Source of the DNA: Haloplanus salinus
GTDB taxonomy: Archaea > Halobacteriota > Halobacteria > Halobacteriales > Haloferacaceae
Direction of reading: 5' to 3'
DNA length: 64,000 nt
Assembly: GCF_003336245.1 (NCBI RefSeq)
Contig: NZ_QPHM01000003.1
Span: 310,001 to 374,000, forward strand
Shown: in pieces, positions 1 to 64,000 of the stretch
Position numbering within the stretch: the first letter of the stretch is position 1
Layout of the letters: each line of letters begins with the position of its first letter
Made by a program: the position numbers and the translations under genes
The notes under the pieces: model-generated
Seen by the model: only the letters and a program-made list of their open reading frames with translations
Told to the model about the DNA's origin: nothing
Database searches by the model: none

Positions 1-179
1 GTACAGACGTACTGGCTGCTGAAATCCAGAATGGATGTCCCATCGGCAGTCACGAGCCGCGGGCCGTCGGTGTCGACGATCTGAGTCGGATCGAAATCTT
101 GCTGACGCGTCCACGTGCCGAGCGTGTACTTTCGGTCGAGTTGCTCAATCTCGTTTCGCTCGGGCGACTGGCTTGCCAT
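1..179 (-). CDS. Class III (PLP) aminotransferase, N-terminal part
   Basis: This is the first 59 codons of a gene that runs off the left edge. It starts at the ATG complementary to 177-179. The readable protein opens MASQSPERNEIEQLDRKY and continues to a segment reading DGTSILDFSSQYVC. That matches the N-terminus of class III omega-aminotransferases (taurine:pyruvate or beta-alanine:pyruvate type), in which a 'DG..LLDFSSQ' block precedes the substrate pocket. Such enzymes move an amino group from an omega-amino acid to pyruvate or 2-oxoglutarate using pyridoxal phosphate. The catalytic lysine lies outside the window, so substrate and activity cannot be judged. An AT-rich region lies directly upstream of the start. 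Confidence 0.7.
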   Translation of the reverse strand, partial: MASQSPERNEIEQLDRKYTLGTWTRQQDFDPTQIVDTDGPRLVTADGTSILDFSSQYVC

Positions 180-461
180 ACGGATATTTTGTAAGTCATT
201 CGTATCAAGGTTTTGTATTGTAGACTGAGCCAACACCACTTCTTACAATTCATGTTTATTTTTATTCTTTAGCTAAATAATACACTAATCAGCCGCCTTA
301 TTGTGACTATGCCGAACGTACGGAGTCGGTATTCCCGTATTATACGTGTAAGATCGCAGTACTACCGGACATATGACCATTTATATTCGGTAGTTCCCAT
401 CGGATCAGGATTTAGTCAGGATTGATGAGGTTAGATTCTCAGGAAGCATCCGGATGGGTGT
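180..461. other. AT-rich intergenic region
   Basis: This stretch separates the aminotransferase start (minus strand) from a transposase relic. It is clearly richer in A and T than its surroundings, for example around 240-300. It could hold the promoter of the aminotransferase. I see no gene in it. Confidence 0.5.
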
Positions 462-775
462 ATGAAATTCCCCTCCTATCCAGACACGGTTCTTACGGCC
501 TCTGATCTCGAAACCTTCGCGCTTGGTCTCACCTCGGAGATGCCGATCCCTGGAGTCGAAGGCTGTGGCTTCGGCTCCCGGATCGTCCAGCAGACACTCC
601 TGCAAGCTGCTGTCGATCAGAAGTCCAGCAGGGCCGTCACCGTACCACTCGTGGAACGTACTCTGGCGACTGCAAGCTCACTCAACTTCACACCGTCCCA
701 CCTTACGACCTCGAACCCGTCGTTAACTAACTTCTCGTCCGGGGCCGCGAAGTAGTCCGAGAATTGTATGCATTG
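462..775 (+). pseudogene. Relic of an ISH-type transposase N-terminus
   Basis: The reading frame from 462 opens MKFPSYPDTVLTASDLETF and continues through a segment ending QQTLLQAAVDQKSS. This resembles the N-terminus of haloarchaeal ISH DDE transposases. After about residue 53 the expected sequence carries on in another frame: GTYSGDCKLTQLHTVPPYD, then EPVVN, a stop, and LLVRGREVVREL. At least one frameshift and one stop are therefore present, and no catalytic domain follows. It is a decayed insertion-sequence end with no expected function. The exact ISH family was assigned from memory and is uncertain. Confidence 0.55.
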
Positions 776-868
776 AGATGGCCAGTCTCAACTACTGCAG
801 GGCAGCAAGAGAATAGTTTTCGAGTTGGCATGAATACTCAACTGTGATGCCATCCTACGAGACAGTTG

Positions 869-1723
869 ATGGATTCGTTCCGTCGGGCAGGGGACGAACG
901 AGTCAACGTCTTCGAGGTCGATGAGGTGTATCTGTTCAAGCACTACTTCGACGGTGAAGATGTGTGCAACCGTTTGAAATCCTACTACAACAACCAGCAA
1001 TACCGATTCGAAGTCCCGCGAGATGACTTCGGGACGCTCCGATCCGTTCTATCCAATCAAGGCTACGAGCTCACCGAGTCGATGACAACTGTCCGAAATC
1101 GCTCGGGAAGCGATATCGACGAGAGCAAGCTCGTCGACCAGGGTTACCTAGAGAATCCCTACGTCGGGACGCGGAAGTACTACTACGTCACTGAGAAGGG
1201 CCAGCATGCGGTCGACCGGAAGCTGTACACCGGTCGTGACTACGGTGACCTCCACGAGAAGGTCCACCACAAGGTGTTCACCGAGTGTTTCGCCCGGTAT
1301 CTCGCGCAAACAGAGAACCAACATGTCGAGAAATATTATGAGCCGATGGGCGGCGGAATGGTGTTCGATGTGGCCGGGTTCATCGACCTTCCGGGCGGCC
1401 AGCGAAACCTCACAGCGATCGGGGAGATCATCACGACAGTCAAACCCGAACGGGTGGTCAAACACTACGACGACTTCGCGCAGTACGACGGCGTCACCAA
1501 GCATTGGGTGGTGAAGGACATCGACATCACCCACGATCTCGTCCGGGCACTCCATGATGCCGGACGGGTGGAGACGGTACCGCCGAAATCGCTCCAGAAT
1601 CATACACGTATCGCCGAGACGGTCTTCGGGGAGCACGGCGAGTGGCAGATTCACAGCGGAAGCGACATCGTCGAAGCTGTGCGGGCGTTCACCACCGAAT
1701 CGGAGGATGGAGCGATTGACTAG
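869..1723 (+). CDS. Haloarchaeal protein with possible nuclease-like C-terminal half
   Basis: This protein of about 284 residues is not assigned to a named family with certainty. A TTG at 866 directly precedes the ATG at 869; I take the ATG, and an in-frame stop at 845 limits any extension. The first 100 residues look like a helical or wHTH-like region, with LVDQGYLENPYVGTRKYYYV at about 91-110 resembling the end of a winged helix. The second half contains HHKVFTECFARYLAQ, then VFDVAGF, then GEIITTVKPERVVKHYDDF. The order D-x-AG ... GE(I/V) is like a domain I recall at the end of haloarchaeal plasmid ATPases and proposed to be PD-(D/E)XK-like. Without a structure prediction a nuclease role is only a suggestion. 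It stands alone between an IS relic and the primase gene. Confidence 0.6.
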   Translation: MDSFRRAGDERVNVFEVDEVYLFKHYFDGEDVCNRLKSYYNNQQYRFEVPRDDFGTLRSVLSNQGYELTESMTTVRNRSGSDIDESKLVDQGYLENPYVGTRKYYYVTEKGQHAVDRKLYTGRDYGDLHEKVHHKVFTECFARYLAQTENQHVEKYYEPMGGGMVFDVAGFIDLPGGQRNLTAIGEIITTVKPERVVKHYDDFAQYDGVTKHWVVKDIDITHDLVRALHDAGRVETVPPKSLQNHTRIAETVFGEHGEWQIHSGSDIVEAVRAFTTESEDGAID

Positions 1724-1778
1724 TTGCGGCGCCCTGAGCGCGCTCGAGAGGGCCGGTCGGACGATCTGGTGCGCTAGT

Positions 1779-1878
1779 GGACTAGTTCGCCGAAAGACTG
1801 GCTTAGGGAGGGTATGGGATGCGCGCACGAGTCCAGTCCATCCCGGCGCCATCGCACGCTTTAGACTAGTCCATCCCG
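1779..1878. repeat. Direct repeats upstream of the primase-polymerase gene
   Basis: AGTCCATCCCG occurs at 1835-1845 and again at 1868-1878, exactly 33 bases apart, which is about three helical turns. The palindrome ACTAGT occurs at 1781-1786 and 1865-1870. These lie in the 250-base gap ahead of the primase-polymerase gene. Phased repeats like this can be protein-binding sites, such as autoregulatory or iteron-like sites, but two copies are few. Confidence 0.35.
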
Positions 1879-1973
1879 CGGGTCGGCGCACCGGAGGTGG
1901 GGATCGGAGAACCGGCCGTTTCGCGAGCGGGTCAACGGGGTGGAGACGCGGTCGATGATACCCCATTAGAGCC

Positions 1974-3458
1974 ATGCCATTGAACACCATCACCGACGGT
2001 GCGATTCCTGACACGATCCGTGCGCTCGAGCAGTGGATCTGCTGGCGCGAGGACGATCGCGACGGCAAGCCGACGAAGGTCCCGATCAAACCTTACCGGA
2101 CCAGCGGCACCCCGTTCGCGAGCGCGACCGACCCCCGGACGTGGCGGGACTTCGAGACCGCGCTCACGTATCATCGCGAGAGTACTTCCCGCACCGACGG
2201 GATCGGATTCGTGTTCGACCCCGAGGCGGAGATCGTCGGCGTCGACCTGGACAATTGTCGGGACCCCAACAGCGAGGAATTGGAGCTGTGGGCCGCCAAC
2301 ATCATCGACCGCCTCGATTCGTACACCGAGATCTCACCCTCAGGGACAGGCATCCACGTCCTCGTTGAGGGAGAGCTCCCTGCAGGGCGGAATCGTCGTG
2401 GTGACGTCGAGGTGTACGACCGGGACCGGTTTTTCACCGTGACTGGCGCGCACCTCTCCGGGACTCCCGCAGAAGTCGCTCGCCGGCAGGACGCCCTCCT
2501 CGCTGTGCACCACGAGTTCGTCCAGACCGCTGGTGAGGACGAGTCGACCACGCTGACCGAGACAACGGCCCACGCGGCATCGAACGGCGCCGCGGGGGTT
2601 GGAGACGACGACACACCAACCCAACCGGTGGGGCCGAATTCCGGGTTGCGCCGGAAATTCGGCCGGGATCCGCCGGCGGTTGACGACCCGGCCCTCGAGG
2701 CAGCGCTACACGGACTGTCGCCCGACGAGATTCCCGACCCCGTGCCTCGGACGATCGACGAGGTCGCGGGGCCGGGCGTGGACCTCCCGGATTCGGAGCT
2801 TCTCAGGCGAGCGATGGGCTCAAAGAGCGGCGATACCATCCAGGGACTCCTGGACGGCGACAGCTCGCTGTGGAGCGGGCGAGACAGCCGGTATCCGTCG
2901 CAGTCGGAAGCCGACATGGGCCTGTGCTTCTACATAGCCTTCTGGACCGGCGGTGATCCAGAGCGGATGGACCGGCTGTTCCGGGATTCGGGATTGATGC
3001 GCGAGAAGTGGGATCGGCGGCACTACGGGAATGGGGCATCCTATGGGAAGGTCTGTATCGCGAGAACGTTGCTGAAATTAGACGATTACTACGACCCTCC
3101 ATCCAAGTCCACTACCGAGTCTGAGACGCCCACTCCCGAAGAGCAACCTCCCCCAAGTGTGTCGCAGCCCTCGGTGGACGACGAGAGCGCGATCGAACAT
3201 GCCCAACGGCTCGCGACGGAAGTCCAACAACAGGAGCGCGAGTTAGCGGCACAACAAGAGCGGATTCACGAACTGGAGGCACAGGTTCAGTGGTACCGAC
3301 GACTCGTCGCATCATTGGGCGTGGACTCTTCAGAGGAAGAAGCGGTGACTCCCACGGCGACCGACGTAGCCCGGAGTCTCGGTTCTGACGCTACGACAGC
3401 GGACGAGTCTGAGGAAACGCCCGGAGTCACCGACCGACTACGGCGATGGCTCTCGTGA
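1974..3458 (+). CDS. Primase-polymerase (PrimPol-like, NrS-1 polymerase type) with C-terminal coiled coil
   Basis: This 494-residue protein begins MPLNTITDGAIPDTIRALEQ. Its first 180 residues carry the prim-pol pattern: GIGFVFDP, then VGVDLDNC (the hhhDhD metal site, about residue 90), then SPSGTGIHVLVEG (about 124) and FFTVTGAHL. Residues of about 225-360 match the helical region of NrS-1-type polymerases (ADMGLCFYIAFWTGGDPERM, then RDSGLMREKWDRR). A coiled coil of about residues 400-445 follows (EVQQQERELAAQQERIHELE), and the end reads RLRRWLS. The expected role is DNA priming or polymerisation for a plasmid. There is no helicase domain. The 3' part is duplicated, in degenerate form, at 12565-13090. 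The TnpB gene that follows is unrelated to its function. Confidence 0.75.
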   Translation: MPLNTITDGAIPDTIRALEQWICWREDDRDGKPTKVPIKPYRTSGTPFASATDPRTWRDFETALTYHRESTSRTDGIGFVFDPEAEIVGVDLDNCRDPNSEELELWAANIIDRLDSYTEISPSGTGIHVLVEGELPAGRNRRGDVEVYDRDRFFTVTGAHLSGTPAEVARRQDALLAVHHEFVQTAGEDESTTLTETTAHAASNGAAGVGDDDTPTQPVGPNSGLRRKFGRDPPAVDDPALEAALHGLSPDEIPDPVPRTIDEVAGPGVDLPDSELLRRAMGSKSGDTIQGLLDGDSSLWSGRDSRYPSQSEADMGLCFYIAFWTGGDPERMDRLFRDSGLMREKWDRRHYGNGASYGKVCIARTLLKLDDYYDPPSKSTTESETPTPEEQPPPSVSQPSVDDESAIEHAQRLATEVQQQERELAAQQERIHELEAQVQWYRRLVASLGVDSSEEEAVTPTATDVARSLGSDATTADESEETPGVTDRLRRWLS

Positions 3459-3564
3459 GAGGCTCGTGTCCAATTTTATCAGCCACAATGGGCTGAGGGG
3501 ATGCTGATTCGAGTACTGCGTTCGATGACTCGAATTTGAACGTCCTCTACACCACCCCCCATCG

Positions 3565-4788
3565 ATGCCAACACTCATCAAGACCCTGCAGGCGACGTTC
3601 GTTCGCCCGACCGCTCACAAGGAGTCGAAACTCATCGAGCTCTGTGAGAGCTATCGTGAGGCCCTCCACGAGGCGTTTGACGCCGGCGCCAGCACGCTCT
3701 CTGCGGTCGGCGAGATCGTCGTCCCGTACGACCTCCCGTATCAGGCGAAAGCTGCTGTCTGTACGTTCGTGAGGCAACTGCGGCAGGTAGACCACGCGAA
3801 GGAATTGGGCGACGGCCAGCCGGTGAGGTTCTCCAATCAAGCAGCAACGTTTGACCACTCGTCCGAGCGGACTCACGGGTTCACGTGGTGGGTCCCGCAG
3901 CCCGGATGGGGGACGAACTTCTGGATTCCACTCCGGATCAACCCAGCTCAGGAGACGTACTGGCACGACCTCGTTAATGAAGATGCAGACCCTGGGCCGA
4001 TCATCCTTCGGCAACGCGGAGCGACGTGGGAACTGCTCGTAACCGTCAAATACGATGTCGACGAGCCGAAGGGCGACGGAGAGATCACATACGTCGGGCT
4101 GGATATCGGAGAAACTGCGCTGGTGACGGGCTGTGCCCTGACGCGTGGTTCTCCGACCGCTCCGTTCGTGTGTGACGGCGGGCGTGCCAAACAGCTCCGC
4201 AAAGAGATGTTCACGACGTTGAAACGGCTTCAGGAACGTGACGCCGCAGCGTGGCGCATCGACGAGCGGTTCGCGTACTTCCAGAACGCCCTCACCGACA
4301 TCATAGAGAAGGCGTCGCGGCAGGCTGTCGAGTACGCGGCGCAGTACGACAATCCTGTGATCGTGATGGAGGACCTCTCGTACATCCGAGAGCGACTCGA
4401 CTACAGTCGGTATATGAACCGTCGGCTTCACTCGTGGGCGTTCGCCCGTCTACAGAGACGGATCGAAGAGAAGGCAGCGGACGCGGGAATCGTAATTAAA
4501 TACGTGAACCCAGCCTACACGAGCCAGGTCTGTCACGCCTGTCGGCACATGGGGCGGCGAGACTCACAGGCTGTGTTTCGTTGTCCGAACGACGCCTGTC
4601 ACATCTCGACGTTTCAGGCCGATATCAACGCCGCTGCGAACATCGCACGACGAGCCAACCCGTGGGGAGAGAGCGTCCCGCTTGATCAGGCCGGACGCGA
4701 TGACTCGCCACAGGACGGGCGCGGTTGCGACACCGCCACGACTCCCCGTGTGCAGAGCCGAGATGCAGATGACGCACACGGTCGCTGA
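3565..4788 (+). CDS. tnpB: TnpB, IS200/IS605-family RNA-guided nuclease
   Basis: This 407-residue TnpB has the full RuvC triad: D180 in LDIGE, E269 in VIVMEDLS and D353 in QADINAAAN. It also has the zinc ribbon CHAC ... CPNDAC. TnpB uses an RNA copied from the element's right end to cut donor or target DNA next to a short element-specific motif. No TnpA transposase is nearby, so this is a solo (IS1341-like) element whose movement would depend on TnpA supplied elsewhere. The C-terminal tail after about residue 365 is hydrophilic and unconserved. I could not place the element ends with confidence. It separates the primase-polymerase gene from the small zinc and OB-fold genes. Confidence 0.88.
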   Translation: MPTLIKTLQATFVRPTAHKESKLIELCESYREALHEAFDAGASTLSAVGEIVVPYDLPYQAKAAVCTFVRQLRQVDHAKELGDGQPVRFSNQAATFDHSSERTHGFTWWVPQPGWGTNFWIPLRINPAQETYWHDLVNEDADPGPIILRQRGATWELLVTVKYDVDEPKGDGEITYVGLDIGETALVTGCALTRGSPTAPFVCDGGRAKQLRKEMFTTLKRLQERDAAAWRIDERFAYFQNALTDIIEKASRQAVEYAAQYDNPVIVMEDLSYIRERLDYSRYMNRRLHSWAFARLQRRIEEKAADAGIVIKYVNPAYTSQVCHACRHMGRRDSQAVFRCPNDACHISTFQADINAAANIARRANPWGESVPLDQAGRDDSPQDGRGCDTATTPRVQSRDADDAHGR

Positions 4789-4959
4789 GAGTCAAAACCC
4801 TCTGCCAGTCCGGTACGCTGGTAGTCTCTCTGTAGGAGGCGCCTCGCAGACGATGTGAGGAGGCTGTCGCCTCGGATTCTGGACCAGACCGGTCCAGACA
4901 ATCTCTGTTTCCTCGGATTGTGCCCGCTGTTGATTTCGCCTGTACAACGGGGTGCAGCC

Positions 4960-5193
4960 ATGACCGACGACACACCTCCCGGTGGGACGACAGCCCGAGA
5001 CCGGCTCGAAATGCATCTCGCACAAGCACTCACGCGGGCCGAATCGACGACCGTTCGGCGTCACATCGAGGCGGCACTCCAGGAGTGCAGAGCCCTGCCT
5101 CCGACGCCGCTGGTCGAGTGTCCGCTCTGTAGGCGGGTGGGTCTCCTGGAGCGGATCCGGAATCACGACTGCACTCATCAATATGATGGTTGA
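4960..5193 (+). CDS. Small zinc-finger-like protein, paralogue of 42881-43078
   Basis: This 77-residue protein has a helical N-terminal half (RLEMHLAQALTRAESTTVRR) and a putative zinc site PLVECPLC ... NHDC. The start is the ATG at 4960, chosen because the conserved block begins just after it. The copy at 42881 reads VECPVC ... CHDC, a clean four-cysteine pair. Here the first cysteine of the second pair is replaced by asparagine, although a histidine follows (HDCTH), so zinc binding may be altered or lost. The copy's partner genes are of the plasmid replication type (PCNA fragment, DUF6166) and here the next gene encodes an OB-fold protein, so a role around replication is likely but unproven. 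Confidence 0.65.
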   Translation: MTDDTPPGGTTARDRLEMHLAQALTRAESTTVRRHIEAALQECRALPPTPLVECPLCRRVGLLERIRNHDCTHQYDG

Positions 5194-5379
5194 TGAGCAT
5201 CGTCGGAGACGTTCCTGCTCTTGTCCGCTCGGTAGACCTGGTGTTTCTGTAAATAGACCTATACGGGATGTTCAAACAGGCAGCCGCCACGTCTCGCCCT
5301 CACACTCTCCTGTTCAGCATCACCACTGAACATATAAAAGCGGCTTCGGACGGACCACAGTCGAGCGGCCGTCTCTTGG
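5194..5379 (+). promoter_or_regulatory. Promoter and inverted repeat ahead of the OB-fold gene
   Basis: TGTTCAG at 5311-5317 and CTGAACA at 5326-5332 form a perfect 7-bp inverted repeat with an 8-base centre. It abuts a haloarchaeal TATA box, ATATAAAAG, at about 5332-5340. Transcription would start near 5360, some 20 bases before the GTG at 5380. The overlap of inverted repeat and TATA box is what a repressor operator would look like. Confidence 0.5.
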
Positions 5380-5769
5380 GTGCTCGCGAGGCGGGTCGCA
5401 CGAGGTCAGGACATCACCGAGGCGGTGTTCGCGACGATGGACGCGCTCAAGTCGGCCCCCGGAGCCATCTGCCCGATCGAGGATGTCCCGGACGTGCCGA
5501 CCGACGAGGTGAGCATCGAAGGTGAGGTGATCACCCTTTGGGATGCCAGCAATCCGAAGATCGCCCAGGTGGGCCTGATCGCGGACGACACCGGGAAAAT
5601 CAAGTTCACCTCGTGGCGCGAGTCGGAGCCCGCCTACGTCCAGGAAGGTGACACCGTCCGGATGCGGGTCGTCAAGAAGAACTGGTACGAGGGACGGTGC
5701 TCACTCGCCGTGACCTACGACAGTATGATCGTCTTCCCAGAGCGCGACCGACGCTGGTGGGAAGCGTAG
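5380..5769 (+). CDS. Short single-OB-fold protein of the RPA type
   Basis: This 129-residue protein starts at GTG 5380. Residues of about 45-125 form one RPA-like OB fold: SIEGEVITLWDASNPKIAQV, then GLIADDTGKIKFTSW, then GDTVRMRVVKKNWYEGR. The same pattern (IAQVGLL.DESGRLKFVKW) occurs in the RPA-RPAP protein at 13288 and at the C-terminus of the 588-residue protein at 36091. It should bind single-stranded DNA. Compared with those paralogues it lacks the zinc and RPAP parts, so it could be a 5'-truncated copy. A TATA box with an operator-like repeat just upstream and a terminator at its end favour a working short gene. Confidence 0.7.
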   Translation: MLARRVARGQDITEAVFATMDALKSAPGAICPIEDVPDVPTDEVSIEGEVITLWDASNPKIAQVGLIADDTGKIKFTSWRESEPAYVQEGDTVRMRVVKKNWYEGRCSLAVTYDSMIVFPERDRRWWEA

Positions 5770-5792
5770 GGGGCTAAGTGCCCTCTTTTTTT
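5768..5792 (+). terminator. Intrinsic-type terminator after the OB-fold gene
   Basis: A GC-rich hairpin (AGGGGGC, loop TAAG, then TGCCCT) overlaps the stop codon and is followed by seven Ts at 5786-5792. It also separates the OB-fold gene from the helicase gene that ends at 5890 on the other strand. Confidence 0.55.
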
Positions 5793-5889
5793 GCTGTGTG
5801 CCGGACCGGCCCAAGCCCCACCGCCCCGCCCACCGCTCCGTGCTCGCTCTCTCCGGTCGCTGCGCGCGCAGCCACGACCTCAATAAAAA

Positions 5890-7575
5890 TCAAGCCCGTC
5901 GCTCCAATCGTATGTCCATCCCTTTCTCTTCAAGACTGTATAACCGCTGGCTGAATTTCTCATACTCTTGGTCGGTCATCTGAACGATGTGCTCACCAAC
6001 ATCAGAGCCGTGCATCACACGACCTGCACGCTGAAGCTCCTGTCGGCGAGATCCACCGTGGAATTGGTACTCAATAACCCGATCAAGATTCTCAAGAGAT
6101 ACGCCTTCATCAGCAACGCGTGAGCCTATCACTACACGGTTTTTTTCAAAGATCTCCATACGCTCTTCTTTGGGTGTATCTCCATATACGAACGGGACAT
6201 CCAGTTTGTCGGAGAGAGCCTTTCCAGCTTCAATCCCGTCGCAGAAAATTAGTGTCTCTCCGACCCCCTCGTCTACCAATTGTACGATGTCTTCTCGCTT
6301 GTCTTCTTCCGTTTGATATAGGAAGACATCAACTTCCGGAAATTCAAGATCACCGTATTCCAGCATTTCACGCCAATCAATACCTACAGGAATGCCAGTC
6401 AGAGCAAAGATGTAGTCCGTTCGTGCATCTTCCCGGTACGGGGTGGCACTACAGCCAATTCGATAGTCGGTATCCAGGGTGGAAAGGGACGAGTAGGTAT
6501 CCGCTGGAAGCGTATGGCACTCGTCAAAGATAGTTAATTTTGGAGAATCCTCCCCCTGATAGTCCTGGAGATTTCCTTCCCGACTTAGGTATTGATACGT
6601 CCGAACTTCCCACTTCCACGATTTATCACAGTGTTCGCGGATTCGTCTTTCCCACTGAGCTTCGAGAGTAGAGCTCGGGACAACAACGAGTTTATTCCCA
6701 TCAATTCGTTCCCCAGCGTAAAGACCAAAGAAGGTCTTCCCAAGCCCTGGTGGCCAGTAGACACCCACCTGCCCTGTCTCGCGGAACTTCTCCCAAGCAC
6801 GTCTCTGATATGGACGTAATTCTATGTTCTCTGGCTCCTCGAGGAGCTCACTCTCATCGATGGGCTGAGCAGCGAACGGAAGATTTCCATTCTCGATGAG
6901 TTTCGCAATGATATCGAACTCTTTGCCGCGTTGAATTTTGATTTTATTATCGTCTACTCTCTCGTGTAATCCGCCGTCTTCACCCCCGAGGTCTCTCCAA
7001 GCTCGGTCACGCTCTTCCTGATCGCTAAGTTCGAGGGTCCCATCCTCAACGAGAGCATGATCGTACCGACGTCCCAAATCGATTTTATCTCGGATTAGAT
7101 CGGGTATATCCTCGATCCAGTTGACGTACTTATTGATGATAAACGTCTGCCAGGCATCGTCCTGTTCGCGAAGATGACCAACAGAGAATGGAACAAACCG
7201 AGGAACGATAACGTAGTACTCGTTTTCATCTTTAGGGAGTAACTTGTAGGGTTGTTGAGCGAACGCTGCCAGATGTTCAGTATTCAGTTCAGTTAGATCA
7301 AGATAATCTCGGAGCTGATCTGCGATTTCTGTCGCAGCTTCGTAATCAGATTGGAACCATACTGCTTGTCGACCCCCGAGGTCAATTCGCTCCAAATCTC
7401 CCTCATCTACTAAAATACTCAGCTTATTTCGAGCGGTCTGACCAGTACAGTTGTACTCTCGAGCAACCATCTTACTCGTCACGAAGGGGATTTCTAGTTC
7501 ATCAAAGAGGTCTACCACATCCTCAGGGGTTACTTGTTCTTCTACAGGTGGGGAATCAGAATCTTGCGAGCTCAT
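5890..7575 (-). CDS. XPB-like superfamily 2 helicase with N-terminal HTH
   Basis: This is a 561-residue protein. I place the start at the ATG complementary to 7573-7575 (MSSQDSDSPPVEEQVTPEDV). A longer reading to 7677 would run through the operator-like sites and has unconserved sequence. Residues 20-75 look like a helix-turn-helix (FVTSKMVAREYNCTGQTARN). The helicase core has Walker A PPGLGKTF (about 278), the DECH box FDECHTLP (about 351), motif III SATPYRED (about 376) and motif VI QELQRAGRVMHG (about 516). The layout, with a DECH box and a short core, is that of XPB/Rad25-type helicases, which translocate on double-stranded DNA. Base composition is lower in GC than the flanks. It is transcribed away from the five-gene coiled-coil operon, with which it shares an upstream region. 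I infer that they act together. Confidence 0.8.
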   Translation of the reverse strand: MSSQDSDSPPVEEQVTPEDVVDLFDELEIPFVTSKMVAREYNCTGQTARNKLSILVDEGDLERIDLGGRQAVWFQSDYEAATEIADQLRDYLDLTELNTEHLAAFAQQPYKLLPKDENEYYVIVPRFVPFSVGHLREQDDAWQTFIINKYVNWIEDIPDLIRDKIDLGRRYDHALVEDGTLELSDQEERDRAWRDLGGEDGGLHERVDDNKIKIQRGKEFDIIAKLIENGNLPFAAQPIDESELLEEPENIELRPYQRRAWEKFRETGQVGVYWPPGLGKTFFGLYAGERIDGNKLVVVPSSTLEAQWERRIREHCDKSWKWEVRTYQYLSREGNLQDYQGEDSPKLTIFDECHTLPADTYSSLSTLDTDYRIGCSATPYREDARTDYIFALTGIPVGIDWREMLEYGDLEFPEVDVFLYQTEEDKREDIVQLVDEGVGETLIFCDGIEAGKALSDKLDVPFVYGDTPKEERMEIFEKNRVVIGSRVADEGVSLENLDRVIEYQFHGGSRRQELQRAGRVMHGSDVGEHIVQMTDQEYEKFSQRLYSLEEKGMDIRLERRA

Positions 7576-7857
7576 TGATATCCGCCTATTCTCGCGTTTT
7601 TGGCTATAGCAAAATAAGGATTTGGGTATAGCAAATTGCGAGAGGGACGCACCAGAGAATCGGTCTATTGGATCCACTATTCGCGTCCCAAATGGAAGGC
7701 CTGCTGACTACGCTATAGCAAGGTCATAAAGCGGATTATGCTGCTGCAGATAGGACGGGGCTCAGGCAGAATTCAAATAGGGCAGGCAGATGGAGTTGGA
7801 GCATACACATCAAACAGAGGGCATAATTATTTGTATCAGGGCATAATAGCGTGGCAT
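7576..7857. promoter_or_regulatory. Divergent control region with repeated palindromes
   Basis: The perfect palindrome GCTATAGC occurs at 7603-7610 and 7712-7719. A related TATAGCAA core is found three times, at 7605-7612, 7627-7634 and 7714-7721. Nearer the right-hand operon, AGGGCATAAT is repeated at 7818-7827 and 7838-7847, a 20-base period (two helical turns). The second copies flank an AT-rich TATA candidate (ATAATTATTTG, about 7823) that lies about 30 bases before the ATG at 7858. This supports a short-leader start there. The arrangement suggests one regulator controlling both the helicase and the coiled-coil operon. Confidence 0.5.
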
Positions 7858-8667
7858 ATGCAGGACAACCTCATCGAGAAGGCAAGGAAGTACATCGACC
7901 TGCAAGAGACTAAGCAAGAAAAGCAGAACACACTCCGAGATCTCCAGAGTGAGATGTTCGGAGAGGGTTCAGAGGAGACAGAAAAGAAAGCTCGTGAGTT
8001 CTTCTCCGATGTCGGAGGAGGCGAGCAACAGTCTGCCAAAACCCAGGAGATCGACGAGCTTCGGCAAGACCTCTCTGAGCTTGAGGAGACCTTGGAAACC
8101 ACACGAGAGGAAGTTCAAGAGCTTCTAGTTGATGTCCAATTCCCGTTGAATGAAACAATCGACGTAGAGGATGAGGAAGTCGTTTTCCCCTACTCTGACG
8201 AGATTCCACAGGAGGTTATTGACGCGATTGAGTCCGTGTTGGAGGACGATCTCAGCAAGGAGGGGGTCATAATTGAAACAGACGCAATCCGCGTCGAAAC
8301 AGCCGATGTTGATGGGGCAATGGAGCAGGCCATGAGCCGTATTCAGGAACTCCGGTCTAAAGCCAATATGATGGTCGATGTGGAGCAGTACGTCGACGAT
8401 ATCAACAGTCGTGATGAAAAAATAGTGAAGACACTATACGTCCTCCACAAATCGGATAACCCACTCGGTAAAAAAGAGATTGAGGAGCGAATTGGAGTCG
8501 ATGCCGGAGATCTCCGGGGGACTCTTTACTACGTCTTAGACAACGATCCGTATCTGAAGAAGTCCGATTCTGAGTTCTCACTAAGTGACATGGGTCGACG
8601 GGTCATAGAGGCCTATATTGAGCAGCATGGGTCTCCGGAAGACCTGCCTGAGGGGGTGGAAGCATGA
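7858..8667 (+). CDS. Coiled-coil protein with C-terminal winged helix (first gene of the operon)
   Basis: This 269-residue protein belongs to no family I recognise. The start at ATG 7858 (MQDNLIEKARKYIDLQETKQ) is chosen over 7738 because a TATA candidate sits 30 bases upstream and the longer N-terminus is basic and unlike the rest. Residues of about 5-90 hold charged coiled coil, with a second coiled segment at 60-95 (QEIDELRQDLSELEETLETT). Residues of about 97-150 form a mixed domain (VQFPLNETIDVEDEEVVFPY), and 180-262 look like a winged helix (EKIVKTLYVLHKSDNPLGKK, then LRGTLYYVLDNDPYLKK, then FSLSDMGRRVIEAY). That C-terminal pattern recurs in the next four genes. Its stop overlaps the next ATG (ATGA), implying translational coupling. 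Confidence 0.75.
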   Translation: MQDNLIEKARKYIDLQETKQEKQNTLRDLQSEMFGEGSEETEKKAREFFSDVGGGEQQSAKTQEIDELRQDLSELEETLETTREEVQELLVDVQFPLNETIDVEDEEVVFPYSDEIPQEVIDAIESVLEDDLSKEGVIIETDAIRVETADVDGAMEQAMSRIQELRSKANMMVDVEQYVDDINSRDEKIVKTLYVLHKSDNPLGKKEIEERIGVDAGDLRGTLYYVLDNDPYLKKSDSEFSLSDMGRRVIEAYIEQHGSPEDLPEGVEA

Positions 8668-9500
8668 GCGAAAACGCATCCGAGAAATCTATCGAGGCTC
8701 TTGCTGAGGAATATCTCTCTGCACAGGAGCAGGAAACAAGTCCGGAGGATCTCGAGGAAGCGAAGGCGCATCTAACTGAGCTACAAGAACGGTACGAGCG
8801 ATTCGAGAAGGATTACGCAGAGTCAGACCCGGCAACGCAGCAGTTAGCCGAACGAATCAGTGAGACTGAAGAACGAATTGCTGAACTTGAAGAAGCACAG
8901 CGCATTCCAGAGGAACTCAAGGAACAAATTCTAGAGGAAGCCACTGGATTCATGCTCACGGCGGAGTGGTTGGATCCGGATGTCATCGAGGCATTAAATC
9001 TGGCCCTCATCGGTGAGCGTGACTCCGCGTTAATTATAGAGGAGATCGAAATTTCCGATCCAGATGATGTCGATGACCTCGACGATATCACTCGATTCGA
9101 TATCATCGATGTGGTCCGCAAGCTCGCTCTGGACAAACTGGAAAGAACGAGTGAGATCGGAGAGGTCTGGGGGTCGATAGCGGATACCACCAAAGAAGAA
9201 CCGTTTGAAACCGTCGCACAGCTCGGTCGCGCAACCCCCGACGAGGTCGTCGAACGTGTGGACGACGATGATGTTGACCGTGAAACCATCAGTAATCGTT
9301 TGAGGAACGCCACCAGACTTCAGATCAATCCGTATTTCCGTGAAGACGGCGTCTACCAGCTTTCTACAGCAGGAAAACACCTCGCGCAGAGATACGCCGA
9401 GATTCCTGAAGATGTCGAGGAAGGCGCTCAACAGGAAGACGAGAGCCAGGCAACTCTCGGACAAAATACCGCTGAGCAGGGGGGTGATGATGATGACTGA
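8664..9500 (+). CDS. Coiled-coil/winged-helix protein, paralogue A1
   Basis: This 278-residue acidic protein starts at the ATG of an ATGA overlap with the previous gene. It has a short N-terminal helix (SIEALAEEYLSAQEQ), a long coiled coil at about 28-90 (LEEAKAHLTELQERYERFEK), a conserved helix after it (EWLDPDVIEALNLALIGERD), a middle helical domain, and a C-terminal winged-helix pattern (SNRLRNATRLQINPYFREDG, then YQLSTAGKHLAQRY). The tail is acidic and low in complexity. It pairs with the third member of the set (10304) along its whole length. It has no catalytic motif that I can see; a DNA- or nucleoprotein-binding scaffold is the simplest reading. Confidence 0.75.
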   Translation: MSENASEKSIEALAEEYLSAQEQETSPEDLEEAKAHLTELQERYERFEKDYAESDPATQQLAERISETEERIAELEEAQRIPEELKEQILEEATGFMLTAEWLDPDVIEALNLALIGERDSALIIEEIEISDPDDVDDLDDITRFDIIDVVRKLALDKLERTSEIGEVWGSIADTTKEEPFETVAQLGRATPDEVVERVDDDDVDRETISNRLRNATRLQINPYFREDGVYQLSTAGKHLAQRYAEIPEDVEEGAQQEDESQATLGQNTAEQGGDDDD

Positions 9501-10311
9501 TGATCTCCCTGAGGGGGTCGTGGAACTAGCTAAGGCTTATCTCGAGAGCCACGACAGCGATGATACCACTGACGACGAGTCAGAGATAGAAGAAAATCTC
9601 GAGTACTGGCAAGAACAGGTCGAAGAGTTCGAGGAAGGAACGCCGATGTACGAGATGGCAGTCGAGGAGCGAGACAATTATCAGGAAAAGCATGATGAAA
9701 TCTCTGAACAAGATGAGCGGCGTTCGGAGCTCCGTGACGAGCTTTTGACTCGCGCAAGCTCAGAATTCGCTCCTCAGGAAGGCTGGATGAATGAGACTGT
9801 GATTTCCGCTCTTACGCACGCAATCATCGGGCAGCAAAGGGATCGAATCCTGATTGGCGATTATTGTTTACCCGGTGGTGCGGATGAGCTTTCAAAACGT
9901 GAGATGGTGACGGTGGCGAAAAATGTCCATGCTGTCGCTGAGGATATCGTCGCATCGAATGGCTCCCTCGACGAGGTTTGGGAGATGATGAGTACCGATA
10001 AGCGCTATCCCATTACAAGGATCCTCGCTGAGGAGAAGGAATTGGTCAGTAGTGGGGACATCAGCGCCCAGCTGGACGACGATGGAACCGATAATCCTGG
10101 TGCCAATCTCCGTTACGTCCTGAACTCCGCAGAATATTATCCCTACTATCGGGAAGACGGTGATTGGAGACTCTCTCTCCTTGGCGAGTTCGCGTGGCAA
10201 ACGCGTGGGCCGGATGATGTGGAGGATGATGAGAGTAACCATGATAGCGAAGAGACGGATCAACAATCCAGCTTAGATGAACTCGATAACGGGGGTGACT
10301 CCGATGAGTGA
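9493..10311 (+). CDS. Coiled-coil/winged-helix protein, paralogue B1
   Basis: This is a 272-residue protein. Of three consecutive ATGs (9487, 9490, 9493) the last is chosen because it sits exactly eight bases after GGGGG, the same spacing as in the next two genes. The N-terminus DLPEGVVELAKAYLESHDSD is shared with 11142, then comes a coiled coil of about residues 30-80 and the block GWMNETVISALTHAIIGQQR. A specific B-type block follows, RILIGDYCLPG ... AKNVHAVAEDIVA ... RYPITRILAEEKEL. It ends with a winged-helix pattern (LRYVLNSAEYYPYYREDGDW, then LSLLGEFAWQ). Its start overlaps the A1 stop by 8 bases. No enzymatic motif is visible. Confidence 0.75.
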   Translation: MTDDLPEGVVELAKAYLESHDSDDTTDDESEIEENLEYWQEQVEEFEEGTPMYEMAVEERDNYQEKHDEISEQDERRSELRDELLTRASSEFAPQEGWMNETVISALTHAIIGQQRDRILIGDYCLPGGADELSKREMVTVAKNVHAVAEDIVASNGSLDEVWEMMSTDKRYPITRILAEEKELVSSGDISAQLDDDGTDNPGANLRYVLNSAEYYPYYREDGDWRLSLLGEFAWQTRGPDDVEDDESNHDSEETDQQSSLDELDNGGDSDE

Positions 10312-11149
10312 GGATCGCCCGGAGCCGGAGTCACTCGCCAACGAGTATTTGGAGACGATAGATCAAGAAATCGATGAAGAGCGGCGTAGCGAGTTAGAAA
10401 ATACCAAAGAAGAATTACAAGAACGTCGTGAAAAGTACGTCTCGCAGCATGGCGAAGATAGCAGAATCGTCCAGCGTGTAGACCAGAAGATCGAGGATGT
10501 TGAGGCTGAACTAGATGAACTGAATGAGTCGGCCCAGCAAGTAGACGAGCTTCGAACTCAGCTACTCAAAGCAGCCAAAGACAGACTTGAATTTAATCGC
10601 GAGTGGCTTTCTACGACCGTTTTAGAAGGCTTAACACACGCACTATATGCGGAGAAGGATGATAACCTGATCCTGAACCAGACCCGAATCGAAGGTCCAG
10701 AGGATCTGGACGAAATTGAGGACCTCGCACAGTTGGATATGGAACATACGCTCCTACTGCTCGTGGAAGACCGCCTGGGGGAGACAGATACCGTCAGCGA
10801 GCGTTGGGAGCGATTTGTAGACTCGAAATATCATAAACCGTTCTTGGTTGTCTCCCGCGAGGGGACCGCATCTCCCGAAGACGTTCTCCCCAGTCTCAGC
10901 GAAGATGCAAATCGCAAGGATGCCAAAAATTGGTTAGAGCGACCTCTCTATGATTGGGACGACCTCGTCCCATATTACCGGGCAGGCGACGGTGAGTTCG
11001 GGCTCTCAACCTCTGGTAAATATCTCGCCCATCACTATGCGGAGTCTGCTGAAAATCTCGCTGAAGAGGGAGACGGAGGAGATGACAGTGACGATGGGCA
11101 AGCAAGTTTGGACGACGTAGGAGATAATGGGGGTGATTCCGATGAGTGA
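10304..11149 (+). CDS. Coiled-coil/winged-helix protein, paralogue A2
   Basis: This 281-residue protein starts in the sequence ATGAGTGA that contains the preceding stop (8-base overlap). It parallels A1: N-terminal ESLANEYLETIDQEI, a coiled coil of about 25-85 (NTKEELQERREKYV), then EWLSTTVLEGLTHALYAEKD, a middle domain, then LVPYYRAGDGEFGLSTSGKY and LAHHYAES, then an acidic tail. It is well diverged from A1, so the duplication is old and both copies look maintained. Strong Shine-Dalgarno-like GGGGGTGA lies eight bases upstream of the start. Confidence 0.75.
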   Translation: MSEDRPEPESLANEYLETIDQEIDEERRSELENTKEELQERREKYVSQHGEDSRIVQRVDQKIEDVEAELDELNESAQQVDELRTQLLKAAKDRLEFNREWLSTTVLEGLTHALYAEKDDNLILNQTRIEGPEDLDEIEDLAQLDMEHTLLLLVEDRLGETDTVSERWERFVDSKYHKPFLVVSREGTASPEDVLPSLSEDANRKDAKNWLERPLYDWDDLVPYYRAGDGEFGLSTSGKYLAHHYAESAENLAEEGDGGDDSDDGQASLDDVGDNGGDSDE

Positions 11150-12005
11150 TGAAGAACAGACCCACCCGAACGAAAATGATGCAATACCTGAGAATATTGT
11201 AGAACTCGCTGAGGAGTATCTGGACCTAATTGTTGGCGAGGAAACCGACACCGAATCAGATGAACGAGACCTGGAGGAGCTAAAAGAAGAGGTCGAGCAG
11301 TGGAACACGGAATTGGAATCGCTCGATGAAGATGATGAACTCTATGCTATTGGTGTCGAGGAGCGGGACAATCTCAAACGACGTATCGAAGAACGCAATC
11401 AAACCGAAAAGCGGCGTGAGCAGATACGTCAGGAATTGGTAGAACGGACCGCTTCAGAATTTGTCGCACGCGACCAATGGCTCGACACATCCGTAATTAA
11501 AGCAATCACATATGAACTCTTGGGCGAAGCACGAGAGGAGATCTTAGTTGACGAATACCGTCTACCAGATGCAGAATTAGATAATAAGTCACTCTTCGCC
11601 GTATCAAGGAATGTCCGGGCGGTCGCCAGTCACACGAATAGCTCTGATGAGCGTATCTCGAATCTCTGGGATAGCATCGATGGAACCCGGCAATATCCGA
11701 TCGTGAAAGTGTTGTTCGACTCAGCTGAGTTGCTGGGCCCGAGCGGGATCGCCGATGAAATTCAGGATGAAGATCGGGACCGAAGGCATATCGCTGACGC
11801 TCTTGGAAAGATGAGGGATCGGCAGTATCACCCCTATTTTAGAGGGGATGATGGCTATGCGCTGTCACTCGTCGGTGAATACGTTTGGAAAGAGTTCGGT
11901 CCTGACGTCAAAGAGGATTCGGAGGAAAGTTCCACTGAGGGAGGAGAGGATAATGGAGAAGATGAGTCACCGGATTCTGAATTGACGAATTTCCAAGATG
12001 ATTGA
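11142..12005 (+). CDS. Coiled-coil/winged-helix protein, paralogue B2
   Basis: This is a 287-residue protein, the last gene of the set, again starting in ATGAGTGA eight bases after GGGGG. It follows the B1 plan: PENIVELAEEYLDLIVGEE, a coiled coil of about 40-95, QWLDTSVIKAITYELLGEAR, then EILVDEYRLPDAELDNKS, VSRNVRAVASHT, QYPIVKVLFDSAEL and a winged-helix end (DRQYHPYFRGDDGYALSLVG, then EYVWKEFGPD). B1 and B2 share more with each other than with A1 or A2, which gives the A-B-A-B order. No clear terminator follows; the next recognisable sequence is the TFB stump about 95 bases on. Confidence 0.75.
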   Translation: MSDEEQTHPNENDAIPENIVELAEEYLDLIVGEETDTESDERDLEELKEEVEQWNTELESLDEDDELYAIGVEERDNLKRRIEERNQTEKRREQIRQELVERTASEFVARDQWLDTSVIKAITYELLGEAREEILVDEYRLPDAELDNKSLFAVSRNVRAVASHTNSSDERISNLWDSIDGTRQYPIVKVLFDSAELLGPSGIADEIQDEDRDRRHIADALGKMRDRQYHPYFRGDDGYALSLVGEYVWKEFGPDVKEDSEESSTEGGEDNGEDESPDSELTNFQDD

Positions 12006-12098
12006 TTTCGAGGAGTCGCTCAGAATTGTTGGTTTCTTACCCCCCCTGAATAGGTGAGGGGCTCGTCGCCAAAGCGAGTCCTGAAATCGGTGAGTACG

Positions 12099-12564
12099 AT
12101 GGCAATCAGAGACATCTATGAGACTGGATTCGATGAGGGCATCCAAACTGAGTCGAGCGGGAATCAGTGCCCCGAGTGCAACGGGCACGTCACCACGAAC
12201 ATCAAAGAAACCGTCTGCGAGGACTGTGGTCTCGTGATCGAAGAGCAACGCCTCGATCACAGCCCGGAGTGGCGAGCGTACGATGAGGACGAGCGGGAGC
12301 GGACAGGCGCACCGCTGACGGCAGCGCGTCACGACCGAGGGCTCTCGACCGAGATCGGCCACGGAACCGATGCACACGGGAACGAACTCTCCGGCCAGAA
12401 ACGCCGGCAGCTGGCCCGGATGCGACGTGAGCAGACCCGTGGTCGCTGGCGGTCCAAAGTGGAACGGAATCTCGCACACGGGTTGGGCGAGGTGCGCCGG
12501 CTGGCGAGTGCGCTCGAGCTCTCCGAGTCGAGTCGTGACCAGGCGTGCCAGCTCTTCCAGTTAC
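12099..12564 (+). pseudogene. tfb: Truncated transcription initiation factor TFB
   Basis: The sequence from ATG 12099 opens MAIRDIYETGFDEG and has the TFB zinc ribbon (CPEC ... CEDC), the B-reader/linker block (APLTAARHDRGLSTEIG) and the start of the first cyclin fold (RRLASALELSESSRDQACQL). It closely follows the intact TFB at 39417. After RDQACQLFQ, near 12555-12565, the similarity ends abruptly and the DNA becomes the 3' portion of a primase-polymerase gene in another frame. Both cyclin repeats, needed for TBP and DNA binding, are lost. The open frame runs on to 12728 but the tail is meaningless arginine-rich sequence. Confidence 0.75.
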
Positions 12565-13090
12565 TCAAATGGCACCTGGTTTGGGGACGACAGCAGAGCC
12601 TGCAGGCGGACGAACCAATCCATCCTCGCCGGCACACGGGACGGGTCAGGGTCGTTCTCCGAACGGGTCGACGGACACGCCGGCGCCGTCAATCGACATG
12701 GGCGCGATCGAGGACGCACAGCGGCTAGCGACCAAGGTGAAGCGCCAGCAGAAGCAGCTCGACGCATACGAGCAGCGGATCGCGGACCTTGAGACCCGGC
12801 TCCGGTGGTACCGAATCGCGCTCGATCTCCAGGCCGATGACTCGGCTCCGCCCAGAGAGGCCGAGCCGTTCCAGACCGACCCCGGCTTGCGCGATATCGA
12901 GCCACGAGGGGAACCAGCCGCACCACTAGATGGAGATCTTGATCGCGAGGAGGAGCCTCTCCGGGCTCGGGACGATACCGCGTCCGAGCAAGTACCCGGA
13001 CCCCCCGAATCAGTGCAGGAAGATGAGAAGTCGCCCGATCATACCCGCGGATCTCGGATCGGGCGCTGGCTCTGGCGGCGATTGTCATGA
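12565..13090 (+). pseudogene. 3' fragment of a second primase-polymerase gene
   Basis: In a frame different from the TFB stump, a proline-rich linker is followed by IEDAQRLATKVKRQQKQLDA and LETRLRWYRIALDLQ, ending GRWLWRRLS. This matches the coiled-coil C-terminus of the primase-polymerase at 1974-3458 (IEHAQRLATEVQQQERELAA, then QVQWYRRLVASLG, ending RLRRWLS). The catalytic domain is absent. An internal ATG at 12698 (MGAIEDAQRL) could allow a 130-residue coiled-coil peptide, but I regard it as a remnant left by recombination with the tfb gene. Confidence 0.65.
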
Positions 13091-13287
13091 GAACGCGGAC
13101 GTCGTCGCTCGAGACTGGAGCGCGACAGGGAGAGTCGGGAGGGCGAGTCACCCGCCAGCAGGTCCAGCCTGCCGTCCCGCCTTTATCAATAGCAATGGAG
13201 TGAGGAGGCTCAGAGAGGCGTGACGTAGCCCTCGACACGGCGTCTAGGGGCGCGACGGCGCGTCGAGCGTCCTCGGAGAACATCGAG

Positions 13288-14841
13288 ATGTCGCAGACAA
13301 CCACGACCGAGCTGCAGGACCGAGCGGAAACCATCACCAGCCATCTTGACGCGATCGAGACGGCCGCAGACGACGGCCAGGCTGTCGGGGCAGGCGTCAC
13401 TCGACAGGCAATCGAACAGCGTCTCGACGAGTTGGTCGCGCACCGCGTCCCGATGGACGAGGCCGTGCGGACGGTCGTCCGAGGAGTCGTGCATGAGGCT
13501 GGCCTCGAGCGGTCGGATCTCCCGACCGAACTCGCCCGGCTGGCCGGGTACTCCACGCGACCGAGCTTCGAGCGTGCGATGCTCGGGAACGTCGACGAGG
13601 CCGACCAGTGGATCGACGTCATCGCCGAAGTCGTCCAGCTCTGGGAACCGCGCAGTGAGACAATCGCTCAGGTCGGGCTGCTTGGTGACGAATCCGGGCG
13701 GCTCAAGTTCGTAAAATGGGAGAGCGCTGGCCTTCCTGAGCTGGTCAAGGGCAAGACGTACCGGTTCCAGAACGTTGTCACCGACGAGTACCAAGGCCGC
13801 TATTCGGTGAGCCTGAACTCTGCGACCGTCGTCAAGCCCAGTGAGGAGGCGGTTAGCGCGACTGCCGATGGCGTCATCGTCGGCGGGACGGTCGTCGCCG
13901 TCCAGGAGGGCTCGGGGCTCATCAGGCGCTGTCCCGAGGCGGACTGTACCCGGGTCCTCTCGGGCGGACGGTGTGGCGAACACGGCGCTGTGGAGGGCGA
14001 GTTCGACCTCCGAATCAAGGCAGTCGTCGACGACGGCCACCGGTCGATCAACGCAATCTTCGACGCCGAGGCGACCGTCGCGGTCTCGGGGCTATCGATG
14101 GCAGACGCACAAGCAATGGCCATGGACGCGCTCGACACCGGGGTCGTCGTCGACGCACTTACCGAGCGGGTGCTCGGCCGGCAGTATCAGCTGACCGGCC
14201 CGGTAGTGGGCGAGTACTTCCTCGTTGACGACGTGGCCGAGGGGCCCGCCGACGAGGACCTCAGTGACGAGACGCTCGAGCGCGCGGTGACGGGCCGCCA
14301 GCCGGCTCAGCGGATGCTCGCTCAGGAGATCAACGCCTCGACGCACACCTTCCAAGAGTCCGACGATGAGCGGGCGCCTGTACTCAGCCTCTCGCCCACC
14401 GGCGTCGCGGTGAACCGCGTCCTGATCGTTGGGGCGCTCACCGAGGCGCAAGATGTCGGGTCGAACAGCGAGTACTGGCGTGGCCGCGTGTACGCTGGCT
14501 CTGAACCCGTGTTCGTCTACGCGGGTCAGTACCAGCCAGAGGCGATGCAGTTCCTCCAGCAGGCGGACACGCCGTCGTACGTCGCCGTGGTTGGCAAGCT
14601 CCGGCCCTACGAAGCGGGCGAGCGCGTGAACGTCGCCATTGAGCCGGAGTCGATCGCGACCGTCGACGAGGCCACTCGGGAGGCGTGGCTCGCTGAGGCG
14701 GTCGAACACACCGGCGCACGTCTCAAAGAATTCGGGACTGGCAACGCCTCGTTCGGCGAGGAGGCAACAGACGCCTACGACGAAGGCGCGAGCGCCGTCG
14801 AAGCAGCAGTTTCCGCCGTCGCCGGCACGACCGATTCTTAA
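13288..14841 (+). CDS. RPA-RPAP fusion: single-stranded DNA-binding protein
   Basis: This 517-residue protein is RPA joined to its usual partner. Residues 1-100 are helical (QRLDELVAHRVPMDEAVRTV). An OB fold lies at about 110-185 (IDVIAEVVQLWEPRSETIAQ, then DESGRLKFVKW). A zinc motif follows at about 210-235 (CPEADC ... CGEHG) with the second half of the zinc OB domain. From about residue 350 the sequence EINASTHTFQESDDERAP, then VNRVLIVGALTEAQDV, EYWRGRVYAG and FVYAGQYQPEA matches RPAP (COG3390), which in haloarchaea such as Haloferax is normally a separate gene next to rpa. It should protect single-stranded DNA in replication and repair. A TATA candidate (CTTTATCAAT) lies at 13181-13190, well upstream of ATG 13288. 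Confidence 0.82.
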   Translation: MSQTTTTELQDRAETITSHLDAIETAADDGQAVGAGVTRQAIEQRLDELVAHRVPMDEAVRTVVRGVVHEAGLERSDLPTELARLAGYSTRPSFERAMLGNVDEADQWIDVIAEVVQLWEPRSETIAQVGLLGDESGRLKFVKWESAGLPELVKGKTYRFQNVVTDEYQGRYSVSLNSATVVKPSEEAVSATADGVIVGGTVVAVQEGSGLIRRCPEADCTRVLSGGRCGEHGAVEGEFDLRIKAVVDDGHRSINAIFDAEATVAVSGLSMADAQAMAMDALDTGVVVDALTERVLGRQYQLTGPVVGEYFLVDDVAEGPADEDLSDETLERAVTGRQPAQRMLAQEINASTHTFQESDDERAPVLSLSPTGVAVNRVLIVGALTEAQDVGSNSEYWRGRVYAGSEPVFVYAGQYQPEAMQFLQQADTPSYVAVVGKLRPYEAGERVNVAIEPESIATVDEATREAWLAEAVEHTGARLKEFGTGNASFGEEATDAYDEGASAVEAAVSAVAGTTDS

Positions 14842-15158
14842 ATGCGATCGGATGGGACTACACGATGCGGTCGTACGAGAAGTCATCTGTCGAGAACTGG
14901 TCCGCAGACTGCAACTTGCTCCCCTGTTCTGTGCGAAGGCTAACTATTGAGGCTGCGGAACACCCGGGTCGCAATCGAACGAATCCTCCGTACTATCGAA
15001 CTCTGCGAACTACTGGCTTCACATCTCTCCCTATTCATTAGTCAAGTCTCACGGGCGCGTTCACCACGGTGGGCGCCGACATCACAAAGTCGCGGCTTCG
15101 GTATGGCTCCGATTATCGCGCGGACTGTCAGCGACTATGGTAAATAATAACGTGAGTA
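14842..15158. other. Intergenic region without recognisable genes
   Basis: About 320 bases separate the RPA-RPAP stop from the end of the GLUG surface protein gene, which comes from the other strand. A short A+T run at about 15141-15152 could serve transcription termination. Open frames here are short and lack family features. Confidence 0.5.
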
Positions 15159-18100
15159 TCAATTCGATCGTCGCCACCACGCTGACACCCCAGCGAACAG
15201 TAAGACAGCGAGTAGCCCCACGAGTAGGAAGAACCCAGACTCGCTGGCCAACCCGCTAGGCTCTGAGATCACCTCAGCGTCGTTTCCGGGTACTGTCGAG
15301 GGTGTTTCGTCCGGAGAGCTGTCTGAGTCAGCTGTGGATACCGGATCATCCACGCTATCGGACGACTCGGACGGAGAACTCACCGTCTCTTCGGTCGGGT
15401 CCGCCGGAGGCGCCGATTCGGCTGAACCGGGAGTAACCAGTAGATCTCCAACTGGCTCTCCATTAAGCGTCAGCATGTACGTTCCAGGTTCTTCAACGGT
15501 GATCTCGAGGGGTATCGTCTGTGTAGTGTTTGTAGCCACGGCCACCGTCTCTTCAGTGAGCGTTGTGCCGTTCGCCGCGAGGACGAACGTGAACTGGTCC
15601 GTCTGCGCACCACGGTTCGACACCGTCACCTCCAGTTCAACTGACTCGCCGGCCGTGATCGTTCCACTCAGAAGTTTGGCGTTTTCGACGGTGAGGTTTG
15701 CCGTCGGTGCCGATGAGGTCTCACTGTCGGCCGGAGGTGCAGACTGGCTGCTCCCGCCACTGCCGCCGCCACCACCACCACCGCCTCTCGACGCGCCGTC
15801 GTTCGTCGTGTCCCCGCTCCCGTCTCCAGTACCCCCGTTGGCTCCGTCGTCATCGCTCCCGGCGTCAGTGCCACCGGTATCACTCCCAGCGCTGTCACCG
15901 TCAGCAGGATTGCCGGCACCGTCGCCGTCGTCCAGAGTGCCCCCACCGCCGGATGGTTCGGTGACGGCCACGTCAACCGACTCGGAGTGGTTGTCCGACG
16001 AGACCGTGAGGGCTCCTTCTCCGGCGTTCCCCACCTCTGGCGTCCATGCGACCGTGATCGTCGCAGTCTCGCCGGTATCGAGCGTCACGTCGCGGGTATC
16101 CCGTACCGTATTGCTGAACCCCGCGTCGATCAGGCGCAATTCCTGTGTGCCGGTCTGGCCGTAGTTTGTCACGGTGACCACGACGTCGAGTCGCTCCCCT
16201 TCGACGACAGGGCTCGTCGTCGAGTCGATAGTCACCGCGTGGAACGGCCCGGGGCTCTGCCAGCCCAGCACCGGGTAGCCGTCGGTGAGGAGCCACGGTT
16301 CGGGGATCACGAACCCGACCAGGTTCTCGCGGGCTGCGAGCCCGGTCATCTGTGCCGTGGTTAGCCCTGTGCCACCTGCAGACGCCGGCTGCCCGGTTGT
16401 CTCGACGTCCCAGTAGGCGTCGGTCGTCGTGCTACTGTCTTCGATTCCGACGAGGCCCCCGACGTTCTGGCTCCCAGTGACAGCGCCGGTGGCGTACGAC
16501 GTGATCACTTCACCGTTGTTGAAGCCGACGAGCCCGCCCACCTCGCTGGTCCCGACGACAGCCCCCCTCGCATACGTGTCGACGAGGCTGGCGTCGCTCG
16601 GCCCTTGGTTGACGCCGGCGAACCCGCCGACGAACTGCTCGCCGGTCACCGCGCCGGTCGCCGACGCGTTTCTCACCGCGCCGTTCCGGTTCACGCCGAC
16701 GAACCCGCCGACGAACTGCTCGCCGGTCACCGCGCCGGTCGCCGACGCATTTCTCACCGCGCCGTTCCGGTTCGCGCCGACGAATCCGCCGACGTTCGTG
16801 GCTCCGCTCACAGCCCCGGTCGCCTCGGCGACGCTGATCGTCCCGCCGTCGGTGCGGCCGAGGAGTCCACCCGTCGCGTCACCACCGTCGACCCGGCCGG
16901 CGGCAGCGACGGTCGACAGCGTGACTGACCCGCCACCCGACTCGACCTGCCCAACGAGCCCGCCGACAGTCGTCGTTCCGGTGACGTCCCCACGGGCGAC
17001 GGCGTCGGCCACGGTCGCGGTCCGGCCGGGTGAGGAGCCGATCCGCCCGACGAGCCCGCCGACCGCCGACTCGCCGGTGACCGCCCCGGTCGCAGTCGCG
17101 GACAGTACGGTGCCGAAGCTCACCCCGGCGAGGCCGCCGACGTCGGTCACCCCCGACGCGGAGCCACTCGCCGTGCCGTTCACGACCCGTGCATCGGGGC
17201 TGACGAGTCCGACGAGCCCACCGACCCGTTCGTCCCCACTGACCGGGCCGGTCGCGAACGTGTCGCTCAGTGACCCGTTGAACGCGACTCCGGACTTCGA
17301 ACTGCTGGCGGCCACGCCGACGAGTCCGCCGACCCGGCTCGTGCCGGCCACAGCACCGGCGGCGGACGAGCGGACGACCGGGACGGCCGTCCAGCCGACG
17401 AGCCCGCCGGCGGCCCGTTCGGACGCCGTGACCGTCCCCGTCGCGGACGAGTCCGCAATGACGGTCGTGTTCCCCGCTGCGCTCCGGTCGTGCTGGCCGA
17501 TGAGGCCGCCGACGTTCTCACCCCCGACGACGTCCCCGGACGCAGAGGAGTTCGTGACGGTCGTATCGAAGCCGTAGCCCAGAAGCCCCCCGACCTCACC
17601 GTCGCCCGTGACGTTCGCGCTCGCGGTTGCGTCCGTGATAGTCCCGCGGATGGACTCACCGACGAGGCCACCGGTCCGCACGATGCGGTCTGCGACGGTG
17701 ACCGAGCCACTCGCCGACACGTTCCGTAGCGTCCCCTCGTAGTTCGTCCCGACTAGCCCACCGACGCCTGAGGTGAACGCGGTGAGGGTGAGGTCGACGG
17801 TCGTCATCGTCACCGTCGCCGTCGAATCCGTCACCGACCCGCGCTCGTTCCGTCCGACCAGGCCCCCGATCTCGCCTTCGCCCACACTGAGGGCCACGCC
17901 TCGAATCGTGACGGTCGCCGTCGACTCGGTGACCGTGCCGCCCCAGTTCCATCCGACGAGTCCACCGGATCGTTTTGTCGCGTAGACCGTCCCATTCGCG
18001 GTCGAGTTCGTCACCGCGCCGATGTTCCGTCCGACGAGTCCACCTGTCGTATCACCGGGGCCCCTGATCGGGAGCGGGGTGATGCTGAACGGTGGATCGA

Positions 18101-19055
18101 CCGTCACGTCCGTCGTGGAGTCGCGCACCGTCCCTCGATTCTCCCCGACGAGTCCGCCCGTCCGTTCGGGCGACTTCACGACGCCACGCGCCGTCGCGCC
18201 GGTGATCGTCCCGTCGTTGCGTCCGACCAGCCCCCCCGTCACGGTCCTCTCGCTGGTGACGGTCGAATCCGTCGAGCTACCCTGGACCGTCCCGTCGTTC
18301 CAGCCGACGAGCCCGCCCGTGATGCCAGCCCCGCTGACGGTTCCCGTCGCCGACGACGCACTGACCGTCCCGTTCGGTCCCACGCTCCCGACGAGTCCGC
18401 CGACCTGGTTCGCGCCGGTGACGCTTCCGGAGACCGTAACGCCAGTCACTATCCCGGCGCTCTCTCCGGCGAGGCTCCCGGTCTCGGACCCTCCATCGAC
18501 ACTCACTGCCGCCAGCGTGACGTCACGGACCTCCCCGTCCGCCGCTATCACGCCGAACACCCCGACGAAGTTCGCGGAATCTCGGGCGATGGTCAGTCCG
18601 GAGATGGTGTGCCCGGCGCCGTCGAACGTTCCGGTGAACGGGGTCGTCCGGGTCCCGATCGGATCGAAGCCCGCCCCTCCGTTCCAGGTCGCCGTCTCGC
18701 CAGCGTCGACGGCTCCTGTGAGCGTGTAGTTGGCCGTCGGGTCGGCGGCGACCCGTTGCAGGTCGGTCGCGTTGGCGATCTGGTACGGATCGTCGATCGT
18801 TCCCGATCCGACCAACGTCGCCAGAGAGGCTCCCGCCCCACCGTCGACCGACGCAGTCGGCGAATCGGCTTCCACCACTATCGCGAACGGCGACGTAAGT
18901 ACCGATAATATCATCAGGATAACCGCGATTCGACCCCGCCACGGCGGGAACGGACCGAGATCGAACTTGCTTTCCCGACGATGGGGGACTTGCGTTCCAC
19001 CCTCGCGGGCCTGCTGGCTCACTCCCCGCTTTATCATTGAACTCCTTGGGCGCAT
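15159..19055 (-). CDS. GLUG-repeat surface protein with CARDB-like domains and C-terminal anchor
   Basis: This 1298-residue protein begins with a basic segment and a hydrophobic signal (GRIAVILMILSVLTSPFAIV, about 40-60). An ATG 18 bases further in (MIKRGVSQ) is an alternative start. Residues of about 80-130 carry the typical entry DDPYQIANATDLQRVAADP and FTGTFDGAGHTISGLTI. Then follow about thirty GLUG repeats (VGGLVG plus a variable insert) to about residue 920; such repeats form a right-handed beta solenoid in adhesins. A CARDB-like domain follows (SPVVEGERLDVVVTVTNYGQ), then a Gly/Ser-rich hinge, a second CARDB-like domain and a Thr/Ser/Asp linker. It ends with a membrane helix (FFLLVGLLAVLLFAGVSAWW) and RRSN. 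It is probably exported and anchored in the envelope. The AT-rich region upstream should hold its promoter. Confidence 0.85.
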   Translation of the reverse strand: MRPRSSMIKRGVSQQAREGGTQVPHRRESKFDLGPFPPWRGRIAVILMILSVLTSPFAIVVEADSPTASVDGGAGASLATLVGSGTIDDPYQIANATDLQRVAADPTANYTLTGAVDAGETATWNGGAGFDPIGTRTTPFTGTFDGAGHTISGLTIARDSANFVGVFGVIAADGEVRDVTLAAVSVDGGSETGSLAGESAGIVTGVTVSGSVTGANQVGGLVGSVGPNGTVSASSATGTVSGAGITGGLVGWNDGTVQGSSTDSTVTSERTVTGGLVGRNDGTITGATARGVVKSPERTGGLVGENRGTVRDSTTDVTVDPPFSITPLPIRGPGDTTGGLVGRNIGAVTNSTANGTVYATKRSGGLVGWNWGGTVTESTATVTIRGVALSVGEGEIGGLVGRNERGSVTDSTATVTMTTVDLTLTAFTSGVGGLVGTNYEGTLRNVSASGSVTVADRIVRTGGLVGESIRGTITDATASANVTGDGEVGGLLGYGFDTTVTNSSASGDVVGGENVGGLIGQHDRSAAGNTTVIADSSATGTVTASERAAGGLVGWTAVPVVRSSAAGAVAGTSRVGGLVGVAASSSKSGVAFNGSLSDTFATGPVSGDERVGGLVGLVSPDARVVNGTASGSASGVTDVGGLAGVSFGTVLSATATGAVTGESAVGGLVGRIGSSPGRTATVADAVARGDVTGTTTVGGLVGQVESGGGSVTLSTVAAAGRVDGGDATGGLLGRTDGGTISVAEATGAVSGATNVGGFVGANRNGAVRNASATGAVTGEQFVGGFVGVNRNGAVRNASATGAVTGEQFVGGFAGVNQGPSDASLVDTYARGAVVGTSEVGGLVGFNNGEVITSYATGAVTGSQNVGGLVGIEDSSTTTDAYWDVETTGQPASAGGTGLTTAQMTGLAARENLVGFVIPEPWLLTDGYPVLGWQSPGPFHAVTIDSTTSPVVEGERLDVVVTVTNYGQTGTQELRLIDAGFSNTVRDTRDVTLDTGETATITVAWTPEVGNAGEGALTVSSDNHSESVDVAVTEPSGGGGTLDDGDGAGNPADGDSAGSDTGGTDAGSDDDGANGGTGDGSGDTTNDGASRGGGGGGGGSGGSSQSAPPADSETSSAPTANLTVENAKLLSGTITAGESVELEVTVSNRGAQTDQFTFVLAANGTTLTEETVAVATNTTQTIPLEITVEEPGTYMLTLNGEPVGDLLVTPGSAESAPPADPTEETVSSPSESSDSVDDPVSTADSDSSPDETPSTVPGNDAEVISEPSGLASESGFFLLVGLLAVLLFAGVSAWWRRSN

Positions 19056-19614
19056 CGGCGCAGATACGCTGAGTCAGATATTGGTTGTTTCGGCGACAAT
19101 TGTCACAATTAGCGCAGAACCCTCGAACGTGTGTCGGCGTGGGGGCGGTATACGACCCGGGATACACCACCGCATACCTCCACGCAAAACGAGATGGTAT
19201 CCTGCCGATCGAGTGACGGCTCCGGATGACCACCAGTTCGGCGGGAAGCGCAACTAACCGCCACGGCAAGACGTAGCTGAAACACAAGCAAGTGGTCAAT
19301 AGCGAGACGCGCGATTACCCGCAGCTCGAAGACACAGATACGCACCTGTTCAAGCTCTTGACGCGGTTCATTGTATAACTCGGAGTGTCCCAGCGGATAG
19401 TCGACCCGTGCCGCGGTGGCGGCTAGGGAGTTGCAACAATCTCCAACTCCGGCCGGAGAAAATAATCGACGGGCTTTGGGAGTTCTGGGTTCGACCGATC
19501 GGTGAACAGACTCAGAACACAGAAACGAGTGGGCACATACACTCGCGAACTCATCAGCGTAGAATCGTTCGTCTCCTGAACGCCCTTCGTAAAAATAAAA
19601 TCATCAACACTTAG
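19056..19614. other. Intergenic region with possible gene debris
   Basis: This region lies upstream of the surface protein gene and so should hold its promoter. At 19272-19377 the plus strand reads LKHKQVVNSETRDYPQLED and THLFKLLTRFIV followed by a stop, in one frame with a stop just before it. It could be the tail of a lost gene, but I cannot name one. The part at 19560-19614 is AT-rich and joins directly to the RPAP relic. Confidence 0.35.
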
Positions 19615-19835
19615 ATGTCGATCACCGAGGTCAACGGGGCGACCCGAGACGCGTGGGTCGCCGAGACGGTCAGCCAGACCCGCGAGCGGCTCGAAGCATT
19701 CGGAACCGGCGACGGCCCGTTCAGCGAGGAGGCAACGGAGGGCTACGGCAAAGACATGGCGCAACCGAAGCAGCAGTTTCCGCCGTCTCCTGGGGAATAC
19801 TGTCTGAGCGGAGTTCCTTTCTCCATCTCAGTCGT
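19615..19835 (+). pseudogene. Relic of an RPAP C-terminus
   Basis: The frame from 19615 reads SITEVNGATRDAWVAETVSQ and TRERLEAFGTGDGPFSEEAT, which matches the end of the RPA-RPAP protein at 13288 (SIATVDEATREAWLAEAVEH, then RLKEFGTGNASFGEEAT). Near 19755 a frameshift occurs. The DNA that follows still matches the paralogue, which encodes EAAVSAV, but is read here in the wrong frame. Everything upstream of the match is missing. It shows that a second rpa/rpap locus once existed here. Confidence 0.65.
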
Positions 19836-20610
19836 CGAATTCGCTCTTATTCAGGGTGTGAACGACTTCTAACACCCTTTCGCGCTCAGGCTTATATACC
19901 AATACGGGGCTAAGGACGTATGCCGATGGAGGTGATTCGTACTGTCAAGGTCAAACTCGACGTTCCCACGGAGCGGTGCGATGACCTCCATCAGACCAAA
20001 GATCAGTTCCTCTACTGCGCGAATACCGCTGCAGCGTGGGCGTGGCGATACCCCGACGACTGCTATGTGACCTCCAGAGAGAAGGCCGGAAGCGCTCTCT
20101 ACGAGAGGCTACGCGAAGAGACGGACTATCTGCATGCGAACCTCGTCCAGAAAGGAATCCGTCGCGCTATCGAGGCCGTGACGAGTGGGGTTACTCGCCT
20201 GGAGAAGGGAGAGAACACGAGTCAGCCACACTTCGATGCGTGGAGTGTTGTCTACGACAAGCGGAGTGCGACGTTTCATCGCGACCACGTTTCGCTCTCA
20301 ACGGTGAACGGGCGCGTTGAGTGTGAGTACGTGCTTCCTGACAACGCCGAGGAAACGCCGATTGGTGAGTACCTCCAGAACGAGCACTACGAGTTCCGTA
20401 CGTCCACGCTGCAGTACGACCGCAGGACAAAGTCGTTCTATCTTCACGCGCGGATGCGCCGAACCACCGACGAGCAAGGTCAGTCTACGGCTTCTCGTGA
20501 GGACGCCAAGCACAGAACAGTCCTTGGTGTCGACCTGAACGTGGACGGCTCGCTCGCCGTGACTTCGACGGGCGCGTTCATCGGGAACGCCGACGAGATG
20601 AATCATCGAC

Positions 20611-20664
20611 GTCACCAGAAGCCAGCGGCTTCTGGTTGGCTCACGAGAGCGCCGCTCTCGTGAA
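20611..20664. repeat. Double perfect hairpin inserted in tnpB
   Basis: ACCAGAAGCC (20614-20623) pairs with GGCTTCTGGT (20627-20636) around the loop AGC. TCACGAGAGC (20641-20650) pairs with GCTCTCGTGA (20654-20663) around the loop GCC. Both stems are 10 bp and perfect with 3-base loops. Removing this block restores the expected TnpB reading frame around NHRR-REFEK. It looks like a miniature palindromic element or a folded-back insertion. Confidence 0.7.
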
Positions 20665-21122
20665 CGCCGAGAGTTCGAAAAGACTCGCGGGTCGATGCAA
20701 CGGACGGGAACGCGGTCAGCGCACCTATCGATTCAGTCGATACAAGACCGCGAACATCGCTGGATGCAGGACGAACTCAACCGTGTCTCGAATCGGATTC
20801 TCGACGAAGCCCGCGACTACGAGTGTACACACATCGCGTTCGAGAACCTGACCGACATTCGCACACGGATGGCTGGTGTGAAGCGATTCCACGCGTGGGC
20901 GTATAGACGCTTATTCGAGTACGTCGAGTACAAAGCTGAGATGGTCAGTATCGAGGTAGAGCAGGTGAATCCGGCGTACACGAGCCAGCGGTGCTCGTCG
21001 TGTGGGTGCACCCGCGAAGCCAACAGGCGGTCGAAACACCAATTCGCGTGTCAGACGTGCGGGTACGAACTGAACGCAGACTACAACGCGAGCAAGAACA
21101 TCGCTCGCAAGTTGCTGAAACG

Positions 21123-21276
21123 CCTCCACTCGAGGCAAACGTCTTCGAGTGGAGGTGCACCCTGTCAGTGTGCGCTGACGTCAGGGACGCTAACCCTGAA
21201 CGGCGAATTCCACGCCTCCGTCAATTCGACGGCAGAAGGGGAGTCCACTGACAAGCCCACGAAGTCAGCCGTGGGC
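21123..21276 (+). other. Right-end hairpins of the 19.9-21.3 kb element (likely guide-RNA region)
   Basis: CCTCCACTCGA (21123-21133) and TCGAGTGGAGG (21145-21155) form a perfect 11-bp stem inside the tnpB 3' end. GCCCACG (21255-21261) and CGTGGGC (21270-21276) form a second stem across the stop region. In IS200/IS605 elements the end of tnpB plus the right end encodes the TnpB guide (omega/re) RNA and carries the hairpin recognised by TnpA. The element probably ends near 21281. Confidence 0.4.
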
Positions 21277-21417
21277 AACTGACGTGTAGCTGAAACGGAG
21301 GGAGTCGGAGACGTCCGGCCACACCTCAGAGAATCGAACCGGCTGGTTCTCAGAGACGGACTCGCTCCAGTTCCTGAACAGCGACGACGTGCAGCCGCCC
21401 AACCCCAGAGACAACCA

Positions 21418-21777
21418 ATGACCACCACATCCGACACAACTTGGTACGAAATCACCTTCTCGGTCCCGTGGATCGTCCACAACGTCACCACCGCACAGGA
21501 CGCGATCAACATCGCTGTCGCTGAACTCGGCAAGCGCGTCGCCAAGGCCGGCGACCTGATCCGAAACGCCAATATCTCGGTCCAGTCAGCCTGCTGTCGC
21601 GGCTGTGGGACCGAGATGGACGTCGCGACGGTCGTCTCGGGTCGGGCGCTCGTCGGCCTGCTACTGACCGTCGAGGTCCGGGCTAGTTGTCCAGAAGAGA
21701 GTGGCATCATCGGCCAGCGCGAAATCGGCCCGCATGTCCCGGATACCCCGCTCACACTCGTCGAGTCGCCGGGGTGA
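21418..21777 (+). CDS. DUF555 (UPF0212) family protein
   Basis: This is a 119-residue protein starting at ATG 21418. It follows the haloarchaeal DUF555 plan: WIVHNVTTAQDAINIAVAEL then GKR, a CxxC-like metal site (CCRGCGTEMD), ALVGLLLTVEVRA, and an end resembling VPLTVVE (VPDTPLTLVE). Usual members have CPACGEPFD in the cysteine position and longer, highly acidic tails. This copy is shorter and more diverged. DUF555 proteins are conserved in haloarchaea and their function is unknown to me. A divergent second copy on an accessory replicon is unusual. It lies just past the end of a TnpB element and may have been carried in with it. Confidence 0.65.
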   Translation: MTTTSDTTWYEITFSVPWIVHNVTTAQDAINIAVAELGKRVAKAGDLIRNANISVQSACCRGCGTEMDVATVVSGRALVGLLLTVEVRASCPEESGIIGQREIGPHVPDTPLTLVESPG

Positions 21778-22048
21778 GAGAAATCGATAATTCAGAGGAC
21801 TTGGCTAGGCTTCGTAGCGGAGACATTCCGTAAATAACGGCAAACCGGGCGAGCTAGCTGGCTTCGGTTCGAAGAAGACGTACCGTGTAGGAGTCTGAGC
21901 AACGGCTATTGGCGTCGACTTCTACACACGTTCTCGCTCCGAGAGGCTCAGTGGTGTAGATAATCGAGCCTCTCGCTAGCATCGGTCGACAGTAACGGAT
22001 GGGGCCAGAACAGTACAAAACGCGTCAGAAGGAACCGTAGTCGGGAGA
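21778..22048. other. Intergenic region
   Basis: About 270 bases lie between two converging genes. Apart from the hairpin at the end of the DUF4397 gene I see no gene or clear signal. Confidence 0.5.
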
Positions 22049-22055
22049 CTACGGT
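22034..22055 (-). terminator. Hairpin at the end of the DUF4397 gene
   Basis: ACCGTAGTC (22034-22042) and GACTACGGT (22047-22055) form a perfect 9-bp stem with a 4-base loop that spans the stop codon of the DUF4397 gene. A strong T run is lacking, so termination is only one possibility. Confidence 0.4.
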
Positions 22056-22660
22056 GCGACGGTTCGGTCGTCGGCCTCGGTCGTGACGTAGTCGGCCACA
22101 AGCATGGCATCCAGCGTGTCGTCGCCGAGCATTCCGGTCGCGAGTACCGTGTAGGACGTCGCGCCGTCGAAGGCGACCTCCGAGAGGTTCAGAACGCTGT
22201 CATCGGCGCCCGCCGGGCGGACGTCGATGTCGTAGGCGTCGGCGTCGACCGTCGCGAACGAGGAGGTCTTTCCGAAGGCGACGTTCTCGAACAGTGCCGC
22301 GTCGTCGGCCCAAACGTCGACCGCGGGGGCGTCCGGTACCGTGTGGACGAACCGGATACGAGTGTCCTCGGCGCCGACGGTGGGCTGCTCGTCGGTCATA
22401 ACGAGCGCCTCGATATCGTCGAGCGCGTTGATCGCCAAGACAGTGTAGCTGGTGTCGTTGTCGAGGTCGAGCGTCGCCGAGAGGACCGCGTCGCCGCCCG
22501 CTGTGGGAACGATCTCGACATCGTACGAGCCGGCGTCGACATCCATGTAGTCACCGAGTGTGCCGAAGGAGACGCCCTCGAGGAGCGATTCGCCGTCGAC
22601 GTGGATATCGACCGCGGGTGCGTCGGGCGAGAAGTGACCGATCCGGAGCTGTGTGTTCAT
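22049..22660 (-). CDS. DUF4397 domain protein (copy 1)
   Basis: This 203-residue protein has two DUF4397 repeats: LRIGHFSPDAPAVDIHVDGE at about 5-24 and IRFVHTVPDAPAVDVWADDA at about 101-120. Each is followed by the typical GDY-DVDAGSYDVEIVP and TSYTVLAI strands. DUF4397 is a beta-rich extracytoplasmic domain in many bacteria. Here there is no signal peptide, so a cytoplasmic location is indicated. A second copy lies at 31938, and both copies are near a ferredoxin-reductase-like gene. TATA candidates lie upstream (about 22670 and 22693 on the minus strand). Function unknown. Confidence 0.8.
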   Translation of the reverse strand: MNTQLRIGHFSPDAPAVDIHVDGESLLEGVSFGTLGDYMDVDAGSYDVEIVPTAGGDAVLSATLDLDNDTSYTVLAINALDDIEALVMTDEQPTVGAEDTRIRFVHTVPDAPAVDVWADDAALFENVAFGKTSSFATVDADAYDIDVRPAGADDSVLNLSEVAFDGATSYTVLATGMLGDDTLDAMLVADYVTTEADDRTVAP

Positions 22661-22934
22661 TGGTCAACGTATAAAAGGCTCGCTGAGGATATAACTATGC
22701 TGAGACGTTTGATAGCCCGACACTCGGACGCGGCAGACGCTGTAATCGCCGCTACGGTGGAATGCCTGTCGTTGTAGGTAGCGGCGCGAGCGACGGTTAC
22801 TATTCGATTCGCCCACGCCAGACTGAGTCTGCAGGAGGCGGACGCTTCGACCGCGAACACAGCGAGCATCAGGCCGAGCTGCTCTGCCGGGGTCGCTACC
22901 GGGGCTATCGGCCGACCTCCGTTCTCACGACTAC

Positions 22935-24512
22935 TCAGCCGAGTTTCATCTCGACGAGTGACATCTCGTCCGTGGCGACAACGCTCTGGAGTGTCGCCTC
23001 GACCTCGGCCCACGTGTCCGGACAATATCCCTCAATCCCGAAGCTCTCGGCGAACTGCTGGAAGTTCGGGTTCGTCAGCCCGGTCCCGAACTGCTCGCCC
23101 GTGTGGGAAACTTGTTTCTTGGAGATGAGCCCGTAGTCGTCGTCGTTGAACACGACGATAGTGAACCCCAGACCAAGGCGGGTCGCGGTCTCGATCTCGT
23201 CGGCGTTCATCAGGAAGCCACCGTCGCCGGTCGCCACAACGACGTTGGCGTCGACGGCCAGATCAGCCGCGACCCCGCCCGGGACGGCGATTCCCATGCT
23301 CGCGAGGCCGTTCGAGACGATACAGGTGTTCGGTTCGTAGGTGGGGAAGTGTCTGGCGATGGCCATTTTGTGACTGCCAACATCGGAGATCAGCACGTCC
23401 TCGTCGGCCATCGCCGCTCGCAGGTACGGAAGCGCCCGTTTCACCGTGAACGGGTCGTCCGGCGCCGGTTCCCGGGAGACGTCGGCGACGATCCGGTCGC
23501 GCAGGTCCCGACACCACGCCGAGGCCGTCTCGACGTCTAACCGCTCGCGAAGGCCGCGAAGCGTCGCCGAGATATCCGCCACGATTTCGACGTCCGGGTT
23601 GTAGTGTTCGTATACCTCCGCCGGCTCGTGGTCGACGTGGACGACCGTCGTTTCGCGGTCGGGGTTCCAGGACTTCGGGTCGTGTTCGGCGATGTCGTAG
23701 CCGACCGCGACCACGCAATCGGCCCGGGAGATCGCGGCTGCAGCCTCGCCGTCCGGCCCGGAGTCGAGCGTCATCAGCGACGCGTTGAGTCGGTCCGAGA
23801 TCGCGCCCTTGCCCATGTACGTCGCGACGACGGGCATCCCGACGTGTTCGACTAGCTCTCGGAGGCGACGAGCAGCAGGCGTCCGGACGGCACCGTTCCC
23901 AGCGAGCACCAGCGGTGTCTCGGCGTTCGCAATCAGATCGGCTGCCCGGTCCAGCGAGGTCCGGTCCGGATCCGGGCGGCGCACGCGCGGTCGGGTCGGA
24001 AGCGGGGCCGCCTCGATACTCTCAGCTGCGACATCCTCGGGGAACTCCAGATGAGTCGCCCCCGGCTTCTCGTACTCGGCGAGTTTGAACGCCTTGCGAA
24101 CCGACTCGGGAATCGTCTCGGCCTCGGCAACCTGCGTGTTCCACTTGACGACCGGCTCGAACATATGGACGATGTCGAGCGCCTGATGACTCTCCTTGTG
24201 CAGTCGCTCACGACCGCCCTGGCCGGTGATCGCCACCAGCGGCGACTTGTCGAGGTGGGCGTCGGCAACGCCGGTGATGAGGTTGGTCGCGCCGGGACCC
24301 AGCGTCGACAGACAGAGGCCAGCCTCGCCGGTCAGCCGGCCGTGGACGTCGGCCATGAACGCCGCCCCCTGTTCGTGCCGGACCGGAATGAACTCGATGT
24401 CCGACTCCCGAAGCGAGAACAGCAGGTCCTCCAGCTCCTCTCCCGGCAGGCCGAACACGTGTTCGACCCCCTCGGCTTCGAGACACTGGACCAGCAGGTC
24501 CGAGGCCTTCAT
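22935..24512 (-). CDS. Acetolactate synthase-like thiamine diphosphate enzyme
   Basis: This 525-residue enzyme starts at the ATG complementary to 24510-24512 (MKASDLLVQCLEAEGVEHVF). The open frame extends upstream but that part is antisense to the preceding gene's coding sequence. It shows the N-terminal ThDP pyrimidine domain with the activating glutamate in RHEQGAAFMAD (about residue 49), a central domain, and the ThDP/Mg site GDGGFLMNADEIETA. This is the acetolactate synthase/acetohydroxyacid synthase large-subunit family, which condenses two pyruvates with loss of CO2. No regulatory small subunit follows, so a catabolic or otherwise specialised role is likely. It overlaps the aldehyde dehydrogenase gene by 4 bases (ATGA), so the two are one operon. 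Other ThDP decarboxylases of the same fold cannot be excluded. Confidence 0.85.
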   Translation of the reverse strand: MKASDLLVQCLEAEGVEHVFGLPGEELEDLLFSLRESDIEFIPVRHEQGAAFMADVHGRLTGEAGLCLSTLGPGATNLITGVADAHLDKSPLVAITGQGGRERLHKESHQALDIVHMFEPVVKWNTQVAEAETIPESVRKAFKLAEYEKPGATHLEFPEDVAAESIEAAPLPTRPRVRRPDPDRTSLDRAADLIANAETPLVLAGNGAVRTPAARRLRELVEHVGMPVVATYMGKGAISDRLNASLMTLDSGPDGEAAAAISRADCVVAVGYDIAEHDPKSWNPDRETTVVHVDHEPAEVYEHYNPDVEIVADISATLRGLRERLDVETASAWCRDLRDRIVADVSREPAPDDPFTVKRALPYLRAAMADEDVLISDVGSHKMAIARHFPTYEPNTCIVSNGLASMGIAVPGGVAADLAVDANVVVATGDGGFLMNADEIETATRLGLGFTIVVFNDDDYGLISKKQVSHTGEQFGTGLTNPNFQQFAESFGIEGYCPDTWAEVEATLQSVVATDEMSLVEMKLG

Positions 24513-25900
24513 TCGACCACCGTGCCGTCGTCGGGTTCGTCGGCGAGCCAGACGGTCTTTCGGTTGACGAACTCTTTGATGCCGTCCTCGGACAGTTCGC
24601 GGCCATAGCCGGAGATCCCGACCCCGCCGAACGGGACCCGGGGGTCCGACTTCACCAGCTCGTTCACGTAGACACAGCCGGCGTCGACCTCGCCGGCGAG
24701 CCGCTCGCCGCGCTCGCGGTCGGCCGTCCAGACGCTCGCGCCCAGTCCGAAGGCGGTGTCGTTGGCCTTCTCTACGGCCGCCGCCTCGTCCTCCACGCGG
24801 TAGACCGCCGCCACGGGACCGAACACCTCCTCGGTGTCGACGGGACAGCCTTCGGGGACGTCCGTGAGCACCGTCGGCGGGTAGTAGACGCCCTCTCGGT
24901 CGAGAGGTTCGCCGCCGGTCACGAGCGTCGCCCCGGCGTCGACGCTCGCTCGGACCTGCTCGTGGAGGCCCTCCAGCAGATCCTGACGGGCCTGCGGGCC
25001 GACGTCCGTCTCCGGATCCATCGGATCGCCGACGACGAGTGACTCGACGGCGTCGACGAACCGGTCGAGAAACGCGTCGTAGACTGCCTCGACCACGATG
25101 AACCGCTTGGCGGCAATACAGGACTGCCCGCCGTTCTGGTTGCGTGCCCACACTCCGGTCGACGCGGCCGCATCGAGATCGGCGTCTGCCAGTACCACGT
25201 ACGGGTCGCTGCCGCCGAGTTCCAGCACCGTCTTCTTGAGGTGTTCGCCGGCTGTCGACGCGATGGCTCGACCGGCGCGATCGCTGCCGGTGAGCGTCGC
25301 GGCTTCGACCCGGTCGTCGGCGAGAACGTCCGCGACGCGGTCGGACGGGATCAGGAGTGTCTGGAACACTCCGCCGGGATAGCCAGCCTCGCGGAACACC
25401 TCCTCGATAGCGAGCGCACACCCGGGGACGTTCGAGGCGTGTTTCAGCAGGCCGACGTTGCCAGCGGTGAGGTACGGCGCCGCGAAGCGAAACACCTGCC
25501 AGAACGGGAAGTTCCAGGGCATCACCGCCAGCACCGGCCCCAGCGGTTCGTAGACGGTCTTGACCGTCGTCCCGGGAGGACTCGGATGGTGGTCGGGTTC
25601 GAGGTAGGCGCTCGCGTGTTCGGCGTAGTGCTCACACACCCAGGCGCATTTTTCAACCTCGGCCTCGGCCTGCGTGATTGGCTTACCCGTCTCGCGGGTC
25701 ATCGTCTCTGCGTACTCGCGGGCGTTCGCTCGAAGCACGTCGGCGGCCGCGGCGAGCAGACGCTCCCGGTCGGCGAGTGGTCGATGTTTCCACGTCTCGA
25801 AGGCAGCCTCCGCGTCTCCGAGCATCGTGTCGACCTTGGACGGCGAGTGTTCTTCGTACGATTCGAGCGGCCTGTTCGTCGCAGGGTTGGTGGAGTCCAT
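24509..25900 (-). CDS. NAD(P)-dependent aldehyde dehydrogenase (succinate-semialdehyde dehydrogenase-like)
   Basis: This 463-residue member of the ALDH superfamily begins MDSTNPATNRPLESYEEHS. It has PWNFPFWQVFRFAAPYLTAG at about 128-147, the cofactor and catalytic glutamate block LELGGSDPYVVL (about 228-239) and the catalytic cysteine in GGQSCIAAKRF (about 262). The C-terminal block PFGGVGISGYGRELSEDGIK and EFVNRKTVW is typical of the GabD/succinate-semialdehyde dehydrogenase group. It oxidises an aldehyde to a carboxylic acid in the cytoplasm; the substrate is not defined. It is the first gene of a two-gene operon with the acetolactate synthase-like gene, by a 4-base overlap. The pairing suggests that the ThDP enzyme forms an aldehyde or ketol which is then oxidised; this is inference. 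Confidence 0.88.
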   Translation of the reverse strand: MDSTNPATNRPLESYEEHSPSKVDTMLGDAEAAFETWKHRPLADRERLLAAAADVLRANAREYAETMTRETGKPITQAEAEVEKCAWVCEHYAEHASAYLEPDHHPSPPGTTVKTVYEPLGPVLAVMPWNFPFWQVFRFAAPYLTAGNVGLLKHASNVPGCALAIEEVFREAGYPGGVFQTLLIPSDRVADVLADDRVEAATLTGSDRAGRAIASTAGEHLKKTVLELGGSDPYVVLADADLDAAASTGVWARNQNGGQSCIAAKRFIVVEAVYDAFLDRFVDAVESLVVGDPMDPETDVGPQARQDLLEGLHEQVRASVDAGATLVTGGEPLDREGVYYPPTVLTDVPEGCPVDTEEVFGPVAAVYRVEDEAAAVEKANDTAFGLGASVWTADRERGERLAGEVDAGCVYVNELVKSDPRVPFGGVGISGYGRELSEDGIKEFVNRKTVWLADEPDDGTVVE

Positions 25901-26075
25901 AAGTTGTTAGCTGGTCGCACGGGAGCATAGCTATCGCTGTCGTCGGGACCGCGATATCCTGAGACCACTGGGACGACGGTCCCGGCGCGATACTCGATGT
26001 CGGCCGATGGGCCGCTCGACCGTATTGATCATTGGGTGTGGACGGTCTGGCCCGGCTCGAGAGCGGTCGAGGGGG

Positions 26076-26786
26076 TCAGTCGTCCGCGACGGCGCTGTCT
26101 TCCCAGCCCTCACTGTGAATCCGCTCGTCGGGAGCGCCCAACTCTGCCAGACGCGCTTTCGTCTGGACGACCATCGCCGGAACACCACAGACGTAGAAGT
26201 CACGCTCGGCGAACGCGTCGAACAGCTCCTCGAGGTGCTCCTGTGCGTAGCCAATCCGTCCGGTCCACTCCCAGTTCGGGTCGGACAGCACGAACGTGAT
26301 ATCGAGGTTCGGGTTGTTCGCTGCCAGTTCGTTGAGCGTCTCGCGGTGGATGATCGTCTCCTCTCGTTTCTCACCGAGAATCAAATGCGCATGGCCGGAG
26401 CCCTCGCGGAGGTACTGCCGAAGCATCGCCATCATGGGCGTGATCCCCGTTCCGGACGCGAGAAACGCGACGTCTCGCCCCGGGTCGGCAAGCGACAGTG
26501 CACCCTCGATAGGGCCGATTCGGACCGTATCTCCCGGCCGCTTCTGGTGCATGTACGACGAGGCCAGCCCGTCGTCGTATCGTTTGATCGTCAGCGCGAG
26601 CTGGTCGCTCCCAGGGAGATTCGTCGGTGTGTACGGTCGAACGACCTCCTCGCCACCCGATTCGAACCGGATCGTCGTGTGCTGTCCCGGTTCGTAGTCG
26701 AACTGGTGGCCGGGCACGCGCAGGCGAAACCCGTTCACCCGCGGCGTCATCTGGTACGTATCGACGACGGTGGTTTCGTGTATCAT
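26076..26786 (-). CDS. Ferredoxin-NADP reductase-like flavoprotein (copy 1)
   Basis: This 236-residue protein has the FAD domain motif EVVRPYTPTNLP (about 47-58), followed by KRPGDTVRIGPIEGALSL, and the NAD(P) domain with LASGTGITPMMAMLRQYL (about 110) and FYVCGVPAMVVQTKARLAEL. There is no 2Fe-2S domain, so it would pass electrons between NAD(P)H and a separate carrier such as ferredoxin. The final block HSEGWEDS is shared with the paralogue at 33071 (HTEGWEDARVAV). It stands alone on the minus strand, downstream of no obvious operon partner. Confidence 0.85.
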   Translation of the reverse strand: MIHETTVVDTYQMTPRVNGFRLRVPGHQFDYEPGQHTTIRFESGGEEVVRPYTPTNLPGSDQLALTIKRYDDGLASSYMHQKRPGDTVRIGPIEGALSLADPGRDVAFLASGTGITPMMAMLRQYLREGSGHAHLILGEKREETIIHRETLNELAANNPNLDITFVLSDPNWEWTGRIGYAQEHLEELFDAFAERDFYVCGVPAMVVQTKARLAELGAPDERIHSEGWEDSAVADD

Positions 26787-27228
26787 AGTGGGGTTGACAC
26801 GCTGTGAAGATGCGGTCTGTCACCGGTCCGACTTCCCCGGGCTGGTGGCCTGGAGCGTCGTGACCAGTCCCGGATGGGTGTGTCGCTACCGCAACCACCC
26901 GATTTAACGTGAGCACGGGGAAACTCTCCCGGGTTTTTGAGCGAGCCGCGGGTACTGATTAATCGGGTGACGGGACGCACGCGTCCCGACTCCGACCAAT
27001 CGGAGCAGTCCTGGTCAGACGCAAACGTCCTCGGAGTGAGTGTCTTCTGACGAGCGCGTTCGGGCGGACTCGGTGATGGTTCCCGGATCCGAGGGAGGGG
27101 CCGTCACCTCCGCGATTCGTTGTCCCCTTTCCTGGGTGGCGGGCGACCGCGAGAGGTGACTACGCGTTACGTCTGCCCAGGGAGTTGTCTTTCGACGAGC
27201 CACCGGGGTGGACCCGTCGTGATCGTGG
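26787..27228. other. Intergenic region without recognisable genes
   Basis: About 440 bases lie between the ferredoxin-reductase-like gene and the flavoprotein gene. It should contain the promoter of the reductase. The short open frames in it show no family features. Confidence 0.5.
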
Positions 27229-28305
27229 CTACTCCAGTTGGTGGTAGTTCAGCTCGTAGCCGGCATCCAGTGCCGCCTGAACCGCTCGGCTGGGCGAGCC
27301 TACGGAGGCAGTGCTCAGGCGCATCCCGCCGACGCTGTCGCGTTCGATGACGATGTTGTGCCGCCAGCCGTCATCGGTTTCGGGGCGGTCGGTGCGGTAG
27401 TGAGCGCCACGAGACTCCGTGCGCTCGCCGGCCGCCTGGAGAACCCCCTCGACGTTGTACAGCCGACCGCCGTCGCCGCGGACCGCCTCCGTGACGAGCC
27501 GGCCGTCCCACGTCTCACCGTAGCGGTCGCCCACCATCCCGGTGGGGTGGAACTGGACGAACTCCAGGTCCATCAGCCGGGCGCCGGCCTCGTAGGCCAG
27601 CGCCGGCCCGTCGGCGGTGTTCTCGTCATCCCGCGAGGAGTGGCGGTCGTAGAGGCTGGTATAGCCGCCTGCCGCCAGCACCACCGTGTCTGCCCGGAAG
27701 ACGACGAACCCGCCCGTGTCCAAGTCGACGCCCGCGGCGCCGACTACCCGACCGCCGTCGGTGAGTACTCGACTGATGAAGACGTTCTCGCGGTAGGGAA
27801 CCGACAGCGACTGGGCCTTCGCCACCAGCGTGTCCAGCAGCGACTCCCCGGTGTGGTCGCCGGCGAAGGCGGTCCGGCGGAACGACTGGGCGCCGAAGTA
27901 CCGCTGGTCGATGTCACCCTCGGCGGTGCGGCTGTAGGCCATCCCCCAGTCGTCGAGTTCTCGCAGCAGGCGGGGCATCCGTCGAGTGACCGTCTCGACC
28001 TTCCCCGGGTCGTTGAGAAAATGGCCCTCCTTCAGCGTGTCCGCGGCGTGAATCGCCGGGTCATCTTCGGGGTCGTGAGTGCCCAGGGCACCGTTGATAC
28101 CGCCGCGTGCCCACGTCGTGTGGGCGTCGCCGTGGGCGCGCTTGCCGATCACCAGCACGTCCTCGGGGTCGATGCCTTGCTCGACGAGCTCAATGGCGGT
28201 CCGGGCGCCCGCGGCTCCCGCGCCGATCACCAGCACGCTCACGTCCACCGTCTCGTCGGTCAGATCGGGCGACGCGCCGCCGGCTCCTCGGTCGGGTTGT
28301 ATCAC
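27229..28305 (-). CDS. Shortened succinate dehydrogenase/L-aspartate oxidase-type flavoprotein
   Basis: This 358-residue protein has the FAD-binding start VLVIGAGAAGARTAIELVEQ (about 25-44), TTWARGGINGALGTH (about 63-77), the block FVQFHPTGMVGDRYGETWDG and EAVRGDGGRLYNVEG (about 275-289). Directly after this it jumps to ERTESRGAHYRTDRPETDD, which in SdhA/NadB enzymes lies in the C-terminal helical domain. The intervening region, with the catalytic arginine and the end of the FAD domain, is missing. Family members are usually 520-600 residues. A normal fumarate/succinate or aspartate reaction is therefore unlikely; it may be an inactive deletion product or a specialised flavoprotein. The first 70 bases around its start codon are repeated at 29450. 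Confidence 0.75.
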   Translation of the reverse strand: MIQPDRGAGGASPDLTDETVDVSVLVIGAGAAGARTAIELVEQGIDPEDVLVIGKRAHGDAHTTWARGGINGALGTHDPEDDPAIHAADTLKEGHFLNDPGKVETVTRRMPRLLRELDDWGMAYSRTAEGDIDQRYFGAQSFRRTAFAGDHTGESLLDTLVAKAQSLSVPYRENVFISRVLTDGGRVVGAAGVDLDTGGFVVFRADTVVLAAGGYTSLYDRHSSRDDENTADGPALAYEAGARLMDLEFVQFHPTGMVGDRYGETWDGRLVTEAVRGDGGRLYNVEGVLQAAGERTESRGAHYRTDRPETDDGWRHNIVIERDSVGGMRLSTASVGSPSRAVQAALDAGYELNYHQLE

Positions 28306-28667
28306 GGGTGTACGGAGGCTCCAGACGGCTATATACCCGTCGCGGCCGCGTGGGGGCGACGGTCGAGCGAGCCATCACGGGTTGTGGGTATGGGCTCCAC
28401 GAGAGACAGCGAGACGGGCGATTGGCGCGCAGAACCGGGGTGAGTGGTGGCCGAGACCGACCGGACCAGGTCAGAGAGCGATGCGTTTCGAGCCGGTCAG
28501 GCGTGACCGTCTCGTACCCTCGACCCCCGCACCGGACGGGGGCCAAGAGAGACCAGCCAGTCGTCGTTACACTCGGTCGCGTCGAGCGCCGCAACGGTCG
28601 GTCCGATGGAAACGTCGTGTACAGAGAGGGGAACGACGAGCCGCCGGGATTCTCTCGGCTGCGGCGT
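28306..28667. other. Intergenic region with flavoprotein promoter
   Basis: This region lies between the flavoprotein start and the cysteine hydrolase stop, both on the minus strand. The first 60 bases upstream of the flavoprotein gene are similar to bases near 29520-29575, so the promoter was duplicated with the gene start. The AT run around 28333 (GGCTATATACCC) is a TATA candidate. Nothing else is recognised. Confidence 0.5.
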
Positions 28668-29222
28668 TCAGTTCGGGGTCGAGCCCCACTCGCCGACCAG
28701 GTCTGTGGACGTCGTGACCTCGGCGTGGTACACGTCTTCGAGATACGCCAGTCCCTGCTGGTGGGCCTCTTCGCTGAAGGCGTTGACGCAGTCTTCGGGC
28801 ACGACGATGTCGTACCCACTGAAAAACGCCGTCGCAGACGTGTGCCGAACGCACATGTTCGTGTGGAGACCGGTCAGCACGAGCCGATCGACGCCAAGGC
28901 TGCGGAGATGTTCGTCCAGTCCCGTTCCGTGGAAGGCGTCGTAAAAGCGCTTCTCAAACACGTCGTCGGTCTCGGCCGGCTCTAGCTCCGGGATCACCTC
29001 TGCACCCTCCGTCCCGCGCATCGCGTGCTCTCCCCAGACCTCCAGTTCGAAGTCCTCCGGCCGGTGGGCGTCGTTTGAGTAGATAACCCGAACGTCGTGC
29101 GCGTGCGCAGAGGGAAGGAGCTCGTCACGCAGCGTCGGGATAATCCGCTCGGCGCGGTCTGTCCCGATCTCGCCAGTGACGAAGTCGTTCAGCATGTCGA
29201 GGACGATAACGGCGTCAGTCAT
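28668..29222 (-). CDS. Isochorismatase-like cysteine hydrolase
   Basis: This 184-residue protein has the family triad: D9 in AVIVLDMLNDF, a lysine in DVFEKRFYDAF (about 91) and a cysteine in LTGLHTNMCVRHTSATAFF (about 125). The family contains nicotinamidases, isochorismatases and N-carbamoyl hydrolases. The AHRPEDFELEVWGEHAMRGT block resembles nicotinamidase-related enzymes that hydrolyse an amide in the cytoplasm, but the substrate is not fixed by the sequence. It stands alone among the metabolic genes of this block. Confidence 0.85.
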   Translation of the reverse strand: MTDAVIVLDMLNDFVTGEIGTDRAERIIPTLRDELLPSAHAHDVRVIYSNDAHRPEDFELEVWGEHAMRGTEGAEVIPELEPAETDDVFEKRFYDAFHGTGLDEHLRSLGVDRLVLTGLHTNMCVRHTSATAFFSGYDIVVPEDCVNAFSEEAHQQGLAYLEDVYHAEVTTSTDLVGEWGSTPN

Positions 29223-29660
29223 ACAAGTACTCGTCCGCCAATACGTATGACCCTGCCGACGGTAGTACAGAGTGCAGGTGTAGACCGTTCGCCCGTGGTA
29301 ACCGTAGACCCGGTCGTATCAGCGGACGGCGAGACCGGTTTCCGCGAACGGTCGCACAATCGGACTCGGCGTTGCGGGGGTCGTCACTCGATTCCGTTCC
29401 GACCCGTCCGGATACGCGCCGCTCCGGAGTAGTATCGGACACTACTACACTCACGTCCACCGTCTCGTCGGTCAGATCGGGCGACGCGCCGCCGGCTCCT
29501 CGGTCGGGTTGTATCACGGACGTATAGAGGCACCAGACACGTCCATACTCGTCGTGGACGCGACGACCCCCGACCGTAGAGAGAACTCATACGACCGGGG
29601 CCTCGGGTCGGAGGGACGTGTCGGCGGGCCCTGGCGTGGGGTCGGTCGACCGCTCCGAGT
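29223..29660. other. Intergenic region containing a copied gene start
   Basis: This stretch holds the copied 5' end of the flavoprotein gene (see the separate entry) and the promoter side of the cysteine hydrolase gene. No complete gene is visible. Confidence 0.5.
29450..29519 (-). repeat. Exact copy of the flavoprotein gene start
   Basis: Bases 29450-29519 are identical to 28238-28307, which encode the first 22 or so residues of the shortened flavoprotein (MIQPDRGAGGASPDLTDETV) including the start codon. Weaker similarity extends about 50 bases further into the upstream region. After the repeat the reading frame runs into unrelated sequence, so this copy is a dead gene start. The conservation with no drift over 70 bases suggests a recent duplication or gene conversion. 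Confidence 0.8.
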
Positions 29661-31601
29661 TCAGTTCGCCCGCCCCTCGTCTGCTCCGTCGTCGGCACCG
29701 ACGACCGCCTGTCGACGGAGCGCTCGTTCGATAAACGCCCGTGGGAGCGAGGCGATGTCACCGGTCTGGACCCGCCAGAAGTTCGCGTACAGCCCCTCCG
29801 TCTCGAGGAGTGCCTCGTGGGTGCCGTCCTCGGTCACCCGTCCATCGTCGAGCACGAGAATCCGGTCGGCCGTCCGAACGGTCGACAGTCGGTGGGCGAT
29901 GACGAACGTGGTCCGGTCGGCGGCGAACTCGGCGAGTTGTGTCTGAATGAGCGCCTCCGTCTCGGTATCGACCGCCGAGGTGGCCTCGTCCAACACGAGG
30001 ATGGCCGGGTCTTTGAGCATCGTGCGTGCAAGCGCCAGCCGCTGGCGCTGGCCGCCCGAGAGCTTCACCCCGCGTTCGCCGATCATCGTGTCGTACCCGT
30101 CGGGCAGGTTCTCGACGAACTCGTGAGCCTGAGCCCGGCGGGCGGCCCGTTCGACCTCGTCGTCGCTCGCGTCGAAGGTGCCGTACCGGATGTTCTCTCG
30201 AACCGTCCCGAAGAAGAGAAACGGCTCCTGGCTGACGTAGCCCACCGACCGTCTGAGGCTCCGGAGGGTCACGTCACGGACGTCCTGGCCGTCTATCCGG
30301 ACGGCTCCCTCGTCGGGGTCGTACAGCCGCGGCAGTAGCTTCAGCAGCGTCGACTTGCCCGCACCCGTCGGGCCGACCACGCCGACAGTCTCCCCGCCGT
30401 CGACGGCGAAGTCAACGTCGGTCAACACCGGCTCGCCGGAGTAGGCGAACCGGACGGCGTCGTACGTCACGGCACCCTCGATCATCTTGAGCGGGCGGGC
30501 GTCGGGACGGTCCAGCACCGCGGGGGTCCGCAAGAGCACACCCTGGACCCGACTCCCAGCAGCCTTGGCCCGCTCGTAGTCGTCGACGGCGTCGCCCAGT
30601 CTGATGATCGGCCAGAGAAACTGCTGTGCGTAGATGACGAACGTCACGAACGCACCCGGCGTGAGCGTGCCCGTCAGGCCGAAGGGTGGCTGGCCGAGGA
30701 CCCACAGCCCGCCAACGAGGAAGGTGATCGCGAAGCCGATCCCGGAGATGACGTTCAACCCGGGGAAGTAGGTGATCCGGATCTTGATCGCCGAGAGGTT
30801 GGCCACGAGGTACGCGTCGGACGCCTCGGCCACCCGTTCGGTTTCGAACTGCTCGGCGCTCTCGCTTTTGATCACCTCGATGCCGCTGACGTTGTTCTCC
30901 AGCCGGGAGTTGAGGTCGCCGATCTCCTCGCGGATCGAGAGGTACCGCGGCTCGATCAGTCGGGTGAACAGCAGCGTGAACGCCGCGAGCACCGGGATCG
31001 GCAGTAGCGTCACTGCCGCCAGCGGGGCGTTCAGCCCGACGAGGATCACCCCGATACCGACGACGGTCGCGAGGACCCACAGCGTCGCACTCAGTCCGTC
31101 CCTGAGGAACGTTTCGAGGGCGTTGACATCGTTGTTCAGGACACTCATCAGGTCGCCCGTGCGCTGGCCGGTGAAGTACGCGAGTTCGAGGTCCTGCAGG
31201 CGCTCGTAGGCGTCGACCCGGAGGTTGCGCTGGACGCGCTGTGCGAAGACGCTCCAGCCCCAGTCCTCGACCCAGGAGGCGACCGCCCCGACGGCAGCTG
31301 CGCCCAGCAGAATCGCGATCGAGAGGTACAGCAAGCCGACGTCGGTATTCGGAACGAGCCGGTCCGGGACGAACGGCAGCGCGTACGAGCGCTCGGCGAG
31401 GAAGATCGCGTCGACGGTCAGGCCGATGACGAACGCGGGGATTAGTCCGAACGCCCGACCGAGGACGGTAGCCACGGCGCCGACGACGGCGTACCGGCGA
31501 CCAGCCCCGTACGTGGTGTAGAGCCGCCAGATCGGGTTCCCCGACCACGACTCCGAGCGATCCGGGAGTGCGTGGCTGCTGGGCTCGTGGTCGGAGGGCA
31601 C
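29661..31601 (-). CDS. ABC exporter, fused membrane and ATPase domains
   Basis: This 646-residue half-transporter of the MsbA/multidrug type has about six membrane helices in the first 340 residues (for example VVGAVATVLGRAFGLIPAFV and FAITFLVGGLWVLG). The ATPase domain then follows: Walker A GPTGAGKSTLLKLLPRLYD (about 408), signature LSGGQRQRLALARTM (about 513), Walker B ILVLDEATSAVDTET and the H-loop FVIAHRLSTVRTADR. It would act as a homodimer exporting a lipid or hydrophobic substrate. The start is the ATG complementary to 31599-31601. No partner gene is adjacent and the substrate is unknown. Confidence 0.9.
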   Translation of the reverse strand: MPSDHEPSSHALPDRSESWSGNPIWRLYTTYGAGRRYAVVGAVATVLGRAFGLIPAFVIGLTVDAIFLAERSYALPFVPDRLVPNTDVGLLYLSIAILLGAAAVGAVASWVEDWGWSVFAQRVQRNLRVDAYERLQDLELAYFTGQRTGDLMSVLNNDVNALETFLRDGLSATLWVLATVVGIGVILVGLNAPLAAVTLLPIPVLAAFTLLFTRLIEPRYLSIREEIGDLNSRLENNVSGIEVIKSESAEQFETERVAEASDAYLVANLSAIKIRITYFPGLNVISGIGFAITFLVGGLWVLGQPPFGLTGTLTPGAFVTFVIYAQQFLWPIIRLGDAVDDYERAKAAGSRVQGVLLRTPAVLDRPDARPLKMIEGAVTYDAVRFAYSGEPVLTDVDFAVDGGETVGVVGPTGAGKSTLLKLLPRLYDPDEGAVRIDGQDVRDVTLRSLRRSVGYVSQEPFLFFGTVRENIRYGTFDASDDEVERAARRAQAHEFVENLPDGYDTMIGERGVKLSGGQRQRLALARTMLKDPAILVLDEATSAVDTETEALIQTQLAEFAADRTTFVIAHRLSTVRTADRILVLDDGRVTEDGTHEALLETEGLYANFWRVQTGDIASLPRAFIERALRRQAVVGADDGADEGRAN

Positions 31602-31937
31602 ACTATCAGTACGTCGCCTACGAGAATGAGGCTACGGGTCGTGGACACGCGCACGCACGCCGACTATCCGTATCGATAGGGTTCAGGCCGTCACAGCGAG
31701 GCATCCGTTACCGCTCGTGTCGAGTCCCCGATGGCACGGGCGATCCAGCACGGGCAGGCCCGCCCGATCGCCCACCCGGTAGATCGTCTGACGGCTGGAT
31801 CGCAGTTCCGGACCACGCCGACGGCCGTGAACAGCACGACAGCGTCGAGCACCCCCGTTGGCAATCACCGGACCGAAGAACGAAACGGAGAAGCCAACGC
31901 TGGTGACCGATGCCGTTCGAAAATCGGAACTGGAGAG
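31602..31937. other. Intergenic region without recognisable genes
   Basis: These 336 bases lie between the ABC transporter start and the DUF4397 stop, both on the minus strand. The part next to 31602 should carry the ABC transporter promoter. Nothing else stands out. Confidence 0.5.
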
Positions 31938-32528
31938 CTACCGGGTGTCGTCTGCGAACACCGCGCCGAGCGAGCCGTCGCCGGCCTGCCCGACGGCGAT
32001 CGCCGAGACGGCTGCCCCACCGTCGAGTTCGGTATCGGGCAGGGACAGCGCGACATCGTCGCTTCCTGTCGGGACGACCTCGAGGTCGTAGGAGCCGGCG
32101 TCGACGGGGACATACTCGCTGGCGTCTCGGAACTCGATGCTCTCACACAGGGTCGGGCCACCGTCGGCGACTCGCACGTCAACCGCAGGGGCGTCGGGCG
32201 AGGCGTGGACGAACCGGACGTGGGTCTGGTCGTCCGCGATATCGCCGGGGGCGTCGGCGAACACCGTACATTCGAGATCGTCGAGCATGCCGGTCGCGAG
32301 CGCCGAGTAGGCACTGTCCGCCTCGAGATCGACTGTCAGGTCGAGGACGGACTCGTCGTCACCGTGTGGCGTGACGGAGATGTCGTGGCTCTCTGCCGAG
32401 AGTTCCGCGTACTCGCTGATCTGCTCGAACGGGACGTCCTCGAAGGCGAGGTCGCCGTCGACGTGGACGTCGACGTTCGGAGCATCTGGACAACAGTGGC
32501 CGACACGGACGGATGCAGTCTTTGCCAT
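31938..32528 (-). CDS. DUF4397 domain protein (copy 2)
   Basis: This 196-residue protein has two DUF4397 repeats: VRVGHCCPDAPNVDVHVDGD at about 7-26 and VRFVHASPDAPAVDVRVADG at about 102-121. It has the same length and plan as the copy at 22049 and also lacks a signal peptide. A TATA element (AATATATACC on the minus strand, about 32562-32572) lies about 38 bases before the ATG. It is divergently arranged with the second ferredoxin-reductase-like gene, whereas copy 1 also lies in the same block as the first reductase-like gene. A paired function is possible. Confidence 0.8.
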   Translation of the reverse strand: MAKTASVRVGHCCPDAPNVDVHVDGDLAFEDVPFEQISEYAELSAESHDISVTPHGDDESVLDLTVDLEADSAYSALATGMLDDLECTVFADAPGDIADDQTHVRFVHASPDAPAVDVRVADGGPTLCESIEFRDASEYVPVDAGSYDLEVVPTGSDDVALSLPDTELDGGAAVSAIAVGQAGDGSLGAVFADDTR

Positions 32529-33070
32529 TACGATCTAGACTACGCCGGACGGAGCTTCAAGGTATATATTTTGAGAAACATGAATATATATCAGACGACT
32601 GTATATAGTGGTCACCGGAGAGCGCTGGTATACGAGCGCCCCGCCGCTCGTTCGGTCCCGTTGCGCGGACGGGAGGCCTGTAAAATCGAACGAACAATAT
32701 TGAGGACATCTCTCAGGAAGGTTTCGCAGTCGCCCGCCGGTGGTACCCCCCCTGGGAACGGATCCGGGCACCCAGTCAGCACTGTACTCGGGAGAACGAA
32801 CACATGGTGAGACACCGTTCGGTGACCGGTCGCGCGACCAGCCCTCGCTCACGAGGGTTCGTCGCTCAATTCCGTTTTTAATCGAGTCTGACACTCTGTG
32901 CTCCAAGGCGACGTCAACCGCGATGGCTGTCCCGACCAGAGTGGGGGAATCCACCTCGGCGAGCGGGCGACGGCTCTCGGCACTCGCTGAGCTGCTGCAC
33001 GGCTGCGACCGCCCACACTCCGTGTGTGTCCCGACAGAACCGTTAGGTCGTCACCCCTCGTACCAGTAGG
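32529..33070. promoter_or_regulatory. Divergent promoter region between DUF4397 and reductase genes
   Basis: The part at 32560-32612 is very AT-rich with several ATATAT runs, unlike the GC-rich genes beside it, and includes the TATA element of the DUF4397 gene. The remainder to 33070 should hold the promoter of the reductase-like gene. No gene is recognised here. Confidence 0.5.
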
Positions 33071-33763
33071 ATGGGATTCTCAGACGCACAGATACGCAGT
33101 ATCACACGGATTAGTCCTGACTGTACGCAGTACGTCCTCAGACTGGACTCGGAGACGTTCGACGGGCAGGCGGGTCAGCATACTGCCCTTCGGACACCAG
33201 CCGGTGTCAAGCCGTACAGTACGCTCGTCGTCGACCGAGACCGTATCGTGCTCATGATCCGCGCCTACGGGACAGACGGGGTCGCAGACTACATGGCCGA
33301 CCGGGCGGTCGGCGACCGTGTACAGGTCAAGACTGATCTGACCGGGAACCTCACCCTTCAGGGGACGGTCCGGCCGGCAGTCTTCGTCGGAACTGGCACC
33401 GGGATCACACCGCTGCTCGGTCTGTTGCACGCGTACGTGACGGGAGGCGGGCGGAAGGCCGTCTTCATGTTCGGCGAGAAGACACAGGATCAGTTGCTCT
33501 ACAAGGCGATGCTGGAACAGTACGAACTAGTTCACCCCGTCGAGCTCCGGCTGTCGCTCTCCCGAGAGGACTGGCACGGACACACTGGATACGTGCAGGA
33601 GCAACTCCCGGCGGTCGTCTCTGACATCGGTCTCGACGCGGACTACTACCTCTGTGGCGTTCCCGCAGCAGTCGTCGCCGGCAAGAACGAGCTGGACCGA
33701 TTAGGGGTCTCGTCGGACGATGTCCACACGGAAGGCTGGGAGGACGCACGCGTCGCCGTGTGA
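33071..33763 (+). CDS. Ferredoxin-NADP reductase-like flavoprotein (copy 2)
   Basis: This 230-residue protein begins MGFSDAQIRSITRISPDCTQ. The FAD-binding motif is weak (KPYSTLVVDRD in place of RxYS/T), but the NAD(P) domain is clear: FVGTGTGITPLLGLLHAYVT at about 97-116 and YYLCGVPAAVVAGKNELDRL. The end HTEGWEDARVAV matches copy 1. It lacks an iron-sulfur domain. It should transfer electrons between NAD(P)H and a carrier. The weaker FAD site may mean altered flavin binding. Confidence 0.8.
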   Translation: MGFSDAQIRSITRISPDCTQYVLRLDSETFDGQAGQHTALRTPAGVKPYSTLVVDRDRIVLMIRAYGTDGVADYMADRAVGDRVQVKTDLTGNLTLQGTVRPAVFVGTGTGITPLLGLLHAYVTGGGRKAVFMFGEKTQDQLLYKAMLEQYELVHPVELRLSLSREDWHGHTGYVQEQLPAVVSDIGLDADYYLCGVPAAVVAGKNELDRLGVSSDDVHTEGWEDARVAV

Positions 33764-33847
33764 TACGTCGGTGAGCGACCCCGTCTTTCGGATGTATACG
33801 TGAAAACGACAGACTGGGACCGTTCGTCGAACGCGTTCTTGCTGTAA

Positions 33848-33890
33848 GTTACCCCACAAGTGTGAACATATCCCGGCTGCGTGGGGTAAT
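33848..33890. repeat. Dispersed inverted repeat, copy a
   Basis: GTTACCCCAC (33848-33857) and GTGGGGTAA (33881-33889) form a 9-10-bp inverted repeat with a 23-base centre. The same pair recurs at 38022, 57943 and 63606. This copy lies between the ends of the reductase-like gene and the TRAM gene. Confidence 0.7.
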
Positions 33891-33940
33891 CCTATGCTAC
33901 CGCTATCGCAATCGGTCTCATCGACCGTGTTCCTCCATGA

Positions 33941-34453
33941 TCACTGTTCGACGACCTCCGCGAAGGCAACGTTCTCGCGAACGGTCGTGACCCGGACGAG
34001 CGGCTGCTGGCCGACCTCGGTATCGGGAACGAACACGACGTAGCCCGGGCCCACACGAGCGAGGCCGTCCCCCTGGTCGCCGACGTCCTCGATCTGGACG
34101 CGGAGGGTCTCGCCTTCGGTCACCGGCGGCTGGTCCGGCGTCCGGTCAGTCGATGTTGGGGCACTCGCCGTATTCGGCGATGCCGATCGCAACGAATCGC
34201 GCGTCGTGGTCGAGGGCGCCTGCTCTCCAGCTGACCGAGTGTTCGATACATCCCGGTCAGTCCCCGTTGCGTGTCGATCGTCGGTAGTTGTAGACGACGT
34301 CGATATCCCGGGGTAGACGCCGACCCGGTATGTGTCGCCGGGCTCGAGCGTGCCGAGTTCAACTTCCTGCTCTGGAATCGTGAGGACGTACTCTCCATCT
34401 CGGCTCTCGACGCGACTCGTGAATAGACACAGCGGCGTGGACGAGTCCCTCAT
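33941..34453 (-). CDS. TRAM domain protein
   Basis: This 170-residue protein starts at the ATG complementary to 34451-34453 (MRDSSTPLCLFTSRVESRDG), which fits the usual N-terminus of haloarchaeal TRAM proteins. A longer reading to 34615 crosses into the neighbouring TnpB element and is rejected. Residues 1-50 are a conserved N-terminal region (YVLTIPEQEVELGTLEPGDT), 55-105 a Ser/Thr-rich linker, and 110-170 the TRAM beta barrel (TLRVQIEDVGDQGDGLARVG, then YVVFVPDTEVGQQPLVRVTT). TRAM domains bind RNA, and small archaeal TRAM proteins act as RNA chaperones. The linker is unusually long. Confidence 0.82.
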   Translation of the reverse strand: MRDSSTPLCLFTSRVESRDGEYVLTIPEQEVELGTLEPGDTYRVGVYPGISTSSTTTDDRHATGTDRDVSNTRSAGEQAPSTTTRDSLRSASPNTASAPTSTDRTPDQPPVTEGETLRVQIEDVGDQGDGLARVGPGYVVFVPDTEVGQQPLVRVTTVRENVAFAEVVEQ

Positions 34454-34592
34454 ATCTTTCCTGAAGAGGAGAATCCCTCCATTAATAAGGGGTTTGTATC
34501 CGAAAACTCCTACACAGCCTACTGACGATCCGTTCGCCAGATATTCCACGCTAATCCGATTCATTAAGTAAACATATCGACGTAGACTATGT

Positions 34593-35843
34593 ATGGCGAT
34601 TGAGGTCACGCGCACCTACGTTGGTTCCATCCAGAACCACCGGCAGGTCTGCGATGGCCTCGACTCGCTCGGAGACTCCGCCTCCAAGATCTGGAACGTC
34701 GCACGATGGACAACCGACCGCATCTGGGACGCAACCGGCGAAATCCCAGACGAGGGCGTGCTGAAATCGTATATGAAAAACCAAGCGTGCTGGAAAGATT
34801 TGAACGCACAATCCAGTCAGAAAGTCATCGAAGAACTTTCCGACGCTTTCCAGTCATGGTTCGACCTGCGACACAAGGTTGACGAGGCCAATCCACCCGG
34901 CTACCGAAAACGCGGTGACAATCGGCCACGAAGTACGGTTACGTTCAAAGAAGACGGATTCAAACACGACCCTGAGAACAACAGAGTTCGACTTTCGAAA
35001 GGCTCGAACCTCAAAGAATACTGGGCGGACTTCTTGCTCTGTGAGTATCAGACGCGCCCCGAGGTTGAATTCTCGGAGATCGAATCCGTGCAGAACGTTC
35101 GCGCAGTCTGGAACGGTGACGAGTGGGAGCTACACTTCGTCTGCAAAGTCGAACTCGAGCCCACCGACTCCACAGGTGACGGCGTGGCAGGCATCGATCT
35201 CGGCGTCACGAACATCGCCACGATCGCCTTCCCTGACGAGTACGTGCTGTACCCTGGCAACTCTCTCAAGCAGGACAAGCACTATTTCAAACGAGCGGAG
35301 TACGACACAGAGGGCGAGAACAGCCCGTCTGAGAAGTCGATGTGGGCACGTCGGAAACTCGCTGACCGCGAGACGCACTTCTACCACACGCTTACGAACG
35401 CCATCATCACCGAGTGTGTCGAGCGCGGTGTTAGGACGCTTGCGGTGAGTTGGCCTGAAGATATTCGAGATTTGGATCGGGGCAAGACTGGCAACAAGAA
35501 GTTGCACACGTGGGCGTTCGACCGTATCTATCAGTATCTGGCGTACAAGGGCGAGATTCGTGGCATTGAGGTGCTGAAAGAGAACGAGTGGAACACCTCG
35601 AAGACCTGCTCGAAGTGTGGCGACGATGCGAGTTCAAACCGTAAGCACCGTGGGTTGTACATCTGCCCGTCGTGCGGGTTGGTCGGGAACGCGGATTGTA
35701 ATGGGGCAGAGAACATGCGACAGAAGATAACTCCGAGTCCTCATGGAGAGGATAGGAGTAACGGCTGTGTGGCACAGCCATCGGTACACCTGTTCGATTC
35801 AGAGAGTGGGGCGTTCGCCCCGCGAGAACAGGTCGTGTCGTAG
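34593..35843 (+). CDS. tnpB: TnpB with the canonical RuvC-II glutamate missing
   Basis: This 416-residue TnpB opens MAIEVTRTYVGSIQNHRQVC. D202 is present in AGIDLGVTN and D368 in NADCNGAEN, and the zinc ribbon is intact (CSKCGD ... CPSCGL). At the second catalytic position, where other TnpBs read V-x-EDL, this protein reads LAVSWPEDIRDL, so serine (about S286) stands in the glutamate place. It may be a nuclease-dead, TldR-like protein or belong to the TnpB groups that place the glutamate elsewhere; the acidic residues two or three positions later (P-E-D) are candidates. A TATA-like AT stretch lies about 25 bases upstream. A typical right end (GAAGCCCCGCC, TCACGGTGGGGAGGATGTCAC) follows at about 35869-35905. 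Confidence 0.85.
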   Translation: MAIEVTRTYVGSIQNHRQVCDGLDSLGDSASKIWNVARWTTDRIWDATGEIPDEGVLKSYMKNQACWKDLNAQSSQKVIEELSDAFQSWFDLRHKVDEANPPGYRKRGDNRPRSTVTFKEDGFKHDPENNRVRLSKGSNLKEYWADFLLCEYQTRPEVEFSEIESVQNVRAVWNGDEWELHFVCKVELEPTDSTGDGVAGIDLGVTNIATIAFPDEYVLYPGNSLKQDKHYFKRAEYDTEGENSPSEKSMWARRKLADRETHFYHTLTNAIITECVERGVRTLAVSWPEDIRDLDRGKTGNKKLHTWAFDRIYQYLAYKGEIRGIEVLKENEWNTSKTCSKCGDDASSNRKHRGLYICPSCGLVGNADCNGAENMRQKITPSPHGEDRSNGCVAQPSVHLFDSESGAFAPREQVVS

Positions 35844-35865
35844 ACCAGCAAATATCCCACCTGCG

Positions 35866-35905
35866 GTACGGGAAGCCCCGCCGGTCACGGTGGGGAGGAT
35901 GTCAC
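35866..35905 (+). mobile_element. Right end of the 34.6 kb TnpB element
   Basis: GCCCCGCC and GGTGGGG around the core GGTCAC form the end hairpin seen in many haloarchaeal IS1341-type elements, finishing in GGATGTCAC at about 35905. The RNA guide of this TnpB would be expected to include this hairpin. Confidence 0.5.
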
Positions 35906-36090
35906 TCTGCTGGACTGCGGATATATCCGGCTGATTCGTGTGGGGGTGGGGCCTAGCAGATCGGGAGGCTACACTACCAACTCACGATCGTGTTTCGGTC
36001 GTCGGATCATCGAAAGGGGTGGTTAGAGGTCTGAGTCCTGGCGGACTCGCTGTGCTACGGGTCGCTACAGGTCTACTCAGTCGGTAGACA

Positions 36091-37857
36091 TCACCGATCA
36101 CCACTCATGTGAGCGCTCTGGTCGTCGGTCGATCGGTCGACGATGGTCAGGGTGCTGTCCCGGCGCGTTTCGAACGTCGGGTCACCGTTGTACCACCGCT
36201 TCACGACATCCTCGCATCGAACCACGTCACCCTCTCGCAGCTCTGGGTGGCGGTGTGAACGGATTAGCGTCCGGCCGTCGTCCGTCGGGTCGGGCGTCGG
36301 TCGCGTCTCGTCCCACTCGCTCTTCTTCCAGATTGCGAACTTGATGACGCCGGTATCGTCGCTCAGCAGGCCAGCCTGCTTGATCGCGGGATGGGTATCC
36401 TCGAACAACCGGAGGACCGTCCCCTGGGTCGAGAATCGCCCCCGCGTCGACGTTACTGACGTGTACCGGACGTTGCCAACCGTCAGGACGTTCCGTGGGT
36501 CGGTTGCCTCGGCATCGGCCTGGCGGAGCAGCGCCTGGGTCGGCTCGGCGCCGTCATGCAGCTGCTGTGCGAGGCCGATTCCGAGCGTGAGTCTGGACTT
36601 GCGGATCTCGACCACCCGGTCGAACGCCTCGCTCAGCAGTCGGTCCACCATTCGGGAGACCTGGTCGTGCTGGTCGGGGTCGAGTTCGACGAGCGGTCGG
36701 ATTCGCTCGCGGTACGCCGCAGCTGCGCGTTCGGCACGAGCCTCGGCGAGCTGGGCCGGCGACGGACGCTGTGCAGCGTACTCGTCGTACCGGTTGGCCA
36801 GCCACTTCGCATGGCCCACGAGTTCGACAGTTCCTGGCTGGATATCCGGATCGGTCCGGGCAGTCAGGATACCGTCGGTCACCCGGCGCATCTCGGCTGC
36901 GACAGCGAGGGAGTACTCGATCGATTCGAGTGAACTCCGTGCGAACTGCTCGGGTTCGTCGAACAGGTCCCCGAGTGGGGTGAGTCGCCCATCAGGCGTC
37001 TGCACTTCCAACTCGGCCGTCGGAACACCCTCGGTGGTATCCTCGGGTGTCGGGTCAGTCGGGATGTCGAGTGCGCGGAGTCGGCGCAGGCGTGCCTGTT
37101 CGGCAGCCGGCAGCGTCTCCAGCAGCTCGTGATCGATACCACTGTCTCTGTCCAGTGACCGAGCGCGAGGGGATCGCACTGAGACGAATCGGCTCCGGGC
37201 AGGCTCTTGCGTCGTCGCGGATGCCGTCCGGGGCATCGTCGGCTCGAGGCCACTCGCAACGCCGATCATGCGCTCACCACTCGGGTCGACGAGCGTCGGG
37301 CCCGCCGTGTGGTCGTACGTGATCGCGAACGTCGTCTGCTGGTCACCGGATTGCTCGGCGAACAGAAAACTGGCGTTCGTTCCGGTCGCCGCGGCGACAT
37401 CTCCGGCCCTGTCGGGGTCGTAGAGCGTGTCGCCGGGCGTCCAGTTGGCGTCGATCCGGCTCGCTGCGAGTCGCCCGGTCGGGGCAACCACAGGGTCGCC
37501 GTCAGCGGTGTGGCCGTAGACGCCGTCGACGGGTTCCGTTCGGGAGCCGTACTCGCCTTTCGAGGCGGTCCGTTCGGTGTATCCCGTCGACTCGGGTGCC
37601 GTCCCGTCGGTCGCGGTGCTCGTCGACAACTCGGTATCGTCTTCGACGAGCGCGTGCAGCAATCCCGAGAGTGCCCGCACCAATGCGGAGCGGTCGTCAA
37701 CGGAATCGGCACGCTTGCTGTGCTCCCGGTCGGCCCGGAAGGCTGGGGATGGCGTGTCGGTCGGCCGCGTGAGAGCGGTCGGATCTGTCGTGTTCGGTTC
37801 TGTCGTCGCGTCTTGAGTTCCCGATAACTTCTTATCAGGTTGGTTGCTACTGTTCAT
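36091..37857 (-). CDS. Large plasmid-type protein with C-terminal RPA-like OB fold
   Basis: This is a 588-residue protein. Residues 1-220 are hydrophilic and low in complexity. From about 230 a helical region is present (ELLETLPAAEQARLRRLRAL ... SSLESIEYSLAVAAEMRRVT ... VSRMVDRLLSEAFDRVVEIR). Residues of about 465-575 form an OB fold (STQGTVLRLFEDTHPAIKQA, then GLLSDDTGVIKFAIWKKSEW, then REGDVVRCEDVVKRWYNGDP), related to those at 5380 and 13288. An 18-residue insert in the OB fold (about 525-542) is unique to this copy. It probably binds single-stranded DNA. An inverted repeat lies about 165 bases upstream of the start. Confidence 0.65.
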   Translation of the reverse strand: MNSSNQPDKKLSGTQDATTEPNTTDPTALTRPTDTPSPAFRADREHSKRADSVDDRSALVRALSGLLHALVEDDTELSTSTATDGTAPESTGYTERTASKGEYGSRTEPVDGVYGHTADGDPVVAPTGRLAASRIDANWTPGDTLYDPDRAGDVAAATGTNASFLFAEQSGDQQTTFAITYDHTAGPTLVDPSGERMIGVASGLEPTMPRTASATTQEPARSRFVSVRSPRARSLDRDSGIDHELLETLPAAEQARLRRLRALDIPTDPTPEDTTEGVPTAELEVQTPDGRLTPLGDLFDEPEQFARSSLESIEYSLAVAAEMRRVTDGILTARTDPDIQPGTVELVGHAKWLANRYDEYAAQRPSPAQLAEARAERAAAAYRERIRPLVELDPDQHDQVSRMVDRLLSEAFDRVVEIRKSRLTLGIGLAQQLHDGAEPTQALLRQADAEATDPRNVLTVGNVRYTSVTSTRGRFSTQGTVLRLFEDTHPAIKQAGLLSDDTGVIKFAIWKKSEWDETRPTPDPTDDGRTLIRSHRHPELREGDVVRCEDVVKRWYNGDPTFETRRDSTLTIVDRSTDDQSAHMSGDR

Positions 37858-38350
37858 TGGAATTCCAACATTCCATTCGTGAGGCTCTTGTACAGCCTCA
37901 CATTCTACACCGACCAGCGGTGCTTAGGTTTATCGCCGATACAAGGGCTTAGACGTTTGTTTTCGAAGTGTTTCCCACATAGACCCCACAGCCACTTCGA
38001 CTGAGTTTCCATCAGGCCGTAGTTACCCCACGCTGTACGAGTGGGATGTTTGTGGGGTAACTACTACTGGAAAGCGTAGTTTGCCTGCCGTTATCCTATT
38101 AACTACTCGGCGGCCGTTTAGATAACTGAAAGCCTCTATAATTATCCAAACACACCACAATCAGGTCTGTAGATAACGATACGACCAGAAAATTATGTTG
38201 AGAATTCTCCCGACGAGCTTGAGATAGTCTACGAAATCTTCACAAACGGTACGAGGTGGATATCACGGGTATCGTCCAACCGTATTGAGCGTGCGCGTGC
38301 TGCACAGTACATCGAGTATGAGGCTGTCGAGCACGCGCAGATTGCTATCG
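37858..38350. other. Intergenic region with control elements and possible gene debris
   Basis: This holds the promoter side of the large OB-fold gene and the second dispersed inverted repeat. On the plus strand, 38179-38349 reads IRPENYVENSPDELEIVYEI and RIERARAAQYIEYEAVEHAQ without a start codon, and may be the remains of a gene. It runs toward the HEPN gene end. Confidence 0.4.
38022..38061. repeat. Dispersed inverted repeat, copy b
   Basis: GTTACCCCAC (38022-38031) and GTGGGGTAAC (38052-38061) are a perfect 10-bp inverted repeat with a 20-base centre. It lies upstream of the large OB-fold protein gene (start at 37857, minus strand). Confidence 0.8.
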
Positions 38351-38749
38351 CTACTCCGACGAGGTACAGAGGTCCTCCATGTCATCGACGAGTTGCTGGG
38401 TTCGTGAGAGGAGCGCGTCGACATCCTCATCAAGTTCGTCGTACCCGTAGTCGGCCTGCTGTCGGAGCTCCGAAAGTTGACTGAAGAAGCGACCGTCCCG
38501 CCGTGGGGCGTCGTCAGCAGCGATGATTTCCGAGCCAAACAAGGAAAGAACGCCACCGTGGGATGTGGGCTCGAACCCGCGGTCGTAGAGGACTGCTTGG
38601 ATGGCGTGGAACGCGGCGTAATAGAGGCGGTTGATCACTGCAGCGTCCGAGAGGTCGGCCGCTCGCGCTTTCGTGGCGTCGTCGAGTGCCTGCTGGGCCT
38701 GCTGGAATTCTCGGGTGACAGCAGGATCCGTGTCGTCAGAGTCAGGCAT
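38351..38749 (-). CDS. HEPN-domain toxin of an MNT-HEPN pair
   Basis: This 132-residue protein starts at the ATG complementary to 38747-38749 (MPDSDDTDPAVTREFQQAQQ). It is a four-helix HEPN protein with INRLYYAAFHAIQAVLYDRG at about 39-58, giving the R-x6-H pattern of HEPN ribonucleases (R41 ... H48). It ends in a helical tail. With the nucleotidyltransferase gene directly upstream and overlapping by 8 bases it forms a type VII toxin-antitoxin module, in which the MNT protein blocks HEPN by modifying a residue near its active site. Such modules stabilise plasmids or act in defence. Confidence 0.8.
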   Translation of the reverse strand: MPDSDDTDPAVTREFQQAQQALDDATKARAADLSDAAVINRLYYAAFHAIQAVLYDRGFEPTSHGGVLSLFGSEIIAADDAPRRDGRFFSQLSELRQQADYGYDELDEDVDALLSRTQQLVDDMEDLCTSSE

Positions 38750-39107
38750 ACGAGCGCCCCTCAGTGACGACGTTTCGGATGAACGGATTCCCCTCTCGAC
38801 GGTAGCGATCGAATGTGGTTCCCGAGAGGATGTGGAGTTCGATGGCAGGCCCATATTCGATCGTCACGTCGAGGGCGATATCGCGGAGTGAGTCGGCGGT
38901 GACATCGCGATCGGTCTCTTCGTCGAGAACGATGAGAACGTCAACGTCGCTCGACCGCCCGTGGGCGTCGCCGCGGACTGTCGAGCCGAAGACGTATAGT
39001 TCGACGATCTCGTCGCCGTGCCGGGACCGCGCTCGGTCGACGAACGCCGCCGCTGCATCGGTATGGGCGTCGGCGGGGAGTGACTCGGACGCGGTCTCGT
39101 CACTCAT
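38742..39107 (-). CDS. MNT-type nucleotidyltransferase antitoxin
   Basis: This 121-residue protein starts at the ATG complementary to 39105-39107 (MSDETASESLPADAHTDAAA). It contains the minimal nucleotidyltransferase motif LYVFGSTVRGDAHGRSSDVD then VLIVLDEET, giving GS-x9-DxD. It begins the MNT-HEPN operon and should be the antitoxin, transferring AMP groups to HEPN. The TATA element of the operon is probably the AT stretch at about 39129-39140 (TTTATATTTCC on the plus strand). Confidence 0.82.
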   Translation of the reverse strand: MSDETASESLPADAHTDAAAAFVDRARSRHGDEIVELYVFGSTVRGDAHGRSSDVDVLIVLDEETDRDVTADSLRDIALDVTIEYGPAIELHILSGTTFDRYRREGNPFIRNVVTEGRSYA

Positions 39108-39416
39108 GCATTGAGATACGCGCTTCGGTATCATTTATATTTCCCTGGTGAAGAACGCACGGTCACTTGGCAGAAGATGGAATGCTGTCAGGACTGCGGA
39201 GGATGAGAATCACGAGGACGCCAACGTGACGAAAAACAGTAGCAGCCAACTCCTTCGCAGCCTGACTAGAGATGAGGATGGCGTGCTCGCGGATATCCGA
39301 TTTTCGTTCGGTATGCCACCGAATTGTTAGAAGAAACCGTGAGCGAGGGAGGTAGTTTATCATCGACAAGGGGATGCGGAGACCCGAATGCGAAGTCCGG
39401 TGCTCCGTGAATACCT
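39108..39416. promoter_or_regulatory. Divergent promoter region of the MNT-HEPN operon and TFB gene
   Basis: AT-rich stretches next to 39130 (toward the MNT gene) and at about 39352-39362 (TAGTTTATCATC, about 60 bases before the TFB ATG) are TATA candidates. No gene is recognised between them. Confidence 0.4.
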
Positions 39417-40391
39417 ATGGCACTGAGAGACATCTACGAGCGGAGGTTCGACGAGGACATCCCCGCCGCCGGGCAGTCCAGCAGCGGCTGTCCCGAGTGC
39501 GGTGGGATCGTCCACACGAACAGCATCGAGACGGCCTGCGAGGACTGCGGACTGGTCGTTGAGGACCGCCCGATCGACCACGGCCCAGAGTGGCGGGCAT
39601 TCGACGATGACGAGCGCGACAGGCGCGAGCGAACCGGGCCACCGCTGACGCCGACCCGCCACGACCGAGGGCTGTCAGGCGAAATCGGCTTCGACAGGAC
39701 CGACGCGAACGGCACCACGCTATCGGGACAGAAGCGTCACCAGATCGCTCGCCTCCGTCGCGAGCACCGGCGTGGGCGGTGGTCCAGCAAGGCCGATCAG
39801 AATCTCGCCCACGGCTTTTCGGAAGTTCGACGGATCGTCGGCGCACTCGATCTCCCACGGAGCCTCCGCGACCAGGCCTGTCGCCTCTACCGAACTGCTG
39901 CCGGCGAGGACCTCATCCGTGGCCGGTCGATCGAGGCGATGGCTGCCGCCAGCGTCTACGCCGCGTGTCGGTGTGCCGGGCTGCCCCGAACGCTCCAGGA
40001 AGTCAGCGTGACCTCGGCAGTCTCCCACGAGCGCGTTCAGAACGCATACAGCGTGCTCAACCGGGAGCTCGAACTGCCGACGGTACCGATGGAGCCTCTC
40101 GAGTACGTCCCGAGAGTCACCTCGGCACTCGACCTCTCTGCGGGGACCCGCCAGCGAGCAGCGGCGCTCGCGAAACAGGCAGTGCGCACCGGTGTCGCGA
40201 ACGGATACAATCCCGCGGGTGTCGCGGCTGGCTGTGTGTATCAGGCAGCCAGAGAACAGGACGAACGGGTCACCCAGGCAGCGCTCGCCGACGCTGCCGA
40301 GGTCACCCCGATGACGGTTCGTGCGCGGTGGAACGAACTCCAGACCGTCCTCGACGGTGGAGACGAGCAGCCTCGGCGGGGGAACGCGTGA
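39417..40391 (+). CDS. tfb: Transcription initiation factor B (TFB)
   Basis: This 324-residue full-length archaeal TFB has a zinc ribbon CPEC ... CEDC (about 25-44), a B-reader/linker (PPLTPTRHDRGLSGEIG, about 74-90) and two cyclin repeats, the first starting SEVRRIVGALDLPRSLRDQA and containing SIEAMAAASVYAACRCAG, the second with YVPRVTSALDLSAGTRQRAA and PAGVAAGCVYQAAREQDERV. It recruits RNA polymerase with TBP at the promoter. Haloarchaea carry many TFB genes, and plasmid-borne copies may steer expression to plasmid genes. It is followed, with a 4-base overlap, by a small zinc-protein gene. A truncated relative is at 12099. Confidence 0.92.
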   Translation: MALRDIYERRFDEDIPAAGQSSSGCPECGGIVHTNSIETACEDCGLVVEDRPIDHGPEWRAFDDDERDRRERTGPPLTPTRHDRGLSGEIGFDRTDANGTTLSGQKRHQIARLRREHRRGRWSSKADQNLAHGFSEVRRIVGALDLPRSLRDQACRLYRTAAGEDLIRGRSIEAMAAASVYAACRCAGLPRTLQEVSVTSAVSHERVQNAYSVLNRELELPTVPMEPLEYVPRVTSALDLSAGTRQRAAALAKQAVRTGVANGYNPAGVAAGCVYQAAREQDERVTQAALADAAEVTPMTVRARWNELQTVLDGGDEQPRRGNA

Positions 40392-40630
40392 CTTCATCAG
40401 CGGGTGCGGAAGGCACAGCTGGTAGCTCCGAACAGGTCATCGATATCGAGCGGGCCGGCTGGAGACCGGGAGCGCCCTGCCCGGCGTGCGGTCACGGAAA
40501 CGTTCACACGGTCGTCCGTGCCGGCGTCCTGTTCCGCGACAGCGGGAGCTGGGAGCTCGAAGAGATACTGGGGGTGTACGAGACGTTCTGTCCAAACTGC
40601 GACTGGCTGCCACCCGTCCGCCGAGAGTGA
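40388..40630 (+). CDS. Small two-CxxC zinc protein downstream of TFB
   Basis: This 80-residue protein starts at GTG 40388 within the TFB stop (GTGA overlap), implying coupled translation. It contains PGAPCPACGHGNVHTVVRAG and a second knuckle ETFCPNCDW, together a likely zinc ribbon. Function unknown. The coupling suggests it acts with TFB or is simply co-expressed. I do not know a family name. Confidence 0.65.
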   Translation: MTSSAGAEGTAGSSEQVIDIERAGWRPGAPCPACGHGNVHTVVRAGVLFRDSGSWELEEILGVYETFCPNCDWLPPVRRE

Positions 40631-40774
40631 GTCTCGGCTGGCAGTAGCGCGGTAGCGGAGAGCTTCGAGATTGCTATTTAGCGAATGCAAATGAGCGAGG
40701 GATCATCGAGCGAACGCCTGAACTCGGTCAGTCAGGACTCGCTCGGCTGGTCCCCACACCTGCAATGAGTACTG

Positions 40775-42250
40775 ATTCAGCAAATGCGAGGTGGAGCCCC
40801 GACCTCCACGGACGAGCGAAGCGAGTGAGTAGGCCGGGGAGGAACCCGACACGACACAACCCACGTACACCGGCCGACCGACTCCCGAACCTGCAAGTAC
40901 CGTCGCCCCCTCTCTGAACTATGGACGTGCGTCGAACAGCCGTCGTGAAACTCATCATTTCCGACGAGCCACGCGACGCACTCCACCGAACCAGCGACCA
41001 ATTCCTGTACTGCGCGAACCGAACTAGCGAATATTGCTGGTCCAACACGTCCTACACCGAGTGCAAAACCAACAAGCGAGAAGTACGGGACGCACTCTAC
41101 GCCGAACTCCGAGCGGAGACAGAATTACCAGCACAACTCGTCCAAGCCGCGATTCGTCGCGCCGTTGAAGCCGTTAAAAGCGTTGTCGAACGCTGGAAGA
41201 AGAAACAGCGCGTCTCTCAACCGACGTTCACCGCCGAGACGATGGACTACGACACGCGGAGCGCGACCTTCTACCGTAACAACGTGTCGCTCGCAACCGT
41301 CGAAGGCCGAGTCGAACCCTCGTTCATCCTCCCGGCAGACAGTCCGACGCCCTACGAGCGGTACGTCCTTTCTGAGGACTACGAGTTCCGTGAGAGCACG
41401 CTTCGGTACGACGCGACCACCGACGAGTTCTACCTCCACGTTTCGACTCGGCGAGTAAACGACGAAGACGCAGAGGCTTCTACAGATACCGGGCACTCAG
41501 ACCAAACAGTCCTCGGTATCGACCTTGGCGTCAATTCGTTGGCCGTCTCCTCTACGGGAACGTTCTGGAAAGGAGACGACTATGACCACTGGTGTCGTGA
41601 ATTCGAGAAGCGACGTGGTGAGATGCAAAAGCGCGCCACTCAAGCCGGGCACAACGCCTTGCTTCGACTCGGTAAGCGTGAAGAAGCATGGCGGAAACAA
41701 TACATCCACACCGTCGCTAACGAGCTTGTCTCGGAGGCCATCGACTACGGCTGCGACGTAATCGTGTTCGAGGACTTGACCGATATTCGAGAGCGGCTTC
41801 CGCACGCGACGTGGCACCACATCTGGGCGTTTCGGCGCCTGTTCGAGTACGTCGAGTACAAAGCGCCTGAGCAGGGTGTCTTCGTGGAGCAGGTTGAGCC
41901 GAACTACACGAGTCAACGCTGTTCTCGAATGGATTGTGGGTTCACGCACGAAGACAACCGCGACGGAGAGCACTTCGAGTGCCAGAAGTGCGGGTACGAA
42001 GTGAACGCGGACTACAATGCTGCGAAGAACATCGGTGTGCGGTACGCTCGAAAGCAGATTCATAGACTCCGTTCCTCGCCTACGTCGGAGAGTGGAGACG
42101 CACGAGTAGACGTGCGTTTGAATGGTGGGACGTTGAGCGGCGAGAGTCACCAGCCTATTGCTGGCGACTGATGGCCGGGAGTCCACATCAAAGCCCCACC
42201 CTCAACGAACCGAGGCGCGGTGCGCCGAGGGAGTAGGCTGGGGTAGTTTA
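40775..42250 (+). mobile_element. IS1341-type TnpB element, copy 1 (intact)
   Basis: This copy and the inverted copy at 56461-57937 share ends, which fixes both boundaries: left end ATTCAGCA near 40775, right end GGGGTAGTTTA near 42250, giving about 1476 bases in each case. The right end carries a long hairpin (AGCCCCACCCTCAACGA ... GGGAGTAGGCTGGGGT). The base run before the left end differs between copies (ACTG and TTGA). No TnpA is present. On its right the element abuts a pcna fragment. Confidence 0.75.
40921..42171 (+). CDS. tnpB: TnpB, IS200/IS605-family RNA-guided nuclease (intact)
   Basis: This 416-residue TnpB begins MDVRRTAVVKLIISDEPRDA. All catalytic residues are present: D201 in GIDLGVNSLAV, E284 in VIVFEDLTDIRE and D364 in NADYNAAKN, with the zinc ribbon CSRMDC ... 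CQKCGY. It is the reference copy for two others in the window: 56538 (single-base deletion) and the more distant 19920 (hairpin insertion). It should be a working RNA-guided endonuclease. A guide RNA from the 3' end and right end (about 42080-42250) is expected. Confidence 0.92.
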   Translation: MDVRRTAVVKLIISDEPRDALHRTSDQFLYCANRTSEYCWSNTSYTECKTNKREVRDALYAELRAETELPAQLVQAAIRRAVEAVKSVVERWKKKQRVSQPTFTAETMDYDTRSATFYRNNVSLATVEGRVEPSFILPADSPTPYERYVLSEDYEFRESTLRYDATTDEFYLHVSTRRVNDEDAEASTDTGHSDQTVLGIDLGVNSLAVSSTGTFWKGDDYDHWCREFEKRRGEMQKRATQAGHNALLRLGKREEAWRKQYIHTVANELVSEAIDYGCDVIVFEDLTDIRERLPHATWHHIWAFRRLFEYVEYKAPEQGVFVEQVEPNYTSQRCSRMDCGFTHEDNRDGEHFECQKCGYEVNADYNAAKNIGVRYARKQIHRLRSSPTSESGDARVDVRLNGGTLSGESHQPIAGD

Positions 42251-42252
42251 CT

Positions 42253-42405
42253 CTGGACTACTGCAAGAAGCTCGTCCGGACGATCCCGGCGGGGACGCCA
42301 GTAACGCTCGACCTCGGCGAGGACTTCCCACTGATCCTCTCCTACGAACTCGCCGATGGCGATGGCACCATCACCCGGATGCTCGCGCCGCGGATCGAGA
42401 CCTGA
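42253..42405 (+). pseudogene. pcn: 3' fragment of a PCNA sliding clamp gene
   Basis: The 50 codons from 42253 read LDYCKKLVRTIPAGTPVTLD, LGEDFPLILSYELADGDGTI and TRMLAPRIET, then stop. This is the C-terminus of archaeal PCNA (compare LDYLKDMNKAIP ... LGEEFPVKI ... YMLAPRI). The fragment begins 3 bases after the right end of the TnpB element. The sequence on the element's other side does not encode the rest of PCNA, so the 5' four-fifths of the gene are missing here. A plasmid-borne PCNA was lost by insertion and deletion. Confidence 0.8.
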
Positions 42406-42456
42406 TTGCCTCGAACCAGACGGGGCCCGTACCCGATTTACACCACACCCACAACG

Positions 42457-42894
42457 ATGTCAACCAACTATCGAAGATCCACGCATCGTGCCCGGAGGTA
42501 TCGCGGCGAGCGAACCGTCGGCGGCTGTCTCGTCTACGCCGGCGACGATATCCTCGATAAACACCTGTTCGTCCATGCGGTCTCGCCGGGTGGATTCGAC
42601 TGGGGGGCGGATGCCGATGACGACCGCGCCTGCCAGCTGGCAATCGCCCTGCTCGCTCCGACGTTCGGGCTCGAAGTCGCCGTCGACGACTTCCGGGTGC
42701 TTAGCGATAGACGCTGGTCAGCAGTCGGCGCATCCGACTCTATTGTTAAATACGATGTCGCTTCAGACTGTCCTGCGATGTGCCGAGACGTCCCACAGCA
42801 GGCCGATCTAGCGTCGAGACGGGGCCATCGATTTCCAAAAGCGTACAGATCACGGCTTAGCACGGCCGCCCGGAGGGTGAATGACTGCCCGTGA
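42457..42894 (+). CDS. DUF6166-like protein
   Basis: This is a 145-residue protein starting at ATG 42457 (MSTNYRRSTHRARRYRGERT). Residues 14-75 follow the small DUF6166 pattern I recall from haloarchaeal plasmids: RYRGERTVGGCLVYAGDDIL, then HAVSPGGFDWGADADDD and CQLAIALLAPTFG. The C-terminal 55 residues do not look like the family and are rich in Arg and Cys, so a frameshift near 42720 is possible. It overlaps the start of the small zinc gene by 14 bases. Function unknown. Confidence 0.55.
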   Translation: MSTNYRRSTHRARRYRGERTVGGCLVYAGDDILDKHLFVHAVSPGGFDWGADADDDRACQLAIALLAPTFGLEVAVDDFRVLSDRRWSAVGASDSIVKYDVASDCPAMCRDVPQQADLASRRGHRFPKAYRSRLSTAARRVNDCP

Positions 42895-43078
42895 ACGGCT
42901 CCGAATGCACCTCGCACAGGCGCTTACCCGGGCAGATTCACCCGACGTTCGAGAGCACATCCGGGCCGCACTCTGCGAGTGGGAGAATCTGCCACCGACC
43001 CCGTTGGTCGAGTGTCCAGTCTGTGGCCGAGTCGGGCTTCCCGAGCGTATCGTCTGTCACGACTGTGACGCAGAATGA
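42881..43078 (+). CDS. Small zinc-ribbon protein, paralogue of 4960-5193
   Basis: This 65-residue protein starts at ATG 42881, right after the Shine-Dalgarno-like GGAGGGTGA. It has a helical half (RERLRMHLAQALTRADSPDV) and a zinc ribbon (VECPVC ... CHDC). Its paralogue at 4960 has lost one cysteine. Both occur beside replication-type genes, here the pcna fragment and DUF6166. The conserved helix-plus-ribbon form suggests binding to a nucleic acid or a protein partner. Function unknown. Confidence 0.7.
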   Translation: MTARERLRMHLAQALTRADSPDVREHIRAALCEWENLPPTPLVECPVCGRVGLPERIVCHDCDAE

Positions 43079-43179
43079 GCCAGCCAGTGGCCTCCACATC
43101 GGGGGACGGGGGTGAACACGCCGTTCGGAGGGACGCTCCAGCGATTTATCGAACCTAAGAGGGTACAGGTGGCTGAATC

Positions 43180-44448
43180 ATGAGACGCACGAATACGTTT
43201 GTGATCGCACCAGACCTCGACGACGAGGAGTGTCTCCGACGGTTGCTGGATGCGTCAGCGAGCTTCTGGAACGAGTTGACGTACGAACGCCGCCAACGGC
43301 TCTTCGCGGGTGATCCCGTCTGGGAGGGGTCGGACTGTGGGGACCGATATAAGAGCCGCCTCGGTGCCGCGACGGTCCAGACGGTACGGCGCGTGAACGA
43401 CGAGGCGTGGCGGTCGTTCTTCGAGCGTCGAAAAGACCACTCGACAAGTCCGCCGGGGTACTGGGGGAATCAGGACGATGGGCGTGATCTCCGGGTCTAT
43501 CTGCGGAACGATACATACACTATCGAGTGGGGGTCTCGTTCTCGGATCGACCTCCTAATCGGCCAGAAATTGAAAGAGGAGTTCGGTCTCGGGTACCGCG
43601 AGCGGCTACGACTGCCGGTTCGCGGGGTTCCACGGTGGAACGGCACGCGGGGACGTCTAGTGATCAACTACGATGAGGTCGCAAAGCAGTACCGGGCGTA
43701 CCAATCAGTCGCCGTTAATCAGTCCGCCCTGGAGACGTCACTGGGTGAAACAGAAGCCGCTGTGGATATTGGCGCGAACAATCTAGTCGCCTGCTCAACG
43801 AGCGGTGGGTCACAGTATCTCTTCGAGGGACGACCGCTCTTTGGCCAGTATCGAGCCATCACAGAGCATATCGCAGCCCTCGCTGGGAAACTTCCTGAAG
43901 GGCGTCGCTCCAGCCGGCGGATCAAACGGCTGTATCGCAAACGCACCCGCCAGCGCAACCACGCTCAGGATGCCCTCGTTCGCACGCTCGTCAAGCGACT
44001 CCACGCCGAAGGCGTGGCGACCGTCTTTGTAGGTGACCTCACGGATATCGTCACGGATCACTGGTGTGTCAAAGTAAATCAAAAGACGCACTCGTTTTGG
44101 GCGCACCGCCGGTTCACCGACCGGCTCTCGTGTGTCAGCGAGGAGTACGGGATCGACGTTCGGGAAGTCTCCGAAGCGTGGACGAGCCAGCGATGCCCGC
44201 GGTGCGGAGTTCGTGAGAACACCGTCCGGGACGGCGACTCGTTTTATTGCCAGCGGTGTCAGTTCCGTGGGCACGCCGACCTCGTCGGTGCTCGAAACAT
44301 CCTCGCCGAACACGCGAGCGGAGCAGTCAGGCCGATGGCCCGGCCCGTGCGGTTCCAGTGGGACAATCATCAGTGGCGTTCGACCACAGACGCCCCGGCA
44401 GAAATCCCAACGAACAGCGCACGAACCTGTGAGTTACCTCTGGAGTAA
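43180..44448 (+). CDS. tnpB: TnpB of the VGDL type (glycine at the RuvC-II position)
   Basis: This 422-residue TnpB opens MRRTNTFVIAPDLDDEECLR. D196 in AVDIGANNL and D367 in GHADLVGARN are present and the zinc ribbon is intact (CPRCGV ... CQRCQF). The usual glutamate is replaced by glycine in TVFVGDLTDIV (about G285). Many haloarchaeal TnpBs have this GDL form and may use a glutamate from elsewhere in the fold. Whether this one cuts DNA is not clear from the sequence. A TATA element (GATTTATCGA, about 43142) lies upstream. The hairpin-rich stretch after the stop (to about 44495) is the probable right end. Confidence 0.85.
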   Translation: MRRTNTFVIAPDLDDEECLRRLLDASASFWNELTYERRQRLFAGDPVWEGSDCGDRYKSRLGAATVQTVRRVNDEAWRSFFERRKDHSTSPPGYWGNQDDGRDLRVYLRNDTYTIEWGSRSRIDLLIGQKLKEEFGLGYRERLRLPVRGVPRWNGTRGRLVINYDEVAKQYRAYQSVAVNQSALETSLGETEAAVDIGANNLVACSTSGGSQYLFEGRPLFGQYRAITEHIAALAGKLPEGRRSSRRIKRLYRKRTRQRNHAQDALVRTLVKRLHAEGVATVFVGDLTDIVTDHWCVKVNQKTHSFWAHRRFTDRLSCVSEEYGIDVREVSEAWTSQRCPRCGVRENTVRDGDSFYCQRCQFRGHADLVGARNILAEHASGAVRPMARPVRFQWDNHQWRSTTDAPAEIPTNSARTCELPLE

Positions 44449-44723
44449 TCGCTCACCCGCAGGGGAAGCTGTCCCAGCCGGGGGATAGTGGAGGTCAACA
44501 TCTCTTCGCGACGAACTTCGTGAAACGGGAACTGACCGGCGACACCTCGAACTTCGTGAAATACTCCTCAAGACCGCTGTCTACAACATCTAGACCAGAC
44601 TCAGACGTGGAAATCGGACACTGTAGAACACTTTAACAGAGCAGATTAAGTCCCCACTGGTTCGGATTACAGCGGACGCGCGACTCGGGATATCAATAAT
44701 AATATTCTCTCCAAAACGGATAT

Positions 44724-45647
44724 ATGCGGCTTGACCCACTCTTTTCCTCAGAGTTGCCTTTCGATACTGACGACACAGTCAAGCGAATCTCGTTCGCCCG
44801 CCTCATTAGAGAGCGGACAGGTTTGATCGACATCACGCTGTTGCTCTCCCTTCCAGCCGTACTGATACTCATTTATTTGTCGCCAGTAGGACTGCGCGAG
44901 TCGCTCGTGTTTGACTACACCGAGCCGACCTTATTCACCGCCTTCGCGTCCGTGTTCATCCATCTCGACAAAATTCATTTGCTTGTTAATATCGGAGTGT
45001 ACGCGCTTATCGTTCCAGTACTATTCGTTCTCAGCATCGCCACCCGAAATCGTCGCCGGTTCTATACGGCTTTTGTGACCTTTCTGTTGATGTTTCCGTT
45101 CGTCCTCTCGTATCTGAATCTCGCTCTCTTCCGGCCGTCAGTAGCGTTCGGCTTCTCAGGAGTAGCGATGGCATTCGTCGGTTATCTGCCGTTCGCACTT
45201 GCCAACTATCTCGACGACGTGTTCGATGTCGGGCCAGCGAACCAGATCTCACCGATGCTCTTTCTGCTCAGTCTCCTCTGTATTGCAGTACTGAGCATTC
45301 GGTCGGCTCCGACTATCGGCCGATTAGTCGTACTCAGCACCGTCGTTTCGGTTCTCGTAGCAATACTGTCCGTACTCCTGTACGTGCTAGCCTTGTACGA
45401 TCAGAAAGACGAACTCCAGTCGAAGCTCCGAACCGTACTTCGGACTTCTGGACACTTCGAATTGGCCATGATTGCCATCGTGCTGATCTTCGCTATCCAG
45501 TTCGTTGCGTTTCCCCCAGATCCAGCCCTTGGAGACGGCGTGTTGAACCTCTACGTCCACTTCCTTGGATACTCGCTCGGATTCCTCGCGGTCTTCACGG
45601 CGGTCGAAACCGCCGAACGACTCGGATGGGCCGAGACGGTGCTGTGA
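44724..45647 (+). CDS. Rhomboid-family intramembrane serine protease
   Basis: This 307-residue multi-span membrane protein matches rhomboid proteases at the key points: FIHLDKIHLLVNIGVYALI (H80, H85, N89), corresponding to the H-x4-H-x3-N signature of the second core helix. The catalytic serine lies in VAFGFSGVAMAFVGY (GxSG, S145) and the catalytic histidine in YVHFLGYSLGFLAV (H279). Hydrophobic segments at about 35-55, 95-107, 115-135, 180-195, 205-225 and 245-260 fit six or more membrane spans, with a longer insert than usual between the serine and the histidine. It would cleave membrane-anchored proteins near the membrane. Its neighbour is a huge surface protein with a C-terminal anchor, a possible substrate. 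Confidence 0.72.
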   Translation: MRLDPLFSSELPFDTDDTVKRISFARLIRERTGLIDITLLLSLPAVLILIYLSPVGLRESLVFDYTEPTLFTAFASVFIHLDKIHLLVNIGVYALIVPVLFVLSIATRNRRRFYTAFVTFLLMFPFVLSYLNLALFRPSVAFGFSGVAMAFVGYLPFALANYLDDVFDVGPANQISPMLFLLSLLCIAVLSIRSAPTIGRLVVLSTVVSVLVAILSVLLYVLALYDQKDELQSKLRTVLRTSGHFELAMIAIVLIFAIQFVAFPPDPALGDGVLNLYVHFLGYSLGFLAVFTAVETAERLGWAETVL

Positions 45648-45706
45648 GGATAACCCCTTACATAGTGAGTGTTGTGAACGGAAATATAGGGCGAGAGAGT
45701 GGCTGG

Positions 45707-48700
45707 TTACAGCATATCTCGCCGTCGCAGGATTGCCACGGCGGCGATGATGCCTCCCAGAAGGACGAGCACGATAACGAGTAGCGGTACACTGAATCCT
45801 CCGGGTTCGGTCGCAGTCGACGTTGGCTGTGGCGATTCGACCGCTTCTGGCGGTTCCGGCGTCTGTGTTTCGTCCGCTGGCGTCGGTTCGGACTCCGGCT
45901 TCGGCGTTCCGTCAGCCGTTACCTGGGCAGGCGTCGACGTGGGCGTCGTCACCTGTGACGGCGACCGCTCGACGACCGCGAACAGCGAGAACGAGTCGAC
46001 GGGCGCGGTCAGCGTGACCGTTCCACCACTCACGTCCTGCACAGTCGTCTCCTGAATCGTCCACCCAGTAGCAGTCCGGTGGACAATAACTGCATTCTCC
46101 GGGTCGTCCAGTTGCTCGGTAGGCACCTCCATTTCGACGGTCGCCGACGTTTGATCCGACGCCAGGGAACCCGGCGAGATATCGACGACTGTCACGAGAT
46201 CTATCTCCGACGCGCTGTCGATGTCCGTCACGTCGCCGGCGATGCGCTCGGTGATCGTCTGGACGGTCGAATCGGATAGGCCATCGAACTCGGAGACCGT
46301 CACCGATCCCAGCGTGTTCTCGTCGAAAGTGACTCGACTGACCGTCTCGGTGTCCTCGAACTCGCCGGTCTGTTCCCCGATATTGGTTTCCTCGACGACC
46401 ACGGGATCGACATCAATGAGCGGGAAGTCGTCGGTAGCTGCGCCACCTCCACCGCCGCCTCCGCCGCCACCACCAGTGCCGCCATCAGCGCCGTCGTCTC
46501 CACCAGCGGTCGCGACCGAAATTGTCACCGTACGGTTCGCCGTCTGGCCCGCCTCGTCAGCGACACGGACTTCGACCGTCCGGTTCTCGCCTGGTTCCAG
46601 ACCGGTGAGTTCGTAGCTCGCGCTACTTGCATTGATTTGCGCCGATCCGGTCACGTCAGTCCCGTCTTCGAGAACCGTCACGGATTCCGGATCGACGCCC
46701 GAGATCGTATCGTTGTAGCTGAACGTGAACGTCGCGTTATCGACGCTCGCGTTGAGGTCGGTCTCAGTCGTCTCCAGAGTCACCGAGGGAGCCGTGTTGT
46801 CGACGAGGACGCCGCGAGTGGTGACGTTTCTGACGCCGCTCTCGCTGGTGGCGACGACACCGAGCGTGTACACGCCGTCGTCGACGGGTTCGCCGTCGAC
46901 AGTCGTATCCCACGAGACCGTCCGCTCGCTCTCGAAGGCACCGGTGACATCCTGCTCGAAGACAACGTCGGTGCCGTTCGAGATCACGACCGTCGCGTTG
47001 TTGGGATCAGGGTGACTCGCCGTTACCGAGACGGTGAGCGGTTGTTCTTCGGTCGCCAGTTGCTCCGCGCCGACGGTTAACTCGGGTGCCGTCAGCGGCG
47101 TCTCGGATGGCGTCGCGTCGACAGTCACTTCGGTCTGTCGGGCCGCCCGCGACGCCGACTCGATGTACGACCGATCCCCAGTGAGCGCGTAGTCGATGAC
47201 TGCGTCGCGGAAGGACGCCGTGCCGGGTTCGAGTCCCGCATTGAGCGCCGCATCGATGGCCTCCCGACGGTCGTCGTCGGGCAGGTCGTTGACGGTCACT
47301 CGCTCGGACGGGTAATCGGCGTCGTAGAACGCCGCCGCGCTCTCGCCGTCGTCGTAGTCGAACAGCGAGTTCTCGGCGGTGACGCGGTAGTCCTCACGGT
47401 ACTGGCCGTACAGCGCCTCGAAGGATGGCGAGGTCGACAGCGCCGTTCCGTCCGCGAGCGCGATGTCGTTGGAGGTGTTGCCGTCCGGACTGCCGAGCAG
47501 GCCGCGCATCGAGTCAACGGCGGTCCGGTTCGGTTTGACGACTACGTCGAGGCGGTTGTCGACGACCGTCACTTCGAGGCGGGAGTCGCCGTCGTCGACT
47601 TTGTTATCTTCGCCGGGGTAGACGACGACGTAGCGGTCCGGGGTTCGGAAGATTTCGCCATCCTCGACTGTGAGGGAGTCGCCCGTTTCGAGCGACCGGG
47701 CGGTCCCGTCAACCGTTAGCGTCTGTTGGTCGCGGGCGTCGATGGTGATTTCGGTGCCGTTGATCTCCGTGGCGACCGCCGAGATAACGCTCACATCGCG
47801 GCCAGCGACAGGTCGGAGACGGGCTTGGACGTGCGGGCTACCGTCCGTGTCGTTCGTGAGGACGAACTCGCCGGCGGCCTGGAAGTCGTAGGCGACGCCG
47901 TCGTAGGTGGTGAGGTGGGGGTCACCAGTAGCGACCCCGGACCTTCCCTCAGTGGACTGAGGTAAACTGCCAGAAGCTTCTTGATAACCTTGTTGAATCA
48001 TTTGAGTGATATCACTGTGCTTTTTCCTAGATATTCGAACAGATGTCCCGTCAAGAATCGTATCTACTATCGGTCGCGCAATTGATCGAATAGATCGGAG
48101 ACCATCTGGTATCGTGACGGCCTTGCTCATGATTGATATGATTTGGGGGTTGTTAGCTGAATTTATTTGCCACACTGGTCCCCCACTAAACCCAGGATAC
48201 ATCAATTCGTTAAGTGGTCCTCCTGTGGCCACTTGATGACACTTCGAACGGTCGATACAATTACCCAATGGAGTTCCTTGGCCATCGGCGCGTAGGTCCC
48301 ACTGCTCACCGGGGCTAGTATATGGAGCGTAATTAGCGGGGTATCCTGTTAGGTGACTATATTTCGTATACTGTGGGCTACTTACCGGATGATCTTGATA
48401 CCCGAACGTGCCAGTCTCGGTTCCAATCGGGTTTTCAAGCGTAATTACTGCTATATCGTGAGTTATTCTTCGTTCTTTCGCCCATTTTTTATAAACATAA
48501 ATGTGTTCGAACTCACTCTCAGTTAGAGCAGTACCTTGGCTTCCATTCCGAGCGGCCTCAAATTTAATACTTAGAGGGGAATATTTCCAGTCATTCCCTG
48601 ACGAATTGTAGATACAGTGGCCCGCAGTAATTATATGGTATTTGTCAATAACTGTTGCTGAACAATATGTGTCCCCCACTATTGTTAACGCACCCACTGC

Positions 48701-51700
48701 ACTCCACGGATACTTATTTGATCCACCAGTATTCTGCTTTCTATAACTAAATCCAGGTAAATCAGTTTGGGATGCTGAAGTATCAGAAGGCAACGACGAA
48801 GATGATAAAAGGTGTGCTGCGGAATCCGAGCTGGTGGTGAAGTTTGTGTAATTCCTGAATTGTGGGTCGTATCCAATGATATTGTGTTCTATCTCAATAT
48901 TTTTCGTCCACCCGCTGTAGTCTGTCTCGGTCCAGTTGTTGTTGAGGTATGTCTCCGTCACCACTTGTATCTGCTTTGTGCCGTTTGTCGACGGATCAAA
49001 TTCATAGTTATACTTTCTGACCCCTCCCGAGGAGATAATCTCCTCTTGATCACCAGGGGTTATATTCTGCTCAACAGAATCGTCTTCATTGGTGTCGACT
49101 TTTATCCGCACGCGAACTGGCCGCTGAGGACCATCGTTCCGTATTTCGGGGCTAATCGTCACCGATCGACCGCCGTAGTATCCACCCTCACCGTTCTCGT
49201 CGCCCTCAAGTTCAACGCTTGACAGCCGCGGGGCAGTTCGTTGGACATTCGTAATCGTGCCGTCAGCATCTACAGTCACCGAACTGCTACCCCAGAACGC
49301 ACCATCGGGACCGTACAGTTCGAGAGTGTACTCCCCGGTTGTGAGCGTCGACCACTGCACCTCGCCGCTCGCATCGGCCTGCTTGCTGTCGAGTCCCGCG
49401 TAGGACGCGTTGTAGAGGATGATTTCGGCGTTCGGCACCGTTACACCACTGGCATTCGTCGCGGTCACCCTCAGACTATTCGTGCCGTTCAGTTCCGGCG
49501 GCTGCTCCGGCGGTTCCGGATCGACCGTCTCCTCGACATCGCCACTAGAATCCTGCTGTTGGGCCGAGGAGAAGTAGCTCTCGTCGCCGGTGAGTGCGTA
49601 GTCGATGATCGCACTCTCGTAGGCGACCGTGCCCGGTTCGAGGCCGGCCTCTTCGGCTAAGGTCTGCGCCTCCGTCAACGTCTCTTGATCGAGATCGTCG
49701 ACCGTGACGACATTCTGCGGTACGAGTGGATCGTAGTACGTTCCCGGTCCGTTGTCTCCCTCGTACGTGAACAGCGTCGTGTCATCGGTGACGCGCCAGT
49801 CGTCTCGGTAAGTGCCGTAGAGTACGTCGGCACTCGGGGACGTGGAGAGGGCTGTCCCGTTCGCCAGCGCGACATCGTTCGAACTGTTACCGTCGAGGTT
49901 TCCAAGCAAGCCCGTCACGGGCTCGGATCGATCCGGATCGAGGCGGACTCTGATGTCGAGTCGGTTGCCGAACATGTCGGCCGTAAGTCGTTCGTCGCTT
50001 GGTCCGACTGCGTTGTCGTCTCCAGGATAGACGACCGCGTACGTACTACCGCTCCGCCGAACACTTCCGTTGCCGACCGAGATGGTTTCGGACTCACCCA
50101 GTTCCGTCGGCGTTCCGTCGACCTGGACAGGTGTCGAATCCCGTGCATCAATGACGACCGTGTGGCCGTCGAGGGTCGTCGCCACAGCGGTGTTGATCGT
50201 AACCGAATTGCTACCGCTAACCGGGACTTGGCGGGCCTGAATCTCGAGCGATCCCTCGGGCTCGCGGACGAGAGTGTATTCGCCCGCGGCCATGAAGTCG
50301 TAGGCTACGTCGTCGAACGTGACGAGATGCGGATCGCCGGTCGAGACGCCGGTTTCGAACGTCGCTCCCACAGCTTCCAGTTGTCGGTCGCTACTGGTGG
50401 AGCCCGTCTGGATCGCGTACGTGTACGTTCCAGATTGAAGTGAAAGGTCGGCGACGAAGCCAACGGTCGTATTTGCACCGGCAGCTAGCGATACGTCCCG
50501 CGAACCCACCTGTTCGAGATTCCCGTCACTGTCGGTATCCACGCGAAACGCGACTGATTCGTTCGTCCTGTTTGAGCCAGGGTTGGCGACCGTCGTAGAC
50601 ACTGAGAACTCTTCCCCAACAGATACTGTACTCGGGCCTCGGACATTTTGTATCGTTAGCTGGTCAATGGGCTCTTCGGGAGTTTGGGAGTCACCGAGAC
50701 GCCGTATAGCGGTCAGGTTTCCATTCTCATCAGGGCCGAATAGTGTTGTTTCGTTAGTCGCCAGTCCCTTGTAGCCTCGATTGGGACCGGTCGTGTTTTC
50801 GAGGCTTCCATCGGTGCTGAATTTATGCAGAGCCTGTGTGTCGGGCGCACCAAGCCAGAGGGAGCCGTTAAAGTACGCAAGCGCCCGCGGGCTTGTCGTT
50901 CCAGTTGGTCCCCGAACGTCGAATTGATTAACCTGCTGTCCAGCCGGCGTGAACTCAACGATCCGGTTGGACGTAATGTCGGTCGCCCAGAGGGACCCAT
51001 CGCCGTACGCAAGCGCGGGCACGTCGTAGCTCGTATCGATTCGAGAACGGACCTCGCCGGTTTCGGGATTAAGTTCGACGATCTCCCCGTCGAAGTTTGA
51101 TCCGACACCATCGGCGAACCACAGAGATCCGTCCCCGTATGCAAGCGCGCTCTGAGCCCCACTTGGGGCAGGAAAGCTATTTATTGTGGTACTATTCTCA
51201 AGAACAATCTTCTGGATTTCGCCTCCAGTGTTAACGTAGGCGAACCCGTCATGAATCGCCAACCCATTCTGTGCTGTGTAGTTTGTCGGAGATGCATCTG
51301 GTTGGTCGGGGTCCGCCGATGGAGGTGACGAACTGTGGTTGATCGTGAGGCTGTTCGGTCCAGAATCACCAGTAAAGATTCCTAGGAACCGATCGCCCAC
51401 CGGATCAGCCTGATTTTTGAAAATTTCAATAGAGTGGGCGTACGTCCCGTTTTTGAGTTTGTTCGAATCTATCGGGATATGATACTGACCGTTATACTGA
51501 CTGGCTTCTTTCGTTAGCACCGTCCCGGTCTCATTGCGAACTTCGTAGGTCACGTACCACGATTCATCGGCACCAAGTGCTCGATTGATCGTAACATCGA
51601 TGTATCCCGTTGTGCTGTTCTGTGCCAACTGGCCCTCGTAGCCGATCCCATGGATAGTCGGCTCGGTCGCATCAAGAACTGTACCTGTATTCGCATTTAC

Positions 51701-52246
51701 CACTTCCACAGTATATTCCTCAAACGTCGGCGACGCGCTGAACATACTCCGATCGCCTTCGACAGAGGCGTTGATTTCTACGGATGATCCATTTGTGAGA
51801 CTTAATTCAAGTGACGGCTCCCTGATTTCGCCATTCCCACGATAAATATCCAATTCAACTGAAGTAGTGTTATGTGTAACACTGTCAACCTCAGGAGCAA
51901 CGGTGACAGATCTACCTGTCTGATTGACAATTCTGAAAACTAATTCGTTCGCGTCGCCTATTCGTAATCCATCGGGACTTGTGTCCTCAATCCGGAGACC
52001 CTCTGCATATTTAGGATCTTCCCCAGCAATATTCGATCCTCTTGCAGTCGCAACCGATTGAGCATATTGGATGTCGGCCTCTACTGTAACAGTCTGTGTC
52101 GGTGTCGGCGTTGAGGTCGGTGTCGTATTACCGGCCTGTGCAATTACAGGACCCGGAACACCGACTGAAGGAACTGAGATGACCATTATACCACACAGTA
52201 CCACAGCTTGGATTTTTTCTCCCAAAGGGACTCCCCGCGGACCCAT
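45707..52246 (-). CDS. Giant surface protein: two vWD domains, trypsin-like protease domain, PGF-type anchor
   Basis: This 2179-residue exported protein has a signal (QAVVLCGIMVISVPSVGVPG, about 12-31). Regions in order: beta-sandwich domains (30-300); a propeller-like stretch with repeated ALAYGDGSLW (about 350-500); a CARDB-like domain (STVSVGEEFSVSTTVANPGS, about 530); vWD domain 1 (GDPHLVTFDDVAYDFMAAGE, about 640-800); a carboxypeptidase-regulatory-like domain (about 920); a trypsin-like domain at about 1190-1400 with ITAGHCIY (about 1208), RITHDIAVITL (about 1264) and MYPGFSGGPVW (about 1354), a full His-Asp-Ser triad; vWD domain 2 (GDPHLTTYDGVAYDFQAAGE, about 1444-1600); Ig-like domains; a poly-Gly hinge (about 1925); a PGF-pre-PGF-like domain; and a final anchor GGFSVPLLVIVLVLLGGIIA with RRR. 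It is an envelope protein with probable proteolytic activity. Confidence 0.88.
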   Translation of the reverse strand: MGPRGVPLGEKIQAVVLCGIMVISVPSVGVPGPVIAQAGNTTPTSTPTPTQTVTVEADIQYAQSVATARGSNIAGEDPKYAEGLRIEDTSPDGLRIGDANELVFRIVNQTGRSVTVAPEVDSVTHNTTSVELDIYRGNGEIREPSLELSLTNGSSVEINASVEGDRSMFSASPTFEEYTVEVVNANTGTVLDATEPTIHGIGYEGQLAQNSTTGYIDVTINRALGADESWYVTYEVRNETGTVLTKEASQYNGQYHIPIDSNKLKNGTYAHSIEIFKNQADPVGDRFLGIFTGDSGPNSLTINHSSSPPSADPDQPDASPTNYTAQNGLAIHDGFAYVNTGGEIQKIVLENSTTINSFPAPSGAQSALAYGDGSLWFADGVGSNFDGEIVELNPETGEVRSRIDTSYDVPALAYGDGSLWATDITSNRIVEFTPAGQQVNQFDVRGPTGTTSPRALAYFNGSLWLGAPDTQALHKFSTDGSLENTTGPNRGYKGLATNETTLFGPDENGNLTAIRRLGDSQTPEEPIDQLTIQNVRGPSTVSVGEEFSVSTTVANPGSNRTNESVAFRVDTDSDGNLEQVGSRDVSLAAGANTTVGFVADLSLQSGTYTYAIQTGSTSSDRQLEAVGATFETGVSTGDPHLVTFDDVAYDFMAAGEYTLVREPEGSLEIQARQVPVSGSNSVTINTAVATTLDGHTVVIDARDSTPVQVDGTPTELGESETISVGNGSVRRSGSTYAVVYPGDDNAVGPSDERLTADMFGNRLDIRVRLDPDRSEPVTGLLGNLDGNSSNDVALANGTALSTSPSADVLYGTYRDDWRVTDDTTLFTYEGDNGPGTYYDPLVPQNVVTVDDLDQETLTEAQTLAEEAGLEPGTVAYESAIIDYALTGDESYFSSAQQQDSSGDVEETVDPEPPEQPPELNGTNSLRVTATNASGVTVPNAEIILYNASYAGLDSKQADASGEVQWSTLTTGEYTLELYGPDGAFWGSSSVTVDADGTITNVQRTAPRLSSVELEGDENGEGGYYGGRSVTISPEIRNDGPQRPVRVRIKVDTNEDDSVEQNITPGDQEEIISSGGVRKYNYEFDPSTNGTKQIQVVTETYLNNNWTETDYSGWTKNIEIEHNIIGYDPQFRNYTNFTTSSDSAAHLLSSSSLPSDTSASQTDLPGFSYRKQNTGGSNKYPWSAVGALTIVGDTYCSATVIDKYHIITAGHCIYNSSGNDWKYSPLSIKFEAARNGSQGTALTESEFEHIYVYKKWAKERRITHDIAVITLENPIGTETGTFGYQDHPVSSPQYTKYSHLTGYPANYAPYTSPGEQWDLRADGQGTPLGNCIDRSKCHQVATGGPLNELMYPGFSGGPVWQINSANNPQIISIMSKAVTIPDGLRSIRSIARPIVDTILDGTSVRISRKKHSDITQMIQQGYQEASGSLPQSTEGRSGVATGDPHLTTYDGVAYDFQAAGEFVLTNDTDGSPHVQARLRPVAGRDVSVISAVATEINGTEITIDARDQQTLTVDGTARSLETGDSLTVEDGEIFRTPDRYVVVYPGEDNKVDDGDSRLEVTVVDNRLDVVVKPNRTAVDSMRGLLGSPDGNTSNDIALADGTALSTSPSFEALYGQYREDYRVTAENSLFDYDDGESAAAFYDADYPSERVTVNDLPDDDRREAIDAALNAGLEPGTASFRDAVIDYALTGDRSYIESASRAARQTEVTVDATPSETPLTAPELTVGAEQLATEEQPLTVSVTASHPDPNNATVVISNGTDVVFEQDVTGAFESERTVSWDTTVDGEPVDDGVYTLGVVATSESGVRNVTTRGVLVDNTAPSVTLETTETDLNASVDNATFTFSYNDTISGVDPESVTVLEDGTDVTGSAQINASSASYELTGLEPGENRTVEVRVADEAGQTANRTVTISVATAGGDDGADGGTGGGGGGGGGGGAATDDFPLIDVDPVVVEETNIGEQTGEFEDTETVSRVTFDENTLGSVTVSEFDGLSDSTVQTITERIAGDVTDIDSASEIDLVTVVDISPGSLASDQTSATVEMEVPTEQLDDPENAVIVHRTATGWTIQETTVQDVSGGTVTLTAPVDSFSLFAVVERSPSQVTTPTSTPAQVTADGTPKPESEPTPADETQTPEPPEAVESPQPTSTATEPGGFSVPLLVIVLVLLGGIIAAVAILRRRDML

Positions 52247-52596
52247 GATGATGTCTTCTAACTAATACCACCAGTTTATTTGTTGGCTCGTTAAACCACT
52301 CCAATCAGTGATTAACTGGGCCGAAAGTGGATCACACCGGAGTATAGGCAGTCATAGTAGACGCGGAGACGTTGACTCACCAAGGGAAAGATAGAGGTCC
52401 CGGAAGAGTGGCTATCTGCTGCAGGTTCTCACAAAGCTGCAACAAGATTCGCATCACGGACCTCACCCAGAGGTGGTTGGCTGGTCAGGCGTTACGCGAA
52501 TTTCTCACAGACAAGGGAGTGAAGCGTTCGAGAGCAGTCGAGTGGCCGTCCCGGCTGGCGCCCGCGGTGCCGAACGCTCTTCACCCAAACCCGAAC
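52247..52596. other. Intergenic region, divergent promoters
   Basis: The stretch next to 52247 is AT-rich (ACTAATACCACCAGTTTATT near 52261) and should hold the promoter of the giant surface protein. The rest has an open plus-strand frame from 52372 joined to the next gene, but its codons do not look like a conserved protein. No other feature is seen. Confidence 0.45.
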
Positions 52597-54093
52597 ATGG
52601 CTACTGACCAGTACACGCAACGACGCGGACGGAGCACCGACTCGACGAACGACGGCACTCCAGCAGCCGACCACGCCCACGTGCCGGCGCTCATCGCCGA
52701 AGAATATACACTCCGGTTCGCCGGACTCGCTGACGGCGATGCGGAGGCAGTTCCCGGAAACGACGAGCATTCACCGGAAGTTTGGTGTGGAGACGACAGT
52801 GTGAATTCACTCGAGCAGGTCATCGAGGTGCTACCACGAGCCAGTTCCGGGGAACTCTGGGCGACCAACGAGCTCGTCGCGACCGATGGCGCCATCGACA
52901 TCACCGCTATCGAGTCGGTTCACGGGCTCGATACGGATGCGCTCGAACGGACGGCCGGACGCTCGCTAGACGAGCTAGCCGCCCGGACCGACGCCGAGCC
53001 GATCGTCCCCGTCGACGATCACCAGGACATCGTCGACCGGCGACGGAAGGCGCTGTGTGCGCTGGGCTACGACGTCCGGTTCCGCTGGCAGATCGCCTCC
53101 GACCGCTACTCGATTATCAATCCGCAAGAAGCCTACCAGCCGATCATCACTGCACTCCGGCGACGGAGTGAAACCGGGGCATTCGGCTGGCTGAGCTACC
53201 GCGATTGGGGCGGGCTGCTCAAGCTGTTCGTCGTCTGTCCCGGCCTCAAGCAGGTCGTCGGCCCGCCTGAGGGGGCGGTCGACATCGACGACGAGGACGA
53301 TATCGATGCCCTCGGGGACCGTCGCGTTGGGGATACCGGGACGGCGGATTCAGACGAGGAGCTGGTCGTGTACGGCGGCTTCGAGACGGGGTACGACTTC
53401 CGGGGAACCCAGACGCTGTGGGCGAAGCCGATTCTGTACTTCCCCAACAGTGAAACGGTCGTTCCGGATACGGGTCAACGCTACACTCGCCGGCACTACG
53501 GACAGGCGACCAACGCCGATCACGAACGGGCGAACGACCGGGTGCCCATCAGCGAGTGGTGGGCGTCAATATACGACGACGTCGAGACGCGACTGGTCGA
53601 TGTCGACGAAACACTCCGGCGGGCCCGGGCGATCACCTACGATTTCGATGTGCTTCCGTTCTCGGCTGCCGACTGCTATCGGTACTGGGGTATCGCCGAC
53701 ACGTACGCTGCTGTTGCGGCTGACAGGGCGACTAGCCTCGCCGATCCCACGTCCCGACCGACGGTGTTCAACCTCCAACTGTCGTTGCTGATTGCGCTCC
53801 TGGAGGAGTACACTGGGTCGTGGGCCTCGAACACCTATCAGGAGTATTTGGAAGTGGCCGGCGAGTTGCTTCGGACCCCGGCGATGATGATCCAACTGGC
53901 CATGCAGGAACACGACCGGCAGGTCGAAGACGCGGCCGAACGGGTCCTCACAGAGGGCCAGCAGACGTTGAGTGACGCCCTCGAGGATATCGTCGATATC
54001 CCGGGCATCGACGTCGACACGGAGGCCGCGCTCTCGGATGGGGAAGCCCAGCGACTCCACGACGAGGTTCAGCAGCAGCTAGACGATATCTGA
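52597..54093 (+). CDS. Conserved plasmid-type protein of unknown function upstream of the AAA ATPase
   Basis: This 498-residue protein starts at ATG 52597 (MATDQYTQRRGRSTDSTNDG). A longer frame to 52372 exists but is not conserved-looking. After a hydrophilic N-terminus a segment (VDRRRKALCALGYDVRFRWQ, then IASDRYSIINPQEAYQPIIT, about 147-186) resembles the DUF932 phage/plasmid proteins, in which similar 'YxIINPxE' blocks occur. The middle is beta-rich with FETGYDFRGTQTLWAKPILY. The C-terminal third is helical (AADCYRYWGIADTYAAVAAD, then SLLIALLEEYTGSWASNTYQ). No catalytic motif is visible. It is the first gene of a cassette followed by a MoxR-like ATPase, a winged-helix protein and a VWA protein, and probably supplies the target-recognition or structural part. 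Function unknown. Confidence 0.6.
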   Translation: MATDQYTQRRGRSTDSTNDGTPAADHAHVPALIAEEYTLRFAGLADGDAEAVPGNDEHSPEVWCGDDSVNSLEQVIEVLPRASSGELWATNELVATDGAIDITAIESVHGLDTDALERTAGRSLDELAARTDAEPIVPVDDHQDIVDRRRKALCALGYDVRFRWQIASDRYSIINPQEAYQPIITALRRRSETGAFGWLSYRDWGGLLKLFVVCPGLKQVVGPPEGAVDIDDEDDIDALGDRRVGDTGTADSDEELVVYGGFETGYDFRGTQTLWAKPILYFPNSETVVPDTGQRYTRRHYGQATNADHERANDRVPISEWWASIYDDVETRLVDVDETLRRARAITYDFDVLPFSAADCYRYWGIADTYAAVAADRATSLADPTSRPTVFNLQLSLLIALLEEYTGSWASNTYQEYLEVAGELLRTPAMMIQLAMQEHDRQVEDAAERVLTEGQQTLSDALEDIVDIPGIDVDTEAALSDGEAQRLHDEVQQQLDDI

Positions 54094-54209
54094 ATTGACC
54101 GACCGTCGACTCGACGCGCACCGATTTCTCGCTTCCAATCGAACGACGGAGACTCCGAGAAAGGCAGTGAGTGCGCTTCGACTCGGAGGCTCCAAAACGC
54201 ACCCGTACC

Positions 54210-55811
54210 ATGTCATCCACAACTAGCGACGACGCGGACAGCCAGCCCGACGAACAGGCCGTCTTGAGCCACCTCGTACGACGACTCCTCCGACGTGAGG
54301 GGGGCCAGGTCCCGCTCAAACGAGTCACCCTTCGAGTGAGCGACTACGTCGATATCGGTGAACAGGCCGCCGCTGACCTCATCGACGAGGGTGCCGACGC
54401 CGGGATCTACACGCTGGAGCGAGGTGCTGGTGGAACGACGACGATCACCGGCGTCACTCCCCACGGTCCCGAACCTGACGTCATCATCGCGGCCTTCGGG
54501 GCCACGGCGGACACGCCCGACTTCACCATCATCAGCGTCGTGACCGAGAGTATCGACGAAGCCCTCCGGGAGGCGGGCTACGAGACGTTCGCGGACCTCG
54601 CTAACGCCGGTGTCGACGACCTCGTCGGGCTGACCGGGACGCTCACCGAAAGTCGGGCGGCAGCCATCCTCCAGGAGGCACCACAGCACGTCCCCGTCGG
54701 GACTCGTCTCGCATCTGCTGCCGCCCAGCGATACGCTCGCAGGCTCGACACCGAGACGGACCGCGGGGTGGCGCGGATAGTCGACCTCGCGACCACCGAT
54801 GTCACCGTGGGCGAACCGGTCTACCGAACAGATGAGCTCGATCCCGACGCTCTCGAGGCGCAGTACGTCAGTGCCGTCGGTCGCAACGCCGACGACCCCG
54901 TGGCGACCGGCCTCCACATTCTCGATGATCCGGACCACCCCGACGTGCCGAAGGCAGCGACTCATCCCGACGCCGGCGACGACGCGCTCCCCGTCGACGA
55001 CGCCGGCCGGGTCATCCCGCCGGCTGTTCCCATCGAACCGCGACTCCAACTCCCGCTCGATGAACTGCTCGCGAAGAAACTCGCCCGAGGGCTGGTCCCC
55101 GTCCGCCTCGTCGGGCCGCGCGGCTCGGGAAAAAACTACTTAGTCAAGTACCTCTGCCACAAGACAAATCGTGGCTACGTCTCCATCGATTGTGACGAGG
55201 CGACCCACACCGAGGATCTGTTCGGTCCGCTCACGCCGACCGAGGACGGACTGATCGTCCCCCGGACCGGACCCGCCAAGCAGGCACTCCTGAACGGGTC
55301 GGTGTTGGTGCTCAACGAGTTTCCCGTGATGCGGGCCGGCGCCGCGATGGCCCTCCATCGCCTGCTCAACGAGGGGAAGTTGCTGGTGAAGGCCCACGGC
55401 GAGCTGGTCGAGCCCCATCCGTCGGCGCGCATCGTGATCACGATGAATCCGCCCACCCGGGAGTACCGCGATTCCGAACCGATGAACTCCGCTACCCGTG
55501 GACGGTTCCGGGCGCTGGAGCAGCCCTACATTCAGGACGTCGAGGTCGAACTCAACACGCTGGACGCCCAGGTCAACAGCGGCACCAGTGTCGTCGACAG
55601 AGGCACTCTCAGGAAGGTCGTCCAGTTCGCCCACCAGACTCGTCAGAACGAGAACTGGCCGACGCTGTCGACGCGGAACCTTGTCATCGTCTGCGAACAC
55701 ATCGAGGACGGCGCCGCGCCGAAGGCCGCGGTGAAGAACGAGGTGTGGGCGGTTGCTGAGCCAAACCAGTATCCCGGAGATACCTACGAGACGCTCGACA
55801 ATTATTTGTGA
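54210..55811 (+). CDS. MoxR-like AAA ATPase with N-terminal winged-helix and HhH regions
   Basis: This 533-residue protein starts at ATG 54210 (MSSTTSDDADSQPDEQAVLS). Residues 10-75 look like a winged helix (LSHLVRRLLRREGGQVPLKR), and 115-145 a helix-hairpin-helix (TFADLANAGVDDLVGLTGTL). The AAA core has Walker A RLVGPRGSGKN (about 302-309), a Walker B-like strand VLVLNEFPVMRAGAAM (about 366-380) with LNEF in place of the common DE, and sensor 1 ARIVITMNPP (about 405-415). The C-terminal helices follow (TLRKVVQFAHQTRQNENWPT). MoxR-type ATPases work with VWA proteins as chaperone-like machines. The VWA gene lies downstream at 58047. The asparagine in Walker B may weaken ATP hydrolysis. Confidence 0.8.
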   Translation: MSSTTSDDADSQPDEQAVLSHLVRRLLRREGGQVPLKRVTLRVSDYVDIGEQAAADLIDEGADAGIYTLERGAGGTTTITGVTPHGPEPDVIIAAFGATADTPDFTIISVVTESIDEALREAGYETFADLANAGVDDLVGLTGTLTESRAAAILQEAPQHVPVGTRLASAAAQRYARRLDTETDRGVARIVDLATTDVTVGEPVYRTDELDPDALEAQYVSAVGRNADDPVATGLHILDDPDHPDVPKAATHPDAGDDALPVDDAGRVIPPAVPIEPRLQLPLDELLAKKLARGLVPVRLVGPRGSGKNYLVKYLCHKTNRGYVSIDCDEATHTEDLFGPLTPTEDGLIVPRTGPAKQALLNGSVLVLNEFPVMRAGAAMALHRLLNEGKLLVKAHGELVEPHPSARIVITMNPPTREYRDSEPMNSATRGRFRALEQPYIQDVEVELNTLDAQVNSGTSVVDRGTLRKVVQFAHQTRQNENWPTLSTRNLVIVCEHIEDGAAPKAAVKNEVWAVAEPNQYPGDTYETLDNYL

Positions 55812-55910
55812 CACCCCACGACCGCTCAGGTCTGTCGTTGCTGACTGATGGATGCGACATAATCAGTATAGGTGAGAAACTATTAGTTTGAGGGTCGCGA
55901 AGGACGGTTC

Positions 55911-56462
55911 ATGAGTGAAAAACAACCTGCCTGGCCAGCGGGGATGGACGCCGCCGAGCGCGTCCGACACGTCGCGCTCACCCGGACGATGGCGCGGAAT
56001 GCCGGGTGGATCGCGACTGAAGCAGACGTCTCCCGCGATACGGCCGTGAAGTACCTCTCGCGGATGGCCGAGCAGGGAGATCTCGAGGTCGTCGAGACGG
56101 CGGAGGGAACCTGCTACAAACCAGATCCCGTCACCCAGTTCCTCGACGAGGTCCGCGATCTCGCAGAAACACACTCGCAGGAGGAACTCACCGCGGAACT
56201 CCGAGACATCGCTGACGAGATCGACCGCTGGAAGCGCGAGTTCGACGTGGAGTCGCTTGCCGAACTCCGCCAGTCAGTCGGCGACGACGACCTCTCGGCC
56301 GAACAGCGCCGCGAGCGCCTCGACATCGTCGAAGAGTGGGAGTACGATGTCGAGATGCGCGAGGCGATCCGGCTGGCCATCGGGCTCAAGGACTCGCTCA
56401 CCGAACTCGGCGCGGGGACGGACCAGGGATACACCCCAGACAGCCAACCCCAGGAAGGGTAA
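55911..56462 (+). CDS. Winged-helix protein of the DUF7342 type
   Basis: This 183-residue protein begins MSEKQPAWPAGMDAAERVRH. Residues 25-72 form a winged helix (ARNAGWIATEADVSRDTAVK, then YLSRMAEQGDLEVVETAEGT), and the rest is helical (VTQFLDEVRDLAETHSQEEL, then DIVEEWEYDVEMREAIRLAI). This matches the haloarchaeal DUF7342 transcription-regulator-like family. Its TAA stop (56460-56462) is supplied by the end of the inserted TnpB element, so the original C-terminus may have been different by a few residues. It lies in the AAA/VWA cassette and could regulate it. Confidence 0.8.
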   Translation: MSEKQPAWPAGMDAAERVRHVALTRTMARNAGWIATEADVSRDTAVKYLSRMAEQGDLEVVETAEGTCYKPDPVTQFLDEVRDLAETHSQEELTAELRDIADEIDRWKREFDVESLAELRQSVGDDDLSAEQRRERLDIVEEWEYDVEMREAIRLAIGLKDSLTELGAGTDQGYTPDSQPQEG

Positions 56463-57937
56463 ACTACCCCACCCTACTCCCTCGGCGCACCGCGCCTCGG
56501 TCGTTGAGGGTGGGGCTTTGATGTGGACTCCCAGCGATTAGTCGCCAGCAACAGGCTGGTGACTCCCGCCGTTCAACGTCCCACCATTCACACGCAGGTC
56601 TACTTCTGCGTCTCCGCTCCCCGACGTGGGCGAGGAACGGAGTCTGTGTATCCGTTTTCGAACGTATCGTAGCCCGATGTTCTTCGCGGCGTTGTAGTCA
56701 GCGTTCACTTCGTATCCGCAGTTCTGGCAATAGAAGCGTTCTCCATGGCGGTTATCCTCATGTGTAAACCCACAGTCCATCCGCGAACAGCGTTGAGACG
56801 TGTGGTTCGGCTCGACTTGTTTCACGGAGACGCCCTGTTCGGGCGCTTTGTACGAGACGTACTCGAACAGGCATCGGAACGCCCATACATGGTGCCACGT
56901 CGCGTGCGGAAGCCGCTCTCGTATGTCGGTCAAGTCCTCGAACGCGATTACGTCGCAGTCGTGTTCGGCGGCTTCCGCCACGAGTTCGTTAGCGACGGTG
57001 TGGATGTACTGTTTCCGCCACGCTTCTTCACGCTTCCCGAGGCGGAGTAGAGCGTTGTGGGCGGCCTGCGTGCCGCGCTGTTGCATCTCACCGCGTCGCT
57101 TCTCGAACTCACGGCACCAATGGTCGTAGTCGTCTCCCTGCCAAAACGTGCCGGTTGAGGAGACGGCGAGCGAGTTGACGCCGAGGTCGATACCGAGGGC
57201 CGTTTGGTCAGGGTGCCCGGTATCTGCCGGAACCTCTGCGTCGTCGTTCGTCCGCCGCGTCGAGATGTTGAAATAAAACTCGTCGGTTGTCGCGTCGTAC
57301 CGTAGTGTACTCTCGCGGAACTCGTAGTCCTCGGAGAGAACGTACCGTTCGTAGGGCGTCGGGCTGTCTGCCGGAAGGATGAACGACGGTTCGACCCGGC
57401 CCTCAACAGTCGCCAGCGACACCTTGTTACGGTAGAAGGTCGCGCTCCGCGTGTCGTAGTCCATCGTCTCGGCGGTGAACGTCGGTTGAGAGACGCGCTG
57501 TTTCTTCTTCCAGCGTTCGACAACGCTTTTACGGCTTCAACGGCGCGTTTGATGGCGGCTTGGACGAGTTGTGCCTGTAGCTCCGTCTCCTCTCGAAGTT
57601 TGGAGTAGAGTGCGTCACGAACCTGCCGTTTATTGGTCTTACACTCGGTGTAGGAGGTGTCCGACCAACAGTAGTCGGCGGTTCGGTTCGCGCAGTACAG
57701 GTATTGCTCGGCGGTTTGGTGGAGTGCGTCGCGTTGATCGTCGGAAACGGCGAGTTTCACGACGGCGGTTCGACGCACGTCCATACGTCAGAGAGGGTCT
57801 GACGATACGTATACGTTCGGGAGTCGGCGGGTTGCAGTATGCCGGTTGTGTCGTACTATGTCGGGTTCCTCCCCGGCCCACTCGCTCCCCTTGGTCGCTC
57901 CTTGAGGCCGGAGGCTCCACCTCGAAAATGCTGAATT
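56461..57937 (-). mobile_element. IS1341-type TnpB element, copy 2 (inverted)
   Basis: This is the same element as at 40775-42250, in the opposite direction and of the same length (about 1477 bases). The right end lies at 56461 (TAAACTACCCC) and the left end at about 57937 (GCTGAAT). It interrupts the AAA/VWA cassette between the DUF7342 and VWA genes. Its left end lies 6 bases from an inverted-repeat copy. Confidence 0.75.
56538..57784 (-). pseudogene. tnpB: TnpB with a single-base frameshift
   Basis: This is nearly the same TnpB as at 40921. The first 86 codons (MDVRRTAVVKLAVSDDQRDA ...) run from 57784 to a point near 57530, where one base is missing (GCCGTAAAAGCG here, GCCGTTAAAAGCG in the intact copy). 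The remaining frame (MDYDTRSATFYRNKVSLATV ... to the end) is otherwise full, with the RuvC residues in GIDLGVNSLAV, VIAFEDLTDIRE and NADYNAAKN and the zinc ribbon CSRMDC ... CQNCGY. No full-length protein can be made without frameshifting. The element may still move if TnpA is supplied. Confidence 0.85.
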
Positions 57938-57942
57938 CAATA

Positions 57943-57984
57943 GTTACCACACACCAGCAACATCTTCGAGGATCGTGGGGTAAC
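57943..57984. repeat. Dispersed inverted repeat, copy c
   Basis: GTTACCACAC (57943-57952, one mismatch to the consensus) and GTGGGGTAAC (57975-57984) with a 22-base centre. It lies about 60 bases upstream of the VWA gene and immediately beside the left end of the TnpB element. Confidence 0.7.
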
Positions 57985-58046
57985 TAAGCTCGCGGATTTA
58001 GCGCTTGCAAGGGAGCGGAGAGGTCCGATGCCTCTCGTTCCTCATC

Positions 58047-60662
58047 ATGTCCGATACCAATTCCTCGGTCACTTCGAACGCCTTGATCGAGACGTTCACT
58101 CCCGACATCCACGCCAGAGTGCGGGCGTCAGCCGGTCGCGCCGACCGGCTCCAAGCGTTCCTGCAGGGCCATCTCCCGGCCGGCGTCGAAGTCAAAGTCG
58201 TCCTCACCCCTGCGGTACAGACGGCGGCGGTTCTGCCTGCCGACGTCGACGCGCTGGTCAGCAGTGACGCAACCGACCTCGAACGACGACAGGCCGCTCA
58301 GTTGCTCGACGGCATCGACGAAGCGTTTCTCGTACTCGTCACGACTGCTCCGGCGCCGCTGGAGCGGGTGCCGCTGAACGACCAGCTCACCGCCGACCAC
58401 GCCCACCAGTTCGGGCTCGCCTTCCACGAGCTCCTCCACATCCTCAAGACCGCGATCGCCCCAATCGCCGCATTGCTTGACGCCGAGGTCGACCCGAAAT
58501 ACCATCAGCACGTCCACGAGTTGATCAACATCGTCGAGGACGGCGCAATCGAGCACGAGGCGATCCACGGCGCGAACTTCAGCGAGACTGCCGAGATCCG
58601 GCTCGAACTCACCCGTCGAATCCACTCGCAGACTCCCGACGACCTCGGAGATGGGCAGCAGGCACGCCTCTCGTTCTGGGACGCGGTGACCACCGCTCTG
58701 TACGACGCCGCGGTGTACCCGACCGGCACCACCGAGGTCCTGCTCGACGGAGACGACGACCGCGTCGGGTTCGTCTCCGAGGCCGACGAGATCGCCTTTC
58801 GGTCGGTACAAGATGAGCTGACTCAGCTCGCTGCTGATGCCCTCGCTATTCGAGGTGTCGACCTCGACGACGCGACCCACAGGCACGACAAGACCGCCTC
58901 GGTCGAGCGGGCCCGCCGCGTCATCGATACCTGGACGTCGACGCTCCAGCCGGTCGTTGCGAGCGCCGTCGAGCCAACAGGCGAATCGCAGAGCCACGGT
59001 GGCGCTGACTCAGGAACTGACGGGCACGACCACTCGCCGCAGGAGGACGGACCTACTAGTACTCCCGAGGCAACTGGGGTCTCGGTCGATCGCGAGGCAA
59101 CGGCGGACCCGTATCAGGACGTGTTCGACCATCCCGCGATGACGCCGGATCCCGCCAGAGAGGATACGGACGGCACGGTCAGCTCGCCCGAGCCGGATAC
59201 CGAGGACGTCACTGGTGACACCGCATCGACCCCAGTCGACCAGAAGGGGGACGAGCAGAAGCGTGATCAAGAGCCGTCGATAGCGGACGGCGATTCAGCG
59301 TCGCGTGCAGACTCGTCCATCGAACCCGACGAGGAGCCAGCGGAGCACACGTCAAGATCCCACGCACTCGCGGCGGCTGTCGAGCGCGCTCGCGAAAATC
59401 GGGACGATTCGGGAGACAGGACTGATCCATCGTCCCCATCAGCTACGATAAGTGAACGAGTCACTCCCGACGACCAGTCGGTCCAGACACCACTCGATGC
59501 GTTCGACGTCGGAGCGACAGCCACCGAGTCTGCGGAGACTAACAACCTGAGCGGACCCTCGAACGATCCAATCCCGTCTGGCGAGGATGAACAGATAGAA
59601 CATCGCGATGGAGATGTCGAGACCGCAGCAACGAACGAACCGGAGCCGGGGCCAGCTCACGAGCGCGTCGAGCGGGCCGCACCGTCGCCGACAGAGTACG
59701 GACAGGCGCTCGAACACGACCGTGAGGTCGCCAAACAAGAGGCGGCCCGAGAAGAAGTCAACCGGGAAGCTGTCGAGCGAGAGCTTCGCGACCTCGGTGA
59801 TGTCTTCGATCGGCGCCACCAAGGCGACGAGAACCACCGGGAGGACGGGACCGAGACGGGTGCAGGTGGGAACGGTGCCGGACCGGAGCGTCTCGACGAC
59901 GTCGTGTTCGTCCCGGTCACCGACGACCTCGTCCCACCGGGGCAATGGAGTGGAGTCGAGGACGGCGCCGCCCGCGTCGCGCAGGTCCTCGAAAAGGAGC
60001 TCGCGCTCGAACGGCAACGAGGAACCCGGAGCGGGTTGACCGCTGGTCGGTACGATACTCGCGCCGGTCATCGGCTCGCCATCGGCGATCCACGGGTCTG
60101 TGAAACTCCGACGCCTGGTCGCGAGAAACGCTACGCCCTCGTGCTCGTGCTAGATCGGTCGGAGTCGATGCGCAACGGTAGCCCCCCGAAAATAGAGGTT
60201 GCAACACAGGCGGTCGCCCGACTCGCCGTCGCTGCCGAGGAACTGGGGATTCGTGTTGCCATCATCGACTTCATCGACGGTCAGGCTCGCCTTGTGAAGC
60301 CGTTCGCCGTCGAGTCGCGTCACGTCCAGACGACGCTGCTCGATACTGACTGCGGTGGTGGGACACCGCTAGCCGAGGCAATCGGTCTCGCCCGGACGGT
60401 TGTCGAAACACAGCGTGACGAACCACTGATCATCACCGTCACCGACGACCGCCCCAGCGACATCGAGGCGGTCACGCGCGAACTCCAAGCATCGTACGCT
60501 CCGGTGTGCTCGTTGACCATCGCAACCGACTGTGACCATGGGACATTAGCGCCTGATGCGTCAGCGCTGGCACCGTACTATGAACGACAGGCGGCGGTCT
60601 ACGACGTCGACGCCATCGACGATCGTCTCGACCAGTTCGCGAGTCTTCTGACCGGACTGTGA
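58047..60662 (+). CDS. VWA-domain protein with N-terminal HExxH region (AAA-ATPase partner)
   Basis: This 871-residue protein starts at ATG 58047 (MSDTNSSVTSNALIETFTPD). Its N-terminal 300 residues form a helical domain with FHELLHILKTAIAPIAALLD (HExxH, H127-H131) and HELINIVEDGAIEHEAIHGA, a combination resembling zinc-metallopeptidase-like domains in VWA proteins. Residues of about 305-620 are disordered and acidic. The C-terminal 190 residues are a VWA domain: LVLVLDRSESMRNGSPPKIE (MIDAS D-x-S-x-S from D703), TDCGGGTPLAEAIGLARTVV and ITVTDDRPSD. VWA proteins of this type work with MoxR AAA ATPases such as the one at 54210. Whether the HExxH site is catalytic is not known. The inverted repeat upstream may control it. 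Confidence 0.8.
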   Translation: MSDTNSSVTSNALIETFTPDIHARVRASAGRADRLQAFLQGHLPAGVEVKVVLTPAVQTAAVLPADVDALVSSDATDLERRQAAQLLDGIDEAFLVLVTTAPAPLERVPLNDQLTADHAHQFGLAFHELLHILKTAIAPIAALLDAEVDPKYHQHVHELINIVEDGAIEHEAIHGANFSETAEIRLELTRRIHSQTPDDLGDGQQARLSFWDAVTTALYDAAVYPTGTTEVLLDGDDDRVGFVSEADEIAFRSVQDELTQLAADALAIRGVDLDDATHRHDKTASVERARRVIDTWTSTLQPVVASAVEPTGESQSHGGADSGTDGHDHSPQEDGPTSTPEATGVSVDREATADPYQDVFDHPAMTPDPAREDTDGTVSSPEPDTEDVTGDTASTPVDQKGDEQKRDQEPSIADGDSASRADSSIEPDEEPAEHTSRSHALAAAVERARENRDDSGDRTDPSSPSATISERVTPDDQSVQTPLDAFDVGATATESAETNNLSGPSNDPIPSGEDEQIEHRDGDVETAATNEPEPGPAHERVERAAPSPTEYGQALEHDREVAKQEAAREEVNREAVERELRDLGDVFDRRHQGDENHREDGTETGAGGNGAGPERLDDVVFVPVTDDLVPPGQWSGVEDGAARVAQVLEKELALERQRGTRSGLTAGRYDTRAGHRLAIGDPRVCETPTPGREKRYALVLVLDRSESMRNGSPPKIEVATQAVARLAVAAEELGIRVAIIDFIDGQARLVKPFAVESRHVQTTLLDTDCGGGTPLAEAIGLARTVVETQRDEPLIITVTDDRPSDIEAVTRELQASYAPVCSLTIATDCDHGTLAPDASALAPYYERQAAVYDVDAIDDRLDQFASLLTGL

Positions 60663-60777
60663 CTCGTCCGCTCTGAGTTGGCGAGAGAACAGTCTGCATG
60701 GGTCGTTGGAAATCACTGCAGATTAGAACAAGCGGCGCTCTGAACATAGAGGCTGAGTTCAGCTGGCGACTTACTGA

Positions 60778-60981
60778 TCAGTCCTGTCGTTGAACCATTC
60801 CTAAGTGAATTAGGAGTCCCAATATGCCCAAGAACCCCAGCACGATACCGCGTAGTTGCGGATTCCTGAGCTCACGTTTCTCTGCGTCTGAGTACACGTA
60901 GTACCCGATTGTGGGCCAGAAGATGAGTAAATAGAGCCCAACACGGATGAGTAGACCATTGTACGCGGTCAGCAAGTCCAT
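60778..60981 (-). CDS. Small two-helix membrane protein
   Basis: This 67-residue protein has two hydrophobic stretches (NGLLIRVGLYLLIFWPTIGY, about 8-27, and LRGIVLGFLGILGLLIHLGM, about 43-62) separated by a charged loop (YVYSDAEKRELRNPQ). The plan resembles the N-terminal membrane part of phospholipase D-like proteins (PLDc_N). Function unknown. It stands alone, in a low-GC stretch. Confidence 0.55.
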   Translation of the reverse strand: MDLLTAYNGLLIRVGLYLLIFWPTIGYYVYSDAEKRELRNPQLRGIVLGFLGILGLLIHLGMVQRQD

Positions 60982-61202
60982 CAGAGAGCCACCGCCGTCT
61001 TCACGGGAACCATACCCGATCGTTCTTTTGTGTTGAAAAGTAGTTTTCGAGAAATCGGGCTATTGAGGCCGTAATTGATACACACCCCCCATTCAGCAGG
61101 ATCATCAAACCCATCAGCTATTGAGAAATTCAACAGCGCCGTCAGACTGGATCTCTCGGTAGACATTCGTTTCCGGTTTATCCACCACAGGGGAGAGAGG
61201 CC

Positions 61203-62028
61203 ATGACGACACGACGAATTCAATCCAGCAGGGGAAGCCTTCCGCCGCTCTCGCTCCCGCCAGGAGCGCTCGCAAAGACCGATCAGCAGCACCGCTACGA
61301 CGTCGACGACGAACCTCCGACCATCGAACCGATCGAACATCGCATCCGACTCGATTTCATGACCGCGGGTCCGGTTCGCCGCTCACAACTCCTCGACCAG
61401 TACAACCCGTGGACGGCCGATTCCAGCGAGGCTGACCCGTGGCGAGAGGCTGGCCAATCGAAGCCGTTCGGCTTGCTGTACGCCGAGGAATCGTGTCGAC
61501 GAACTCTCGCCGAGGAACGGCGGTACTACGACCGCGTCGAGGCAGACCCGTCAGCAGAGTTGGACGACGTCCCCTCATTTCTCGCTCACCGGTTACAGAT
61601 GTGCCGGGAAACTGATGATCCGTCTGCTGCCCTCGAGGAAGAACGAGTACGTCGCGAACGCTGGTACTCGACGGTCATCCCATGGATGAACCTCTATCAC
61701 GTCCTCAAACGTTCCTCGTACGGCTCGCTCCTACCGCCGTCGGTCGGACGTAGCGCCGACATCGACGAACTTACTGAGCACAACGCATTCGTCGGAATGG
61801 TCGTCGTCGACGACGGGGCTGACATCCGGACGGTCGCACGAGAACACGAGATCCCCGGTCGATTCGTTATTCACGAACGCGATCTCTCTTCGAGCGCCGT
61901 CGAGTGTGCACCGTCGCCGAGCGACTTCGGCATCGACCTCCCGGCTCCGCTGCTGGTCGGTGAGTACGCCAGCGGAAGCCGATATCCGCTATTGCCCTGG
62001 TCGGACGGGCTGGTCTGCTCGTGTCCGT
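61203..62028 (+). pseudogene. 5' part of an IS-interrupted gene of unknown function
   Basis: This gene starts at ATG 61203 (MTTRRIQSSRGSLPPLSLPP). It encodes about 275 residues before the right end of a TnpB element, after which the reading frame continues through IS sequence to a stop at 62078. The protein has a helical middle (EERRYYDRVEADPSAELDDV) and an acidic end (PLLVGEYASGSRYPLLPWSD), with no recognised domain. Its C-terminal part lies on the far side of the element (63326-63565). It belongs by position to the AAA/VWA region. Confidence 0.6.
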
Positions 62029-63325
62029 GTGAATCGCCTCGGGGTCAAGCCCCGAGGCTTCCCGTTTCTACGACATGACGTGCAGACACGGACTCGAAGT
62101 GAGTCGTGTCCGTAGCGGTCACAGTCTCCACGGGCGTTGATTCGGGCCATCCCAGCCCTAATTCAGAAAAGCCACTCTGCAACACGTTTATCGCCGCGTT
62201 CGCATCCCTATCCGTCTCGAATCCGCACGACGGGCAGAAGTGTTCCCTGACCCAGATGGGTTTCGCTGTCTCTACGCCACATGACGCACACTCTTTCGTC
62301 GTCCCAGCGGCTTCGACCTGTACGATGTGACATCCGTACAGGTCGGCCTTGTATTCGAGCAACGTGATGAATTGTCGCCACGCCGCATCCTGCTTGTTCC
62401 GAGCGTTATGCGACTGTTCAAGCATCCCTTTCACGTCCAAGTCTTCCACGAACACGGCGTCGTACTCTCGGACGAGCCACGTCGTAATCTTGTGCTGGTA
62501 GTCCAGCACCTTCCGCTTGATATGGCGCTTCACCTTCGCCACCTCCCGGCGTTGCTTCTCGTAGTTGTTCGACTCCTTCTCCTTGCGAGACAACGTACGT
62601 TGCTCGCGTCGGAGCCGTTCGTACTCGTCTTTGAGGTCGAACCAGTCTACAGTCTTCCCGTCCGACGTGTGGATGTAGTTGAGGATGCCGAGGTCAATCC
62701 CGACGCTGTTACTCGCGTCCAGCGAGTCCACGTCGGGTTTCTCGGGGAGGTATGCATCGTCGGTTTCCAACCCGAAGGAGACGAACCAGTCGCCGGTCGT
62801 CTCTTTTTTGAACGTGACTTCTTTGATAGTGGCGTGGTCGGGAATCGGGCGGTGGTAACGGATTCTCACCCAGCCGATTTTGCTGAAGCGGACGTATGCA
62901 AACCTGTCGCGGCCCCTCTTTTCATCGAGGTCGAAACCGGACTGGTTGTAGGTCACGCTCCGATAGTCGGTGGGGGCTTGCCGTTTGAGCCGACCGACGT
63001 TGTAGCCCTTCTCTTTCTTCTTGCGAAGGTTCGAGAGGTTGCGGTGGAAGCGGGCAACGGTGGCTTGGGCGGCTTTCGAGTGTAGCCCGCTGAACACCGG
63101 CCACTTGTGTTTCCACTCGGGGAGTCGGTTATTCTGGTCGTACTCGCTCGGCTTGTCGTCTTCTGGGGCTTGTTCGTAGTCCCAGCGGACGTGGTTGTAC
63201 AATTGACGATGAACGTTCAGATGGTATTCCAGTCCCTCCGCTACCTCATCTGTCGGGTAGGCGTGGTAGCGGTGACTGTACTCCATCGCTGTCTCTTGAT
63301 TAGCAATATATTCACTTAATCGTTT
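62029..63325 (-). mobile_element. IS1341-type TnpB element inserted in a plasmid gene
   Basis: The right end lies at about 62029 (GTGAATCG), with the end hairpin built from CCTCGGGG and CCCCGAGG around TCAAG (62037-62057). The left end lies close to 63325 (AT-rich TATATTCACTTAATC, then the host gene resumes). It carries one gene, tnpB. The host gene is split by it. Confidence 0.65.
62045..63286 (-). CDS. tnpB: TnpB, IS200/IS605-family RNA-guided nuclease (intact)
   Basis: This 413-residue TnpB starts MEYSHRYHAYPTDEVAEGLE at the ATG complementary to 63284-63286. It has D198 in VGIDLGILN, E281 in AVFVEDLDVKGM and D361 in TDRDANAAINVL, plus the zinc ribbon CASCGV ... CPSCGF. All sites for RuvC catalysis are present. 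The lysine- and arginine-rich segment of about 195-260 (RLRREQRTLSRKEKESNNYE) is typical of this group. It is unlike the other TnpBs in the window and represents a separate element. Confidence 0.9.
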   Translation of the reverse strand: MEYSHRYHAYPTDEVAEGLEYHLNVHRQLYNHVRWDYEQAPEDDKPSEYDQNNRLPEWKHKWPVFSGLHSKAAQATVARFHRNLSNLRKKKEKGYNVGRLKRQAPTDYRSVTYNQSGFDLDEKRGRDRFAYVRFSKIGWVRIRYHRPIPDHATIKEVTFKKETTGDWFVSFGLETDDAYLPEKPDVDSLDASNSVGIDLGILNYIHTSDGKTVDWFDLKDEYERLRREQRTLSRKEKESNNYEKQRREVAKVKRHIKRKVLDYQHKITTWLVREYDAVFVEDLDVKGMLEQSHNARNKQDAAWRQFITLLEYKADLYGCHIVQVEAAGTTKECASCGVETAKPIWVREHFCPSCGFETDRDANAAINVLQSGFSELGLGWPESTPVETVTATDTTHFESVSARHVVETGSLGA

Positions 63326-63565
63326 GTCTCAGGGGCTGTCGGCTTCATCCCCGGGGTATTCGCCTTGACCGCCGATAAACACGATCGGCCCTGGCGGGTA
63401 CTGTGTAAACACGAGCTGCTCGCGTCTATCATTGCCGGCGGCGTCGACTCGATTTTCCTGCCGGTCACTCGGGGACTGGACATCCCGCATCGGGCGCGAC
63501 GGTTCGTGAGTCCGGCCATCGCCAGCCGTCACACGCCTCGGACCAACTCGGAACTTCACCGATGA
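63326..63565 (+). pseudogene. 3' part of the IS-interrupted gene
   Basis: After the left end of the TnpB element the plus strand reads GAVGFIPGVFALTADKHDRP, WRVLCKHELLASIIAGGVDS and IFLPVTRGLDIPHRARRFVS to a stop at 63565. No in-frame start lies at its beginning (a stop sits in the element end). It is in the right place and strand to be the C-terminus of the gene starting at 61203; together they would encode about 355 residues. No known domain is recognised. Confidence 0.55.
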
Positions 63566-63605
63566 GTCTCCAGCGAGAGGATCTGCGCACGTAGATCGCC
63601 ACGAA

Positions 63606-63646
63606 GTTACCCCACAAACTGATCCTGTTCGTCTCTGTGGGGTAAC
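63606..63646. repeat. Dispersed inverted repeat, copy d
   Basis: GTTACCCCAC (63606-63615) and GTGGGGTAAC (63637-63646) form a perfect 10-bp inverted repeat with a 21-base centre. It lies about 105 bases upstream of the gene at 63752. Confidence 0.8.
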
Positions 63647-63751
63647 TCAGCGACAGTTAGACTTCAAACTCTCGGGATCCGGCCAGACTCGGACCAGAGA
63701 ATTTTTCGTCGCGAGCGGAGTTATTAATCGGTCTCCCCGTCAAGAAATCAC

Positions 63752-64000
63752 ATGTCTCCATCTGATGAGGAGTCTCCAAACGACGGCGGCGTCGATCTCG
63801 ACGTGATCCAGTCCGACCTATCGGACATGCAATCCAGCCTCGCTGACCACTACGCCCTGCTCGAACGTGGCCCCGAAATCCGGGACGAGCACGTCATCGA
63901 GAGTGAAGTCGAGGTCGTTGTCCCGCCAATTATTGCTGATTACGTCCGGGCGGTTGTCCGCGAAGCTGCCGCGATGACCGTCGAGGAACGTGACCAGTTC
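63752..64000 (+). CDS. N-terminal part of a protein of unknown function
   Basis: The first 83 codons of a gene that leaves the window. It begins MSPSDEESPNDGGVDLDVIQ and contains MQSSLADHYALLERGPEIRD and EVEVVVPPIIADYVRAVVRE. A TATA element (TTATTAAT, 63721-63728) lies about 27 bases before the ATG, as for a leaderless haloarchaeal transcript. I do not recognise a family from this part. Confidence 0.55.
   Translation, partial: MSPSDEESPNDGGVDLDVIQSDLSDMQSSLADHYALLERGPEIRDEHVIESEVEVVVPPIIADYVRAVVREAAAMTVEERDQF

Follow-up and report, generated by a model that had tools for sequence, protein, structure and literature searches.

The 64-kb stretch of Haloplanus salinus DNA analysed here (the window) contains a tnpB gene of the IS1341/IS605 type, at 19920-21282, that is split by a 55-bp insert (Table 1). 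The reading frame open from 19920 runs into a stop at 20663, inside the insert, and the frame downstream picks up again with REFEKTRGSMQRTG; the 3' half of the gene carries a Cas12f1-like TNB domain (PF07282). The insert lies between CATCGAC and GCCGAGAG and consists, in order, of GTC, hairpin 1, TGGC, hairpin 2, and AC. A preliminary description of this DNA had placed two perfect 10-bp stems with 3-nt loops in a block from 20611 to 20664; the stems, the loops and the start are borne out, and comparison with homologues moves the end to 20665, which gives 55 bp (1 mod 3). Since 55 is not divisible by 3, the window copy breaks its gene. The limits were set against uninterrupted tnpB homologues, with 1-3 nt of the junction ambiguous in the alignment. 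Hairpin 2 becomes 11 bp with 1 nt between the arms when extended by a repeat finder. This is the sole double hairpin in the window with stems of at least 9 bp and a gap of at most 6, and 20 dinucleotide shuffles of the window yielded none. As single-stranded (ss) DNA, the element is predicted to fold at -21.6 kcal/mol (z = -5.7; none of 200 shuffles was equally good), and in this fold the CGT and ACG at its base can pair.

Table 1. Coordinates of the double-hairpin element and the interrupted tnpB in the window
Feature	Position	Strand	Details
Double-hairpin element	20611..20665	+	55 bp, GTC...AAC; based on uninterrupted homologues and a CM R1 score of 86.7 bits
Hairpin 1	20614..20636	+	ACCAGAAGCC-AGC-GGCTTCTGGT; stem 10 bp (perfect inverted repeat 20614-20623/20627-20636), loop 3 nt; covariation
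Linker TGGC	20637..20640	+	conserved
Hairpin 2	20641..20663	+	TCACGAGAGC-GCC-GCTCTCGTGA; stem 10 bp (perfect inverted repeat 20641-20650/20654-20663), loop 3 nt; covariation
Left target flank	20607..20610	+	CGAC (consensus CGNC)
Right target flank	20666..20669	+	GCCG (consensus GYC)
tnpB 5' part	19920..20610	+	76-84% amino acid identity to intact homologues read
tnpB 3' part	20666..21282	+	with TNB domain (PF07282)

All five tnpB homologues read at the site (L099-L102 and L104) lack the block; for example, CATCGACGCCGAGAG in a homologue corresponds to CATCGAC[55 bp]GCCGAGAG in the window. Two other loci (L103 and L124) fall outside this motif count, and their alignments cross the site with a gap of insert size. 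Apart from the ambiguous 1-3 nt, no target sequence is duplicated. Thus, these uninterrupted homologues provide the empty sites among TnpB relatives that the preliminary description had proposed to look for, and they support its view that a mobile insert has shifted the frame of a protein that is continuous without the block. In none of these close homologues is the block normal coding sequence. The genome has another tnpB, at C3:54301, that holds this insert too, likewise out of frame and with the loops unchanged. Identity between the two inserts is 100%, against 90% and 88% for the adjoining 60 bp on either side; one copy probably came to be present in both tnpBs by duplication and local conversion.

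The block is, in all likelihood, one copy of a haloarchaeal family of non-autonomous, mobile double-hairpin elements, mostly 54-57 bp long, that share the constant frame GTY-[hairpin 1]-TGGC-[hairpin 2]-RAC. Filled and empty alleles are present between close relatives, and family copies are dispersed at unrelated loci. A BLAST search of the block against its own genome returned 8 places, and a covariance model (CM R1) returned 33 at E<=0.01, opposite-strand matches included. The same model matches 52 of 60 haloarchaeal relatives, with 1-52 matches each, including 45 of the 47 near-complete genomes; the two-hairpin block thus recurs across haloarchaeal genomes, the first check that had been suggested for it. 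In a sample of the phylum, the covariance model matched 22 of the 24 genomes that belong to the order and none of the 124 from outside it; 106 of the unmatched genomes are unlisted, and their kinship is inferred from sort order. The exact core is present in 119 stretches of GTDB genomes; among the 80 matches listed, nearly all are from Halorubrum, together with Halobaculum, Halorientalis and metagenome-assembled genomes (MAGs). A control search with the reversed pattern gave no matches, a search of viral contigs for exact matches gave none, and a plasmid search gave five records with matches. Template switching can make perfect palindromes, and the tnpB block might therefore be a local product of this process instead of a mobile insert; however, near-identical sequences are dispersed at unrelated loci and genomes, and we find this explanation scarcely credible.

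In 29 aligned copies, 96.6% of the stem cells are paired, and 40 cells are compensatory, with both sides changed (0 of 500 shuffles equalled this); the conservation of helix 2 arises in part because this helix was the search pattern. Such covariation, together with the strong fold, would be expected of a regulatory RNA or terminator that is kept by selection and is not mobile. However, the element is found in both orientations and within the coding frames of unrelated genes, close relatives have clean empty sites, and an Rfam search with the element gave no match, so that this alternative is very improbable. Template-switch correction of palindromes could generate the stem covariation without selection. 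Across 80 copies, CGTC-hp1-TGGC-hp2-AACG is nearly constant, and the hairpins within it differ and are interchanged. Some copies pair two units of the second type (L295, L296, L301 and L313), and others are chained through a shared AACGTC (e.g., L271, L275, L310 and L314). In the Halorubrum-type copies, 50 of 71 triloops of hairpin 1 and 49 of 79 of hairpin 2 are GNA or its complement, and pairs of reverse-complementary loops (TCC/GGA, TTC/GAA) are frequent. GNA triloops form very stable DNA hairpins, which hints at a stage as ssDNA.

The double-hairpin element is also a module of a mosaic intergenic repeat of ~300 bp (L003, L004, L005, L006 and L008; in Halorubrum, L128-L207), which has the ends CACCTCGAAAGCCCC and GGGGCTTTCGAGGTG and further hairpins, CCCCTTTCAGTCCCACCC...GGGTGGGACTGAAAGGGG. 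Most Halorubrum copies are modules of this larger repeat, so the spread of many is that of the repeat and not their own. Another double-hairpin type, ATCACCAGAA..TTCTGGT-TAGCAG-TCAGAA..TTCTGA-CGAC, was seen at L079, L081, L082, L084 and L086; at L082 it lies inside an apparent gene with CGACATC on both sides.

Target sites resemble CGNC^GYC; elements enter them between C and G and leave the target unduplicated. In the 35 flank-distinct copies among the 80, the bases to the left of the element are C at -4 (27), G at -3 (23) and C at -1 (33), and those to the right are G at +1 (34), Y at +2 (31) and C at +3 (27), a logo that is somewhat biased because flanking columns entered the training of CM R1. 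Two other descriptions of the target were considered and rejected. A long target palindrome is not apparent, the dyad being weak (8 of 35 copies have CGVC^GYCN, compared with 3.5% of C^G sites in the control), and elements do not as a general rule enter larger hairpins at their tips, as long hairpins at joined flanks are not enriched (p = 0.62).

Statistics favour the suggestion that this is "an element that attacks another element." Of 80 copies, 15 have TnpB-like sequence no more than 700 bp away, vs 7 of 260 control windows (Fisher p = 5e-6), the control matches stemming from 3 of 20 control regions; after flank de-duplication the count is 7 of 35 copies (p = 3e-4). IS605-type ends are frequent hosts. 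Copies at L286, L288, L289, L292, L305 and L308 are inserted in an apparent right-end hairpin (TTTAGCC^GTGGG-like), which we take to be of the IS605 type, and those at L336, L337 and L339 lie beside or within left-end palindromes upstream of tnpA. By eye, the elements at L282 and L294 interrupt the GIDLG^VNSLA codons of two tnpBs, presumably a RuvC-I-like motif. Three different elements in three genomes (L321, L336 and L339) occupy the same spot, GGGATACAGC^GCCG, in an apparent left end of IS200/IS605-type elements, which suggests a hot spot or hairpin turnover.

Not all copies in genes are out of frame. Open frames through the element were read at nine relatives' loci and at three named loci, and the element is in frame in five recognisable genes, where it is 54 or 57 bp in every case. 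All five copies are in reverse orientation and are read in one frame, yielding 18-19 hydrophilic residues whose pattern is ES...LASQ...SGD or a near variant. By domain, four of the hosts are RNA polymerase A' (PF04983; RpoA'), aldehyde dehydrogenase (PF00171), acyl-CoA carboxyltransferase (PF01039) and an S9 peptidase (PF00326); the fifth we take to be a shikimate-kinase-like gene. Empty alleles cover three of the five. In G006, RpoA', whose PDB match is Rpo1N, is longer by 54 bp, placed between GACGGC and GAGGAGGACGG, and the predicted peptide of this insert contains VRESGALASQPEAVASGDE. RpoA' was matched in 20 other genomes; 17 of these were read and lack exactly those 54 bp, one (G038) has another insert, and the reading did not extend to G039 and G043. 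The aldehyde dehydrogenase of a genome of the same genus (G197) and the carboxyltransferase of G042 each lack exactly 19 residues, and residues 353-378 of the aldehyde dehydrogenase are unmatched in the PDB comparison. The RpoA' of G038 (L384) has a different insert of 13 residues in the same loop; thus, this loop tolerates insertions. Elsewhere, a 53-bp copy in MAG QS_3_64_16 (L202) causes a frameshift in a chemotaxis-transducer-like gene. At L349 and L350, elements lie at the 3' end of an apparent gene that is presumably dnaK, and at L349 the element apparently provides the stop codon.

The element would move as hairpin-forming ssDNA, with a host or IS enzyme acting in trans and linking its two ends, GTC and AAC, to a C^G target that has been nicked, by a route that may be HUH/Y1-like or may be another single-strand route. 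A copy with a length not divisible by 3 breaks the host gene, and those of 54 or 57 bp persist in conserved genes as an insert of 18-19 hydrophilic residues in one fixed frame. Both the hairpins and the absence of target duplication are compatible with an ssDNA (HUH) route, and the latter also with an IS200-type TnpA. Mobilisation by IS200/IS605 TnpA, as initially proposed, is one candidate mechanism. Y1 transposases are present in 35 of 60 relatives; the 47 near-complete genomes comprise 32 with element and Y1, 13 with the element and no Y1, and 2 with neither. The carriers without Y1 include genomes with 40, 27 and 18 element matches, and the number of matches does not track the Y1 count (Spearman 0.19, p = 0.2). 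Seven haloarchaeal TnpA proteins tested are of the IS200 type, and all fall far below the cut-off for RAYT (model NF047646). None of the copies examined is the end of a tnpA element.

These observations also bear on the initial comparison with palindrome-associated elements (PATEs), i.e., miniature IS605 elements of fused left and right IS200/IS605 ends that are moved by TnpA. Such an element would have hairpins and no target duplication, the copies within IS605-type ends and adjoining tnpA would suit it, 32 of the 45 near-complete carriers have a Y1 match, and haloarchaeal PATEs that consist only of termini, 52 bp long, are reported in the accessible portion of PMC3119063. However, the hairpins lie 3 nt from the element ends, in contrast to the 20-50 bp that extend beyond the palindrome in the PATEs described there, and the IS605-type ends read have other palindromes, into or beside which the element is inserted. 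Given also the 13 carriers without Y1, assignment to the PATEs does not hold up well and appears unlikely.

With the double-hairpin family, hairpin mobility of the REP/RPE-like kind reaches into the archaea, and into a group some of whose members are genetically tractable. Because clean empty/filled pairs exist in single-copy genes and the hosts are tractable, the enzyme that moves CGTC-type hairpins becomes directly testable. Landing in frame in working genes is a known behaviour in bacteria; here, conserved archaeal proteins gain ready-made peptide inserts from mobile DNA. More speculatively, and with considerable doubt on our part, the elements might represent a class of mobile DNA of the haloarchaea's own: a 55-bp hairpin pair, moved as ssDNA by a possibly non-HUH enzyme, that disarms IS605/TnpB elements and repeatedly equips essential proteins, RNA polymerase among them, with a standard hydrophilic peptide.

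In the open-access literature searched, we recognised no paper describing the double-hairpin family; the accessible part of PMC12306157 contains no word starting with "halo," and that of PMC10969869 names only MITEs of Halobacterium and Haloquadratum. The nearest known kinds are CGTC-tagged REP dimers, Rickettsia palindromic elements (RPEs) and the haloarchaeal PATE/SMR elements, with membership established for none, and the family fails at least one defining feature each of CGTC REPs, PATEs, SMR-A and REPIN/RAYT. Like the PATEs and SMR-A as portrayed in the accessible text of PMC3119063, it is haloarchaeal and tiny, makes no target duplication, and resides in IS605-type elements and palindromes; with SMR-A it shares preferential insertion into IS605-type elements. 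In the same text, SMR-A of Haloquadratum walsbyi measures about 110 bp and has prominent inverted terminal repeats, whereas our elements are mostly 54-57 bp and have only GTY/RAC mirrored at their ends. Both PATEs and SMR-A are set apart by description, the PATEs also because the palindrome does not resemble IS605-type palindromes nearby.

In REPIN/RAYT systems, a palindromic dimer with a GTAG tag moves as a unit by means of the RAYT enzyme. The double-hairpin element is likewise a palindromic dimer that acts as a unit; however, its tag is CGTC, and the TnpA proteins tested are not RAYTs by the above cut-off. Fungal mitochondria contain mobile elements of two adjacent hairpins with variable loops, which our family resembles by description only and which, unlike it, are organellar. 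RPEs are small palindromic DNAs that insert in frame in conserved proteins. The in-frame copies in five genes, all in one frame and with empty alleles for three, are like RPEs in this regard, although RPEs, compared by description only, are longer than our two short hairpins.

CGTC-tagged REPs and their head-to-head dimers are bacterial (Di Nocera et al. 2013, PMC3733652), and the accessible part of that paper, which also names the RPEs, includes no archaeal repeat among the CGTC REPs and names only bacterial phyla in its survey. There, stems are 8-9 bp with AT at the start, loops are 4-5 nt, and the tail is CCA; in contrast, our stems are 9-11 bp (mostly 9-10), loops are mostly 3 nt, AT occupies the first two stem positions in only 6 of 35 copies, the linker is TGGC, and the core is CAGAA. 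The family is also restricted to haloarchaea, with none found among the 124 genomes outside the order in the phylum sample. What is shared is the outer CGTC tag (29 of 35 flank-distinct copies; CGTY in 32) and the head-to-head arrangement of hetero- and homodimers with tags outside and hairpins inside, both of which the search model favours, as well as stems and loops that vary, insertion into both genes and palindromes, and, in the accessible text for the bacterial side, no dedicated transposase known. We tentatively entertain the possibility that the bacterial CGTC-tagged REP dimers, REPIN- and RPE-like in character, have an archaeal branch in the double-hairpin family.

Follow-up and report, generated by a model that had tools for sequence, protein, structure and literature searches.

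The window analyzed here, a stretch of 64,000 nucleotides from the genome of Haloplanus salinus, includes a gene for a divergent rhomboid-family intramembrane serine protease of 307 amino acids (44724..45647, plus strand) and, next to it, a gene for a giant surface protein of 2179 amino acids (45707..52246, minus strand, as are all features of this protein given below). Both ORFs were confirmed at these positions, the rhomboid being assigned by the conserved GxSG motif and histidine and the giant protein by its domain matches. The two genes are convergent, with ~60 bp separating the stop codons, an orientation that excludes an operon and rules out co-transcription.

The same window contains four IS605 OrfB/TnpB-type genes (34593-35843, 40921-42171, 43180-44448 and 62045-63286), one of which adjoins the rhomboid gene; the Rfam RNA sot0042 (35725-35896), possibly a guide-type RNA, overlaps the 3' end of the first of them. 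A tRNA-Arg called by ARAGORN (45815-45907, plus strand), antisense to the C-terminal linker of the giant protein, has no Rfam tRNA match and is therefore probably spurious. The region 52372-60662, with an AAA_5 (MoxR/GvpN-like) ATPase (54171-55811) and an 885-amino-acid VWA protein (58005-60662) adjoining a 573-amino-acid protein, looks like a module of the MoxR-VWA type.

Domains of the giant protein and their phyletic distribution

The core of the giant protein consists of two VWD domains with a protease between them. The VWD profile (PF00094) matched twice, with a whole-protein score of 116.7 bits (Pfam cut-off 22.9), and the Trypsin profile (PF00089) matched residues 1178-1286, between the two VWDs, with 33.9 bits (Pfam cut-off 20.6). 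The first VWD, detected by profile, and its cysteine-free, C8-like helical domain, the fold of which is assigned by homology with the second VWD, occupy residues 633-895 (49562..50350); the second unit of the same composition spans residues 1434-1700 (47147..47947). Each VWD contains a GDPH motif, at residues 637-640 (50327..50338), a candidate Asp-Pro self-cleavage site, and at residues 1441-1444 (47915..47926). The trypsin-fold protease domain (about residues 1165-1425, 47972..48754) contains the catalytic triad of His1210 (48617..48619), Asp1264 (48455..48457) and Ser1354 (48185..48187), each invariant in the alignment of the core relatives, which together with the profile match assigns it to peptidase family S1; with these residues intact, the domain is predicted to be an active protease. 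Thus, the preliminary description was correct in recognizing two VWD domains that flank a complete trypsin-like protease. Outside the signal region, the giant protein has four cysteines, all of them in the protease domain.

Several Ig-like domains accompany this core. Following a probable signal peptide (about residues 1-37, 52136..52246), as judged from the hydrophobic N-terminus, the protein contains a weakly supported Vgb-type beta-propeller-like segment (340-484, 50795..51229; 24.3 bits, under the cut-off of 50), a CARDB-like domain (530-614, 50405..50659; 22.0 bits, cut-off 22.7), a CarboxypepD_reg/CNA-B-like Ig domain (925-997, 49256..49474; 20.4 bits, under the cut-off), a FlgD-type Ig-like domain (1731-1802, 46841..47056; 19.2 bits, under the cut-off) and a PGF-pre-PGF-like domain (1994-2092, 45971..46267; 14.0 bits, under the cut-off of 28) that scores 20-44 bits in related proteins adjoining other rhomboids.

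The AF2 model of residues 1135-1700 is of high confidence for the second VWD and the helical domain that follows it (pLDDT mostly over 90); the protease part, for which two homologs were usable, has pLDDT under 50. The predicted VWD2-C8 unit matches MUC5AC (Z 22.8, 228 residues aligned, rmsd 2.5) and FCGBP D10 (Z 19.8), and because these matches cover the VWD jointly with the helical part, the latter is identified as a cysteine-free C8-like domain. Self-cleavage of FCGBP depends on the Asp and His of GDPH, both essential, and is helped by a Gln 14 residues past the Asp (PMC10880436). The Asp and His are intact in both VWDs of the giant protein, so that self-cleavage is expected and, judging from the sequence, probably occurs in both domains, including at high salt; the residue at position +14 is Met652 in the first VWD and, in the second, Gln1456, which corresponds to FCGBP Q4094. 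There are no cysteines in either VWD sequence and hence no strand-retaining disulfide, which is present in FCGBP and missing in some cleaved VWDs; cleavage at GDPH without the disulfide could fragment the protein (PMC10880436). The motif is not kept everywhere: in a VWD protein from another genome of the same genus (G213; L165:5553-9317, minus strand), GDPH is changed to GHGH, a naturally occurring loss of the motif for self-cleavage. The cysteine-free GDPH-containing VWD-C8 units offer a simple system to study Asp-Pro self-cleavage when no disulfide joins the pieces.

VWD domains are present in only 4 of the 146 genomes of the order. The VWD-C8-Ig-protease-VWD-C8 core is conserved at 64% identity in Halorubrum aquaticum (G021) and at 53% in G137, that is, in two other genera, and therefore the architecture is not a product of chance. 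The VWD-protease-VWD arrangement was seen in just these three haloarchaeal genomes, and among the 170 genomes of the family, the full core was found in H. salinus and H. aquaticum only, other members having two VWDs without the protease (G274), a VWD alone (G213 and G292) or the protease without a VWD (G216). A scan of ~85,000 species yielded 79 loci with a VWD-C8-like unit, mostly bacterial, and the protease lies between two VWDs solely in the one from H. aquaticum, in agreement with the earlier remark that such a combination is unusual in an archaeon. The GDPH motif is retained in most of the 79 loci, a frequency biased upwards because GDPH was itself part of one of the two search patterns. 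A homolog of the protease domain is encoded in the genus of H. salinus as a separate protein of 683 amino acids that also has CARDB and CarboxypepD_reg matches and ends in a dockerin-like segment (L166:6748-8799, plus strand). Scans of viral contigs detected no relatives of the rhomboid or of the protease, and among the papers searched, we found none linking the VWD domain with haloarchaea.

The rhomboid family and the C-terminal tails of its neighbors

The catalytic pair of the rhomboid proposed in the preliminary description, Ser145 in the motif GFSG (45156..45158, plus strand) and His279 (45558..45560, plus strand), is conserved in 53/53 and 52/53 family members, respectively. Otherwise, the protein stays under the cut-offs of the known models: it scores 17.9 bits with PF01694 (cut-off 22.6) and 15.1 bits with the rhombosortase model TIGR03902 (cut-off 84), which is the nearest named model for the entire family (12-16 bits). 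A PDB profile search with the rhomboid alignment gave no match, and the single-sequence AF2 model has a pLDDT of 49. This rhomboid family is common: a relative is encoded by 60 of the 142 genomes surveyed in the order and by 91 of the 170 surveyed in the Haloferacaceae; H. salinus itself encodes a second member (C1:589450-590319), 47% identical, located among housekeeping genes without an anchored neighbor.

The giant protein ends in a tripartite tail (2147-2179, 45710..45808; C-terminal sequence TEPGGFSVPLLVIVLVLLGGIIAAVAILRRRDML) that consists of the motif EPGGF, a transmembrane helix and RRR. Of the four occurrences of the pentapeptide EPGGF in the 3.55-Mb genome, this is the sole one that belongs to an anchored C-terminus. 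With a fixed rule that asks for EPx[GA], a transmembrane segment and a basic end on a neighbor within 300 bp of the rhomboid, a matching neighbor exists for 26 of the 52 ORFs of this family vs none of 26 canonical rhomboids, and such a tail is absent from all 1001 ORFs in a 400-kb sample of other haloarchaeal DNA. About half of the 26 loci were among those from which the motif was derived, and many represent orthologous clusters; the counts are therefore not independent. Of 20 loci selected solely on rhomboid identity and genome, blind to context (L169-L188), 10 passed. A looser rule for anchored neighbors, based on linker composition, was dropped because it proved too strict on alanine-rich linkers (15/52, controls 0). 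A profile built from 13 EP-x-G tails and searched against 142 genomes produced 21 matches at E<1e-7, of which 17 are no more than about 1 kb from a family rhomboid and the other four are further copies of CARDB/DUF1102 genes, encoded in trans in rhomboid-bearing genomes. What stands up is an association of these rhomboids, as a family, with surface proteins of various kinds that share a C-terminal tail of the EP-x-G type.

The bodies that carry the tail include CARDB and DUF1102 proteins, a beta-helix giant, a cohesin-like protein of 297 amino acids and the VWD-protease. The most common setting, found in 20 of the 27 first-round loci, is a conserved cluster of small DUF1102 secreted proteins, a CARDB protein, the rhomboid, an S26 signal peptidase, DUF5305 and DUF7344 (such loci include L043, L045-L047, L128-L144 and others), in which the C-terminus of the CARDB protein, encoded immediately upstream of the rhomboid, consists of E-E-P-[GSA]-G-[FI], a helix containing a conserved Gly, and RR. 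This cluster resembles a fiber or biofilm-matrix operon. The DUF1102 proteins are putatively TasA-like, in view of the DUF1102 clan; among the papers searched, none joined DUF1102, TasA and archaea. A convergent rhomboid with an unrelated protein that ends in an EPGGF or EPFGF tail recurs in G104 (31 bp apart; a 2935-amino-acid beta-helix protein ending in EPGGFD), G213 (11 bp; the 297-amino-acid protein, ending in EPGGFE) and G288 (35 bp; tail EPFGFP), in addition to the window (60 bp). In the tree of 53 rhomboids, the window protein belongs to a subclade of about ten, where only two members, on separate branches, have an EPGGF neighbor (the window and G213), the rest being in CARDB/DUF5305 clusters or alone. 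The VWD protein of G213, encoded far from the rhomboid, has the tail SEPAGVAP-TM-RRR and is a possible trans target of the enzyme. Among 50 EP[GASWC]GF sites checked in genomes where the rhomboid is an orphan, none proved to be an anchored tail encoded in trans.

Alternative explanations of the gene neighborhood

The foremost alternative is that the tail of the giant protein is a variant PGF-CTERM signal for archaeosortase A and that the rhomboid is a chance neighbor. H. salinus has two archaeosortase A genes (C3:198924-199790, on the contig of the window, and C1:2581175-2582041) and 12 PGF-CTERM proteins above the cut-off; PGF-pre-PGF-like domains are found near both kinds of tails, and the relative of the giant protein in G137 has a true PGFG tail. 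Against this stand the motif itself, which is PGGF rather than PGF, the lack of a match of the PGF_CTERM model (TIGR04126) to the tail even at E<=1 in its own genome, as well as in the tail scan, and the clustering of EP-x-G tails at family rhomboids as opposed to canonical rhomboids or random genes. Accordingly, membership of the tail in PGF-CTERM was rejected, and the ‘PGF-like' anchor of the preliminary description gives way to EPGGF-TM-RRR. With the profile of rhomboid neighbors, the tail scores 15.3 bits vs 9.6, 2.2 and 0.8 for PGFG tails; it misses E 0.1 in the genome-wide search, and the tail of another convergent case scores higher, at 19.0 bits. On balance, we consider the archaeosortase explanation unlikely, with perhaps a chance in four of being correct.

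Somewhat less probable still is that the rhomboid is a general sheddase or quality-control protease of surface proteins without motif specificity, its neighborhood resulting from co-transfer of envelope genes. Such a role would fit the several neighbor tails that lack EP-x-G (PGFG in L146, QGDFP in L291 and EQFGFP in L185) and the report that Haloferax rhomboids affect many surface traits, with no confirmed substrates (PMC11985538), but is at odds with the strong conservation of the E-P-x-G motif and of the in-helix Gly among the rhomboid neighbors and with the four trans-encoded proteins that bear the same tail in rhomboid-bearing genomes.

The notion of a rhomboid specialized for VWD/serine-protease surface proteins, to which the adjacency in this window gave rise, is highly improbable and was rejected: the co-occurrence check showed a common family with no VWD gene beside the rhomboid in any other family locus examined, and the rhomboid lies far from the VWD or protease gene, or on another contig, in G021, G137, G114, G213, G216 and G274. 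The preliminary description, which cast the rhomboid as a partner of such proteins, had itself named a rhomboid found mostly without them as grounds for refutation, and by that standard the link fails.

Possible processing of the giant protein and similarity to known systems

The evidence on the tails suggests a dedicated pair of rhomboid and tail, enzyme and substrate, at the haloarchaeal cell surface, which would process a surface protease with probable self-cutting at GDPH; we rate the chances of this reading as even. Points against it are the scarcity of EPGGF neighbors in the subclade of the window rhomboid, the failure of the tail to reach E 0.1 in the genome-wide search, and the differing C-termini of the two other VWD-protease-VWD proteins, PGFG in G137 and without a motif in H. 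aquaticum. Under this scenario, the giant protein would be exported and anchored in the membrane through its C-terminal helix, and the adjacent rhomboid would recognize the tail (E-P-G-G-F, helix, RRR) and cut within or beside the helix, so that the protein would be either released or handed to a lipid, as in the rhombosortase/GlyGly-CTERM system. Independently, both VWDs would probably self-cut at the Asp-Pro of GDPH, yielding three chains that, the VWDs being cysteine-free, would have no connection other than the first beta-strand of each VWD; the trypsin-like protease of the middle chain, tethered non-covalently, could therefore be shed. The preliminary suggestion that the adjacent rhomboid may process the anchored protein is thus a good hypothesis, in which cleavage at the tail, the proposed substrate site, and the fate of the new C-terminus are inferred.

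In more general terms, and with equal weight for and against, haloarchaea might possess a previously undescribed rhomboid-based system of C-terminal sorting, in which a non-canonical rhomboid subfamily would recognize E-P-x-G-[F/I], the usual target would be the CARDB protein of a TasA-like/DUF1102 cluster that also encodes a signal peptidase, and certain genomes would have as the target a single giant adhesin or a surface protease, here placed between two self-cleaving, cysteine-free VWD-C8 units of the mucin type. The natural substrates of archaeal rhomboids have not been established, and a 2025 Haloferax study sets finding them as future work (PMC11985538). The genome-wide pairing of tail and enzyme gives direct, testable predictions of rhomboid substrates and would bring archaea, besides bacteria, into the range of rhomboid-based protein sorting.

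Among the known systems, the proposed one is similar to rhombosortase/GlyGly-CTERM (Vibrio cholerae RssP-VesB; Haft and Varghese 2011) in combining a rhomboid-type protease with a tripartite C-terminal tail, in having, as a possible substrate, a trypsin-like serine protease that includes an Ig-fold domain, and in the adjacency of enzyme and target in one-target genomes (PMC3237569), such a target being present beside the window rhomboid. It differs in that the motif is E-P-x-G-F/I instead of a Gly/Ser-rich GG, and in that the haloarchaeal case is archaeal, without type II secretion or an outer membrane; given the weak scores of the family, that of the window rhomboid included, with the rhombosortase model, the system resembles rhombosortase in its working without being a member. 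With archaeosortase A/PGF-CTERM, it shares a haloarchaeal tripartite C-terminal anchor, often located after PGF-pre-PGF-like domains, but the enzyme of that system is unrelated to rhomboids and its tail model misses the giant protein. The VWD-C8 assemblies of FCGBP and gel-forming mucins have the same VWD and C8 fold and the GDPH residues needed for Asp-Pro cleavage, whereas in the giant protein, both domains are cysteine-free, with no disulfide on the first strand, and a protease is inserted between the two units. Bacterial VWD surface proteins (Roseovarius, Azospirillum, Nitrosomonas and Micromonospora) contain a VWD-C8-like unit with GDPH that is about 30-50% identical, but no protease between VWDs in those inspected, and many have RTX-type repeats. 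Finally, the nearest solved relative of the protease domain, Bacillus glutamyl endopeptidase (1p3c), is a free secreted enzyme, in contrast to the internal domain of the giant protein.
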